This document shows, in pieces, positions 1 through 64,000 of a DNA stretch of 64,000 nucleotides. Each line of letters starts with the position of its first letter. Within the stretch, counting starts at the first letter, position 1. The DNA is from Gentiana macrophylla (lineage: Eukaryota > Streptophyta > Magnoliopsida > Gentianales > Gentianaceae), in assembly GCA_026214975.1 (NCBI GenBank), contig CM047815.1:76971299-77035298 (forward strand). The letters run 5' to 3'. The notes beneath the pieces were generated by a model, which worked only from the letters and a program-made list of their open reading frames with translations, was not told the DNA's origin and did no database searches. The position numbers and the translations under genes are program-made.

Positions 1-642
1 CAAGAGGTTTAGAGCTTCTTCTCGTTTATTTTATTATTTAATGGTGTTTTAGTTTTGGGTTGACAAAGGTTACGGCCAGTCTGAATCATTAAAGGTGAGA
101 TAAGGTTCAAGCATGATGTGAATGAGAGTATCATTAAAGGTGGCCAATAAAGATGTGAATGAGAGGAGAGGGTGGCCATGAGAGAGTGATGAATTCGGAG
201 AATGATTTGAAGATAATGTGGACGTTGAAGACCTTTTTCAAATCGAATTTAGGTGAGGTCCTTCTGCTATAAAAGGAAGGCGTTATAGAGTTGAAAAACA
301 CAGAGAACACAAACGAATGAAAACCGAAAAAGCAACATACCGAGTTTCATATTCTTAATCGAGCTAATAGAAAAAATTATCCCGCATCTTTACCGAAAAA
401 TTGTAACTTAAGCAAAAAAAAAACAAAGCTGTAACTTGGCCCTCTTTTTTTCGTTTTGGTTTACTGGACCCATCATGTTTCATTTTTGTTTACAAGAATG
501 GTCCTATCTTTACCAAAAAAGCGTAACATAACTCTCTTTTCGCTTTTGGTTTGACCAGGTCCCCATCTTTCATTTCCTTCAAGAATGATCCTTCATCTTT
601 ACCGGAAAAGTTGTGACTTAAATGGACCAAAAGTTGCAAATG
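1..642. repeat. Non-genic repeat block
   Basis: No gene is visible. From about 381 to 640 there are two to three diverged copies of a roughly 100-bp unit, recognised by 'atctttaccg', 'agttgtgactta' and 'ttcgcttttggtttgacc'. The same unit occurs in the opposite orientation at 1,490-1,930, so the two blocks are inverted relative to each other around the insertion at about 643-1,470. Bases 1-380 show nothing recognisable. Confidence 0.5.
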
Positions 643-693
643 CAGGGCCGCCCTGGCATTTTTACTTAAGGCCAAATCCTGATTGGGCCTTTT

Positions 694-733
<40 letters not shown>

Positions 734-1470
734 TTGAAAAACATACTTATCACATTTTTAACATCCGTAAATAAAAAATTCAATTTATTGATAGCCTCAA
801 AACATGCCTACAAAGTAGTCTTTTCTAGTATATTTAGAAACAAAAATCAAATTCATACGTATACACAAACACACTTACATATTGCTATTTCAAGATTGCT
901 TTTGCAACACATTTAAATGCGAAATCATTAATCAAAGTAGAATTCTCAATTTCATTAACCATATTATTTATAACTTGAAGATTGAGATTAGAATTTATGA
1001 ATTGTGGAAAATTGAAAGAAGGAAAGAAAAAGCAGCGGCTGAGAGTGAAGAAGATGCAGGGGAAGGGATAATGAGGAGGACGTACTTAGGAGTGAAGTGA
1101 AGTTTTTATTTTTGTTTGTTTGTTTTATTTTCTTTGTGTGTTTTATTTATATAGATATATAATAATATAAAATAATATATTCTTTTTAATTTCTATTGTT
1201 TTCCAAACAAAAAATTAATAAAACTTGTTTGTATGTCTATTTTTTTTTGGGCCAAGTAATTTTTTTTTATTGGACCTTTATCGAATGGAGTAAAAAGAAA
1301 TTTGGGCATTTATCAAAAAAAAAAAAAAAAAACATAATATATTAGGTTGGATCGGATTGAATCTACACGAATTCTTTTTTCTTTTAGCGAAACATGTACC
1401 GTTGGGCCCTCCCGGCACCGTTGGGCTTAAGACGACCGTCTCTCCGGCCTCACATGAGGGCCGGCCCTGG
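643..1470. mobile_element. Candidate non-autonomous hAT-like element
   Basis: The left edge begins CAGGGCCGCCCTGG and the right edge ends GAGGGCCGGCCCTG, giving short GC-rich inverted ends of a type common in plant hAT elements. 'ttgcaaa' occurs next to both edges and may be the remnant of an 8-bp target duplication, but it is offset by about 2 bp on the left. The interior holds a long T run (about 691-732) and AT-rich sequence with no coding potential. The element appears to have inserted into the surrounding 100-bp repeat family. The family call is inference from the end motif. Confidence 0.4.
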
Positions 1471-1489
1471 TTGCAAAAAATAAAATAAA

Positions 1490-2060
1490 AGATGAGGGAC
1501 TGGTCACACATAAACAAAAGAAGAGGGCTAAGTCACAGCTTTTCGGTAAATATGGGGGACTGTTCCTGCAAAAAAATGAAAGATGAGAGACTGGTCAAAC
1601 CAAAGCGAAAGAAGAGAAATAAGTCACAACTTTTCGGTAAAAATGGGGGACCATTCTTGCTATTAGCTCTGAAAAGTTGTGACTTAAATAAATCAAAGTT
1701 GCAAAAAAAATGAAAGATAAGGGACTGGTCACAACTAAACAAAAGAAGGGGGCTAAGTCACAACTTTTCGGTAAAGACGAGGAACCATTCTTACAAAAAT
1801 AATGAAACATGAGGGACTGGTCAAACCAAATCAAAATAAGAGGGCCAAGTCACAACTTTTAGGTAAGGATGGAGTATTATTCTTGCTATTAGCTCCTGTA
1901 TTTTAGTTTGTAATACTTGATGATGTAGAACCTGGCTTAAGTAAATAGCAAGTTTGGTCCCCTATCTTTACAAAAAAGAAGTGACTTAACCTTTTTTTTT
2001 TTGGTTTGGCCAGTCACTCATCGTTTAATTTTTTTTTTGCAACTTTGATCCATTTAACGG
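1490..2060. repeat. Imperfect tandem repeats, ~100-bp unit
   Basis: About four diverged copies of a unit containing 'gagggactggtca', 'gtcacaacttttcggtaa' and 'gggggaccattcttgc' run from 1,490 to 1,900. A reversed partial copy follows at 1,945-2,055. The short open frames here in both directions are products of the repeat and do not resemble proteins. Confidence 0.55.
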
Positions 2061-2735
2061 ATAGTCAACAAAAAGTTAACGGAATTCTTATGCTTGTCTT
2101 TCACGCGCCGTTTGCTTATGAAAAAACCATTATTTTAATCAATTATATCAATCCCACAAAAAAAATTATCCAAATTTCTCCTGCAAATATTGTATGTAAA
2201 TCTATCAAAATACAAGCTTATCACACCTATTTTTCCTCCCGTCGTGCTCAGCCGCTTGAATTTAGGGAAATCAAGGTGCATTAAAATAAAATACATTCAG
2301 TATCAATCTATGCTAAAATGTTTCCCACCTTCTATGCTTGAAGCTTGATACGACGCTTTTACTTCCCGTCGTTACTTCACTCGTAATTGTTAGTATATGT
2401 TGAAAATGATCATTCTTATTGCGTTGTTACTTCACGTGTTACTGTTACTTCGTTCGTAATTGTTACTTTATGTTGAAATGATCTTTCTTATTGTATTGTT
2501 ACTTAATTTGTTATTGTTACTTCAATCAAAGCTTATCAAATCGAATAGAAATGGTGAACACCGTCAATAGAAAATGTTCATTACACAAAATCTTCTGTAA
2601 TTAGCATTATATATATTTTTAACGAAGCCACATTATTTGCTTGCAGTTATAACTGAATATACATTGCATTAAGAAGAATGTTTTGACTGAACCGCATTAG
2701 TTAAGGATAGACACGTATATCATATGAGGCTTGAA
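2061..2735. other. Intergenic; short duplicated AT-rich unit
   Basis: No gene is seen. At about 2,370-2,535 an ~85-bp segment is present twice in tandem with divergence, recognised by 'cgtaattgtta', 'tatgttgaaa' and 'tgatcattcttattg'. The remainder has no recognisable structure. Confidence 0.35.
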
Positions 2736-3230
2736 TGTAATCGAGTCGAGTCGAGTCGATACTCTCTAGGGCTCGACTCGACTCGACTTAAAAAGTTCGG
2801 GCTCGAAACTCGGCTCGAGTTCGATCGAGTCATACAAAATCAAGATCGAACTCGACTCGCAAAATACTCGATATAGCTCGACTCGGCTCGTAAGCTCGAT
2901 TATTTTCCAAGAATTCATTTAATTTTTAATGAAATATAGAAAGATCGAGCTCAACTCGTTTAATACTCGACTCGAATAATTTTTTTTAATTATGAAAAAT
3001 AATCTTTAATAATAAATTTAAGTAATTTAATTAATTAAATAATTATTTAATCAAGCTCGATTAAGCTCGCGAGCTACTCAATTAATATATTTTAAAGCTC
3101 GAGCTCGGCTCGGTTAATTATTCGAGTAGCTCGACTCGAGCTCGAACTCGAAAAAAACCGAATCGAGTCGATCTCTCTTACGAGTCGAGTACGAGTAGCT
3201 CACGAGTAGCCCAGCTCATTTACAGCCCTA
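2736..3230. mobile_element. hAT-like MITE rich in GAGTCGA/GAGCTCGA motifs
   Basis: The segment is saturated with CGAGTCGA, GAGCTCGA and CTCGACTCG, so it can fold on itself extensively. The right end reads TTACAGCCCTA; its reverse complement TAGGGCTGTAA is a common plant hAT terminus. The flanks are GGCTTGAA (2,728-2,735) and GGCTTGAT (3,231-3,238), an 8-bp target duplication with one mismatch. The left end begins TGTAATCGAG and may have lost its outermost bases. There is no coding content. Confidence 0.6.
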
Positions 3231-3462
3231 GGCTTGATTATATCAAATTTATAAAAAGAAGACACTCAACCGTATTTAAATATGAGAATTAAAATGTGTT
3301 ATTTGTTTATAAGGACGTGTTTTGAGACTTAATTAGACACTTAGGACACATTTAAAAGATCATTAGTTATAAGGACGGAATTTATTGAACTTCCCAAAAT
3401 TACCCTTTAATTAGATTCAATGCCCATTTAATTTTTATGCTCTTTCCCGTTCGCTTTTCATT

Positions 3463-3780
3463 TTGTATCCTCCATTACCGCAAATCTCATGGCTTCCGTT
3501 AAGCTTTGCTCCCAATATTTCATGTGTTCTCGTATGCTCTGGCGGAGGTCCGGCTCGACTTTCTCCTATTGCTTGCCATCATCCGAATCTTTCTTCGACA
3601 AGCCTCCATCTCCGTCGCCGCGCCGTCACCGATGGGATCCTACAACATCGTCTCTCCTTCGCCTCCGATGCTAGTCCGCATCGCATCGAATTCAGCGATG
3701 TCATCAATGGCTTTTTCCTTTGTAATATCGGCTATTGTTATGGCGGTGGATTTTGAATTGTTTAGTTTCAAGTAATGTAT
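3463..3780 (+). pseudogene. GC-rich exon-like fragment of unknown origin
   Basis: Three overlapping plus-strand frames are open here, and the base composition is clearly more GC-rich and C/T-biased than the surroundings, as in a plant first exon. The frame starting ATG at 3,489 encodes 61 residues, Ser/Arg-rich towards its end. I recognise no domain. It may be the first exon of a captured gene carried by the surrounding element, or an unannotated transcript leader. Which frame, if any, is translated cannot be decided from sequence. Confidence 0.25.
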
Positions 3781-4965
3781 TTTTGTCTTTGTCAAATTGT
3801 CGAGTTAGATTCAAGACAATGATGTTACCCATTTCTTGATGTTGGTTTTGTTGTGATAATGAAGAACTTAATTTAATGTCTTGGTTGTCTTTTCTTTTTT
3901 TTTTTTTTTTTAATTTTAGAAAATTATGTTCACTCCTAAATGCATTTTTCAATTGTATTTCATCATTTTTTTACCATTGATATAATCATGAAAAGACGAT
4001 AAAGAATTCAAGAAAAAGGCAAATGTGTTGATGGGATTTTTGTTGTTACGGTGTCTATTTGTTTCTTGAATAATTTAGAGGATGTGTGTAGCTTTGGACT
4101 TTTGTGGAAAGGTTTCTTGATGCTGATTTTTGGACAAAGAAAAATGGAAATACATTGCTTGATCGGACAATAGTTGAGATCTAAACTTTAGCCATTCCTT
4201 CATTCTTTTAAGTTTAATTACACCGATTTGAACTTAATAGCCGCATATCTTGTGGTTAATTTGTTTGTGAAAGGTTCAAATAAGAAAGGGTTACCTTGCC
4301 GTTAATTTGATGATCGATTTGAGCATTCATTTCCGATTTGCAAATTGAATATCTCAGGCATCAAACTTGTTGTTCATTAATCCTTGCTACTTTTGTGAAG
4401 TCTCAGATCTGTTGTATCTTGAATCAGATTGCACCGCTTTGTTGGAGAATTAATTCTGCCATATTGAAAGACCTTCTTTGTGGTGTATTGAGTCAACAAG
4501 TCTGTGAATTGGCTGAATCCTCTACTACTTGCAAATCCAGCTATTGTTTGTTGTACCTGCTATTTTTAGATTACTTGCTGAGTCTTGTTGCATTTCCCTT
4601 GATAACCTGCTTTGTATCTTCTGTTGAATGCTCTGTAATAGCAATAGGCATTAGTTTTAGAGTACTGAACATTGTATTCAGTTAGTAAGATTCAGGTCTT
4701 ATAATCTGGTTTCAATCTGATTATCTCTCTTGAAATTCACTGATAGTTCAGTCTTGATCCTTTGTCTTTAGTGTTGTATCAGATTTGATCCCTGCTGTAA
4801 TTTTCATAAATCTGCTGCACTGTGTAATCTTTTAATGTACTGAGTTTGCTATAATCTTGTATTAGCATTGTTTTACTTTGTATCATTTTTTTGGAACTCA
4901 CGAGTATTTTTCGAATTAATACATCAACGCATTTCTTGAATCAAACTTAAACTTTTGTGTATTAG

Positions 4966-5240
4966 TTGATGTCATCGCATAAATTGTTGATGTCACTGCA
5001 TAAAATACTGATGTCACTGCATAAATTGTTGATGTCACTGCATAAAATGCCGATGTCACTGCATAAATTGCCGATGTCACTGCATAAAATATTGATGTCA
5101 TCGCATATCCGATTGCCGATGTCATCGCATAAATTGTTGATTTCACGCGATATATGATCGCCGATGTCATCGCATAAAATGTTGATATCTCTCGCATATA
5201 TGATTGCCGATGTCACTGCATAAAAATATGAATTAAGGTG
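4966..5240. repeat. Minisatellite, ~20-bp unit
   Basis: More than ten copies of a ~20-21-bp unit of the form GATGTCACTGCATAAATTG. Variants alternate AAATTG/AAAATG and CACTGCAT/CATCGCAT. Open frames in several phases are products of the repeat. Confidence 0.85.
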
Positions 5241-6110
5241 AAAGATTTATATTGATCGTAGTTTTATATCAAAAGATATAGCCATTTGAAGTCGATTTTA
5301 TGAAGAAATGAAATCAATTTTATGAAATTAAGTCGGAAAAATATCAAATGTCATCACGGTGTTGCTTCATCAAATGTCATCAGATCCTAATGGTCTCGCA
5401 TCGCGTGTCTCTACATCGGGGTGGCCACTTCATCGCGTGTCTTTGCATCGGGGTGGCCAATGCATCGCGATGTCTCTCGCATATATGATTGCCTATGTAA
5501 CTACATAATTTTTTTGATGTCATTCATATATGATTCTTGATGTCATCGTGCATATCCGATTGCCGATGTCATCGCGATAAATTGTTGATGTCACGCGATA
5601 TATGATTGCCGATGTCATCGCATATATGATTGCCGATGTCACCGCATAAAAATATGAATTAATGTGAAATATTTATGTTGATCGTTGTTAAAAATCAAAA
5701 GATATAGTCATTTGAAGTCGATTTTATGAAGAAAAGAAATCAATTTTATGAAATTAATTCGAAAAATATCAAATGTCATCACGGTGTTGCTTCATCTAAT
5801 GTCATCGCACTCGATGATCATAACATCCCGATGGTCTCGATCGCGGTCTCTCTGCATCGGGGTGCCCACTTCATCGCCGTGTCTCTCGCATCGGGGTGGC
5901 CATCAGATCACGATGTCTCTCGTGCATATATGATTGCCGATGTCACTACATAAATTGTTGATGTCATTCATATATGATTGCCGATGTCACTTGCATATCC
6001 GATTACCGATGTCATCGCGATAAATTGTTGATGTCACGCGATATATGATTGCTTATGTCACATCGTGCATATATAATTGTCGATGTCATCGCGATATATG
6101 ATTGCCGATG
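5221..6110. repeat. Higher-order duplication, ~426-bp period
   Basis: A block opening 'taaaaatatgaatta' at 5,221 recurs at 5,647. The shared part includes 'agatatag', 'catttgaagtcgatttta', 'atcaaatgtcatcacgg' and the following GATGTCATCGCAT monomers. This is a larger repeat made of smaller ~20-bp units plus a unique ~150-bp spacer, i.e. a small satellite-like higher-order structure. Confidence 0.75.
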
Positions 6111-6480
6111 TCAATGCATCGCGGTTGTTAGTGCTTCGCGGTGTCTCTGCATCGGGGTGGTCAATGAATCGTGGTGGTTAATGCATCACGATGTCACTGC
6201 ATCGCGGTTGTAAGTGCATCGCTATGTCACTTCATCGCGGTGTCTCTGCATCGGTGGTGGTCACTGCATCGGGGTGGTCAATGCATCACGATGGTCACTG
6301 CATGGCGGAGGTTAATGCATCGCGGTGGCCAATGTATCGGGGTGGTCACACCATCGCGGTGGTCAATGCATCAGGACGGTCACTGCATCGCAGCTGTCAA
6401 TGAATCGGGGTGGTTAATGCATCGCGGTGGTTACGGCATCGCGATGGTCAATGCATCGGGGTGGTTACACCATCGTGATG
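6110..6480. repeat. Minisatellite, ~19-bp GC-rich unit
   Basis: About 18 imperfect copies of a unit like GCATCGCGGTGGTCAAT or GCATCGGGGTGGTCAAT. The 142-codon open frame over it (6,171-6,599) is Gly/Trp/His-rich only because of the repeat. It ends at an A run (6,484-6,505) and a GAA microsatellite (about 6,538-6,567). Confidence 0.8.
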
Positions 6481-6849
6481 GTCAAAAAAAAAAAAAAAAA
6501 AAAAACTCAGCGCCTGCAATTGAAATGAAAAAAAAAAAAGAAGAAGAAGAAGAAGAAGAAGAAGAAAGCAAAACACAACAGCATGTGTTTGTAAATTAAA
6601 TATAAAAGGTAAATAAACATTCAGGTAAATAAACGTGACATTACCTGAATAAACGTGACATTCAGCATCCGTTCCGGCTTGGCTTTTTTTTTTTTTTTTT
6701 TTTCCTTTATTCATTAAGGGTTTTTGGTCTATTTACCTATTTTTTGTCCTTATAACTAAGTGTTTGTTTTGAGTGTCTTTTTCTAATTAAGTCCAATATC
6801 GTCTTTTTGAATAATTGTCCAATTAAAATATGAGTATTATTGAAACACT

Positions 6850-6973
6850 ACTTTAGTTCTGTCTTAATTAATAATAAGTGTCCTCCCAATTTGATTAAAT
6901 ATTAAAATTGTCCATCTTTATGAAAATATTAAGTAGGTTAATCTATCCTTTTAAAAAAGACGTACGCCTTATC

Positions 6974-7018
<45 letters not shown>

Positions 7019-7031
7019 GAGTAAGCTCCTG

Positions 7032-7077
<46 letters not shown>

Positions 7078-8000
7078 TTGATGATGACGAAAGTTACATA
7101 TTTTAGTTAATAAAGTTTGAAATACACTTCCACAATCATAAATGTTTTAGAGGTATAATAAATTGTTAATGGCGCTTACTTCAAATTCAATGTGTTGAAG
7201 TTAGTATCCGACCTTATTGAGTCCCATCCCACCATATACATATGTGAATAATCATCTAAATGATTAATTTCGTTTCAATGAAGAAAAAAAGATGTATCAT
7301 AAATTAAAATTTTGATAAAAATCTAATAAATTATATTGCTATTTGACAACGATTCTTATTTAGGGATCGACTTTTATGTATAGGTAGTATATCGATATAG
7401 TCATCGTTATATAGGTTTTAATTTTGTTTTATTGATTTTGGTTTTTGTATTATAAATTTACTGATTTTTTTTTAGGGTTAAATTTACTGATTTTGGTTAC
7501 CCTTTCTTGTTATACATACCTGAATTGGAATTTGGGATTTGGAATCAGGAAGTTACACCCGTCATATGCGGAAATAAGACTCCACGCGACAAATCAGATC
7601 TTTTATTTTTAAACAAAATTTAAACTGTGTGGTCCAAATTTGTTTACCGGTCAATTAGGTGCATGTTGATATACCACACAAAAACTTCCCTTTGAAATCC
7701 GATACGCCTGCCTACGTTTTGTTTATGATAAGTTAACTTTATAAATACTCCGTCCGTTTATTTTTAATTGTCGTATTTAGAAAAAACATACATATTTAGG
7801 TGAGAAGTTAATTCTTTGATTTACTATCAAAATGATAATAACGCCATTTTATAATTAATACAATGTTGTTTTCACTTTCTCATACCTTAATAAATAAGGG
7901 TAAATTTAAAAAAACCCCAATATATAACGCTTTGGAAATATAGTTACGACATATAAAAATGATTTTTGGCAACTATAGGAACAAAGGAGTATAAAACACT
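6850..8000. other. Intergenic; homopolymer and TA tracts
   Basis: Contains an A run (about 6,977-7,017), a TA microsatellite (about 7,036-7,069) and a T run. At about 7,745 'tactccgtccgttta' looks like one end of a Stowaway-type MITE, but no partner end was found. No gene is visible. Confidence 0.5.
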
Positions 8001-8001
8001 A

Positions 8002-8247
8002 CTCCATCTGTCCTAAAATATAAGTAATTTTTTTACATAGATTAAAAATGGATAAATGACATAAATTTTAAAGAAAATTGTCTATAATATCCTTTGACTA
8101 CAAAAGCAGATATATAGTAAGTCATTTTGTTTTTTTTAGCTAAAAAGTGGTTAAATGACATAAATTTTAAAGAGAATTATCTAAAATATCTTTTGAGTAC
8201 AAAACAGATAAATTCTGAGACGAAGTAATATTCCTGGACGAAGGGAG
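8002..8247. mobile_element. Stowaway-like MITE
   Basis: The left end is CTCCATCTGTCC and the right end is GGACGAAGGGAG, the inverted form of the common plant Stowaway/mariner terminus CTCCCTCYGTCC. Each side is flanked by the dinucleotide TA (8,000-8,001 and 8,248-8,249), the expected target duplication. It is 246 bp, AT-rich and without coding capacity. Two internal 'gacataaattttaaaga' segments indicate an internal duplication. Confidence 0.7.
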
Positions 8248-8316
8248 TACACGAGTAATACTATTTCGAGGAGTGATATAGGTACAACGAAATTACACAA
8301 CAGTTTGACACAACAT

Positions 8317-10531
8317 TGTAACGCCCCGTTCCCGGACACCGAGTCCTTATCCGGAAATCGAAACGTTCGGCACGCATAATATTAAATAAATAATATTACA
8401 CGTAAGTTCCTCTACCTTGTCGTATCAAATTAAAGCAAACTGAAGTAAAAAGACTGGGTAATTTTTTTCAAATGACCAAGAATAGAAGTACTAAAGATAG
8501 AATAGAATGTAATACTTATTACATCGGAAACCAACCGAATCCAAAAGTACGAATCTCAAAACTAAAAGGAAACTACAAGTTCCAACAATAATCCAGAACT
8601 GGGAAAATAAACGTAAATAAAAGAATAATAAACAAGGTCTTCAACTCCGGCGTCCTCAAACGTCGTCATCAAAGTCCTCCTCAAATATTCACTAACTGTT
8701 TGTTTTCTCTCCCCAAACACATAAATAAACATGCATTTGAGGTAAGTACATTTGTACAAAGTAAGAAGTAGAAGCTACAATTCAATTAAGGTTATTATTA
8801 AAGATATTATCTTAGTGAGACCGACTCAATTTAGGGTTCACTTCGTGTCCATCAACACGCCATGACTAAACGCTTAACTTAGCTTATCTCCGTTACATCA
8901 TTATTCAAGGACACCGTGCATGGCGTTCATCACCTGAGATATACTTGCCAACTAACGGTGATTAGCACCGATTAGCTCCGGGTCTCCCGGTATGCGATAT
9001 CGTCCGATGAATTTCCTCCACTACCCTTCACCGTTTAAGGCCGTGATGGCGTTGTTCACCTTTTATGAACGTATCACATCGCCGATATGGAATAGTGTCT
9101 AACCGAGAATAAATGACGTTTTAGCTTTTATCTACACGTATGTAATTATTAATGTGAATTAACTAACCGCCTAAATGTTTTCGAATAAAACTCACCTTAA
9201 CAACTCTACTCCTCACTTGCACAACTGTAGACATCACATCCTATCAATTACACGACATTGATGAACCCTAGTTCATCAAAGCACAAGCCCTTTCATGCCC
9301 TTCCGACGGATCCGAACTTCAACTCCTTTAAGAGTACATTCGGTGTTTTAATCGAACGAATCGGAAGTTCAATCAAGCTTGTTCATATTTGATTAATGTT
9401 AACATATCATGATTAAGGGTTTAAAACAAAGAAAACACGATTATGAGGCCAAAAACCAAGCTAAAATGCTGTAGTAGTGAAAACAAGATAAAACAGTCAA
9501 ACGCCCGCTTGAAACCTTATAGACGCCCGTCCGTAATCGACGCCCGTCCACTAACCTCGGGCGCCCGTCCGTCAAAAAGCATTACATCTCGAATCAAAAG
9601 TCGACCTCAAACGCCCGTTTGCCTAATGCAGACGCCCGTCCGAGTTACTAGGGTCTCAGATGCCCGTCTGCCTAGTGCAGACGCCCGTCCGACTAGGTTT
9701 TCTCCAAAACTCTAAAATCTTCACAACTCGATTTCTGAATCGTTTCTAACCTAATTAACCTCGTTTTCAGCACCGTAACACGTAGAAAACATATTTTACA
9801 TCTATGATCCTTTGATCAACGAAAAAGCACAACCTTCTTGCATCTACGCATCATAAATCTTGATCTAAACCTCAATAACAATAATTGGAATTGTAGGAAG
9901 AGCCTCTTACTTTTAAGCAAAGAAATTCCAACTCCAAACCACGTAAAAACAAAGCAAGAAAAAGCGATCCTTTTCAGGAGAAAACATGTGATAAATCCAA
10001 ACTTAGATTAGATTCGATCACACGTTTCTAAACGATAAAAACTACGAATTGATGAGTTTGAATCCTTCAAACTCGAAGAAGAACAAAGCTAGGGCTTAAT
10101 CATACCTTATCAAAGCTTCAACTTTTTGATGTCACAACGTTGCTCTCTTCACAACGATTCCGGTGCTCGGCCCTGATCTGAAAACCGTCAAGGATTTAAT
10201 TAACAATTGATGAAAATTCTCTCAGCCCTATTCCCTTGCTCACACACGCAGAAGACAAGTTTGGAGGTGGAAAAATCTGATTAAAACTTTAAGGGGCTTA
10301 TTAGGTTGATTTTTCCTTAAATAGGAAAAATCCCAATATTACCTAAATGCACTGGTTTTCCTTAATCACCCTTATTAAATCAGATTTTCTTCCTTAAATA
10401 TTTATATATATACCTCGAAAATATATACATAAATACCCAAATTATTAAACTCCTAATAAAAGGAACCGAACCCAATATTTCGTTTTCGCAAAATGACACG
10501 TCTGCCCTTTCCCGAAAATCGGAATATTACA
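8317..10531. mobile_element. Solo LTR, 2.2 kb, Ty3/gypsy-like
   Basis: It starts TGTAACGCCCCG and ends GGAATATTACA, i.e. TG...CA with TGTAA/TTACA inverted tips. It is flanked by a perfect 5-bp duplication AACAT (8,312-8,316 and 10,532-10,536). No gag or pol frame, primer-binding site or polypurine tract is visible, so this is a recombined solo LTR. The TGTAAC-CCC start is common in LTRs of Ty3/gypsy chromoviruses, which is the basis for the family inference. It interrupts an older MITE. Confidence 0.75.
9500..9695. repeat. Dispersed GACGCCCGTCCG motifs inside the LTR
   Basis: About nine copies of ACGCCCGTC, or close variants such as ACGCCCGTTTGCCTA and GCGCCCGTCCGTC, occur within 200 bp. The spacing is irregular (about 20-50 bp), unlike a simple tandem array. 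GACGCCCGTC is partly self-complementary. They may be LTR enhancer elements or a local expansion. Confidence 0.5.
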
Positions 10532-10662
10532 AACATTCATCTTCACCATTAATTATTATGGAATCTAGATCAATCAATATTGGAATATTGGTCCCACAAT
10601 AATCAATGGTTTAGATCAATGTTGTGTCAAACTGCTGTGTAATTTGGTTGTGTTGTATCATT

Positions 10663-11220
10663 TCTTTAGTATTTCCTATGGGAAACGTATTTGTAACCGG
10701 TGAGAATCTGCAAGATTTTTTTCCTTATTTATTTTTTTGTTTTGTTTTGTTTTGTTTGTTCAGGTGATCATTTTTAATGGAGTAGTACTCTCTTGAAATA
10801 TACATTTATTTACAAGGCAATACAATCTCTTGAAATGTAACGACTCTTGCCTTGAAAAAAGAAAAAGAAATGTAACGACTCTTTTAAAAAAGAAATAAAG
10901 AGTGTAATTATGGATAATCACACGGTAATCAGTGGAAAATCACGCTCTAATTAATCCACATTCGTTTATTGCAGTCAATCCCATTTTTTAAGGGGAGAAA
11001 CAAATCAGTTGACTCAATTTCTGTTACTACTCCACATTCTTTATCTTCAAAGGGAAAAAAAAAAAACAAAAAAAAACCTGTTTATCTTATTTTTATCAAC
11101 AAAATAAGATCCTCCATTCAAGGGCATCCCAACCGCCATGTGTATATATATATATCTCTATATATTCGCAACTAAAATCTAGTTATTATTTTAATCCAAA
11201 CATTTCAATTCATTTTCACA
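10663..11220. other. Upstream region of the LHT gene
   Basis: Contains 'gaaatgtaacgactctt' twice (about 10,834 and 10,868) and several A and T runs. No gene is seen. The stretch belongs to the probable promoter of the transporter gene. Confidence 0.4.
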
Positions 11221-11222
11221 CT

Positions 11223-11436
11223 CTATATATACTGTATTGTTCTCTTCTGATCAGTTGCGCAACAACTGATCACTCACTTTTTTGTGTGTGTTTGTGTGAA
11301 TGATTATTATTATACAGATCGGTAATTAAGGCTTTTTATTTAATTTAATTATATTGTTTGTTATATTTAAGTTATTCATTTTGATTGTTTAAAAAATGAT
11401 TTGCAGGATTATTGTATTGCTATAAAGAGATTCAAA
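11223..11436 (+). promoter_or_regulatory. Core promoter and 5' UTR of the LHT gene
   Basis: TATATATA at 11,223-11,230 is a plausible TATA box. The leader appears to contain an intron: donor 'cg|gtaatt' at about 11,321 and acceptor 'tttgcag|gatta' at 11,405, only 32 bp before the ATG at 11,437. This is inferred from motifs; no transcript evidence is available. Confidence 0.4.
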
Positions 11437-12213
11437 ATGGCTGGTGATCATGATCATGATGATGGTAAAATCGATCAATGGCTACCGATCACGGCTAACC
11501 GGAAAGCCAAGTGGTGGTACTCTGCTTTCCACAATGTCACCGCCATGGTCGGCGCCGGTGTCCTCGGCCTTCCTTATACCCTTGCTGCACTTGGCTGGTA
11601 ATTATTTATTTATTTATTTGATCATAATTATCTGTTATTCAATCAAATAATTTTTATATATTTGACAGATCGATATGTTTTTTAATTATATAATTAAATT
11701 AAATATTGTTTGAAATAATACAAAATCAAAGATGTCAACGACGACTATTAATTGAGCTATGAAAATAGTTAGCATTTGTATACTGATTCATCAATATATA
11801 TATATATATAGCATCATTTTCTCTATCGATTTTCAGATATTGTTCACCATGCTATCTCCTGTGTGTCTATTAATTATATATTTACACACCATATATAATT
11901 AATTAAAACCTTGCATATACATCATGCTTAATATATATAATGTGAGATGCATGCACATGATATTCACTTTTGATGCATAAAATGTCATGGATTGTACAAG
12001 TTTATCTATATATTAAGAAAAGATTTAAAAAATGAACCATGTATCTGATATGACTATAAAAATATTGTTGAAAATTAAAACATCTTTGATTGTCGATAAG
12101 GTTAAAATAATTTTTTTAAGATAATTACGCATTTAGGTTTTACCTGATTCTAATTTATTTGTTTTAAAATAAATTAGATCGTCACATTTGAAATATATTT
12201 ATCTTTTAAGCTT

Positions 12214-12286
<73 letters not shown>

Positions 12287-12711
12287 GTTTTGTTTTTGCA
12301 CAAATTTTAGAATGGTCATGTTGCAAATCCTATTTGATGCACCATAACCAATACAAATTTTTATAATTAAAATAGTCCCTCCCATCTTGGAAAATAAACT
12401 ACCAATCAATAATGTTGAAATTGATGACTTGGTGGTCCAAAACTTGCACTTAGACTACCCTAAAATTTCCCTTTTGTTTTTGCGATTATTTTCTGGGTTA
12501 TGGGTCGTCATTATCCCGGTCCAGACATAAAAACAAGTAATATATAGATTAGTTTTCGTTTTTCAGATTAGTTTATTCGTTTTGAAATCTACATATAATA
12601 ATAGAGATTATAACAGATTTTCTTTATTTGTGTCGAAATGTATTTAAGCAAGTGTTGAAGTAAGAATTCATTTAACAATAGTGATCGGGGCACGGAACAA
12701 ATCCATGGAAA

Positions 12712-12765
<54 letters not shown>

Positions 12766-14591
12766 TTAAACCCTGAAAATTTAATCTCATTTGGCTGTTA
12801 TTTAAAAAAAAAAATTCTTAAATTTCTGTATATATGTGCAGTATAAATTCAGTGTATGTATGTATCAAAAATTGTTGATTTAAATAAATGGCAGGGGTCC
12901 AGGGGTGGCAATGCTAATACTGTCATGGATCATCACACTATTTACCCTATGGCAAATGGTAGAGATGCATGAAATGGTACCAGGCAAGAGGCTTGATAGG
13001 TACCATGAATTAGGGCAGGAAGCTTTTGGTGAGAAGCTAGGTCTTTATATTGTGGTCCCTCAACAGTTGGTAGTTGAAGTGAGTACTTGCATTGTTTACA
13101 TGGTTACCGGTGGAAAGTCTCTCAAGAAATTCCAACAGATCGTTAGCCCTAATACTCATAACATCAGGCTCACTTACTTCATCATGATCTTTGCCTCTGT
13201 CCATTTTGTTCTCTCTCATCTCCCCAATTTCCACTCGTTATCCGCCATCTCTTTGTCCGCCGCCGTTATGTCCTTGAGGTACATACTTACATTTGCTGTT
13301 ACTGTGTCACTGTCACTGTGTTACTGTCACTGTTTCTGTCAGAACAACATTACGCGTGCTTAAGATTTCTTTTTGTTTTTGTGTAGTTACTCGACGATTG
13401 CGTGGGTAGCATCGGTACAGAAAGGAAGGTTACCGGATGTGAGCTACGGCTGGAAAGAAGATAACACTGGGGACAATGTGTTCAACTTTTTGAGTGCATT
13501 GGGAGGGATAGCATTTGCTTTTGCAGGACATAATGTGGTTCTTGAAATACAAGCAACAATCCCGTCAACACCGGAGAAGCCATCAAAGAAGCCTATGTGG
13601 AAAGGAGTTATTTGGGCCTATATTATAGTTGCCCTTTGCTACTTTCCAGTTGCAATATTTGGCTATAATTCCTTTGGGAATAAAGTGGAAGACAACATTT
13701 TGATTTCTTTAGAAAAACCTAACTGGCTGATTGCTACTGCTAACTTGTTTGTGGTGATCCATGTCATTGGTGGCTATCAGGTTCTTTTTCAACTATATGT
13801 ATGATACGAGTCTTGATACAGACACAACCAGGGACACATCATCTGTACCATTAATCATGATGAGTTCACACCTGATAAAGAGTTGTGCATGTATCATTGC
13901 TCGTATAGTAAATTTCTGACATTTTAGATGCTTTAATGTTTGTTTTGCCGATCTTTTGTTGAAAATGTGCAATAATCAAAACTTGATTGTAGATTTATGC
14001 TATGCCGGTGTTCGACATGTTGGAGACTCTTCTGGTCAAACAACTGAGATTCAAGCCTACAACTACTCTTCGTTTTGTCACCCGGACCACATATGTTGGT
14101 AATTAATGAACTTAAGAGTAATCATCATACTGATATGATGATCATCTCTGCACTGTTAATCATATTATAAACTAATCATGATCAATGGTCAGAGATCAAC
14201 ATATATACTCTTGTATATTTTTCATAGTATATTTTTCATAATTTTTCATAGTATATTTGACAACTAATCAACATTTTTCTTTGTCTTTTTCACAGCGCTA
14301 ACAATGCTTGTTGGTATAACAATCCCTTTCTTCGGTGGCCTGTTAGGATTCTTCGGTGGTTTTGCTTTAGCCCCAACCTCCTACTTTGTAAGTCATGCTA
14401 ATTATTATCATCATATCATTTACTTTTTTATTTATTTATCATAACATAGTAATAATATGTTTGTATAATTTTCTACTATATGTTTTTCAAAATTATACAT
14501 TTTTATTGCAGCTTCCGTGCATTATTTGGCTGAAACTCAAAAAACCAGCCAAGTACAGCATCTCTTGGTTCGTCAATTGGGTAAGTAATTA

Positions 14592-14644
<53 letters not shown>

Positions 14645-14790
14645 TCTAGTGTTGTACCTGGCTAATGAGCTGTGTGTTTTGACTTATGTAGATCTGCATA
14701 GTCCTCGGTGTAATGTTGACCGTTACATCACCCATTGGTGGATTTGTGGATATATTAAAATCTGCAAAGAGTTATAAATTCTTTTCATGA
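11437..14790 (+). CDS. LHT-type (lysine/histidine transporter-like) amino acid permease
   Basis: Predicted proton-coupled amino acid importer of the plasma membrane (AAAP/ATF family). Seven exons join in one frame with canonical GT-AG introns: 11437-11597, 12895-13278, 13387-13780, 13993-14098, 14296-14387, 14512-14580 and 14692-14790. This gives 434 residues, close to the ~440 usual for LHTs. Recognisable blocks are the N-terminal [20 protein letters not shown] (first membrane helix), [20 protein letters not shown] in the middle, and [20 protein letters not shown]. About ten hydrophobic helices are visible. The start is the first ATG in the exon, followed by an acidic/His leader (DHDHDDG). 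Intron 1 (1.3 kb) carries a long TA microsatellite. No frame damage is seen. Exact substrate (neutral or basic amino acids) cannot be told from sequence. Confidence 0.93.
12216..12282. repeat. TA microsatellite in LHT intron 1
   Basis: About 33 TA units in the first intron. A second tract of CA units followed by TA units lies at about 12,713-12,762 and a third (TA) at about 14,598-14,641 in intron 6. All are intronic. Confidence 0.9.
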
Positions 14791-17290
14791 ATAATTTGGT
14801 TGTTTGAAGGTCTATATATGCAGAAGATGATGATGATAATGGGAATGGCTTGCCATAAAGCTATTATATCATTTTTATTATTTATATTTTATTTTATAAG
14901 TATGATGGTGTGATTTAAGGTAAGGTTTTATTTTATTTTAGACATTGCTATATTATAAAAAAAATCACGATTTCGGAAGATTGTAATTATGTTGTCGTAC
15001 CCTGCAGTTTATTTGGTGGTTTTTCTATCTTTTCGATTTTATTATTATTTTATATCTTTTCAATTTCATTAGTATAATGTTATAGTAACATTTTTTAGTC
15101 ATGATAGATTTTAGGGGTTAAGAAGTAGGAAGAATGAAAATAAGATCTGAAATGGAAAAAAAAAAAGAAAAAAATATATTGGTTGAAGCGACAAAAAACA
15201 CTCGCATTCTTCTACGTATTACATCCTGCATGTGTAGCAATATGTAGTATGAAATAAATGTAATAACACGCGTTTTGTTCTTTCAATCACTATCTTTTTT
15301 TTCATCGTTTTTCCTATTTTAGATTAAAAGCAGTCATCCATGGCCTTTAACCTGTAGATTTTAATATTATTTTAATGCATGTGGACAATCTGCCACATGT
15401 TTTTTCGTAGAGTCTGTTGGCGCATAGATTTCAACAACTCTTTCTCCAAAAAGGACCACTCTAAGTGTGAAATTGAAAATTTCCCTTTGGCTTTGTAAAA
15501 TAGGTGGACTAATTCTTCATTAGTCATTCCATTTACACATATATATATATATGGATGATTTTGAAGCACACAGATTAAAGTCGGCCATGTGATATCCGGG
15601 GCCCAATGCCAACTTACCAAACGAGGTCTTCCATATTTTTAGTATATATATCGTGCTTTAAATTAATAATTATTCAATTTTTATCATACTTCTAACGGTG
15701 TAGGATCTCTAAAATAATATAAATTCGAAGATTTATTAGGGACATTCGTAGTGTTTTTACATTTTTCACAACAGAATTACATTATTTTAATACAAAAAAT
15801 GGATCTATGTAGGGATATTACCCCCTTCCCCTGCACATGGATTTCCCCCTGATCACTAGTACAAATTAATAAACATTATAAACATGAAAAAATCATATTT
15901 AATTCTAAATTAATAAGCGCATTATAACACAACATATTAGTAAAATGCAAACATATATGTTTTCACACGTCTAAAAGAAATATCAGTATTCAAGGAATGA
16001 TTCACATCCTCTATTATTTATTTGTGTTTTATAAAGAGAAAATGAATATTAGAGAGCACTTGATAAGCGACCTTAATATTGCAAGATGCCAAAAATGAAG
16101 GTGTTGTTATTCCTGATCTTATACATAATATTATTAATTAAGTAAATAATTAAATAGAATTAGTTGGATTGTGTGTTACTTACTTTTTAGGTTAAAATTG
16201 TACAACAGAACTGAGCGATATATATTAGTTATTGAATTATTGTACCCATTTTTAATACATGGTTCAAAAAATGCGCCCTTAAAATGTTGGGAGGCCCAGG
16301 CCTCTTGGGTCTATGTCCGGGGCCGGCCTTGATTGGTAATTTATTTGCTTCATTTTTATGATTATGCCTCTAATTTCTTCTTTGATTGTTGTTTCCATTG
16401 CAAGCATGGGTAAGGTAACTAAATCCTTAGTGGATTGGGTGATGTGAAGATGGAAATATATTAGATTCATCTTAGTTGCTTGGATTTGAGTTGGTTTGTT
16501 TACCAAGTTTTCAATTAATTCAAGTTCTGATGATTGCTCTTAATGCTTGTCGGTGTTTCACGGTCACTTGCATGATTTAAGTGTTATTTCAAAAGCAATA
16601 GTAAGAATCGGCATAAAAATCAAGTCATCATAAACACCTAGTAAAACCAATTAGAGTATAGATTTGGTTTCTTGTGTGCGTGGTCCAAATTATTTTGGGC
16701 AATTCATAGCGATTTTTAATGCGTAACTAATCATTCAAGTCTAGTCTTAGTCGATAGATTGATGTTTGGTTATAAAAACATTATTGTGAGAGATCGATTG
16801 ATGTTAAATAAAGAATTGTGTCTTGAATTTGTTGAGAATCCACTAGTGAAACTCGATTCCAAATTATTATGGGAATTCATGTCTAATTCATTGGATCATC
16901 ATCCGAGCTACTCCATTTCATATCATCTCTACTTCATCAAGTTATTGTGTATTTAGTTATTTGAGTGCTTAAGGGCATGTATTGGGTGGTCTTAAGGGCA
17001 ATAATAGATTTATTGTGATATCTTTAAAGGTCCCCTATTAAAATTCACTTTTCTGATAAATTATATAAAAATAGTATTATATATATGTATCATAACTCAT
17101 GTTTACTTCCTGAAACAAATAAATTAACAACTTCAAAATACGAATAATTTTAAGAGTGTAGATAATGATAGAGAAGCCTCAGAAACAAAGAAAAGAAAGT
17201 TATTCAGATTAAGAACTGCATAAAACAAATAAACATAACCAATTTGCTAATTTTACTTCTGTTACTAAATGATAGACATTAATTAATACT
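14791..17290. other. Intergenic region downstream of the LHT gene
   Basis: 14,791-15,150 is the probable 3' UTR and terminator region (T-rich). At about 16,262-16,331 a GC-rich stretch ending GGGGCCGGCCTTG resembles a hAT-type terminus; its partner was not found. Short open frames at 15,372-15,620 and 16,279-16,506 resemble nothing known. No gene is supported. Confidence 0.45.
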
Positions 17291-18185
17291 TAATAATGAG
17301 GAAGAAAAAAGGGAACTTCTGTGAATACCATCATATACAGTTTGGTGGTAAGAATTCCGCTTTCCCTCTCTGCAAATCCATCTTTCACGTGTCACCTGCT
17401 ATTGCAGCACCCAAAAGCTTTATCATTGCTTCTTGGGTTTCCTTAACAATTCGGATTCCACCTGATCTTGCTAATTTTGGATCAACTCAGATCCGACTAC
17501 CTCTTTACTCGCAATATTATGTTTGTTTGTCTAGTTATTATTCAAGTAAGCAGGTTTGACTACTTGATTTAAAGACTGCTGTGCTGACTTGGTCCCCTCT
17601 TGTCAAATTACTGTAACTCTTGATTTGATTCGAGATTTGACTGACCATTGCTTTAGCTGTTTTGGCTAAGAGATAATGAACTTTATGCAATCATGGTAAA
17701 GACTGCTGCTTTAGCATCACATGTTGTGGGGGGACCTGAATTTTAGCTAGAATTGTTCCTCATTAATGGAAGTGTGGGGACTTTTTTGAGTGGATTCATA
17801 GAGCTGGTTAAGTGATTTTTGAGCTAAGCTATAAGATTAAACAATTGGGTTAGTGATACTTGAGCCAATTTGGATGGGGTTGTGATTTTCGAGCCAAGTG
17901 CGACGATTAAACACCTGGGTTTTGCTTTTTGAGCTGGAATCCATTTATTCTGAGAAGCTCTAGTTCAAGCTGGTGATCTGAGTTTGAAGTGAAATCTTTT
18001 GCGCCTAATTCGGCTGCTTCAGTTTGCGCCGGAAGATTTTGGTTGTGATTCTTTGGTTGAAGAAAAGTTGTTTGTTTGTGTTGATAGTGTCAGATATTCC
18101 TTCACGATTACAGAGTAATGGGCCGTTTAACGTTCTGGAAGATTTCAACCGAATAAGAAGGGATGAAGTGAATTAGGCAATCAAT
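17291..18185 (+). promoter_or_regulatory. Probable promoter and 5' leader of the next gene
   Basis: A G-box core CACGTG occurs at about 17,386. Pyrimidine-rich sequence and two to three repeats of 'tgagct/tgagcca' (about 17,800-17,950) precede the coding start at 18,186. The 87-codon frame at 17,296-17,559 has no recognised domain and is probably leader sequence. The transcription start could not be fixed. Confidence 0.3.
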
Positions 18186-21100
18186 ATGCCTCCTTCGCCA
18201 GTAGTAATTAGATGCTCTCCTGGAAGGGAGCAAAGGACAGGAACATATAAGAGGGCGTAGTCTTGAGGGTCCCATTCCATACCGAGACAAGGATGATGAT
18301 CTGGAGCTCTTCAACGAGGTTCAAACCAAAGAAAGTGACAATTTCTTGCTTCAGTCCAATGATGATTTTGAAGACTTGTTCTGTAATTACTCAACTGATG
18401 ATTTTGTTCTTTTTGTCTTCATTCTGTTTCCTATTTTATTTCATCATATCTTTGTCTGGCTTACCGTTATTGGCTATTCATTTATTTGCATTTGCCAGCC
18501 AGCAAATTAAGATATTTTTCAGATTACAAGCTTGGAATTCCAAAACCTTCTGCCGGAGAAAGTAGTGATCTGCTCAATGCAGAAGGGAGAAGAATGATTA
18601 TGACTGGTCAGTTGTTTTTGTTGCTTTACTTGTGCTATGTCCTCTTATGTGATACCCCTTTTCTTTCAAAATTAGTGGCTATCTGCTATAATGAAAAAGG
18701 GCTATTTAATCGATTGATAAAACAAACGACTTGACAGAATCAGGAGGGCATCTGATTTTAATTCTGAAGAACATGTATTATGTAGATAATTAGTCTGTTC
18801 TTGTTATCTGTTTGAGTATTTTGCTTTTGCTTTACTTGTTTAATAAGCTGTAATCTTAAATATAAGGTTGTTAACTCCTCCGGACACCCCACTTTTTACT
18901 TCTTTGGATGACGAGACACATCCAGTCCGTTTGCCATTAAGGGGTAGGCCTCGAAGTCAGCCGATATCAATTTCAAGGTCATCTACTGTAAGTGCATTTT
19001 TCCTTTGTCGCCTTATTCTTTTCAAGCATCGTAAGTTCTGCGAGCATGTTTTTAGATCTTAATCTTTCTTAATGTATTGAACTGTAGATGGAAAAGAGTC
19101 GTCGAGGTAGTGCGAGTCCAAATCGCATGAGCCTATCTCCCGGATCTAGTCATACTACATCTCAATCAAGAGGAAGGCCATCTTCATTACCAGGAACTAG
19201 TCCACCTCCTAGTCTGCGTCATGCCACTCCAACAAGAAGACCATCTCCACCCCCTAGTAAACCTGCTCAAAGATCTTCTACGCCGTCTCCTAGGAGGATG
19301 AGTACGGGTTCTAGTAGTGGCCCTGCAGTGCCATCCCGGGTAAAGGGTAATTCTCCTGCTAAGTCAGGTGGAAGAATTTCATCATCACCCAAAATAAAGG
19401 CCTGGCAAGCTAATATTCCTGGTTTTTCGTCTGAGGTGCCTCCTAACCTGCGGACTTCCCTAGGTGACCGTCCAGCTTCTTATGTCAGAGGGTCTTCACC
19501 GGCTTCTAGAAATGGCTCAAAATCTGGCAGACAGTCGATGTCTCCCACTGCTTCCAGAAGTGTTAGTTCATCACACAGTCATGAAAGGGGCAAGCTTAGT
19601 TCCGACAGTAAAGGTTCAGTGGCATCTTCTGGTGATGATGACGTGGAATCTCTGCTCTCCATCCCAGTCAGCAGCTCCGACCGTTCTTCCCCAAGGAATT
19701 TAAACACATCCATGAACAACAGGAGCCTTGGCTTTTCAAAGAAACCCACCAGAACAGTTACTTCAAGTTCTGCTCCAAAAAGATCTTTAGACATGGCAAT
19801 GCGGCAAATGGTATCTTATTTTCCTTTTCAATTTCTTTGAATAGTTCAGTTTTATAATTACTAAAGAGACTACTATTTGCTGGAGTGAGTTAAATAATAA
19901 TCATATCGTTCATAGATGTTCAGTTCATATATTGAATTATTAAATGGTGCTTTTTGATTGGGATGCTTCTCATAAATTTCTTTGAGGAGGTGTTACCACT
20001 CAATGCGAACATAACTTTAATGAATTGGTTGGATATTAAAATACTTTGAGCAAACATGAATGTTAATTGTTCTGTCTGATGCACTAATGGAATGAACCAA
20101 AAGAGAAAAATGTAATTTTGCAGTAAAATTGCAATTTATCATTGAAGATCAGAATAACGGGTGCACTGATGTACTGGTGTTCCAGGAAGACTCTAGACGA
20201 GTCTTCCCTCTTCCTACAGTTTTTCAGTTTTCGTAGTCTGGGAGTATAGCTGTTTTCATCAAATTGCTTGGGTTAAGTGTTATTTGTGTAACTTTATTTC
20301 TGTGAACTAGCTTAAGTGTATCATCCCTTTTCTTGTTTCCAAAAAATTCAAATATAAGTTTAATCAATTTTCGAAAATACCGAGCATTGTCGAGACATAT
20401 CGACTACGAAAATGGACATTGCAAGCTTTTATAGGAACCCATGGTAAGCTTTTTTAAACGTGTAAAAACCTTATCGTCTCATCATGCGTCGCTGTTTAGT
20501 TTGTATTGTCTTATGAAAGAGCATTGTTAGATAGAAGGCAATTGGTTTTATACAGCAATCAGAATAAACTCTAAGTTTGCTTCTCTGCTAAAATGTTGTT
20601 GGAATCTTAATCTTCCATCCTTTTCTTCAATTTTTAATTGCATGTGTTACTTCTGCTATGCAATGCCCCTACTTATGGATGCAATATCATAGTTGTTCTG
20701 TTGACAATAGTTCACAAGTACTTTCTCTGCATAACTAATATAAACTCTTTAACAAGTGTTTCCTTTGCTTGATGGCTAACTAGTGTATTGGTATGGAGGA
20801 GTTAGTAGCTAAATGATCGTTGTATCTACTTTGGCGTATTACCAATGATATTGTGCGCATTTTGTGCTTTTGTAGGATCACCAAAAAGGGCCTTACAACA
20901 TGTTCAGACCTCTTTTATCTAGTGTCCCAAGTTCAACTTTTTCTGCTACTAAATCAGGTGCTATGCATCGGACAAGTGCATCTAGGAATTCTTCTATCAC
21001 AACTAGCAGCAATGCAAGCTCTGAGTTAGGCTTTAGTGTTGGACATGGTACTAAGGGTATTGAACCAAAGCAGGAGGATCGTGCTAGTGAACGCGTGAAT

Positions 21101-23664
21101 GCAACATATCCTGACATGCACGAAGAAGTATTTTTGTTTGACCAGACTGATTCTATCTTTGAAGATGATCAAATTCATGAGGAGATGCCTCATAGATGCC
21201 ATGTTGATATCGATGACATAACGGAACCAGATACTCTTGGTGATGAGACTTTGATAAGACATGATCTCACTATGGAGATATCAGCTACATCTGACGTCTT
21301 AGACGAGAGACATGATATTTCTACAGATAGTCCCGAAGATATTGTCTTTTGTACAGAATGTGGTTCTAGATTTCGTGTTAGTGAAATAATCGAAGGGGAA
21401 CCAAGGCTTTGTAAGGACTGTAAAGATTTGGAAATATTTTCTAGTATAGCCAATGTACCTAAAATCGATTTAGTTGATATGGATTCACCTGGTTTCTCTG
21501 GAAAGGACGTTGGCCAGTATTCTGTGAAAGATGGTGAAAGCGTTCCAACTAGGCAGCTTTTGATAGATCCACATACGGTTAATTCCTGCATAATTGATGA
21601 AGATAACTGTTCTCAGAAATTGGTGAAAAGGGATCATTCCTGTGTAAATTCAAATGCTGATGTTACAGAAGGAGTAGGTATTCCTCTGTTATTGAGATCG
21701 AGCAGTGGCAAGGGGCCTATTCTTAGAAGTAGGAATTTTACTGCAAGTAGCATGACCTTTGATGGTTTTTCTCATATGAGAGACAGTGCAACAAGTACTC
21801 GGAGCTCCGTTGGTCATGGGAGTGTGTCAGCCTCGTCTTCCATTGATTTGGGGTCCACTAAACAATCAGAGGCTCGTTTTCTTCGCCAACTAAGTGGCAG
21901 AAAATCTGATAATGGAAGTTACAAATCTGAGTTGTATATGAAGCACCAGCATTCTGTCTCATCATTATCTGAAACTTCTACTCCTGCCTTCCCTGTCTCA
22001 AGCTGCCCTGAAGAAATTTTTGAGGCGTCTGTTAACAATGCCCGAGAAATAATTGCTGATGCGATTTGTATGGATCTGCAAGAACGTGCCTTTTTGCATG
22101 GTGAAGCTCAAGAAGGTGACGGTTTAAGCATAGATATTGAAAGCAATGGAAACTGGAGAACTGTTTCGGATTTGTCAAGCTCTAGTACGAGTATTCATGT
22201 AAGGGATGCTTCAATGGCGTCAGCTTCAATTTTCGAAGATTCTGATTTGCTGGACAGTGGCGAAAACCCGACAAATAGTTACATCAATGGGATTGAAATT
22301 GAACAAGACGATGCATCATCTACACAGCCTGAAAATTGCCCTGGCAGAGTGAATGTAGCAGAAATTAAGGAAGATGATGTGGTGTCTCCTGATTCGGTAT
22401 TTGAAATCAGTTCCCATAATTCGAAAAGCAGCTTAGAAGACTTACAAGAAGAGCCTTCTCAATCTGTAGCTTCTGTTGAAGATTCTACTCACCAAAAGCA
22501 TGCACAAATCACTCTTGGTATGTTCTCCTGTGATACCATTTCAGCTTTCAACAAATTTCAGTTTTTCAAATTTTATTTTCCAGTTCTTAATTATCAATCA
22601 GTTACGAATTAAAAAAATTCTTACGCTGGGACTTACTTAGACTAGCTAAAGATGAACTATGACATGATTGATGAACCTGACAAATATATTCTTCAATGAA
22701 TTTATGTGACAATCATCTAAAAGGACTACATGAAGCAGTTCACAAGTTATCATCTCATGAAAAAGCTTAACATTAGCATCCATCCATCCATCCATACATA
22801 CATACATACATACATGTGTACACTTCAGAATCCGTACCTACCACTGCTTCTAGGCTAAAAACTGCAGAACGATTTTCATCAGTAGCAATGGCAATTTTCA
22901 GCTAATAGAGCAGCAGTGAAACCCTGGATCCTCATCTTTACCGAAAGGCTGAATCTTGTATATAATAATCAGTATTGGCATCTGGAGGTCAAAAAGTTTT
23001 AATCTTTATTTTCATTGTTTCTTGTTTATGGATGTTTACTCTATAGCGTTATTGCTGGCTGTGTGAATCAAGTATTTCTGAGCTACAATGATTTTGCAAT
23101 AGAGCAATAGTGAAAAATATGCTACATATGAATTAATCCGTTGCATTCTGGAATTCATGAATTTCCTTCCAGATCGGTCTCAAGAAATTTCTTTACCCCA
23201 TATAGTGGGAATCGGGAATAATGTTCCAATTATTTGATTAGTTTCAATTTATGCTAGATGATGATGATGGGCTAGGAGGAAACCATAAAAGAAGCTTTAC
23301 TTTAGAAGAAGCAACAGATGCAATCCTCTTCTGTAGATCAATTGTCCACAATCTAGCTTATGAAGCTGCAAATTTAGCAGCAGAAAAGACACCTCTCTTC
23401 CCTTAGAGCCACTCCAACCTGTTGGCAACAACAGATGGGATCATCAAAGCCCCCACATTCAAGAAGACGGAATTCCAAATTGCAAAGACCTAGTAGGCAA
23501 AAGGCGGCGGTGGAAACAGATGCAAAACCTCCCCAGTAGTAGTCGATGATGTAAGCGATCAAAGTGGTGAAGTTTCTTCAACACGTATAGTTAGTGCTAA
23601 TAATAAAGGTGACACTGTAAAGCCTCTAAAGCTGGAATCCAAGTGCAACTGCGCCATAATGTGA
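18186..23664 (+). pseudogene. Ser/Pro-rich plant protein with CaaX-type tail; frame broken at five sites
   Basis: Resembles a plant family of large, basic, serine-rich proteins of unclear role (Arabidopsis At1g27850/At3g08670-like, from memory). Exons: 18186-18382, 18499-18606, 18867-18987, 19088-19810, 20876-22517 and 23258-23664, all with GT-AG borders in matching phase. Conserved blocks seen: MPPSPVVIRCSPGRE at the start, LRYFSDYKLGI, LLTPPDTPLF, RGRPRSQPISISRSST, SLRHATPTRRPSPPPSK, and a CTEC...CKDC pair (about 21,353-21,421) that could bind zinc. The last residues are CNCAIM, whose final four fit a farnesylation CaaX box. The frame breaks at about 18,257 (G run), 18,585 (G run), 23,395, 23,437 (G run) and 23,530 (C run); each looks like loss of one or two bases. 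Intact splice sites and long open exons argue for sequencing undercall in homopolymers rather than long decay, but a young pseudogene is possible. Confidence 0.75.
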
Positions 23665-25672
23665 TGTGATGGAAAATGATGGTTCTGGTTCTGGTTCTGG
23701 TTCATTCAGCTGAAATTATCGCAGCCCTAGTTTTTGTAAGAAGCTTATAGAGGGGGAATCTAGGATCAAATCCCAGTTTTTTTTGTTGTTGGTTGCATTT
23801 GTTTTTTTTTTTTTTTTTGAGAAATAATCAGTGTAAAGTTTGTAGTTATTTGTAGTGTCATATAGTAACACAAGGCTTTGGAAGTTTGATACACTTCCTT
23901 TTTTGCCATATTCTTGATCACATTTGTATATGGTTTCCACTCAACTTGACTAGAGAGCATGCTTGATTTTTTTGTCAGCTTTGTATAATCTTCTGTTGTA
24001 ATAATGTAAAGATAAAGATTTTTTATTACCCTTCCAATAACCCCAGACGATGCTCAAAATCTTCACCGATCGATTAAGAACCGGGTAATTGGGCTTCGTG
24101 AGGATAACCCAACTACTTTAACTTGTGGATTTGTTGATTGATTATAGCCGAGCAAATGAGAAATTGGCAGCCTCGTACCATTTCTTGTAAGGGATTAAAT
24201 TTATTAACGTAGTTACGAAAGTTGAGGAAGGCGATCATTTTATAGGTCTCCCCATGTCGGGAGTAGATCATGTGGCCATTGAAGTCGTGGTCAATGACTT
24301 GAAGCAGTTAAGAGGCGATCATGGCCTGTATGTATAAGTCATGGAACTGTTACAAGATCATAGGTTAATGTCTTGTTTGACTATGTAACCGTTGTCTGAG
24401 TTCATTTGTAGACTTATACCGAGTTGTGGGTACTAGACCGAGGTGAGCGAGCACCACGTCGGGTGGTGCAGTGGTAAATATCCTATTTGAACATACCAAC
24501 AAAAACAGAGGACGATATGCATCATGGCGGAAATATGAGTGTCATGCACGTTGTACTGAGGTTGATGTCGACTTGAGGTCAGAAGTACTGTTGAGCCTAC
24601 TAGACCCGGTTTACTGAGAATATCCGGAATGGCACATTTGAGTGCCACATGTATAATGTCGGGTCACGCCATGTCAAAAGCTCCAAAGGCCTGAGCTAGA
24701 ACGGAGGTTGTAGGTTAGGTTTGTTTTGAGAATGACGTGGCACGACAGGAATGGCAAGGATAGGAGAATTAAGTTACTTAAAATTGATAGGGGAATTAAC
24801 GAAGCAAGGATCCCTTCAAGTGAAAAGGTCAATTGAACTGTCAAGTACAAATATTATTAGACATTCCCAGCAAAAACAATGTAATTTTGATTAAAAAAAA
24901 AAAAAAAAACAACGGTTAGATCATTTTCACATTATGTGTGTGGTTTAGACTACTTGCATTTGAGATTTAATTTGAGTCTCTCACTTGAGAAGATCCCGCC
25001 TTGCATTAACGTTGTGCCTTGCATAGTTGCATTAACGTTGTGTCCTTGTGTATTCAAAGGACATTGATCCATTGGTCAAACATTTTTGTAATTTAAACAT
25101 GATAGAGTAAGAATAAATGACGACGAAGAGGGAAATCAGAACGAAAAAATAATTGGATAAGAAAAACAAATCAACTGTTAATAACCTCAAATCCACTGTT
25201 TGCTGCAGTGGAACTGACATCAAATCAAATAGTCAACTATTCCATTGTTTATGTGTTCTTTTTATTCAAAAATGACCTCGAAAATAACGTGGGAAAAATA
25301 TCAAATGAGGTGTCTAAATAAAGATGACGAAATAGGAAAAAAAGTGGTGACAGATTACCATCTTTGTAACAATCAGATCAAAAGATATATTAATTTTTTT
25401 AATTGAATATGAGAGAATCATAATTACATTGGAATAAAAACTTGTTATTTTTACCAAATAAAATATTTCAGTGTCATTACATATTTCTATTTTCAATTTA
25501 TCATTTTTAATAATAAAGCCTTTATTCTATCCAAAAAAAAAAATAGTAAAGCCTTTAAACAATTACACAAGCCTCCTTCGAGATTTTTGCACTATTTTTT
25601 GAATTTTTAGGGGTAAACTTTTTTTTGAACTAAAAGTGTATTATTAACACTTCCATAATCGACTTCATTGCG
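23665..25672. other. Intergenic region before the giant MULE
   Basis: 23,665-24,030 is probable 3' UTR, including 'ggttctggttctggttctgg' just after the stop codon. 24,030-24,840 is more GC-rich and may be an old element remnant, with 'gggtggtgcagtggtaa' near 24,465 resembling a pol III A box of a SINE, without a convincing B box. 24,890-24,911 is an A run. No gene is supported. Confidence 0.4.
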
Positions 25673-25681
25673 TGTTTTTTC
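25673..25681. repeat. Left 9-bp target-site duplication of the MULE
   Basis: TGTTTTTTC, identical to 43,417-43,425 on the other side of the element. Nine base pairs is the characteristic duplication length of Mutator-like insertions. Confidence 0.85.
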
Positions 25682-25947
25682 GGGATTTTGGAAAATCAGG
25701 CATTGTCTCCCCCCACCCCTCCCCTTGGAATTAAAGTGGCAAAAATGACCACATTCGTAGTTAGGTTTTACGACAATACTATTGTCGTAAATACACCCAT
25801 AACGACATTATTATTGTCGTAAAACCACCAAATAAGTGAACTGCTGATTAATGGCATAACGAGGTACGTTTAACGCCATTATTATCAACGTTAAATATTT
25901 AACGACAATAATATTGGCGTTAAAAATACCTCGTTGGCGCCAATATT
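25682..25947. repeat. MULE left terminal inverted repeat
   Basis: Matches the inverted sequence of 43,138-43,416 almost throughout, including the C-rich stretch, AATTAAAGTGGCAAAA, and the palindromes ACGACAATACTATTGTCGT and ACGACATTATTATTGTCGT. Similarity fades after the motif TTGGCGTTAAAAATAC. Confidence 0.85.
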
Positions 25948-26317
25948 TAGTTGTTTGGCAATTCCCTCTATTTCAAAGTTATTTATTTGTGAATTGCTTA
26001 CCACAAAACAACTCTTAGCTCAACCAAAAACCAAAAAAAAAAAATTCCAAAAGACTGTGTGTAATCTTCAAGTTTGGTATCATCAAACAAAAATTTGCTC
26101 CATCAAGGAAGTTCGGCATAGGTAAGTATTAATTGTTTTTGCAATAACTTCATATAATGTAATTTAATGAAAAAATGATGAAGTCGATGAAAATTGCTTA
26201 ATAGATTGTTTGTTATTGGCGTTTAGTATTAAGATATAGGGAAATTGTGTTGAATGATGAAGTTTGTGTAAATTGGTGTGTAAATTGTGATGAAACGAGA
26301 ATGATGAAGACGATGAA

Positions 26318-26500
26318 CCAGGTATCGGCGTTAAACAAGTTTTACGCCATTATTATTGGCGTTAAACAAGTTTTTACGCAATTAATATTAGCGTTAAAAA
26401 TGTTATTACGCCATTATTATTGCCGCTAAATATTACATTACGCCATTATTATTATCGTAAAATTATTTTTACGCCAATAATAATGACGTAAAAACAGGTT
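26318..26500. repeat. Subterminal array of AACGCCAATAATATTGGCGTT-like palindromes (left)
   Basis: About seven half-palindromes of the form ACGCCATTATTATTGGCGTT spaced 25-40 bp apart. The same motif type occurs inverted in the right arm at 42,680-42,830 and within the terminal repeats. Clustered subterminal palindromes are typical transposase-binding sites; binding here is inference. Confidence 0.6.
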
Positions 26501-27115
26501 ATATTTATTTCATTTTATATTTTATTTTTGGTTGAGAAAAGCAACTTTTTTGTGATCATATAATGTTTACTATGATTTGATAATTACTTTCACATAAATA
26601 GTATGTAATATATTAAGTATAATATATACTAATTATGTGAAAATGATTATGAAAGTATACTATGAATTTTCACATGATTTCATAATTTTCACATTATCAT
26701 ACGTATAATATATTATATACTCATTATGTGAAAATTAGGTTTTTCCCTTTAGAGTCTTTAGTATAATATTTAATATATTAATTGCGTTTAGACTTTTTAT
26801 CATTTCAGATCTTTAGTATATGTATATAATTGCCTAAGTATGATATTTCTAATTTAATGGCTTAGTATATGCATATGCCTAATATTACTGACAATGATAT
26901 AACTAAACTTGAGATGATCTGCATATGCATTATTATGTGCAAATATGATATTTAATAGCCTTGTATCATATTTAATTCTCGGATTGCCTTTAGCCATTTT
27001 ATCATTTAATATCTTTAGTATATATGAATATAATTGACTTAGTTTGATTTTTGTAATTTAATGGCTTAATATATGCATATGCTAATAAATCTTGACAATG
27101 TAACCTAACCAAATC
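26501..27115. other. AT-rich spacer in the left MULE arm
   Basis: Contains diverged repeats of 'ttagtatatgcatatg' and 'tttcacataattagt'-type motifs. The counterpart spacer in the right arm (42,425-42,675) is shorter and only weakly similar. No gene is seen. Confidence 0.45.
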
Positions 27116-27883
27116 TGATGAAGCGACGAAATGATGAATAACACATAACGCCAAATAAGAGCGAACAACGACAATAACATCGGCGACTTCCGTTACGCTT
27201 TATGGTGAAAGCCTCCACCAGCGAGGTTCTTGTAGAGTGCAGGTTGTTTTCGATTCCACTCCTTCCTTCTCAGCGATTATGGCCTTCCTCATGCCTCATG
27301 AAGAAATGAGGTCTATAGGACGACTCGTAGAGGATTTGTAGGTTCTCTTGTTCATCTCTCCACTCAACGACTTGGTAAAGCCTCGGCGGAAGTGAGGCAT
27401 CCAGTAGATTAGGTATTTCGATCTTTGTTTAGCCGAATCGTCCGGCATCTCCATCACTCCTCCGTGGTTTACTAACAAACAACGCCTTCTAAATGACACA
27501 TAACTTAAACATCTAACAACCGCCATACCTTAAACATCTAACGACCGAAATTCAACAAAATCACACTAAGATCCAAACAAACAAAACATCACCGTAACTT
27601 GGATAATGAATGACTACACTACTTTCCAAACTTATGTATATGTATATCTTTGTCACGAGCGGATATGCACGTGTATGCGTGCAAGCAGACACTTTCATAC
27701 ACGAATATCATAAAGGTTCGGATATCGTGTGTGTATGTTTGTGTATGGTATGTATAAATATATACAGTGACAAACGGATATTGTTTGGATATCGTTCTCG
27801 TGTCGAGTTCATATTCATACTGTCCAAAGTTGTAACATTATATATATATATATGTACATTGGATATAAATGCTCAAGTGTGAG

Positions 27884-27960
<77 letters not shown>

Positions 27961-28118
27961 TTATTTATTTATTTATATGTACTTGTTACATATATATACA
28001 TGGAAATATGCATATAAGTTCACAGTAAATAATTTACACACATATTTTCATATACGGTGTAGCCGTGTATGATATTCACAGTAAATAATTTACACACATA
28101 TTTTTGTTGATTACGACT
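27116..28118. repeat. Inner inverted repeat, left copy
   Basis: Matches the inverted sequence of 41,365-42,425 at high identity, for example CGACGAAATGATGAATAACA, GAGGTTCTTGTAG, GGATTTGTAGGTTCTC and TACACACATATTTTCATA. Length differences come mainly from the TA microsatellite (27,886-27,955). Together with the terminal repeat it gives each side a ~2-2.4-kb inverted arm with diverged islands. Confidence 0.8.
27296..27526 (-). CDS. Unknown 76-aa frame in the left arm, reading outward
   Basis: Encodes a short basic protein containing LSGEMNKRTYKSSTS. A frame-shifted homologue lies in the opposite arm (42,044-42,292, +) with the same LSGEMNKRTYKSSTS segment and a comparable KYLIYGMPH. Both read towards the ends of the element. 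I recognise no domain. It may be a captured exon duplicated with the arm, or conserved only because the arms are recent duplicates. Indels between copies change frame several times, which weakens a coding interpretation. Confidence 0.25.
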   Translation of the reverse strand: MAVVRCLSYVSFRRRCLLVNHGGVMEMPDDSAKQRSKYLIYWMPHFRRGFTKSLSGEMNKRTYKSSTSRPIDLISS

Positions 28119-28206
28119 TCTAAGCGTAAAATTGGAATCGTCTCTATTTAATTTACAGTGTAGCCGTGTATGATATTCACATAAATAATTTACACACATA
28201 TTCACA

Positions 28207-28265
<59 letters not shown>

Positions 28266-28460
28266 CATATATATATATATATATATATATAGATTATATA
28301 CGTGTACAATTATATTTATATATACAATTATATATAGATATACACACACACACTTATATAAAAAGCAATATACACACATATGCTTACACGGACCTATTTC
28401 AAAGTTTAAAATTACTTGTGAATCTTGTGAGTGGTTAATGATTTTTCTCGGTGACAACAT
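28119..28460. repeat. TA/CA microsatellites and short repeats
   Basis: A long TA tract (about 28,208-28,261) and 'gatattcaca-taaataatttacacacatatt' repeats derived from the inner arm. Open frames over the TA tract are low-complexity products. Confidence 0.7.
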
Positions 28461-31196
28461 GTTGGGTATTTCATTTACTTTGAATGGGAAATGGAATCAC
28501 AAATCCGGTAAAGAATGGTCTTATTCGAATGGAACCGCTTATATCACTTGCGTGAGCAGGAATATTTCCTTTGTGAAATAGCGGAGAAAATTTACAAGAG
28601 AGCCGGCATTGATCCTCTTGGGTATAAGTTGAACATTAAAGCCTTGTACCACGACCAGTGGAACACACCAAACGCCTCATGTTGAGATTTTAGGCGATGA
28701 CTCATGAAACGGTTACATTTGTGAAAAATTAGCAAATATTCCCGTGAAACTATGTGTTGATGGCAAAAAAGTGGTTAGTTATGATCCTCCGAGAGATATG
28801 AATGAGACCATGATTGATTTAAATGAGTGCGATTGATTTAAATGAAGAAAACTACGGTGAAGGTTTTCCCATTAATGATGACAATCTTGTTCGTTGTGCT
28901 CAACCAGAGAGACATTCTCGGCAAGGGTTCTGATATTTATCCTCTTGATAACGGAAGAGAACGATCGGATCATATGCTAGATTACGGGGTTACGATACAC
29001 CTTACTCGTCGATCATATACTCGGTGAGTACCAAATACATCATTCATTTGAACTCTTTGTTTGGTAGCTCCAGTCAACCTTATAACAACGCTACAACATC
29101 TCCGACTATACGATTTTGAATACAAGTAAATCGATTCGTGGTGGACCTCAAATTACGAATACAAGTCATAACGCTCCACGTACAGCGAATTATCTTGTTC
29201 CGACTATTCGATTCAACCCGATTTTGGCCTAGGCGGTTCGTTTTAAACCTTAGTGGTGCACACCATGTTGAGTCCCGACACACATATAGCGTGCGATCGT
29301 GGCGGAGGGAGTGATTTAGGTGATTTTGGAGGCGATCTTCCACCAATTGAAATACCGTTGTGCCTAGCACGGGGGCGATTACCATTGAAGGCGAAGATGG
29401 TTTGTATGTTGGAAGGTTGTTCAAAAATAAAGATGAGATCGTGACATATTACGATATCACGCAATGAAGAATAGTATCGATTCAAGTGAAAAGGTCGATA
29501 AGGATAAAGCGTATTTGAAATGTAAGCGATCGAATAAATGTGATTGGAAGTTGAATGGTAGGAAAGGTGAGGGTGACGATGTCCACTATTTCAAGATAAG
29601 CGAGTATGAGGCAAAACATACATGTGGTGAAAGCATAACTAATCGGCATGCTCAAACCACACCTTCTTACATAGGCCGTTTGGTAAGGAACGACATTATT
29701 GAACTTAAGGGAAAATTTAAAGCAAAGAATGTCCAAGTTGCGGTGAATAAAGAATTAAAACTTATCCACTTGGTTATGACCAAGCTTATAGATGTATACA
29801 AGAGTCTTTACGTCGATTGGTGGAACTCCAGAACAGTCTTATACTAAGATGGATGGCTACTTTCACTTGCTTAAAGAAGCAAATGCCGATACATTGACGG
29901 ACATAGAAAGGGATAGCATGGGTAGGTTCAAGTATTGTTTTATGTCATTGGGACCTAGTATTGTTGGATTCAAGTTTTGTCGTCCTATACTATGCGTAGA
30001 TGGTACTCATTTGAAGAATAAGTATGGAGGGACTTTATTAGTTGCTGTCGGAGTAGATGCGGGTGATCACTTGTTTCCATTGGCCATTGGCGTAGCCGAC
30101 GGTGAGAGTAATGATTAGTGGGCGTATTTCTTTAACCACTTGAAGAAGGCAATCGAAGAAGCGTGAGGATCTGGGAGATTTGTCATTTGTCTCGGATAGA
30201 AATCGAGGCAATCAAGTCTTCCGCTTGAAAGAGTGTTTCGGATGCTTACCATGGATATTGCTACCACCACCTTGACATGAGCGTCAATGACATTTACGGT
30301 AAGAAAAATATTGTCCAATAACATTGAAAAAGCGACTTACACTTGTTCGAGCGGGAATTCAAAATATTGTTTGAAGAGATTAAGCATAAAGATGCGGAGG
30401 TTCATACTTATTTGGAGAATGTCGGAGTGAAATCTTGGGCAAGGGCACATTTTCTGGAGCGCGATCTGCTATCATGACAAACAACTATCTTTGAGAGCTT
30501 CAACATTTGTACTTCTCGAGGCACGGAACATGAATATAACGAATATGCTTGAATTCGTTAGGAAGGCGTTACAACGTTGGTATCATAAGTGGAAGAGTTA
30601 GCATTCGGTTGTAGTAGTGTATTAGCACGAGGAAGTTGAAGCGAAGGTGATGGATACGGTTAATCGTAGAATAAACTTCACGCTCTATCCCATCGGCGCC
30701 GTTGAGTTTGGTGTCGAACCTTGAAAGCGACATCGAGTTAATCTCTACGACCGGAAGTGCTATTGTAGAGAGTGGCAAGCACATAGGCTCCCATGTGTAC
30801 ATGCAGCTGCGGTATCATGAGCGTCATTTGAACATTTATGACGGATGTCATCCTTATTTCAAAGCGGTGTGCTTCAAACATATTTATGAAGGCCGTGTGT
30901 TTCCTGTTCCTGTTGAAGAGCATTGGAAACTCCCATATAATGTTCGAACATACGTTATTATTCCACCTATTGAGGGATAATGTGTGGTCGACCGGATACG
31001 GCAGGGCGAAAATGAGGCCGTCGTAGAGCGAAGAGGATACGTTCAAGCGGAGAGCGTAAAGTTGCCAGGATTAGGAGGATACTTTCGGTAGGCGGCGTAT
31101 CAAAAAATGTTCAACATCGGTCTACTGGACATAGAAAAGACAAATGTCCTACACCACTTCATTTGGCTGGCCCACTCAATGTATAGTATAATTTAG
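28460..31196 (+). pseudogene. MULE (MuDR-type) transposase, decayed
   Basis: Cut-and-paste transposase that would act on the element ends. Pieces in order: an N-terminal stretch (about 28,500-28,680, EYFLCEIAEKIYKRAG); a MuDR DNA-binding region (about 29,380-29,640) with GRLFKNKDEIV, AYLKCKRSNKCDWKL and KHTC; the catalytic core from 29,790, with CRPILCVDGTHLKNKYGGTL carrying the first acidic residue, PLAIGVADGESND, then SDRN at about 30,192 and WARAHF at about 30,440; and a SWIM zinc finger at 30,757-30,812 (CYCREWQ then PCVH). The gene needs several frame changes and passes in-frame stops (for example TAG at 30,116), so no full-length product is possible. The A/T-rich end fits an unprocessed decayed gene. 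Family assignment is firm from DGTHLK-YGG plus the SWIM pattern. Confidence 0.85.
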
Positions 31197-31667
31197 ATTG
31201 TTAATTTGATGTATGAAAAGACTGCTGAGTTTTGCTTTGTCTTTTCGATAACAATGTTCTGTAATCGTTATGTTTTGCTTAACTTTTTGAATGCTTGCAT
31301 GGCTATTTAGAATATACTATATCCGCATGGTGCTGTAGCTTTATATATGCCAACCCCCCTCCCCACTCCCCCCAATACTCCCATTCTAGACCCCAATTAA
31401 TTCACGTAAAGAAATTGATTCCTCTCCCCAAAAACGAAAAGTTGTAAAAAAAACTTCTCACCTAACTAACTATGTAACATCTTTAAAATGACAATGCCAT
31501 GTTAGTAGAAAAAATACACAGCGATGGAGACATTTTCCTTCAAATTTAGCTAGCACAAGAACACAAAACAGTGCAATTATCAAGGGTGGTCATGTGATCG
31601 TCGAAGATCATCCATTACAATTGCGAGTAGAAAGAAAGAAAAAACAAGAAATAATTTAACAAAATGC
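31197..31667. other. Spacer between the transposase and cargo genes
   Basis: Includes a C-rich stretch 'caacccccctccccactcccc' near 31,350. Probable 3' regions of the converging transposase and the minus-strand cargo gene. No gene is seen. Confidence 0.4.
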
Positions 31668-32490
31668 TTAAACAAACCAAGGGTGGTCACTATAGATGAC
31701 AGGGGAGGTTTCTGAAGAAATGTCATCCGTGTCATACTCTGAAATGCGTTAAAATGTCTTGCGATAGCCCTGATAAGAAAATGAAAATAGATATAACCAT
31801 CACCACTACTCTCTCAGCGATATGTCACAAATCCTACTAATGATGTAACGTCCAACGTCAACCGTAATGGAAAATCGTACACCAAAATGTACAAGTCAAA
31901 TGGCGGTTCAAGAGTGTGTATAGTACCATAGAGGCTATTGGCGAACCATTTGATCATAACACGCTCCCGTTCGGTGGCGGTTTGGCGAGAGCAATTATAC
32001 GTTGCAATTCACGAGCGTTGAAGCCCGTTGAAGAAGTCACTGGATGCTTCAACTCCACTTACACCATAGTAGTTATTGATCCGATCAACCTCCAAGGCAA
32101 AATCTACTCCACGTATTTTGTGCACCCGGATGCTATGGCGGAGCACTCTTGACTACATTTGACGACAAGCGCATAGAATTCACGAACAATTGATCTATTC
32201 ATAGTGGATGTCGATCACGGGACTATTTGCGAGGCCCTCCAGCGAAAGTCTGCGTATGAGTCTCTTCATCTTGGTAGGTAGACTCTTCAATTCAATTCTC
32301 CTCTCTCCGATAATAGCTCTATCGTTGAAGAGGTACTCTCAATTATGGCGCTCTTAAATGCATTGCAACCTCAACCTCGATTATCAGAGCTCGTACCTCG
32401 TTGTGCGAAGGTCGTAAATCACCGAGGAATCAATAACACCCCTCTAGGGCCATTAACAAACACGGGTTGATGAGGATTCCATGGAGGATC
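31668..32490 (-). pseudogene. Cargo gene copy C, 'putative plant transposon protein'-like, decayed
   Basis: Recognised by comparison with the two better copies at 34,781-35,613 and 36,662-37,512. Read on the minus strand: NPHQPVFVNGP near 32,470, SIVREFYALV near 32,185, RGVDFALEVDRINNYYGV near 32,090, and a C-terminus ending SDHPWFV at 31,668. The central part before the tail is largely missing or scrambled, and frame changes and stops separate the pieces. The plus-strand 78-codon frame at 31,916-32,152 is its shadow. Function is unknown; the RG-x-x-FA-x-x-INxYYG block resembles the plant transposon-protein domain that often accompanies retro- and DNA elements. Confidence 0.6.
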
Positions 32491-32654
32491 CTCATACTGC
32501 GGGAATTTGGTTCATGCCATTCCCGATGAGGAAATAGGTTCGAACATTGTGTATATAATTGAAGTAAAGTAGAAGGTTATGCGAGAGGTAGTTTAATAGG
32601 TCATGGTATATATAGAGTTGACGGTCAATATTATAATGACACATGGATACAGCG
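32491..32654. other. Spacer next to array 1
   Basis: Short upstream region of cargo copy C (minus strand) running into the ~180-bp array. No further structure seen. Confidence 0.4.
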
Positions 32655-33310
32655 ACCACACATGGCAGGGAATCTCGTTTGACGACAATACTATCGTCGT
32701 CAGAGTCCATTTGACGGCAATATTATCGTCGTAAAATCATGCACGACTGGTGACAAGACCTGACACTGTGCCCATGTGTCCTGCCTACGGTCATAAATCA
32801 TCACCACTTGAAGTGTGGGACCCACCGACAGCGACCACACGTGGCAGGGAATCTCGTTTGACGATAATACTTTCGTCGTCAGAGTCCATTTGAAGACAAT
32901 ACTATCGTCGTCAGAGTCCATTTGACGGCAATATTATCGTCGTAAAATCATGCACGACTGCTGACAAGACCTGGCACTGTGCCCATGTGTCCTGCCTACG
33001 GTCATAAATCACCACCACTTCAAGTGTGGGACCCACCGACACCGACCACACATGGCAGGGAATCTCGTTTGGCGATAATACTATAAATCGTCGAGTCCGT
33101 TGGCGACAATACTATCGTCGTCTGCGAGTCAATTTGGCGGCAATATTATCGTCGTAAAATCATGCCTGGCTAGCGACAAGACGACACTTTGTGCCCGTGT
33201 GTCACGCTACGGTCATAAATCACCACCACTTCAAGTGTGGGACCCACCGACATTGACCACACATGGCAGGGAATCTCGTTTGACGACAATACTATCGTCG
33301 TTAAGTCCCA
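32655..33310 (+). repeat. ~180-bp promoter-like tandem array 1
   Basis: Units start CGACCACACATGGCAGGGAA at 32,655, 32,832, 33,043 and about 33,254 (spacing 177, 211, 211). Each contains TTGACGACAATACTATCGTC, a second palindrome GACGGCAATATTATCGTCGT, and CACCACTTCAAGTGTGGGAC. The array ends in a TATA-like CACTATATATACTACGAC (about 33,332), after which the B3 gene begins. The same array lies upstream of cargo copy B. It is a plausible regulatory block shared by cargo genes; promoter function is inference. Confidence 0.75.
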
Positions 33311-33330
33311 GCAGATCCCTACTATTCTCC

Positions 33331-33417
33331 ACTATATATACTACGACACATCCCAAATAAGCATACAAGAACGAACAATTAAAAGAAATTCGGCCATTTT
33401 ACTTTACAGTGAAGCAA
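33331..33417 (+). promoter_or_regulatory. TATA box and leader of the B3 gene
   Basis: TATATATA at about 33,334 followed by ACTACGACACATCCCAAATA and AGAACGAACAA. The equivalent sequence before cargo copy B at 36,520-36,570 is nearly identical, so the two genes share a core promoter. Confidence 0.55.
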
Positions 33418-34252
33418 ATGGATTTTCCAAGTTTCTTTAAAGTTCTTGATGGCGGTTTCATAACAAGTTTGGTATGTCATTATTAATTAACTTACATTTA
33501 TATCACTTATATTATGATTGAACCAACATGATATGTTTCTTTTTCATAAGCGCTACCTCCAGCATACTTTAATAGGTAGAAGGACACGATGGGGAACATA
33601 GATATGACCGTTCTCAGAAGCCGATTAGGGACATGGAATGTTAGGATTGGAGCCGCAGACAATGGAATTCTTCGTTTCTTTGGGGAAGGTTGGGAGGAGT
33701 ATGTGGCCGCTCATGACTTGAATGAGGGAGTTTATAGTGTTTGAACACGAGGGATTTCATTTTAGACACTATTGTTGTCTTTGGATCACACTTCTTGTGA
33801 GAAGACTTTTTATGTTTCCGATGGTGAAGAAGATGAGGCGGTGCAAGTCACCAAAATCCCCATTTTAGGATAATGACGGCAAACTAGGCATTTTCACATG
33901 GTTATGTGGTGAGATTTGATCATTTTAGTTGTTTTCTTGTGTATCTTTCATCCTCATTGCAATTTTGTATGATATTTAAAATTGTTTGTGATTTGTAGAA
34001 TATTCCAATGCCATTTGCTAGAACAAAGCGACATGTTGCGAAACAAGGCAGTCGAGCTGCGAATGCGGCGAGGGAATCATGGCGTGCTAAATTGTAGCTT
34101 TTATTTCAAACTATCAACAAGTTCGTTTAAGCGGGTTGAATGATTTCATTACCAACAATGACCTAAATGTTGGAGATGAATGCACATTTGAAGTCGTTGA
34201 TGAACCTATAGAAAATCACGTCGTGTTTAATGTGGTGATTACTAGACATTGA
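33418..34252 (+). pseudogene. Captured B3-domain (REM-like) gene with two B3 domains, decayed
   Basis: B3 domains bind DNA in plant transcription factors. Exon 1 (33,418-33,471) encodes MDFPSFFKVLDGGFITSL, the usual start of a REM-type B3 domain; a good donor GTATGT follows. After an acceptor at 33,550 come LPPAYF, then TVLRSRLGTWNVRIGA, GEGWEEYVAAHDLNEGVYSV and SCEKTFYVSDGEEDEA (about 33,790-33,870). A second B3 domain starts IPMPFARTKRHV (about 34,007) and ends LNVGDECTFEVVDE ... VVFNVVITRH, with TGA at 34,250-34,252. Several one-base shifts and an in-frame TAG at 33,574 break it. Two B3 domains and the linker order match the REM family. Its shared promoter array suggests it was once expressed as element cargo. 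Confidence 0.75.
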
Positions 34253-34780
34253 AGTGCAATTATTAAAAACGTCGTCCTATCCTATTTAAGCCAATGTATC
34301 ATTACTCTCTTTCTTTTTAAGTTTGTAAGCCTTGTAATCCCTTGCCAATGTATCATTACTCTTTATTTTTATGTATGTAATCCAATGTAGCATTTACACA
34401 ACAAGTTTTCATTCTACAAAGGTAGTCTAAAGTTGTAAACATAAAAGTAAATAAGACATCATGAAACTAATCAGACAATGGCATTCAACAAAAAGATTTG
34501 TCAAGACAAGAACTCATACAACAAAAATCACCAACTTTAACAAAGTCTTTTGATTTAACACAATAGAACTATATAGCAGTAGTACAGTAGAAGCCCAGAG
34601 ATGAAATCATAAAGCAAAATCCATTATATTTAATTACGAGGAGAAAGAAAAATAATGTGATCATGGAGTCTAGAGACTAAAAAGACAAACTGAAATCATA
34701 AAGCAACATATGCAACTTCAACAAAGTCTACAACTTTCTTCATTGTTAAAATAAAATACATTGCACGTGAAAAATAAACC
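34253..34780. other. Shared 3' tail and spacer
   Basis: 34,285-34,390 contains CCAATGTATCATTACTCT twice, followed by CTTTCTTTTTA-like sequence. The same tail occurs after cargo copy B at 37,530-37,610. The rest is AT-rich spacer up to the stop codon of copy A. No gene is seen. Confidence 0.5.
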
Positions 34781-35613
34781 TTAAAAGTCATCTTGATTAA
34801 AAGTTTCGTAGGTGATAACGTCATCATGACTGTATGTCACATCATCTTCAGTATATTCCGGCACCCCGGCGGACCTCACGCACATAGATGTGATGAGATA
34901 CGGGAAAAATATATATCCATCGCCTGCGTTGACCTTTGCTATCTGTCGAATCCTGGAGAGAATATACTCTCCGACGTCAATGTATGATGTGATAGATGCA
35001 TACGCAAGTGCGTACAAATCAAATGTCGGTGCGGTGTAGTTCACCGTGCCATACATATTGGTGGCAAGGAACAAAATCAAGAAAGGAAGGAATGGACCGC
35101 ACCAGGACCAGGGTGAAGGGCGGGTACACCTCACACGTTCCCACAGATGCGTCTGCCCAAACAAAACAGCCATGTCACGCTGTAGTAATTCAGGAACATC
35201 CGGAAATAGAAAGAAATCCAAACCCTGTGGATATTCTTGAATGGCATACATCTCGTTGATCATGTATTATCCAAAATGGCGGGTACACCTCGCCTTTGTG
35301 ACACACCGTTCATTGAGCCTACCGTAGCTACACAAGCGTAGAATTCACGCCTGATAGACCGATTCACGTGATGAAAGCTTAATGGGGTTTGGGGGACACC
35401 ATGCCATCCATTATCTCGGAACAAGTTTTTAATCAAACCAGGTAGACTTTCCATATTCAATCGTCTCTCTGGAACAACATCTCTTGACATCCAGTTAGCC
35501 ACGTACTCACGCCTCTCCTCTTTGGTTGTGAAACGGTTTATGAGAGACTCCTCGTCCAACGATAGATCCATTTTGTCATTCGGGATAAACACAGGAGCAT
35601 GCGGGTTAGGCAT
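34781..35613 (-). pseudogene. Cargo gene copy A, 'putative plant transposon protein'-like, one frame break
   Basis: Two overlapping frames (35,260-35,613 then 34,781-35,263) make up about 277 residues with one shift near 35,262. The N-terminus is MPNPHAPVFIPNDKM; then SRDVVPERRLNMESLPGLI, VNRSIRREFYACV, and in the second frame GDGYIFFPYLIT followed by an acidic tail ending FNQDDF. Copies B and C share these blocks. No catalytic motif is visible, and the function of the family is unknown. Best preserved of the three. The promoter side faces array 2, which also precedes copy B on the other strand. Confidence 0.65.
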
Positions 35614-35703
35614 TGAATATAATAGAGGGGAAATGAGAGGGATGAGTCATTTAATAAATGATCGGTTAATATATAGACTTTTACTTATGGGAAGTCATAA
35701 ATG

Positions 35704-36462
35704 ACCCACCGACACCGACCATACATGGCAGGGAATCTCGCTTGACGACTATACTATCGTCGTCACAGTCCATTTGACGGCAATATTATCGTCGTAAAAT
35801 CATGCACGACTGCTGACAGGACCTGATACCGTGCCCATGTGTCCTGCCTACGGTCATAAATCACCACCACTTCAAGTGTGGGACCCACCGACACCGACCA
35901 CACATGGTTTGGCGACAATACTAATCTCGTTTGGCGACAATACTATATTATAATCGTCGAGTCCATTTGAGCGACAATATTATCGTCGTAAAATCATGCA
36001 CGACCGGTGACAAGACGACAACGTGTGCCCGTGTGTCACGCTTCACGGTCATAAATCACCACCACTTGAAGTGTGGGACTACCGACACCGACCACACATG
36101 GCAGGGAATCTCGTTTGACGACAATACTATCGTCGTCAGAGTCCATTTGACGGCAATATTATCGTCGTAAAATCATGCACGGCTGGTGACAAGACGACAC
36201 TTGTGCCCGTGTGTCACGCCTACGGTCATAAATCACCACCACTTGAAGTGTAGGACCCACGAGAGACCGACCACACATGGCGGGGAATCTCGTTTGGCGA
36301 CAATACTATAAATCGTGCGAGTCTATTTGACGGCAATATTATCGTCGTAAAATCATGCACGATCGGTGACAAGACGACACTTTGTAACCATGTGTCACGC
36401 TTTCGGTCATAAGTCACCACCACTTCAAGTGTGGGACCCACCGGCAGACGACCACACATGAC
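35704..36462 (+). repeat. ~180-bp promoter-like tandem array 2
   Basis: Units start at 35,716, 35,895, 36,089, 36,268 and 36,449 (spacing 179, 194, 179, 181) with CGACCACACATGG. Sequence and orientation match array 1. It lies between the divergent cargo copies A (minus) and B (plus) and ends in CTCCTATATATACTACGACA (36,522-36,541), so it could serve as a two-way promoter. Confidence 0.75.
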
Positions 36463-36661
36463 ACGGAATAACTTCGGTTTGATTAAGATCCACATATACC
36501 CCATATTCAACTCCGCCTATTCTCCTATATATACTACGACACAACCCAAATAATCATGCAGAACGAACAATGGGATGACTCGGAATCTTCGTACAAATAC
36601 ATTTGATTACTAGCATCCCACCTCATGTCTAACTTTCGGATTATTTATTCCCTCTTTGAGT

Positions 36662-37512
36662 AAACCCGCATGCCCCATGTTTGATAACGAGGGTGGGAAG
36701 ATCGTCTATGGCGAGGATACACTCTTAAGTAGGTTCCACGATGATGGGGATAGACAATATTTGAGACAAAGCTGGAATGGTAGAGTGTAGTTGCGAGAGA
36801 GGAGGTTATCGTGGGATAGTCTGCCTACACTCTTGAGAGCAGATTACTCGAGGTGGGTGGTGCGGTTTAGCTAACACCCACGATGCAAGGGTGAGTATGA
36901 ATCGGTCTATCGTTCTTGAGTACTATGCAATTGTTCGAGTGGGATACTTTGGGGAGGACCGCAAGCACACCGCGAAGCCTCCGGCGTTACCGTTAGTTTG
37001 GATGTGGGGGATCAACCGCTACTATGGCATTCCAGAAGTCCCAGACGGTGAAGAATTTTTCAGGCATCATCCTATGATTGCGCTGGACAATGGGATGGAT
37101 TTGATGTATGAACTCGCTAATGCATTTGGTGGGACTCATCTTTGGGGTCCTATTGAAAGGACAATTGATGGTTTGGTTGAATATATTCCAGCCAAGATTA
37201 AATGGCGAGTGGAGTGCGTGTCATGCTTATGTTTCTTGCGAATCGCGTCCATGGTACCATACATCACGTTCAACCAAACTTGGATATGTACATCCTTGCA
37301 TCACGCGATCTTATATCATCGAGTGAATGTGAGGCGATACATCGTGGATAGGGTTAACGAGGATAGCGAGGGGAGACATGGTGATGGTTATATCTTTTTC
37401 CCATTCCTTATAACGGCAATGGCGAAAGCTTTGGGGTACGGATCTTGACACGGATGAAATTATTTGGCAAACACCACCTTTCGTATTTAATGATCACCCT
37501 TGGTTTATTTAA
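36662..37512 (+). pseudogene. Cargo gene copy B, 'putative plant transposon protein'-like
   Basis: A 185-codon open frame (36,891-37,448) carries MNRSIVLEYYAIVRVGYFG, WMWGINRYYGIPEVPDGEEF, GTHLWGPIERTIDGL and GDGYIFFPFLIT. Upstream, in other frames, are the family's FDNEGGKIVYGEDTLLSRF (about 36,680) and RERRLSWDSLPTLL (about 36,797). Downstream, a one-base shift leads to the acidic tail ending NDHPWFI with TAA at 37,510-37,512, matching the tail of copy C. At least three frame changes are needed. No ATG equivalent to that of copy A remains. Preceded by array 2 and its TATA-like sequence. Confidence 0.7.
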
Positions 37513-37700
37513 GCAGTGTTCTTATTCTTAAGCGTGTATAATTACTCTTTCTTTTTGCAAGCCCCGTATGTAAGCCAATGTATCATTACTCTCTTTCTTT
37601 TTATGTTTGATTTTACTACTTATCATTTCACCGATTAGATCTAAAAAACAAACTAAAAAATATAGTATAAATATTACAACACCATAAATTCAGATAATAA
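37513..37700. other. Shared 3' tail after cargo copy B
   Basis: Contains CCAATGTATCATTACTCT and CTCTTTCTTTTTATG, as after the B3 gene. Probable transcript end region of copy B, facing the end of the minus-strand Ulp1 gene. Confidence 0.5.
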
Positions 37701-37703
37701 ATA

Positions 37704-40700
37704 TCAAACTCCTATATGCCGTGTAAACAGATCTACGGCCATTTTGTTCCGGAACCTATGTACGGTTAGATCATTCAGCTCATCTATCCTCGCCTCATTT
37801 ATGATTAAAAGCTCCATAATCTTCAGCGTGAAAATCCCACATAGCTTCCTGCATATTAAAGCCATAAATTTTGAAATTGAAATGTTCAAATTAACAATTC
37901 TAAATAAGGCCACTCAAAAAAAATAAAAAAAAGTACAATTCTAAATAAGGTTTCATACGTACCAATTTTTCGTCTGTGGACATTCTTTATCGGTGAGCAG
38001 TACTCTACGAAATGATGGTTGATCTGGATCGAGCATCCATTGTGATTTTTTGCAATCTACTGATCTCGATAACAGTACCCTCATATATCGAGATCATTTC
38101 TCTATGGTTGGATCTATTAGGTCCGAATTATCTTGTTTGTATCGGCTGTCGTATAAGATGATCGTCCAGTCACTGATTGACATGACCACAAGCACCCAAT
38201 GCAGATCGTTAATCGTCCGGATAGCATAAGCGATTGTTTTACGGGTCCATGCGAAAGCTTCTAACGATAGGCGGTAGGGCGATCCACGGCTAAATTACCA
38301 TCCCATTTACCTAATTCGGACACAAGAATCCTTGCAAAAGAGAATAGCACAATCTCGCATGCTTCGATAACATTGGGGTAAACCTCCATACGAAGCGATT
38401 AGTAGACCCACATATGCATCAATGTCTTTGCAAATGGAATGTTTATTACTCGAGGCGACATATATATTACGAAATTGAAAAACAACTTTTAATGAGTTTA
38501 CCTGCGCAAGAAATATAACTATCTGAGCCTATAAGGTTGCTGAAGAAGTCACGGTCCGCAGGGTAATCGAAAGTGTCTCCGTCAGATCGAATCCCATTTA
38601 ATAATTGCCGGGTATCACCTGCTTTTGATGCCAGCCACCTTCTCAGTTCATTAGATTGCTCGTCGTTACCCCTAAGGAAGGGTGTGTATCTACTTAAATC
38701 CGGCTGATTTTCTTTCGTAATCCAGACGGTATTCTTCTTCTTACGGATTTCTGTTGGCTTTGTATTCGGACGAAGGGTCATTTTTAAGTTAACAGCAAGC
38801 TTACGTCGATCATCTGCATCGACCATCAGATGACTGCACGTGGATACTTGATTGCTGTTATCCGGCACAACGACATTGTATAGCCGATTGCTACTAGATG
38901 GAAGATTTGTTGGGACTTCAGGAAGGAATACGCCCTACACTTGAAGAGTGGCTTCTTCTTCTATGACTAGATAATCGGGGCTCAAATTCTTATGTGAACT
39001 ATCGTCGGAGGCAGCTTCTCGATCAAAATGAACAGGCCCGGGTGTGGTGAATCCAAAAGCCTCGGCCATAGGTGAAGTGGATTGTGTCAAGTTTGTCGCT
39101 TCATGATCAGGCCTTTGACGGGATGTCAATGTTTGATTAGGCATCTGCGGTATTGTACACCAGTGTGGAAGTAACTTGTGGTTTGGTTCGATCCGCCATA
39201 AACCCCGAATTGCTTTGTCTAGCGCCGATCCATGTGTTATTCCCGCCCGGTGTCGAAAGGCCCGTCCCCATCACTGTTTGGATCCTATAATTGAAACGAC
39301 CGAATAAGTTTTTTGTTATGAAAAAATATTATACTTGTTAAAATGTATTTAAATAGGTCAATAAAATCATACACAGCTCTACTGTACGCTGCAATATCAA
39401 ATTGATTCAGAATGACGCTGTGATGATTTAACACCTCATCCTGCGCGTCGAGCCTAGCTTTAATGGTATCGAATTCGGCATTCATTCCCTCTTGGATTTT
39501 CTTTGTTGCCGCTTCGATCATCTTACGAACCGCTTCAATTATCGGGTCTACTCGAATAATGTCCCCTCCATCAACAACATTAGTATGGTCTTTGCCGGTG
39601 TTGGATATGGACATCATCATGATCTTCTCCTTCACCGTCAATTCCTTCATCCCCATTATTGTCATCATCACCACAGCAGCCGCATCCCCGGGATGTCGAT
39701 TCATGTCTAATAGTGGAAGGTGCATCGTTATGGTCTAAACGAGGAACATTGGATTGAGTAGTGCTCGCGGTCGTGGCAATTCTAGAAGATCCAACCGCTT
39801 TCGCTTTCCAAGAGCGCGGAGCGGCGCGGCTTGGTCGAACCCACATGTAGAAATTTGTTGTCGGGCGGTTGTGGAAACGTCGTCGTCGGGGACATGAAAT
39901 TTGCTCTTCAGGTAGACCGAGGCCACGTAGAAATTCAACTTCAGTGTTGTCGGTTGTCATACCATCCAACATACCGACCTGCACACAAAAATATCAAGAC
40001 ATTTAAAAAAATCATTAATCATGGTATTGACATAATCTTAAATGAATTTTATTAAATGGAATGTCATTAATATTACCTCAGGCATAACTTTCGTTTCCAT
40101 GGTGGCTCCACGCGGTGTACTATCCATGCATTTCCATATCAACATCCGGGGGATGGATTCACTGTCAATACGAACACAAAATGGTGGATCGCTTGTTTGC
40201 AAACGTGGGAAAAGTTCATAAGCCCAGTATACTAATGCAAGTGCCCACCCGTCAACCGGTGGCTTGTGCTGGTTTCGATCCTGCTTTTGTACACTGAAGC
40301 GCTTAACAATCCGCATGAGGTTTGCTATCTTTTCATAAGTAATTCGCCATAAGTACTCCCCCCATGGAAACCCATTTACAATATTCAAATCTTCAACGAC
40401 GGAGAATATTTCTTTCGGGATTCCAAGACTGTCATTCCACCCTAATAGATATCCATAAATAAAATACACCAAGGCTAATCGGTATACAATCTCATCGGTA
40501 TGAGCACCGACTCGCACAGGATGCTCAAATGCCCTCTCCAAAATTCTTATGGTAATAGCTTGTTTTTTTTATATTTTTCCAAGTAACATCCGGGGCCAAA
40601 GCACATAAAATCACCCGTACCCAAAGTCGGATCAAGATGGCCAAACCGTAAGCCAGATATCATGGAGAACTCTCTCCTGCCAAACACGCATGTTGTCCCC

Positions 40701-40999
40701 GGGTTACCAAACCTAAAATGCAGCTCACCAGGCCTGTCGGGGTATATCATGTTGAATCCAATATATCTGAAAATCACCCCACCGAACTTCCACTTATCAT
40801 GTAGTTCATTTGCCTCTATAAATCGCCTAAAAATGGACTTTCTAAACCTGTCTTCAAAATCTACTTCACCAACGCTCAACTTTTTTAAAATTGTTAAAAC
40901 ACTTGTCAACTTAGCGGATTCCCCTTTAAAATTCCAAACTCCCTTGAAATGACTCGATGGATCAATTATATACGCTCCCGGGGTGCCTACGAGCTGCAT
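37704..40999 (-). pseudogene. DUF1985 plus Ulp1/SENP-like cysteine protease gene, decayed
   Basis: Ulp1 proteases cleave SUMO; in plants a ULP-like branch with an N-terminal DUF1985 is carried by some MULEs. DUF1985 is at 40,547-40,999 and continues, after a frame shift, at 40,077-40,541 (LRFGHLDPTLGTGDFMCFG, VYRLALVYFIYGYLLG, DGWALALVYWAYELFPRL). A GT-AG intron (39,979-40,076) leads to a linker with an acidic Asp/Gly patch and a coiled-coil-like segment (KKIQEGMNAEFDTIKARLDA, about 39,450). The protease part shows LHWVLVVMSISDWTIILYDS (about 38,200-38,140; His of the catalytic set) and CGIFTLKIMELL ... FRNKMAVDLFTRHI at 37,704-37,880, where Cys-Gly is kept but the usual Asp before Cys is replaced. 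Stops and shifts throughout. Family call firm; activity unlikely. Confidence 0.75.
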
Positions 41000-41218
41000 A
41001 TCACAGTATAACGACCATGCATAAGTATTACATCATATGTAACACACACACACATCTATATATATAGATGTGTGTGTGTGTGTGTGCATATATAGATGTG
41101 TGTGTGTGCGTATAGATGTGTGTGTGCATATATATATATATATAGATGTGTGTGTGCATATATATATAGATGTGTGTGTGTGCATATGTATTATATGTGT
41201 GTGTGCATATAAATATAT
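41000..41218. repeat. GT/TA microsatellite block
   Basis: Alternating runs of TG and TA with a recurrent 'gcatatatagatgtgtgtgtg' motif, between the Ulp1 gene start and the palindrome. Not coding. Confidence 0.8.
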
Positions 41219-41384
41219 TTGTTGATTACGACTTATTATAAATATACGTGAAAGTTGTAATGTATATACATGTACGTATACATATATGTCATGTGTATAT
41301 ATATATACACATGACATATGTATACGATACATATATATATTTACAACTTTCACGTATATTTATAATGAGTCGTAATCAACAAAA
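41219..41384. repeat. Near-perfect 166-bp palindrome
   Basis: The left arm runs from TTGATTACGAC (about 41,222) to the centre at about 41,301; the right arm returns through GTATATTTATAATGAGTCG to about 41,384. The core GTCATGTGTATA/TATACACATGAC is a perfect dyad. Mismatches are few. It sits at the inner edge of the right MULE arm and could form a cruciform or RNA hairpin. Confidence 0.75.
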
Positions 41385-41539
41385 ATATGTGTGTAAATTA
41401 TTTACTGTGAATATCATACACGGCTACACCGTATATGAAAATATGTGTGTAAATTATTTACTGTGAACTTATATGCATATTTCCATGTATATATATGTAA
41501 CATATATATATATATATATACATACATACATATATATAT

Positions 41540-41602
<63 letters not shown>

Positions 41603-42425
41603 CTTATATATATATATATATTTAACAAAGATACCACGACACGAACACGATATCAATGTACATATATATATAATGTTACAACTTTGGACAAGTATGAATA
41701 TGAACTCGACACGAGAACGATATCAATGTACATATATACATGACAAAAACAATATCTGTTTTGTCATCAGTGTATATTTATACATACCATACACAAACAT
41801 ACACACGATATCCGAACCTTTATGATATTAGTGTATGAAAGTGTCTGTTTGCACGCATACACGTGCATATCCGTTCGTGACGATATACATATACATAAGT
41901 TTGGAAAGTAGTGTAGTCATTCATTATCAAGTTCTGGCGATGTTTTGTTTGTTTGGATCTTAGTGTGATTTTGTTGAATTTCGGGTTGTTAGATGTTTAA
42001 GATGTACGGCGGTTGTTAGATGTTTAAGTTATGTGTCATTTAGTTGCGTTGTTTGTTAGTAAACCACGGGAGGAGTGATGGAGATGCCAGACGATTCGGT
42101 AAACAAAGATTGAAATACCTAATCTACGGGATGCCTCACACTTCCGGTGAGGCTTTACCAAGCTCGCTAAGTGGAGAGATGAACAAGAGAACCTACAAAT
42201 CCTCTACGAGTGTCTATAGGACCTCATTTCTTGCGGGCATGAGGAAGGTCATAAGCGGTGAGAAGGAAGGAGTGGAATCAAAAACAACCTAGACCTACAA
42301 GAACCTCGCTTTCGGGTGGAGGCTTTCACCGTAAGGCAGAACGGAAGTCATCGATGTTATTGTCGTTGTTCGTTCTTATTTGCGTTATGTGTTATTCATC
42401 ATTTCGTCGCCGTTGTATTTGGTTA
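41365..42425. repeat. Inner inverted repeat, right copy
   Basis: Inverted partner of 27,116-28,118. Contains a TA microsatellite (about 41,540-41,600) and a duplicated 'cgagaacgatatcaatgtacat' segment not seen in the left copy. Confidence 0.8.
42044..42292 (+). CDS. Unknown 82-aa frame in the right arm, reading outward
   Basis: Shares LSGEMNKRTYKSSTS and YLIYGMPH-like segments with the frame at 27,296-27,526 in the opposite arm. It overlaps a second open frame (42,258-42,539) that has no recognised similarity. See the left copy for the argument for and against coding. Confidence 0.25.
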   Translation: MRCLLVNHGRSDGDARRFGKQRLKYLIYGMPHTSGEALPSSLSGEMNKRTYKSSTSVYRTSFLAGMRKVISGEKEGVESKTT

Positions 42426-42679
42426 GGTTACATTTTCAGTACTATTAGGCATATGAATATACTAAGGCAATTATACTCTATAGGGCTATTAAATATTAGA
42501 TTACATTATACTATACTAAGGCAATTATATTACATATAGGGCTATTAAATATTCATTCAAAAATATAGTAGGTCAAAATATGTTCACACCATTACAACAA
42601 GGCTATTAAATTATTATATACATTCAAACTATCATTTTTGAATTATATATAATAAACACTAAATATTTTTAATAATAAA

Positions 42680-42830
42680 CGTAACAACAATATTATTGGC
42701 GTTAAACATGTGTTTTACGACAATATTATTATCGTTAACAACATACACTTAACGACAATAGTATTGTCGTTAAACACATGTTTAACGCCAATAACTTCAA
42801 TTTTGGCGTAAAATGAACCACATATTGGCG
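42680..42830. repeat. Subterminal palindrome array (right)
   Basis: Contains AACGACAATAGTATTGTCGT (a perfect palindromic site at about 42,752) and several AACGCCAATA / TATTGGCGTT halves. Mirrors the left array at 26,318-26,500. Confidence 0.6.
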
Positions 42831-43137
42831 TAAAATCACCATTCAAACCAACAACATATCATCGTGTTATTTGGGAAATTCAAAAACAACCCCAACCCTA
42901 ACCAATCTACCCTCTTTTACAAATTGCACAACAAAAATCGAATCAAATAAAAAAATGACAGATAGAAATTAACATTAACCTCGGGGCTATCTCCCGTTGT
43001 GGAATTTGATCCATTTGTTCCAAAGGAGCCTCGAATCCATTGCAGAGACGGATCGTTTTTACGAGAATTTTGGAGGATTTTTTGCAAATTGAGATAATTT
43101 GGGGAGATGAAGAGGAGCGACAATAATAACATTGAAC
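42831..43137. other. Unmatched segment between right array and terminal repeat
   Basis: Unlike the corresponding left segment (25,948-26,317). It has no recognisable coding content; the minus-strand 108-codon frame (42,917-43,243) overlaps the terminal repeat and resembles nothing known. The two unmatched segments could be leaders of outward- or inward-facing transcripts. Confidence 0.3.
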
Positions 43138-43416
43138 GATGATTATTGGCATAACAAAGTATTTTTAACGCCAATATTATTGTCATTAAATATTTAACGT
43201 TGATAATAATGGCGTTAAACATACTTCGTTCGCCAATAATCATCGATTCACTTATTGGTGGTTTTACGACAATAATAATGTCGTTATGGGTGTGTTTACT
43301 GACAATAGTATTGTCGTAAAACCTAACTACTGAATGTAGTCATTTTGCCACTTTAATTCCAAGGGGAGGAGGGGGAGGGGAGGGTGGGAGGACAAAGCCT
43401 GATTTTCCAAAATCCC
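43138..43416. repeat. MULE right terminal inverted repeat
   Basis: Inverted partner of 25,682-25,947. The G-rich stretch (43,365-43,392) is longer than the C-rich partner on the left, and a one-base change splits one palindrome (TTTACTGACAATAGTATTGT). Confidence 0.85.
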
Positions 43417-43425
43417 TGTTTTTTC
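43417..43425. repeat. Right 9-bp target-site duplication of the MULE
   Basis: TGTTTTTTC, identical to 25,673-25,681. Confidence 0.85.
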
Positions 43426-43729
43426 CCGTCTTTTGGGGATTCATTACTCCGAGAACTTTCCTTACCTTTAAGGAGAAAGAAATTAGAAAATTAGTTACTC
43501 ATTTAAAGGTTTTATACAATATGGTAAAGAATTCAGGAGAAATTCGTATGATTATATTCATACACCATATCTAATTATATTTACGTTAACATATTCACTC
43601 ATCATGTGTTATAAGGAGAGTGAGGTGTGTCCATATGATTGCCACGTGGCACCCTCTTGAGCTTTCTGGCGTGACATTTTTTTCCTTTCAAACCTATGTG
43701 TTTTTAAGTGACGTGTCACTGTTAGTAGT

Positions 43730-44215
43730 GTGTGCATGCAGAGAAGGAAAAAAAGGAAAGACCGCATTTTGAAGTTGTCTTTATGTAGTGTACGATGGAA
43801 GATGAGTTAAGTTTAGCTATAAAATACAACAACAACAACAACAACAAAAATGGCCGAACAAATATCCGCGCCACGAAATAGTCACAGCGCTACGATTACT
43901 CTCGTTTTTTTAATCAAACCTCTGTGGCTTTTTTATTTATGAAATTAACCGTGTGTCATTAGTAGTTTGTGCTGAAAAGAAAAAAAAAAAAAAAAAAAAA
44001 AAAAAGGAAAGAACGACGGATTGAAGTTGTGTTGTGTAGTGTACGATGGAAGATGAGCTAGATTTAGCTATAAAATACAACAACAACAACAAAAATGGCC
44101 GAATAAATATCCGCACCACGAAAATAGTCACGGCGCTATGTTTACACTTGGTTTTTTTTATCAAACATTTGTGGGTTGTTTTTATATATATTATAAAATC
44201 AACCGTGTGTTTTGG
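43730..44215. repeat. Tandem duplication of ~225-240 bp upstream of the DUF212 gene
   Basis: Two direct copies (about 43,730-43,955 and 43,960-44,215) share GTGTACGATGGAAGATGAG, TTTAGCTATAAAATACAACA, an ACA microsatellite, AAATGGCCGAA and AATATCCGC-CCACGAAA. The second copy carries a longer A run (43,980-44,005). Not coding. 43,426-43,729 shows nothing recognisable. Confidence 0.75.
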
Positions 44216-44850
44216 ATTTGTTACGATTTAAGCTTACGAGATTTATTTCACGTTAGACATCTATTCTTTGGTATTATCGTTAATAACGATTTATATTGGG
44301 TCCGCCGTGCCTTGCACGACTCACATTCACTAATTTTAGGATGGGAAGAGTATAAATGCATAAATACCCTTTCCATCTCAATATAAAAAAAGAGTTAAAT
44401 GTTTTATGACACAAGTATTGTCATATTTAACACCATAAAAGAGAAATAAAATTACAGTAAAAATTGGCCCTTGCCGGCGGCATAGGGTGGAATATTCTTC
44501 CAAAGCAACCGTACTGAGCAATACCAAACAGCAATTTTCTTCACGAAACAGAGACTACACATTTCTCTTCTCTAATCTGACATTTTCGTTGCATTCTTCT
44601 CAGGCATTTATATCTTTTCCCATTTCACATTTCAATCTTTCTCTCCATTTTTTATTTTTATTTTGGGGTGTAATACGAGTGGTCAAACGAAAACAGAGAT
44701 TTTTTCATTCAATGCGTACGGCTTTAACGCAGTTTTCTTGACGTTTGAATTTGTCTACGTTAAGAAAAAGAAGGGAAAGATTAATTTTGAAGAATTTGAA
44801 TCGATCCCAGAAATTCAGATTACTTGACAAAGGGAAAAGAAAGAAAAAAA
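44216..44850 (+). promoter_or_regulatory. Promoter and 5' leader of the DUF212 gene
   Basis: Pyrimidine-rich sequence from about 44,500 to 44,660 is typical of a plant leader. An upstream open frame (44,487-44,741) is Phe/Ser-rich with no recognised domain and probably reflects this composition. No clear TATA box could be chosen. Confidence 0.35.
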
Positions 44851-46843
44851 ATGGTGGATGTGATGGCGGGTTCAACGGTGATACCTTCTTCCCCAGCTGC
44901 TGCCGTTGCCGCAACCGCGTCATCCTCTATTTTCACCAATTATCCTTTGATCTCAGCTCTAATCTCCTTCGCTCTTGCTCAATTCATCAAATTCTTCACC
45001 GCCTGGTATGCTTCCAATTTATATCTTATCTCTACTACTATTTCAAGATCCTTTTACCGAGATTGTTTGAATTTTGAAGATTTTTATTGTTTAATGAGAT
45101 TGAATCGGAATTCGGAATGTTAGGTTTGATTTCTATATGGCTCGTATGTTTGCTTTGATGAAATTCGCTACATTCTTTATATGTGATTATGAATAATTTA
45201 ACAGACATCATCATGAATTTACATTTTTTTCTTGAATGCAAGATTTTAAAGAAACTTGAGATGATGCGAATTCGCATTTTGTCTTCAATATCTTGTTCAA
45301 AGATTATACTTACTGGCAGAATTTTGTTAATCTTGTGTTGCATCGGAATTTCAATATAAGGCAATGTGTTGAACTGGGATTTTCAATGTGTATATTTTTT
45401 TGGATTTAAAAGGTATCTCAGTTTGTTAGTTCTGAGAGGCTTAAAGGTGTTAAGAGTCTTGTAGCCTTGTAGGTATAGGGAAAATCGATGGGAATTTAAG
45501 CTGCTGGTTGGATCGGGGGGCATGCCATCTTCTCATTCTGCAACTGTTACTGCCCTTGCAATCGGTATTGGTCTTCGTGATGGATTTGGAGGATCGTTAT
45601 TTGCAACTGCATTGATTTTAGCATCTGTGGTAAGTGATTTCTTATGTACTTACTTTGAATCCCTGTCCTTGTTCACAAATGATTTGTCCACCAAAAATGT
45701 GCACCAGTTGTTCGCGGAACATTAACACATCAGTGAAAGTTTTCGGTAGATGTATCGCTCTTGGTACATGTTAGCTATTGTCTGCCATGTCTTGCATGAT
45801 AGTAAGGACTACAAAATGCCATAAATGTACCCTTTTTTCTCTGGGGGTAATAATGCTTTTTTTTAGTTTCTTGATCCTCCTTTTTCCCTCTTTGGCCAAT
45901 TCATTTCCATGTATGTTAGTAGTTATTCGAATGACATGTACCTGAATGATGCTGAAATTTAATGTGAGTCCGTCTGCTAATTACGTTAGACTGTGGAAGA
46001 AAAGTCTTTATTGTATACTGTATGTGGAATAAGGAGAAATGATGTAGGCAACCTCTTCTTTTTATGTTGTTAATAGAATGGAGTTTGGCATGCTAATCTA
46101 TATTATGCAATGTAGGATTTTTTTTTATATTGAACAAGCAATGTTGAACACATTGTTGGTTTTCTGTTCAATCTTTAAACACACTGGACTGCCCTATTAA
46201 GAATTTATCTTTTTCCTGTTTATCCTTTAAGTGTTATCTTTTTCCTGTTTATGCCTGATTCAATCTCAAATGATGTTTTATTATTATTTGATGCATTTAT
46301 AGTAAAGAATTTGACTTTATAAATCATATTGGTACAGAAACAGAATTTTGATACGGGCATTTCTTGCAGGTGATGTACGATGCAACAGGTGTGCGTTTAC
46401 AAGCTGGACGTCAAGCGGAGGTTCACAACTTTTATCCTTTGCCTTTGTGATCATTAAGAAACCTCTATAAGTATATAACCTTGATACACTCATTAATTTG
46501 CAGGTTCTAAATCAAATTGTGTGTGAGCTACCTGAAGAGCATCCTCTATCTGAGAGCAGGCCGTTACGTGAACTTCTTGGGCATACTCCACCTCAGGTTC
46601 ACATCTAAATTATATGTACAAGCCATCTAAATCATTGTGGCATCTAGATCTCGAACCAATCGACCATAGAAGGCCATTTATCATCGCTTATTCTATATCG
46701 AATGCATGTTCATATTAAGTTGGTAGTAGTGGCAGCTAGTTTGTTATAGGCCTAATACGAGAGCGTATTTTCTACAGGTTCTTGCTGGTGGACTACTGGG
46801 GCTTTTCATTGCCACAATTATCCATTTGATCTCTTTGATTTAG
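44851..46843 (+). CDS. DUF212 (acid phosphatase/vanadium haloperoxidase-related) membrane protein
   Basis: Small integral membrane protein of a family found in plants and bacteria, distantly related to PAP2-type phosphatases; its reaction is not established. Five exons with GT-AG introns join in frame: 44851-45005, 45473-45629, 46370-46420, 46504-46596 and 46778-46843, giving 173 residues, a normal length for the family. Conserved blocks: the N-terminal hydrophobic FTNYPLISALISFALAQFIK, SGGMPSSHSATVTALAIGIG, VMYDATGVRLQAGRQAEVLN, and LRELLGHTPPQVLAGGLLG before the last helix. The first ATG (44,851) follows a purine-rich AAAAAAA leader and is followed by an in-frame ATG five codons on (44,863-44,865), so either could start translation. 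No damage seen. Confidence 0.92.
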
Positions 46844-48469
46844 CTTAGCAGTCAATCTTGATTCTCTCTCTAGAAGATATATATATATATATGTTCAAAA
46901 ATATAAAGCATAAACCACAGGCAGATATGCCCGTCTAGTCTGCTTTCTAAGCCAACGCCTTAAGACGATGGTTGGCTTCACGTATATCTGTAAAATTTCA
47001 ATAACATTTGTTTTCACAGGGGATGAGGGTTGATTCTATTTGTCCTTCAACCCTGTGTGGTGTAGTGAAGACAGGGCATTACATTATTGTAATTCGTAGT
47101 GGTGAAAATCGCCGTTGAGGGTGTGGCACATTGCCTCACAAACTTATTCTTAGCTGCAGGGGCAGTATTGTCATTCATTGATCGATGATGCTCGTATCGT
47201 ATTGTTCTTTTCATTTTCTACCAACTATTGAGTTTTTTGTTTAGTTTAAGGCAACATTTAGCACAAAGAATATGAACTCATACATTGAACTACGTGTTCA
47301 TTCAAAACCAAACCAACGATCACGTTCAAGTCATCCGTAGTAATGCGTGAATATACGTGTATTTATAAGAATACACGTAAAGGCTTGCGTACCTATACGT
47401 GTGTTTTTATACACGTTGCGGTAAGTCCTCCTGAGAATTTCCCTGGTACCATATACGTGTCATATTGCAGTGAAGAAAGATGAGATATTTTGGTCCTTTT
47501 GCATAGGGTGGCCATTATAACTAAGCTGTTTTAGCTTTCATTTCCTCTTGTACTATCCGCCTCCAAAATCGTTGAGGTTTCAGATCAGAAGGTCCTGAGT
47601 TTGAGTCCCAATTGAAGGCCGGTGTGTGCGTGAGTTATAAAACGCGGGTCACGGCACATCACATCACATTGAATAATAAGCAAGAAATTTAATGCATTTG
47701 TTTGGACGCAGGCTTGCACATGCCTGCAAGAGCATGGCAGATCATACATTTATCCGGTTAATGTCTATCTTCTTCTTGGTTAATATCGATACATGTTAAA
47801 TAATTAATTTACCGACAAAGGTCGGTCAGAGTGTGGAAGGGCACTAGTCGGGTAAGCAAGAGTTCTTGAGTTCGAGCCGTTCCGATTACAACAAATTAAC
47901 ATTGTTGCCTGGTAGTACCGTGAAACCTTTGTTGCCCGACAGAATCGTGAATAATCAGTTTCAGACAATTGTTTGGAAACCTTGTTGCCTGACAGAATCA
48001 TGAATAATTAGTTTTGACGATTTGTTTAAAGATCACCATGAAAGCAAAAAAATAAAAATAAAGCCACTTACCATATTTCTATCGGAAAAATGGGAAAATA
48101 GATGCATTTTTCAATCATTATTACGTTTTAAAAGTACTAGCAAAAATGCACTTGTGTTGACGTGTTTAGTTAAATTGATATATTTAAATGAAATTTAACA
48201 ACGTAATTTGATGTATACATCATTAACTACGTGTTTAACTTATAAAATGATAGTATAGTGAATAATTACATCCTTGTATAAGTTTATTGTTTTAATGTAA
48301 ATTTAATTGTGAGATAAACATCAATACAAGCGAGAATCTAAACAAAGATAACATTATAAACATATCCAGTAGCGCTAAATAAACCATAAATGATCCGGTC
48401 AATCTTGAACCGTCGTCATCACTTGGTTTAAAAGAACTTACCCGAGTTAATGAGACTTTTTATACATTG
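46844..48469. other. Intergenic; ACGTG cluster and SINE-like traces
   Basis: 46,844-47,200 is probable 3' UTR. 47,290-47,460 holds six ACGTG/CACGT motifs in about 170 bp. At about 47,570-47,650 'ctgagtttgagtccc', and at about 47,866-47,880 'ttgagttcgagccg', resemble tRNA-type B boxes (GGTTCGANNCC) of SINEs. No gene is supported. Confidence 0.35.
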
Positions 48470-48745
48470 TTATGTGCGTGTATAAAAGAATGAATCTTGA
48501 AAAAGTCTCTGGACATATATGAGTGCAAGAATGAAATGAAATCGGAGACTTCCCACCAGTTGTTCTTTGTAAACAGTAATAAAACCTTCAAAAGGTTTAT
48601 TGGCCCTCTTATCAGAAGACGGGAAGCGATGACTAAATATTTTCAGGTCGATATCATGAGTCTGACAAATCTCCTCCATGGCAGGGTTAGTAAGGGCGGA
48701 TCGAATATCCTCCACATCAGGAAGTACTACCACAACCTTAGATGA
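48470..48745 (-). pseudogene. 'Putative gypsy-type transposon' domain fragment
   Basis: An 87-codon minus-strand frame contains FPSSDKRANKPFEGFITVYKEQ and LVGSLRFHF, which recall the start of the plant domain found in ORFs that run antisense in Tat-type retroelements (PSxxDRxxxPPEGYxxxYExQxxxGLRFP). Truncated after the LRF block. Oriented opposite to the similar remains at 49.0-53.8 kb, so it may come from a separate copy. Confidence 0.4.
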
Positions 48746-49040
48746 GTTTGTACATTCTTTTTGAGCCGGTTAAGGACTTCATTTAGAATTGAGGATCTTC
48801 AATAAAAGCCATTGAGATTTCGGGTAGGATTTTGGTTTCATCAGAAGAATAAGTGTGAATGACTTTGTTGATAATGCGCATTCTCCGAAAAACAAAAGAC
48901 TTTGATTATAATGGAAAGCGAAGAAAGATTTAGATCATATGAGTTCTTATTTTATAAATGTGAAGTCACAAAGACGTTTTGATTACAAGATTTAATGATT
49001 AGCGCGTATCACAAGGTGCGGGTCAATATAACATAAATCG
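48746..49040. other. Short spacer
   Basis: AT-rich sequence between two retroelement remnants; nothing recognisable. Confidence 0.3.
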
Positions 49041-50966
49041 GGGGATTTATACCCCCACACTTCCGGCGGAACCCTGGCCATATGCATGTCGTCCCCCCGA
49101 GGGGCTTGGTGCTATCTACGAGGGCCAATTAAAGGGTGGATTACGGCTGCCCTGGTGCCCTGTGTTTCTGGATGTGCTACGATGCTACAAGATCGGTGCT
49201 GCACAAGTAACTCCTAACAGGGTCAGGAGTATCATCGGGTTCGTCATCCTCTGCAGGATGGCGAATATTCGCTTTACGGTTCCTCTATTCTAATGCTTCC
49301 ATCATATCCAGAAGAATCCAGGACCGAGTGGGTGGTACACCTTCCCTCGCCGCCCCTGTGTTCAAGCCTACATTGCCAGTGGTGCTTCGCCAGCCAATAA
49401 CTAGAGAACACGATTCTTCTTCGTAAGGTGCAGGGATCAGGTTGAATTGCGCCGGTGGGTAACGGCCACTCTAGACAATGATCCCACGCCTGACTTGGGG
49501 ATTTCATCGATGTGCATACCATTCTCAACGGAAACTTCTTTATTCTTGATAAGGAATTGTCATCGGAGCTGATTGACGCCACCCGACTGTACGATGCTGG
49601 GCCAGAGCCCTTTGAGCCTTTAAATGCTACGGAGCACGCTTCTTGTAGAAATGAAAACTCTACCCTTATATTTTTATGGTCTCTTCTGATTTTCATGGCC
49701 TGACATTTATCTTTGTCCCTTTACGTTGATTGCTCTATTGTATCCGCCTGTGTTGTGGGAGGGTCTAATCGAGGCGAGCATATCTACCGAAATGACACAT
49801 TCTCGACGAGCGCCTTCTTTCCCGAATCGGGATATAGCCGTTAACGTGGAGCCTCTCAGTACTGTCTTGAATGGATCCCAGCCAACTCATCTGAGGAGAG
49901 TGTTCCCATTCCTTTACCTCCGAGGGTCGACATTACGGCTCTTACCATTGAAACCCTGGAGGAAGATGCTGAGGAAGAGAACGAAGGTACCCCTCTGATC
50001 AGGAGGAGTCATTCTGAGGCCGGTGATCGGCAAATGAAGAGGAGCAGAACCGAGGCTCCTTCAGATCGATCTCCTGGGTCAATTGTCCCTGATGGTGAAG
50101 CTGATGAGGGTAATGTCGTCGAGGGCGAGGAAGAGCCGGGACCTGACCCTGTTTTGGAAATGACCAACGAGCAGCTGGACAATGAGGGTATCAGCCTAAT
50201 CGAATATGTAAGTGCTCTCGGCGCCCTTCCCCCTTTTATTATTAGACCTTATATCTTCTAAAAGTTTAAATTGTTCCTTTCTCAGAGGTCTCGTATTGGA
50301 GAGGAGACTTACAAGTGACTGGCTGTTGCATCTTCATGTACGGAGAATTTGAGGAATAGGATCTCCGAGTTGGAGCTGGGATTAACCGAGCATGAGCAGC
50401 TCGGTCAGAGTTTACAAGCTGCGGTTCAGGAGAATGAATCTCTCAAGCAACGGTTTCAAGCTCAAGAAGCTGATCTTCAAAGATTAGGATCCGCCTATAA
50501 AGCTTCCCTTGGAGCCATGCATTCGGAGCACTTGGACGAGACATCTGAGATGGGGCAAATTATCGTCAAGCTGAGGGAGGAGAAGAATGCCTTGTCGGCT
50601 GAGCTTGTTGCCACCCCTTCCCGAGTACTAAGCGAGTACAAGGCCTCTCCTAGGTTTAAACAGGCCTTGGACCTATTACTCGCCCATGCTGCCTGTGAGT
50701 TTTACTCAATGGGCATTACCAAGGCCTTGGCCCAATTTCCTGATTTGGATACCACAAGTCTTCCCCATGCCAACCTGCACAGGTCTGGTATGGACAAGGT
50801 TTACAATGACCGTGTGGTGGATTTCCGAAAGGGAGTAGACATTGTAGCTCATCATGAAGCTCGGCAGATTTCCCTTCGGAGGTCTTCCGCTCAGCTTGGG
50901 GCAACTACGACACCAGGGAGTCTTGATCTATGTCTTTTTATTTGTAGAAATGTCAAAAAATTGTAA
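49041..50966 (+). pseudogene. Antisense-ORF remnant of a Tat-like retroelement, copy 1 (C-terminal half)
   Basis: Plus strand, opposite to gag-protease at 54.8-56.9 kb. Starts with fragments like YLRGPIKGW (about 49,113), then acidic and Ser/Pro-rich coding from about 49,870 (PPRVDITALTIETLEED) to 50,207. A clean intron follows (GTAAGT at 50,208, acceptor TTCTCAG at 50,285), then a coiled-coil exon: 50,349-50,966 has heptad-like LELGLTEHEQLGQSLQAAV and ENESLKQRF, ending with an alpha-helical FYSMGITKALAQFPDLD. A TGA right after the intron (50,318) and earlier shifts break the gene. Tat elements often carry such an extra antisense gene of unknown function. Confidence 0.5.
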
Positions 50967-51470
50967 ATAGGGCATAATGTATTTGAATAAACTTAATATA
51001 AAGATTTTTTTCATTTACTTGACCGTATCTTTTGATTCTTACTTGCATTTTATTCTGATTTACGTTCGGATAGCCCCCCTAGTATGCCATTCGGTAAGAT
51101 GTATTCTTCGAATGGCATACTTAACTCGTATTCACCATCCTTTTCTCTCTTAGGATCTCTTTTTTTATAGAGTCGAAGATCATACTGAGTCCGATCTGCG
51201 ATACTCAGTGAGCTACCCTGTGGGCAGAGTTTTATGTTGTGACCGATCTGCGGAACTCAGCTAGTGGGATGTAGCTTTGCCCTGAATCTGATTTGCGAAA
51301 CTTAGCGTGTATGTCGATTTTATCACTATTTGTATGATCGTGCATTTAATATTGCATTGACTAGGGTTTTGGTAACCGTGGGGCAATAAATGTGGTTTTT
51401 AGAATCTAGAACTCCTTATAAACCATGTCCGTGAGATCTTTTCAATCTCGGCCGTCCGATTCTTTCCTTT
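50967..51470. other. 3' region of copy 1 with decayed 58-bp-type repeats
   Basis: 51,180-51,310 contains GAGTCCGATCTGCGATACTC, GACCGATCTGCGGAACTCAG and similar, which are diverged relatives of the tandem unit at 53,895-54,420. The repeat thus follows the 3' end of both antisense-ORF copies. Confidence 0.45.
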
Positions 51471-51542
51471 ATCTATAAAGTGTGTTTTCTCTCGATTTCC
51501 AACTCGAGCTTTCGCTATTGAGTACTTGTTTCCTTCTTCATA
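51465..51542 (+). promoter_or_regulatory. Putative promoter of antisense-ORF copy 2
   Basis: CTATAAAG at about 51,473 is a plausible TATA box, followed about 70 bp later by the ATG at 51,543 in a CT-rich leader. Inference from motif and spacing only. Confidence 0.4.
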
Positions 51543-53790
51543 ATGTCGATGTCTTCTACCGGTTCTTCCTCCACTCCCGCCCCGGTGTGTCTCTTTTTCT
51601 TTGCTACGGCGTTTGTGATGACGGTTAAAATAGTCTATCCTACGGCATCAACATTCTATCCATTATGAGCTAAAATTAATTGTTTCGACCTATAAATGTG
51701 AACCATTTGAGTTGAATAGCATATGTCGGGTTCGTGAGTCAAGAAATCACACTTACCGCTTATTTTCCTGCTTTGATATTATTTCGTGCATTATTTGATG
51801 ATTTTCAGGAAACAAAATATTGGGCTGAGCATGATGGACGAATCTGGAGTGGACTGAACGAAAAGAATGGGCCTAGGGTATTCCAGAACCTTCCAAGTTA
51901 AGTCGGCTGAAGAAAAAGGACAAAAATACCCCCGGTAACCCGGGAGGCGGTGCCGACTTACCGAGGGTCCAGAACCTTCAGAAATGCATTTTCTTGGACG
52001 AGGGGTAAACTAGGTGTTTCTAAGTCGGTTTAGATAGCTATAAATAAGAGGCTTACCTCGAGACACAAGTGTGATTTTCAAGACAAATATTATGCAATAA
52101 AAGTTCTCTATTCTTTATTTTATTTATTTTATGAGTTCTGGTCGGAGGGACGACGGAGTCGCCGCCTAGGGAGAGATCCGAGAGAGATCTACGCTCGTCT
52201 TCGAGGGTATGATTTTCCATCTTTTCCAAGATGTAGATCTATCGTTGTTCTATTTGACTAGTATGTTTTAATTGCTTATTTAGTTTAATTATGTAGTAGT
52301 TAGTTTATTTTACCCCATGTGTTATAGATCTGGTTCGTTGGTGAAGAAATCATGAAATAGTAGTTGCGTTCTTCAGAACTGCGACGGTCTATATCGCTAG
52401 ATCTGAATACCTAGTAAATTACTAATTAATGATAATCGGCGCCAGCTACGTTGATCGATAAAGTTAATTTACATGTTTTTAGCCTGATCAACTATTTGCA
52501 TGTCATCGTAAACTAGCATGAAATACGAATAGTGAAGTGCTATGTTTGGACATTATCTATAATGGACCTTAGGAACGTCTTTGATCAATGTCGATAAATT
52601 TGCTCAGGCGGGTTTGCGGTATGAGTTAGCGCTCAATATCGATAGCTCTAGTTCTTTATGCGTATGGGCTATTACGGACCAATTAAGGAGGGTAGCTTAT
52701 GCGTATAGATTGTCTACTACAATTATCAAGTAGATAGGGTTAAGAGTTGTACCCGTAGCTGAACAATGAATAAATTCACCAATGGGGAGGACTGTTGCAT
52801 GTGGGGGGGAATAACTAATTACTCATAATTGAACTAATACATTAGAAACTCTTGATTGCTCCGTTGAACTTCCATAATCTTGCTAGTTGATTGTTACCAA
52901 TTTTACTACTGTCTATATTATAGTTAGTCATAGACCGTTATCGTGACAAGCTCAATCTCGATAATTAGACGTTCTTACGAGTCTCTATGGGATCGACCTT
53001 GATTTTCCAATACTCTACTATGATAGACCTAGTTTTATTGTTAGTAAGTGCCTTGCACGCGATCAGTCTGTTACTGCCCGTGCAAATTTTTTTGGGTATT
53101 TCAACAGACAAAAGGCCCTAGCGGTGAGGGGCTTGAGCATGTATTAAGTTGAAGGGAGTGGTTCTATATTTCGCGTCATTTTCTCAGGGTGGCGTGACTT
53201 TACGGCGGCGCCTAGGGGGAGGTATAATCTCACCTTAGTGCGTGAGTTCTATTCAGTTTTATCGGAGGCTGACTCCGATGAGGGCACCACCTCGGTTTTC
53301 CTTCGAGGCGTTCCTGTTGGCTTCACTCCGGTGGTCATAAACATGTTTCTTCGCCTCCCCAACGTCGATCCGGCCATGCATTATAAGGCGGCTTGGGATC
53401 TGGATAACGAGGAGCCTTACCTGGGTCCTAGAACGTATGCACACCAACGCTTATTCCCAGGTGAAGGAGATCCTATTTTGCAAGGGGTTGCTTCCGGTTT
53501 GCATCGGTCACATCGGGAATGGAAACGGTTCATCAATACTCGTGCTATCCCGACTACAGATTTTGAGGTGCTCACTGATGAAGAAGCCATTTTGATTCAT
53601 GCTATCTTTACCCCTCAGGTGGGTGTCGACTGATGGGTCATAATTGATCACGAGGCCGTCAATTTTGCAAGGATAATGGATCCTACTCGGCCTATGCCTT
53701 TAGCTTGGTTAATCTTCAATCTTTGTACCGAGTTGTTGTGGATCCCGGTCAAGACCGAGGATCTGCACTTTAGTGCATATTAGTTTTTAC
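51543..53790 (+). pseudogene. Antisense-ORF remnant of a Tat-like retroelement, copy 2 (N-terminal half)
   Basis: Exon 1 from ATG 51,543 encodes MSMSSTGSSSTPAP, then a donor-like GGTGTGTC. Coding resumes at about 53,107 after 'caacag' with GPSGEGLEHVL, then EWFYISRHFLRVA, and after a frame shift FTAAPRGRYNLTLVREFYSV. The 131-codon frame 53,238-53,633 carries VREFYSVLSEADSDEG, VFLRGVPVGFTPVVINMFL and LPNVDP, matching the plant transposon-protein pattern (FY..L, RGV.V.FTP..IN.FL.LP.V). An in-frame TGA at 53,631 is followed by the continuing WVIIDHEAVNFARIMDPTRP to a TAG at about 53,786. The rest of the protein is absent, so the copy is internally deleted as well as interrupted. Confidence 0.55.
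51617..53106 (+). mobile_element. LTR-like insertion in antisense-ORF copy 2
   Basis: About 1.5 kb of unrelated sequence splits the gene, within what looks like its first intron. It begins TGATGACGGTTAAAAT and ends GGGTATTTCAACA. It has a TATA-like CTATAAATA (about 52,038) followed 60 bp later by AATAAA (about 52,098), the U3-R arrangement of a plus-oriented LTR. The end region 'ctctatgggatcgacc ... caaatttttttggg' resembles the LTR/leader junction of Athila/Tat elements. No clear target duplication, so the borders are approximate. Confidence 0.4.
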
Positions 53791-53894
53791 TTTTTCATTT
53801 CCTTTTGCTCGCACTTTATAGTATTTATGGTTTATAAATGATCTTTCTTTTGGTATCTACCTCCTCCTTTTTTCGAGTCTCGTAGATTCATTAA
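53791..53894. other. 3' UTR-like spacer
   Basis: T-rich sequence with 'tttatagtatttatggtttataaatg', resembling a transcript end after the antisense ORF. Confidence 0.3.
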
Positions 53895-54425
53895 AATTAC
53901 GCTTGATCCGTCCTGCGGACTTAGGTACAATTACACTGGGTCCGACCTGCGGAGCTCAGCGGGTCCGTCCTGCGGACTTAGATAAAAATTACACCGAGTC
54001 CGACCGGGAGGCTCACCGGTCCGTCCCCGCGGACTTACATAAAATTATACTGAGTCCGACCTACGGAGCTCAGCGGGTCCATCATGCGGACTAAGATAAA
54101 AATTACACCGAGTCAGACCTGCAGAGCTCAGCGGATCCGTCATGCGGACTTAGTCCGACCTGCGGAGCTCAGCAGGCCCGTCCTGCAGACTTAGATAAAA
54201 ATTACACTGAGTCCGACTTGCGGAGCTCAGCGGGTCCATCCTGTGGACTTAGATAAACATTACACTGAGTCCGACCTGCGGAGCTCAGCAGGGCCGTTTT
54301 GCGGACTAAGATAAAAATTACACTGAGTCCGACCTGTGGAGCTCAGCGGGTCCGTCCTGCTGACTTAGATAAAAATTACACTGAGCCCGACCTGTGGAGC
54401 TCAGCGGTCCGTCCTGTGGACTTTC
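53895..54425. repeat. 58-bp tandem repeat array
   Basis: About nine copies of a 58-bp unit: GGGTCCGTCCTGCGGACTTA, GATAAAAATTACACTGAGTC, CGACCTGCGGAGCTCAGC. Single units have deletions or merged ends (for example 54,150-54,170). TCCGTCCTGCGGA and GTCCGACCTGCGGA are near-dyads. Tandem arrays between the protease/pol genes and the antisense ORF are a known feature of Tat-type elements. Confidence 0.85.
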
Positions 54426-54762
54426 GTCGGTGCGTTCTCTGCAAGATTTATTTGTATAATCATTCCATGTAAATCATGCACCATCAATAAGAAAATATAA
54501 ATTACATAACGAAAAGTACCTGCCAAGTGCCAAATCAAACCATCCAAAAACAATAAAATGAAATAACAATGTATTTAAGACAGAAATATAAAGTAGCAAC
54601 TAGTAATGCATGTAGCTCGCCTCATGTTGTGTCAGCTCGACTCTTTTTCCTGTTGATCATTGCTGTGTAGCAGCTTCTAGCCGTTTCAACATCTCCTTTT
54701 ATCTCTACCGATCAATCCGCAGCAGAGAACTTTAAGCTGATATGGGCAGGTGAGATGACGGC
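54426..54762. other. Junction where pol is missing
   Basis: In a complete Ty3/gypsy element, reverse transcriptase, RNase H and integrase would follow the protease here (reading minus). Only about 340 bp of uncharacterised sequence lies between the protease and the tandem array. Confidence 0.45.
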
Positions 54763-55122
54763 TCAAAGCTCGATCAGTGCTGGCCTTCCCATAATGATGT
54801 TGTATGCTGGGGGAGCCTTTACCGCCACATAGTTTATCATTAGCATTTTGCACCTCGGCTCCCTTCCAAATGTTGTTGCTAACTTGATCATTCCTAGAGG
54901 ATGAACTGGAGGCCCTGCAAAACCAAAAAGAGGTGCCGACACAAGAGTGAGTTTGGAATCCTTTAAGTTCTTCGACTGGAAGGAGGAGTAGTACATGACA
55001 TTAACAGCACTTCCGGTGTCCACGCATATGCGCTTCACAAGATTTTTGTGGACCACAGCTTCAATGACTAAGCCCTCGTTGTTAGTTAGCATGGGAAGAG
55101 GGTCATTTGGATTGTAGATCAC
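54763..55122 (-). pseudogene. Retroelement aspartic protease fragment (Ty3/gypsy)
   Basis: Retropepsin that would process the Gag-Pol precursor. The frame contains the active-site block VKRICVDTGSAVNVMYY (Asp-Thr-Gly) and GFAGPPVHPLGMIKLATTFG, then YNIIMGRPALIEL, the usual start of the domain's C-terminal ILGR-like motif. It is in a different frame from gag upstream. Truncated after GRPALIEL; no reverse transcriptase follows. Confidence 0.8.
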
Positions 55123-55196
55123 CGATTTCCCGACATGTCTGTTAAGCCCTCCAAGCTGACGCTGCCCGCCTACAATGGTGTTGATCGGGTGATTAT

Positions 55197-56642
55197 CTAT
55201 TTTCCGATTGCGTCTGGTGTCCTTTCCCTTCTTCTATGAGGCTCGTCATGTCGACCCCGGTTTTGCCTATACGTTCTCCTCCTGAACTCTCTTCGGCCTC
55301 GGGGCTCATAGTCCTGAGATCGGTCTACGACCTCATCCAGATTTCCATCCTTAATAGCAGCGTCAATATCTCTAATCAGATAGTTGCACTCCTCTGAATC
55401 GTGACCCACATCTTTGTGGTAGGCGCAGAACTTGCTCTGATCTCTTCTTTCTGGTGGTCCCCTCATCGGATGGGGAGTTTTTTCCAAACCTTTCCTCTCC
55501 ATGATGGCCAAGACTTGCACACGAGGTCTGTTCAAATGGATAAAATCCATTTCTTGAAGAATGCCTTTCTTTCCTGACCGATCTGCAGTTGATGCAGCAG
55601 CTCGGTCCCAGACCGGTTTCCTCTTCCTGTCAGGCTTCTCTTCCGCCTTTTCTCTTTTAGACTCTCACTTCTCTGATTCTTGTTTCAGTCTATTTGCCTC
55701 TTCTCCCTGGTAGTACTTATACGCAGCGTCCATGCATTCCTCTATAGTCCTAGGGAGTCTACTGCTCAGCTTCGCGTATAGCTGCCCTTCTCGGATCCCG
55801 GCCACAAACGAAGTAATCAACAGCGAAAAGTCTATGCCATGAACTTGCACCACCTCCTCATTGAATCTTTTTAAATACTGGAGGACAGATTCCTCTTTCT
55901 TTTGTTTGATTGTATGAAGATGGGTCGCATTTCTCTAGAAAGGTCTAGCCGTAACAAAGGCCTTAAGGAACATCCTCCTTAGGTATTCGAAATGGGAAAC
56001 TGACCTTGGTGGGAGTTTTCGAAACCACTCACGGGCCCTGCCCGTCAAGAACGTGGGAAACGCTTTGCACTTCATCTCGTCTGAAGCATTGAACAGACTC
56101 ATCTAAGTGATATATTAGAACAAATGATATGATGGATCCTTAGATCCATCATAGGGGTCCAGCTTGGGCACCTTGAAACCTGCAGGTCGATCATACTTAT
56201 CTATCTGCCTTATGAAAGGTGAAGCGAAGTAAAAGTCATCCATTTTCTTGCCCATCATGGCATTGATCTCTGCGCGGGCCGCTTCCCTCACCCGAGCATT
56301 CAACGGTTTCTTTCCCTTATTTGAGACAGAAGCCTCTTTGTCCTGTTTGACTTGATTAGGAGTTTTTTCTCCAGTTTCCTCCTCTGTATCATCCTCTTCT
56401 GATTGTACTGTCTGGAGGATGGCCCGTCTAGTAGCGGGATCCATGACCGCCAATTGCTCCTTAACAGCTTGTTGTTCTGGATTTAGGGATTTTTCCTCTG
56501 ATTGCTCCGTCTGGCTTTCTGTATCAACATCCTCGTCATCATGGTCGTTTTGATTGTTTGGGGCGTTCATCATCTCTCTATCGCGGCGCGCCTTTCTTCG
56601 GGCTCGTGTGTTGGGTTTTGGTGGCATGATGATTGATTTCAA
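55197..56642 (-). pseudogene. Ty3/gypsy gag, broken by stops
   Basis: Structural protein of virus-like particles. All pieces are in one minus frame, separated by in-frame stops near 56,113, 55,937 and 55,666: an N-terminal basic/acidic region (MPPKPNTRARRKARRD at 56,624), DRPAGFKVPKLDPYDGSKDP, the Retrotrans_gag core (KCKAFPTFLTGRAREWFRKL, about 56,070; TIKQKKEESVLQYLKRFNEE, about 55,905), IREGQLYAKLSSRLPRTIEE, and a knuckle-like FCAYHKDVGHDSEECNYLI (Cys-x-x-His-x4-His-x4-Cys order) near 55,430. The Arg-rich end is nucleic-acid binding in character. The core sequence and the antisense ORF nearby point to the Tat lineage. Confidence 0.8.
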
Positions 56643-56689
56643 TCCTCAACAAACAATTACCCGTAGAAGGCCCTCCTTCTAGCGCTAAT

Positions 56690-57060
56690 TGACGAAACAA
56701 AATTCGTCGGGTATAAAATCTGGGTCCTTTGATCTAGAGATAACTGGTGAGGTGGATCGGGACGACCTTCGACAAATTTTCCTTTATGAGGGCTCATTTC
56801 GGCCCTTAGCCTATGATGGGACTCCTGGCCCTTACGGTTAGCTATTAGATCTATTCTTGCCATTATTTGGGGTATCATGTTGCCTAGCACGTAAGGCGGT
56901 GAAATCCGATATCGTCATGACACATGTCCGCTGTTATCCCCGTTACTCTTTTTATGTTCACTCCATCCTAATACAATGAAAACCCCACTTTTAAGACATG
57001 AAATGTAATGCCCATGCCACATGTGGTGGTGGGACAGGGGGGGGTTGTTGATGCTAACTA
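56690..57060 (-). mobile_element. Leader and possible LTR remnant of the Tat-like element
   Basis: Upstream of gag (minus direction) the sequence AGCGCTAGAAGGAGGGCC follows a possible LTR end ...TTCGTCA. GCGCTAGAAGGAGGG resembles the start of the internal region in Tat-type elements. The outer LTR border was not found; a G run at 57,038-57,045 and 'ttgttgatgctaac' may lie near it. A 77-codon frame (56,657-56,890) covers the segment but has no recognised domain. Confidence 0.35.
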
Positions 57061-58263
57061 ATAGATATTCTTTTTAAATTATATAATAATAATGGTGAAA
57101 GCATGGCTCAGTCTGAAAGTAAGTACAAATAAATTGAATAGTAAAATGAACAATCAGCCATCCAATTTATACCCACCTACCCATGGTACAGTAGTATATA
57201 GTAGATGCATATAAGGACACACCAACGGTTCTTAAATATGATCTGGCCATGTGAGTAGTTTCGTAAGCAATCAAAGTACTCCTATGGCTTCATTTAACAA
57301 AGCAGACTTTTAACCTTCCACTCTGGCACTGCCTAGTGCCTAGCTTGAATCTTGTGGGGGACCCCTACATGGTCACTCAGAAACGTGGACCGATTATATG
57401 AACAAATCTTGACCACACAGTTTCGTTCTGAAACAAAACGGTATAGTCAGATTCAGTCATATAATCACTCCACATGCGTGTGGCGTGACCATCCAAGACT
57501 CGCCAGAGTTATAGAGTTTAAAAGGGATTCTAAAGCCCATCTTTTTTACTTAACTTTTACATTTAAAGATCCCTGAATTAAGAAGGTGTATATCTGCAAA
57601 TCTTGCAATAAGAGAGCAAGTATAAATGCATTTAATAATGCAGGAGGGAGGGAGGCATCACTGTAACTTTTCGTTAGATTCCGTATTGAGTGAAGCTGTA
57701 AAGATGAGTTAATTTATCCCCACAATTACAATTGGGTATCCAAGAATAAAAATAAATAAATAAATAAGGTACACAGATTTCAAAGCCAAAAAAAAGGAAA
57801 GAAAAAGAATACTAGTTTAATCCTCGGCACCTTTTTCTATACTGCTCCCCATATGCTGTGTTGCAGATAACCATGCAGTATGCAACCATTTTGGCTGTGA
57901 AAGAAATCCATGGTCATCATCAAGCTTTTCTTCTCTTTCAGTCTGCACATTTCTTCTGTTTTTTTTATTATTTCCATTTTAAGTAAACTGACAGAAACTT
58001 GAGTTTTTTCCTTTTCAGGTTTTAATCTAGTCCTATCTTTATCATGTTTCACTATCATTTTCTTGAGGATTTTCTTTCTCCAAAGATTTTCACTATTCAA
58101 CAAAATTAAGTGTGGATTCTCAATCCAAGATCTGGTAACAAAAGGGGCTTGCTTTTTTCTATTCTGCATTCTGAAAACATTAGTTTGTTTCTAAATTGTA
58201 ATAACAAGAAATCATATTGTGGGCTGTTAGTTTTAGTACCAGATCTTTTAGTAGCTTAGTTAA
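57061..58263. other. Upstream region of the remorin gene
   Basis: No supported gene. The minus-strand 110-codon frame at 57,837-58,169 is Lys-rich, has no recognised domain and covers T-rich sequence likely to be the remorin leader and promoter. 'gagggaggg' and 'aataaataaataaataag' are low-complexity stretches. Confidence 0.4.
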
Positions 58264-59623
58264 ATGAAAGGAATAGAGGATAAAGGGTGTCTAGATTTTG
58301 GATCAGAATCACAAGAACACTCTGGTAATGGTAGCAGCAATAGTAGTACAAGTTTTGATTTCCACAAAGGTAGCTCCTCAAAGAACCGATCTTTTTCGAG
58401 ACAAACCGGTTTAGGAAAACCAACCCCATCCAAATGGGATGATGCACAAAAATGGCTAGTGAATCTATCAAGAGGTGGAGGAGGAGGAGGAGGAGGAGAA
58501 AAGAAGCAAACATCCTCATCACAGTCTGCACCGCGAAACTCGAATGCCGATGATAGGAGACTAATAGCTCCAGTACCAAAAACAGAAGAAGAATGGGATG
58601 ATGATGGTGAACAATATGAAATGGAATCCAAGAAAGTAGATTGTGATGAATCTATGTGGAGAATCAACAAACCATCAAAAGGGCCTTCAGTTTCAGGTGT
58701 TAGATCAGTCAGTGTGAGAGATATGGGTACTGAAATGACTCCAGCTGTTAGCCAAGAACCATCAAGGGCAGCCACACCATTGAAAGCAACAACACCAGTA
58801 ACAAGAAGCCCATTATCTTCAGGTTGTTCAACTCCTATAAGATATCAAAACGGATCGATTCCTATCGAAAACATATTATCATCAGCTGAGAACAGAGTAG
58901 AAGTTAACAGTGTATTTACTGATAACCAGCAAAATCAGATTAATTCTTACCAAACATCATCAAAGAAACAAAATCCTATGGAAATCTGAGCAACGGCTTG
59001 GGATGAAGCTGAATGTGCTAAGTACATGGCTAGGTTAGTAATTAGTATATTCTAAACAACTAAATAATTGTTGTTTGATTTGATAACATGTTATTAATTA
59101 TTGATTATTATTAATTGCAGGTACAAGCGTGAAGAGGTAAAAATACAAGCTTGGGAAAATCATGAGAAACGAAAAGCTGAGATGGAGATGAGAAGAATGG
59201 AGGTAATTATTATTAGAGTATAATTTATGCATGATATATCACACTGTAATAATAATAATAATAATATACACGCACGCTTTCGCAGATTCGAGTAGAAATC
59301 GAAAAAATCAAGTATACATACAGACTCTGGCTTCGGTATTCCGTATTTTATAAGAGAATATACTAGTTTCAATGCACTAGTTAGATTGATATGAATTTTT
59401 GGTACATGATTAGGTGAAGGCGGAACGGTTGAAGTCGAGATCACAAGAGAAATTCAGCAACAAAGTAGCAGCAACAAGGAGAAAAGCAGAGGAAAAACGG
59501 GCGAATGCAGAGGCCAAATTGAATGAAAAGGCAGTGGAAACATCAGAAAGGGCAGATTATATAAGAAGGACTGGTCATTTACCTTCCTCTTTCTCCTTCA
59601 AACTGCCTTCTTTCTGCAGGTAG
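58264..59623 (+). pseudogene. Remorin with a premature TGA before the C-terminal domain
   Basis: Remorins are plant-specific proteins of plasma-membrane nanodomains. Three exons with GT-AG borders: 58264-59033, 59121-59202 and 59414-59623, encoding 353 residues if read through. The N-terminal part is Ser/Gly-rich (a GGGGGGGG run at residues 71-78, WDDAQKWLVNLSRG, GCSTPIRYQNGSIPIENIL). The C-terminal coiled-coil domain is complete: AWDEAECAKYMARYKREEV, KIQAWENHEKRKAEMEMRRM, KRANAEAKLNEKAVETSERA, RRTGHLPSSFSFKLPSF. At 58,987-58,989 the codon is TGA where the family normally has Arg (NPMEI-R-ATAWDEAE), i.e. one C-to-T change from CGA. Everything else is intact, so this is a recent nonsense allele or a base error. 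The truncated 241-residue product would lack the remorin domain. Confidence 0.85.
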
Positions 59624-60404
59624 ATGTTGTATGTAATGTTATGTGTATCGGCCTTTCTTTTTGGCTAAGATGATCAAAGTGTGTAGTATCTGTTTTTATC
59701 GGTTTTATATTATTTGCAATGCTACAGCCATTTCATAGTGTCACAACCAACACTATTGTGACTGAATAACAGGTTTGACAAAATATGATTATTACGACGT
59801 AATTTGAGTTATTTTGCGGATGTTTTTCGGATCGAATTCTGGCTATAAAATACGTTTGATACTTTCTGAATAGAGTTAGGACAGCAAAAGTTATATCATT
59901 TTGCCTAACATTGTGTTACAAATATAAATGAATGTGGGAAACAAAAGAAATCAAAGGATAATAGTTAAATTGAAAATAAAAGTATGTGTGATATAAAAAA
60001 AAATTTGTTGTGTAAAAAGACATTTATCATTTAATATTGGTACATTAAATGGTTGTGGACAAATGGATATCAAATAACAAATCAAATACTTCAAGGCATG
60101 TGGATGTCACATCTCAGGCATGTGAATAAATAAGTAATTTTTTTAGAAAACTTTTTATTTTTATTAAAAAAGGCTAGAAAGAAAGTATATAAAAGATGAT
60201 TCAACACGCCTTGATAATATTCACGAAACCTCAACACTTAACTATGTCTCATTAAAACATTTTAGCACTAAAACACAAAGAAAAAAATCTATTGATAGGA
60301 AAGAGTATGGTTGTTATGTGTTGAGCCAATTGGGAAAAAAAATTCTTCCTATCAAGGGTCCCTAAATTAAGCTCTCAAATATGTTGTTTTTTTTTACTCC
60401 CCAC
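59624..60404. other. Intergenic, downstream of the remorin
   Basis: 59,624-59,770 is probable 3' UTR. The rest is AT-rich with A and T runs and no gene. Confidence 0.45.
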
Positions 60405-60721
60405 TGATAACTTTTATGGAAGAGATGGTTTTTGGGAAAATTTAAGAATTTCATTGATAGAGCAAACATATATATACAAGTGGTAATAAACTACCCACTA
60501 GTCCACTTCCTATAAAATAGGAAATATGGGATCATGGCCTTAATCTTAAATAACTACTCACAATCTTCCTATAAACAAGGAATCATGGGATCATGGCTAT
60601 AAGCCATCACAACTACTCTAATAATGGAAAGTATGCTGAAAATCGAAAGTAACTTGGCTAACATAACCTTAGGTAATTAAAACAACTTAATTAACATAAT
60701 AAACAATTTAATTTTCTAACA
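60405..60721 (-). mobile_element. 3' LTR of a Ty1/copia element
   Basis: On the minus strand the LTR begins TGTTAGAAAATTAAATTG at 60,721, directly after the polypurine tract AAGGGAAGGAA (60,722-60,732), as expected for a 3' LTR. The far end is tentatively ...AAAAGTTATCA at 60,405. The right border is well supported, the left one is uncertain. Confidence 0.6.
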
Positions 60722-60748
60722 TTCCTTCCCTTAATCTGAGCTGGCAGT

Positions 60749-61838
60749 TCAGATTACTTCACACATGCCCAACTTGCCTCTGAGCTTTAGAAATTGATCC
60801 CTCTTGAGTCCTTTAGTCATTATATCAGCTATTTGATCTTCACTCATGCAATGGTGCAACTCAATGATCCCTTCTGCACATAGGTCTCTCAGGAAATGAT
60901 ACTTCACATCTATGTGCTTGCTCATGTTGTTTAATACTGGATTATTGGATAGCTTGATAGTTGAACTGTTATCACAGTACATAATATTCCCAGTCTGCTG
61001 AACATGACCTAGAACTTCCAGCATCCTCCTTAACCATATCAGCTGACATGAATAGTGTGCTACTGCAACAAACTCTGCTTCAGTTGTGGACAAAGTGACT
61101 ATTGGTTGTTTCTTTGAGGACCAACTGATAGCACTTCTTCCATCATAAACACAAAACCAGAAGTACTCTTCATGTCATCAATGTCTCCTGCATAATCACC
61201 GTCAAAGTATCCAAATACCGAGTTTTCTCTCACGAACCATACTTGATGCCAAGGTTGATGGTTCCATTCAAGTATCTTAGAATCCTCTTCACATAGTTTA
61301 AGTGGTCTGCTGATGGTGAATCCATGTATCTGCTTGCTACACTTACAGCATACATAATGTCAGGTCTTGTTGCTGTCAATATAAAAGACACCCTATCATA
61401 TGCTTGTATAAGGTGGGATTCACCTTACTACTTGTTCCTTCTTTGCTAAGTTTCACACCAGTTTCATATGGTGTAAGTGCGGGATTGCTATCCTTCATCC
61501 CAAACCTGTTGAGAATTTCAGATACATACTTCTTTTGAGAAATTAGTATGCCTGACTCAGTCTGCTGAACCTTAATGCCTTAAAAAATATTGCATTAGCC
61601 CCATATCTGTCATGCTAAATTTGTTCTTCATTGCCTCCTTGAACTCTGTTTTCATGCTGAGTTCACTGCTGGTGAAGATAAGATCATCCACATATAAACA
61701 AGCAATCAGTAGCCTTCCATTGTTGTTAACTTTCACATACAAGGTAGGTTCGTATGGACACCTTGTGAAACCTTCCTTCACAAAATAAGAATCAAGATAA
61801 ATTGCATTCAAGCCCTCGGGACTTGCTTGAGTCCATAT
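60749..61838 (-). pseudogene. Ty1/copia pol, C-terminal part (RT end, RNase H)
   Basis: Continues the reverse transcriptase interrupted by the solo LTR. Near 61,811-61,680 is LLIACLYVDDLIFTSS with the YVDD catalytic motif, then KFSMTDMGLMQYF; a frame shift follows at about 61,580. RNase H is at 60,749-61,093 with STTEAEFVAVA (catalytic Glu), MYCDNSSTIKLSNNPV and KHIDVKYHFLRD, ending at a stop followed by the polypurine tract. The shifts at about 61,812 and 61,575 and the gap between show the copy is inactive. Confidence 0.85.
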
Positions 61839-63520
61839 TGTTGGTCCCTTAAAAGGCTTTGCTTAAGTTTAGAGGGGGGGGGGAATAAACTTAACACTTA
61901 AAACTTTTGGAGTTAACAAATTCTCGCAACTTCAAGAAATCACGATACTTCAAGAAGTCTGTTGAGACTTCAGAGCTCACCGATAAATGTGAGTTCATCG
62001 ACAGCCTCATTTGTCAATTTGTGCAAATGAATTATATCAAAATTAAGCCTTATTACTTGTTGTTAAATATGATACTAAGTATTAGATACTCAAGAGTGCA
62101 AGTGTGTGATTTCAGCTGCTAGATTCAAGAGGTTGATGAGTGAAATAAACTAAGTGCGTAAAGTAAATGCCGAAAGTAAGTAGGCGATTTTTTATAGTGG
62201 TTCCAGTGATGTAATCATGTCACCCCACTCTTCTCCCTTGTGATGTTGGAGGAAATTCACTGAGATCTTTGAGGTAGCTGTTACAAAGATTCCTAAGCCG
62301 CTTGTCCTTCACCAATAACTATGGCTTCACAAACCGAAAACTCGGGAACAGTGTAGATTGTCGCTCCTTAGTCTTCCACTGTCCTTGAAGGGTAGGATTG
62401 CCTCTTCACCACCTCACCACAAACAACAGCCACACCCAATGATGCTTCACTGCCTTCAAGAGGTTCTTTATAAAATAAAGATTGAATCAAATAAATGATT
62501 CAATTGCAAAGAGCCTTGATTAGATGATGTAATCACAGCTTGCGCCTTCAAGTGTTTAATCTTGATGTAGCTTGAATACGTAATGCACTTGAAGAAATTC
62601 ACTAGATCGCAGCCTTTATGCTCAAAGAAGTCCAAAGAGGTGTTTTTCAAATTCAATATCACTTAAAGTTTATCTCAATTTTTCATCATATTTTTTCTGA
62701 GTTAAAAGTCTTCTATTTATAGGCTAGAATGCATGTGACTTGTATTTGAAATTCAAATGTAACCGTTCCTTGTTTTTGTCCCATCTGATTTGCATTCTCG
62801 TCACTATTCATAGGATCGACAATCGCTGTAATTCCTTTTGACAAAGGCAACATTCACCTTTGACTTGTGTCCATTGATAAAGTCCTCGAATCATCCTAAC
62901 GTTTTTTAATCTCTAACCACCGATTTGTTTGATCAAATCGAGGTAGTTATCGTCCTTATCCATGTAATCTTCCAATATTATCTTGAATTAATCGAGGTAT
63001 ACTTCAAAGAGTTCATCATCAAGTATCAATCATCATTTGAACAAAGATGTTGTCGTGTATAAAATGCAAGGTACCGATTTCTTTTATCTAACTTTTACTT
63101 GTGAAGTTAGATTACATCTTTTGATTATAACCAAGTTCCAAACATCATCCAACTTATGGAACTTAGACCTTCTACACAAGGTATATGTAATCGCCCAGTC
63201 ATCACAGCACTTGCCTAAATTCCGATTCCATATCCTTGACTTTAAATACTAAGTTTGATCCCTTAGCCTTCATTTACCGAGTTTGAACCTCACTCTTCAC
63301 CTTCAAAGAGGTTCAAGACTAGTCTCCATCGACCTATCTACCCCATCGACTTAGACTCATCACGACACAAGTCACCGACCATTACAAAGGCTTGTTTGAT
63401 CAAACCTATTTATGAATCAAACTCTAATAAGCCTATACATTTGATCTAGACATCTTTTTGCCTTTGCACTATAACAGCTAGTATGGCACTCATCATCAAA
63501 ACTAAGAAATAAGTCCAACA
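61839..63520. mobile_element. Solo LTR, 1.68 kb, inserted in copia reverse transcriptase
   Basis: Starts TGTTGGTCCCTTAAAA and ends AAGTCCAACA: inverted tips TGTTGG/CCAACA. Flanked by the perfect 5-bp duplication CATAT (61,834-61,838 and 63,521-63,525). Removing the insert and one CATAT restores the copia reading frame at the LY-G-LK motif. A G run after TTTAGA (61,874-61,883) followed by AATAA is seen near the start of some Ty1/copia Sirevirus-type LTRs; that family is inference. No coding, primer site or polypurine tract, hence a solo LTR. Two short frames (61,907-62,122 and 62,468-62,662) are chance. Confidence 0.85.
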
Positions 63521-63525
63521 CATAT

Positions 63526-64000
63526 AAGGCTTTGTTAAGCCTATATACTTTGTTCTCTTCTCCATGTTTCACATAGCCTTGTGGTTGATCCACATATACC
63601 TCTTCTTCCCGCTGACCATTCAAGAATGCTGATTTTACATCCATTTGATGTACTTTCCATTGTTTTTGTGCTGCCAAAGATAGCACAAGTTTGATAGTTT
63701 CCATTCTTGCTACTGGGTCCAACACTTCATTGTAATCAATCCCATACTTTTGCTTGTAACCTTTGGCTACTACTCTAGCCTTATACTTGCTGACTTTGCC
63801 ATCTTCATTCAATTTTGTCTTATAGATCCACTTGACACCAATAGTCTTGTGTCCTTTTGGTAGATCTGTAAGACTCCAAGTCTTATTCCTTTCAATGGCC
63901 ATGATTTCTTCATCCTTAGCATGCCTCCATTTGCTGTCTTTTGCTGCCGCTTCATAAGTGATTGGGTCATCACTTGCAAATAGAGCATAATAGGTAGACT
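63526..64000 (-). pseudogene. Ty1/copia reverse transcriptase, N-terminal part, running off the window
   Basis: Open in one frame from the window edge to the insertion: ALFASDDPITYEAAAKD near 63,970, then MAIERNKTWSLTDLPKG, GVKWIYKTKLNEDGKVSKYK, ARVVAKGYKQKYGIDYNEV, VHQMDVKSAFLNG (first catalytic Asp) and NKVYRLNKALY up to the insertion point. Integrase, gag and the 5' LTR would lie beyond the right edge of the window. Confidence 0.88.

Follow-up and report, generated by a model that had tools for sequence, protein, structure and literature searches.

Is the gene-bearing block at positions 25682-43416 of this Gentiana macrophylla window (the whole 64,000-nucleotide stretch analysed) a single transposable element, and what role might the short palindromes repeated in its ends and between its genes play? 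The preliminary description read the block (17,735 bp; 17.7 kb) as one Mutator-like element (MULE), and its boundaries bear this out. Identical 9-bp target duplications, TGTTTTTTC, lie at 25673-25681 and 43417-43425 (neither assigned a strand), each directly abutting an element end, and the 20-bp element end occurs exactly at 25682-25701 (+) and 43397-43416 (-), against a chance expectation of 0. The 9-mer by itself is common, with 5 matches vs. 1.9 expected. The terminal repeats, previously put at 270 bp, proved longer in a blastn self-comparison: the left arm spans 25682-28118 (+) and the right arm 41368-43416 (-), for a total inverted arm length of ~2.0-2.4 kb. The outer 264 bp (25682-25945) match 43144-43416 with 88% identity, and an inner 1.06 kb (27062-28118) matches 41368-42469 with 86.5% identity across 1,120 columns; in the left arm a diverged stretch of ~1.1 kb separates these two matching parts.

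The exact element end had 97 matches genome-wide, vs. 0 for a reversed-pattern control, and copies with different target duplications were found among them, which is what the preliminary description had proposed to search for. Copy C7, on another contig, has both ends, the same six-gene order and its own 10-bp duplication; exact 9-bp duplications flank the window copy, C1, C2, C6, C9 and C13, while none was found at C3 and C10. The gene order of C7, together with five further long copies with their own 9-bp duplications, establishes a real, multicopy Mutator-like family sharing ends and interior. That the block is a chance assembly of separate insertions found no support and is refuted by C7, so that we give this idea virtually no weight. 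An empty site, which had been suggested as a check, was likewise not found: with the joined flanks as query, the only long matches were the window locus and a segmental duplicate, each split at the insertion. A copy 107 kb upstream of the window element was considered as a second insertion and rejected, because it carries the same target duplication and is a segmental duplicate.

The element holds six genes, none of which appears intact in the decayed window copy. The transposase gene (approximately 28400-31200, +) is broken, but its remains include PF10551 (~29987-30169) and a SWIM finger, PF04434 (~30731-30817), both above cut-off, which places it with the MULEs by domain content; copy C2 retains a longer open transposase frame (PF10551, E 1.4e-18). 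It is followed by P1 (approximately 31570-32640, -), a decayed member of PF20167 that aligns over 31574-32634 with C2 6374-7437; the C2 frame scores 42.1 bits (E 1.2e-10; cut-off 45) and P1 of copy C10 scores 49.7. A decayed B3 gene (33418-34252, +) has two weak domains (E 1.1e-5 and 4.9e-6); both were pieced together across frames and stay under the Pfam cut-off. P2 (34781-35646, -) is a broken PF20167 member with 31.2 bits, under the cut-off of 45, and has a full 304-aa open frame in C10 (E 1.5e-15, 58 bits); its structure prediction had a mean pLDDT of 40.8, too low for use in a fold search. P3 (36837-37448, +; gene start possibly ~36540) is an open frame with no Pfam match of its own, placed in the family by BLASTP alone through 33% and 32% identity to P2 and P1 (E 3e-21 and 2e-20). 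The three-member family had been called unknown; all three members are present, but the family is PF20167, with P3 assigned as just described.

The sixth gene, DUF1985-Ulp1 (37704-41032, -), combines a DUF1985 region (40038-41032) with a C48 protease domain (~38243-37704). Removal of a predicted intron (37962-37849) joins the catalytic Cys motif, and the spliced model scores 50.2 bits for C48 (E 3.9e-13; cut-off 20.7). The DUF1985 score is 22.2 bits in the window copy and 33.8 (E 3.9e-8) in C2, both under the cut-off of 35.1, which the relative X6 exceeds with 52.2. A six-frame search of 28.4-41.0 kb with stops read as X gave no DUF287 match at E <= 1, and the window contains no tRNA and no Rfam family at gathering score. 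Searches of a large protein collection, in which plants are apparently thinly represented, gave 1, 8 and 1 matches; seven of the eight came from Cannabis and Humulus, at 31-53% identity.

The gene content of the family is modular. Among nine separate insertions, the DUF1985 gene is present in 7, the transposase in 6, at least one PF20167 member in 5 and the B3 gene in 2. The cargo proposed earlier (ULP1-DUF1985, B3 and the three-member family) is real and shared as a whole with the independent insertion C7, yet the idea of a cargo-bearing lineage is only partly supported: B3 is sporadic, and one PF20167 member has at least 130 matches in the genome and so is not private cargo of the element. 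MULEs that carry ULP1 or VANC/DUF1985 genes had been described before.

A feature absent from the preliminary description, as are the other palindromes at related loci, is a 19-bp palindrome, ACGACAATAnTATTGTCGT. We found 30 copies at <=3 mismatches in the element, none elsewhere in the window and a mean of 0.17 across 30 shuffles of the element. None of the 30 lies inside a gene, though the genes cover 9,828 of the 17,735 bp by their approximate spans. Eight units, five of them consecutive and 31-32 bp apart, lie in the left arm at 25770-26489, with one further unit at 27168, and six in the right arm at 42684-43317 (all at <=3 mismatches); the left arm has palindromes 1.2-1.9 kb upstream of the transposase, and the right arm has them 1.7 kb upstream of DUF1985-Ulp1. 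The remaining units form two arrays, which stand 7 and 10 kb into the element: array 1 (32649-33308; 8 palindromes, tandem repeat period 211 bp) between the divergent P1 and B3, and array 2 (35703-36487; 7 palindromes, period 179 bp) between the divergent P2 and P3, each directly upstream of both genes it separates. No strand is assigned to these groups. Across 14 copies, neighbouring palindromes are spaced 32 bp in 67 pairs and 147 bp in 14, and the half-site density per 10 kb is 17.6-37.6 in seven copies vs. 1.7 in the window flanks. Tandem repeats are present elsewhere in the window too.

This layout recalls the VANC system of VANDAL elements, in which a DUF1985 protein goes together with a short motif in noncoding tandem repeats (Hosaka 2017, PMC5735166). 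Both systems are Mutator-like with 9-bp duplications, encode a DUF1985 protein and have short motifs in noncoding tandem repeats that differ between related lineages (PMC5735166; EMBO Rep 2023, PMC10398659; PMC6446971). They differ in that VANDAL ends are degenerate, whereas the window element has inverted arms of 2.0-2.4 kb, and in that VANC21 sites have been described in a single orientation (PMC5735166), whereas the motif here is another one and stands in inverted pairs; neither the VANC21 nor the VANC6 motif shows enrichment in the element (1 and 0 matches). The element also goes beyond VANDAL as described there in its Ulp1 domain, its PF20167 genes and sometimes a B3 gene, and it has no DUF287 match. 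By analogy with VANC anti-silencing, which the element resembles, we suggest that the palindrome-bearing regions are promoters, that the DUF1985-Ulp1 protein would bind the palindromes, and that binding would work against DNA methylation, the part that VANC plays in the VANDAL elements of Arabidopsis. We put the probability that this protein docks on the palindromes and keeps the promoters of the six-gene element unsilenced at about 0.5.

The palindromes could instead be binding sites of the transposase, comparable to the subterminal repeats to which TnpA binds in Spm and serving excision and self-regulation, with DUF1985-Ulp1 having another role. They are indeed dense near both ends, and short derivatives of ~0.4 kb retain them: eight of nine examined hold 4-9 palindromes and the ninth holds one (1, 6, 6, 7, 7 and 4, 5, 6, 9 units; the scan covered the short derivatives other than C6:107010050-107010487). 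Palindromes also occur at 19 of 20 unpaired ends examined, from 65. A transposase role accounts poorly, however, for two arrays deep in the interior that adjoin other genes, or for the P2-like loci that keep arrays at the matching place with other palindromes, and we regard it as unlikely.

These related loci carry distinct motifs. Upstream of ten P2-like loci, scored for full palindromes or repeated half-sites, the ACGACAATAnTATTGTCGT type is found at 2, CCGTCCAAA.TTTGGACGG at 5, CGTGCTAA at 2 and none at 1; CGTGCTAA, first recognised in L062, recurs five times in L065. Upstream of DUF1985 loci 58-65% identical, the ACGACAATAnTATTGTCGT type occurs at 2 of 4, and upstream of those 39-42% identical another palindrome, CTACGTTTAAACGTAG, occurs at 4 of 6; neither was found in the 2.6 kb read at the other two loci of each group. 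Stray ACGACAATAnTATTGTCGT-type half-sites lie at loci with other motifs, three in L060 and a single one in both L059 and L061. In a generic test, which asked for CG-containing 8-mers repeated in inverted orientation, 7 of 10 P2 loci were positive vs. 4 of 41 control windows (p = 0.0003), and 7 of 10 DUF1985 loci vs. 6 of 32 (p = 0.005). The homologous loci compared are not independent of one another, and the selection of the ten P2 loci (from at least 130) and ten DUF1985 loci (from at least 148) favoured low numbers of stops and a broad range of identities. The positive control windows contain unrelated tandem repeats, and L062 taken alone fails this test.

The genes are also linked. Among the P2 matches listed, 42 of 130 have a listed DUF1985 match no more than 15 kb away (chance ~0.5), 9 of them near the element's DUF1985 type, 33 near the other type and none near both. 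Within 20 kb of element ends lie 33 of 92 listed DUF1985 matches of the element's type and 0 of 150 of the other. This count used the first 92 of at least 148 matches, all at >=47% identity; of the other 56, 45 have 37-43% identity and 11 are pieces with lower scores and 47-88% identity. It drew on 81 of the 97 end places, the rest belonging to six short pairs, to two additional places on C1 and to the right ends of C3 and C13. DUF1985 type and palindrome type match at those few loci for which both could be established. Each lineage's protein might read its own palindrome, so that the system would act on its own kin only. More broadly, and more tentatively, the DUF1985/PF20167-linked transposons, a large group in one genome, may run a self-recognition code, with an own palindrome at gene starts and throughout the ends that would be read only by the own DUF1985 protein, and with miniatures riding along that keep little but palindromes.

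We also considered a reading in which the element encodes no reader and the palindromes either arose as neutral expansions of tandem repeats or give rise to host small RNAs. The between-copy scan, which covered nine of the ten long copies (all but C7), did not find palindromes evolving more slowly than their neighbours (they diverged less in 4 of 8 copies, equally in 2 and more in 2), and internal array palindromes differ at 9.4% of non-CpG sites vs. 3.7% in their surroundings; tandem repeats elsewhere in the window likewise fit a neutral origin. Positions 4 and 16 of the palindrome, examined for symmetric changes, showed no co-variation. After the segmental duplication, CpG decay affected 1 of 80 sites inside palindromes vs. 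18 of 133 around them (p = 0.002; counted over sites with a CpG in at least one of eight reference copies), but significance was lost on matching of sequence context (1/75 vs. 7/84, p = 0.067) and the difference was not significant in the arrays alone (p = 0.20), so that slower CpG decay is a hint only. Neutral expansion sits badly with the restriction of the palindromes to arms and intergenic arrays, their retention in miniature derivatives and the occurrence of different palindromes at the corresponding place of related loci, and we consider it rather improbable.

A reader other than DUF1985-Ulp1 might be the B3 protein, as B3 is a DNA-binding domain and its gene adjoins array 1. Yet the B3 gene is present in only two of the nine separate insertions, and all nine have palindromes (eight by the palindrome scan, C7 by half-sites), which makes this candidate very doubtful.

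Some of these traits have parallels in other systems. TnpA of Spm binds short subterminal repeats near the element ends. It has been linked to activation and demethylation (PMC10398659): in Spm, methylation is opposed by a protein that the transposon itself encodes, as we propose here by analogy; Spm belongs to another superfamily, and the window element has interior arrays too. Kaonashi, or KIU, MULEs carry an Ulp1 C48 gene (Hoen 2006, via PMC6117577, PMC13317346 and PMC2528002), in reverse orientation to the transposase as here, but are described as non-TIR, and the descriptions consulted mention neither a PF20167 triplet nor B3 nor palindrome arrays. Sasaki 2022 (via PMC13317346) reportedly found that VANC genes with an Ulp1 part act on their own kin. 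PF20167 (Transposase_32) has been linked to Athila ORF1 (PMC11728184); P1 and P2 belong to this family and P3 is their BLASTP relative, but here three diverged copies stand in a DNA transposon, and at least 42 of 130 listed matches lie near DUF1985 genes. A literature search that took in few subscription papers gave no publication describing a MULE in which DUF1985 and palindrome arrays occur together.

In VANDAL elements, degenerate terminal repeats have been observed alongside VANC-related genes, the causal link being left open (PMC10398659), and some Brassicaceae members have TIRs (PMC6446971, Mob DNA 2019). If our reading of the palindromes is true, long terminal repeats and a VANC-like layout in one element would offer a test of the link between degenerate repeats and VANC. 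With three other palindromes, CCGTCCAAA.TTTGGACGG, CGTGCTAA and CTACGTTTAAACGTAG, in the same genome, co-evolution of protein and motif would be directly testable, and the several separate protein-motif pairs might be usable for targeted demethylation. For the element itself, the palindromes would likely be docking sites for its own protein, which would keep the host from silencing it.

By the criteria tested, the element at 25682-43416 is a Mutator-like transposon (MULE). We found its 9-bp flanks and exact 20-bp ends as the preliminary description had given them, but the terminal repeats, put there at 270 bp, turned out to be much longer inverted arms, with an outer pair (25682-25945 with 43144-43416, 88% identity) and an inner pair (27062-28118 with 41368-42469, 86.5% identity) separated by a diverged stretch. 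The exact 20-bp end occurs 97 times in the 1.79-Gb genome and its reversed control not once. We read ten long copies, including that of the window, and six short ones. The copies on contigs C1, C2, C6, C9 and C13 are each flanked by an exact 9-bp target duplication of their own, and the copy on C7 by a separate one of 10 bp; among the ten long copies, those on C3 and C10 had none. Copies with both ends and different duplications, which had been proposed as a check, therefore exist, and the element belongs to a real family. All six genes are present in the same order in the C7 copy (C7:30072250-30110235), despite a nested insertion of 21 kb that interrupts it. The C1 copy (C1:92498131-92514852) includes 5,000 N and a nested insertion with retroelement-like frames, as judged by eye. 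On the window's own contig, C11, a second copy 107 kb upstream has flanks and target duplication in common with the window element. Because the match covers window positions 15573-49162 (~33 kb, the whole element with flanks) at 94.8-97.4% identity, we concluded that this copy is a segmental duplicate.

From left to right, the genes encode a transposase (+, with PF10551 and SWIM domains), P1 (-), B3 (+), P2 (-), P3 (+) and DUF1985-Ulp1 (-). P1 and P2 are members of PF20167, to which P3 is tied through BLASTP matches with both (32-33% identity). A predicted 114-bp intron (37962-37849) brings the catalytic Cys motif of the DUF1985-Ulp1 gene into the Ulp1 domain, which scores 50.2 bits in the spliced model. 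We counted gene coverage over nine separate insertions, taking the window copy and its duplicate as one. DUF1985 is present in seven, the transposase in six (75-100% of its length), P1 in five, P2 and P3 in three, and B3 in two. The 'cargo' is therefore modular, and of its parts the DUF1985 gene is the most constant among copies.

Outside the element, a PF20167 frame (53148-53633, +, E 9.9e-16) lies near gag/protease-like frames (54763-56645, -) that by eye resemble a retrotransposon, two of them giving no Pfam match. An amino-acid transporter frame (PF01490, 12884-13363, +, E 5.3e-31), ~12 kb left of the element, is probably a host gene. At 4965-6485 and 53907-54423 are tandem arrays that have no relation to the element and whose units contain CG.

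The element contains 30 units of a 19-bp palindrome with at most three mismatches to ACG(A/C/G)CAATA.n.TATTG(T/G/C)CGT. The rest of the window had none at this threshold and one at four mismatches, and the shuffled element (30 shuffles) had a mean of 0.17. The units form four groups, in the left arm (9), between the divergent P1 and B3 (array 1; 8), between the divergent P2 and P3 (array 2; 7) and in the right arm (6), and none of the 30 falls inside a gene, the gene spans being approximate. Arrays 1 and 2 start ~10-110 bp from the starts of P1, B3 and P2, and P3 also has an array upstream of its start; the transposase gene is separated from the closest arm palindromes by 1.2-1.9 kb, and the DUF1985-Ulp1 gene by 1.7 kb. 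Nine long copies have 9-30 units each, the C7 copy has 67 half-sites, and units were present in 19 of 20 further ends sampled. Among nine ~0.4-kb derivatives examined, one of which (L050) has a poor second end, eight carry 4-9 units and one a single unit. The commonest spacing between neighbours in 14 copies is 32 bp (67 pairs), followed among longer distances by 147 bp (14 pairs). In the arrays at 32649-33308 and 35703-36487, and in copies C6 and C10, groups of palindromes spaced by 32 bp often stand exactly 147 bp apart, making a 179-bp unit. Nucleosomal core DNA is 147 bp long.

The genome has at least 130 P2 and at least 148 DUF1985 matches. Upstream of ten P2 matches we found the element palindrome at two, CCGTCCAAA.TTTGGACGG at five, CGTGCTAA half-sites at two and no palindrome at one. 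Full palindromes of two kinds occurred together at none of the ten; stray half-sites of the element palindrome are present at other P2 loci (three in L060, one each in L059 and L061). The DNA between palindromes matches that of the element arrays at both P2 loci with the element palindrome and at four of the five CCGTCCAA loci, the exception being L060. Extended, L060 becomes locus X6 (C6:8.90-8.92 Mb), where P2 is 74% identical and a DUF1985 gene 33-53% identical; this locus also has the CCGTCCAA motif and what remains of a transposase (44% identity over 43 residues); long inverted arms were absent from the 20 kb read. At six DUF1985 loci of 39-42% identity, a fourth palindrome, CTACGTTTAAACGTAG, was found at four and the element palindrome, as an array, at none. 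Of four loci at 58-65% identity, two have the element palindrome (10 and 17 half-sites) and two have neither. A generic palindrome test was positive at 7/10 P2 loci versus 4/41 control windows and at 7/10 DUF1985 loci versus 6/32; one positive locus, L077, lacks any named palindrome.

P2 identity is not in step with the palindrome, being 85% at a CCGTCCAA locus and 82% at an element-palindrome locus. The DUF1985 type, by contrast, agrees with the palindrome at all four P2 loci where this type is known: one has the element palindrome near the element's own type, and three, including X6 itself, have CCGTCCAA near the X6 type. This agreement, in small numbers (four P2 loci), points to DUF1985 rather than P2 as the putative reader. 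Among the matches listed, 42 of the 130 for P2 have one for DUF1985 no more than 15 kb away, none has both DUF1985 types nearby, and DUF1985 matches near element ends number 33/92 for the own type and 0/150 for the X6 type.

After the segmental duplication, CpG decay amounted to 1/80 in palindromes, 18/133 in their surroundings and 15/375 in genes, which is possibly a trace of protection; with sequence context matched, however, it was 1/75 in palindromes versus 7/84 (p = 0.067). Slower evolution of the palindromes overall, looked for between copies, was not found. According to PMC5735166, VANC proteins, which contain DUF1985, strip methylation from their own kin and bind to short motifs that lie in tandem repeats of noncoding DNA. 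The layout of the palindromes and their turnover are directly observed here, and binding by the DUF1985 protein, promoter activity and demethylation are putative. Because the element lacks the degenerate ends of VANDAL elements and shows no enrichment of the two known motifs of VANC systems (1 and 0 hits), we do not file it as a VANDAL element, yet it would work like a VANC system: its layout, DUF1985 with short motifs in noncoding tandem repeats, is the same, which suggests that its action may be the same as well.
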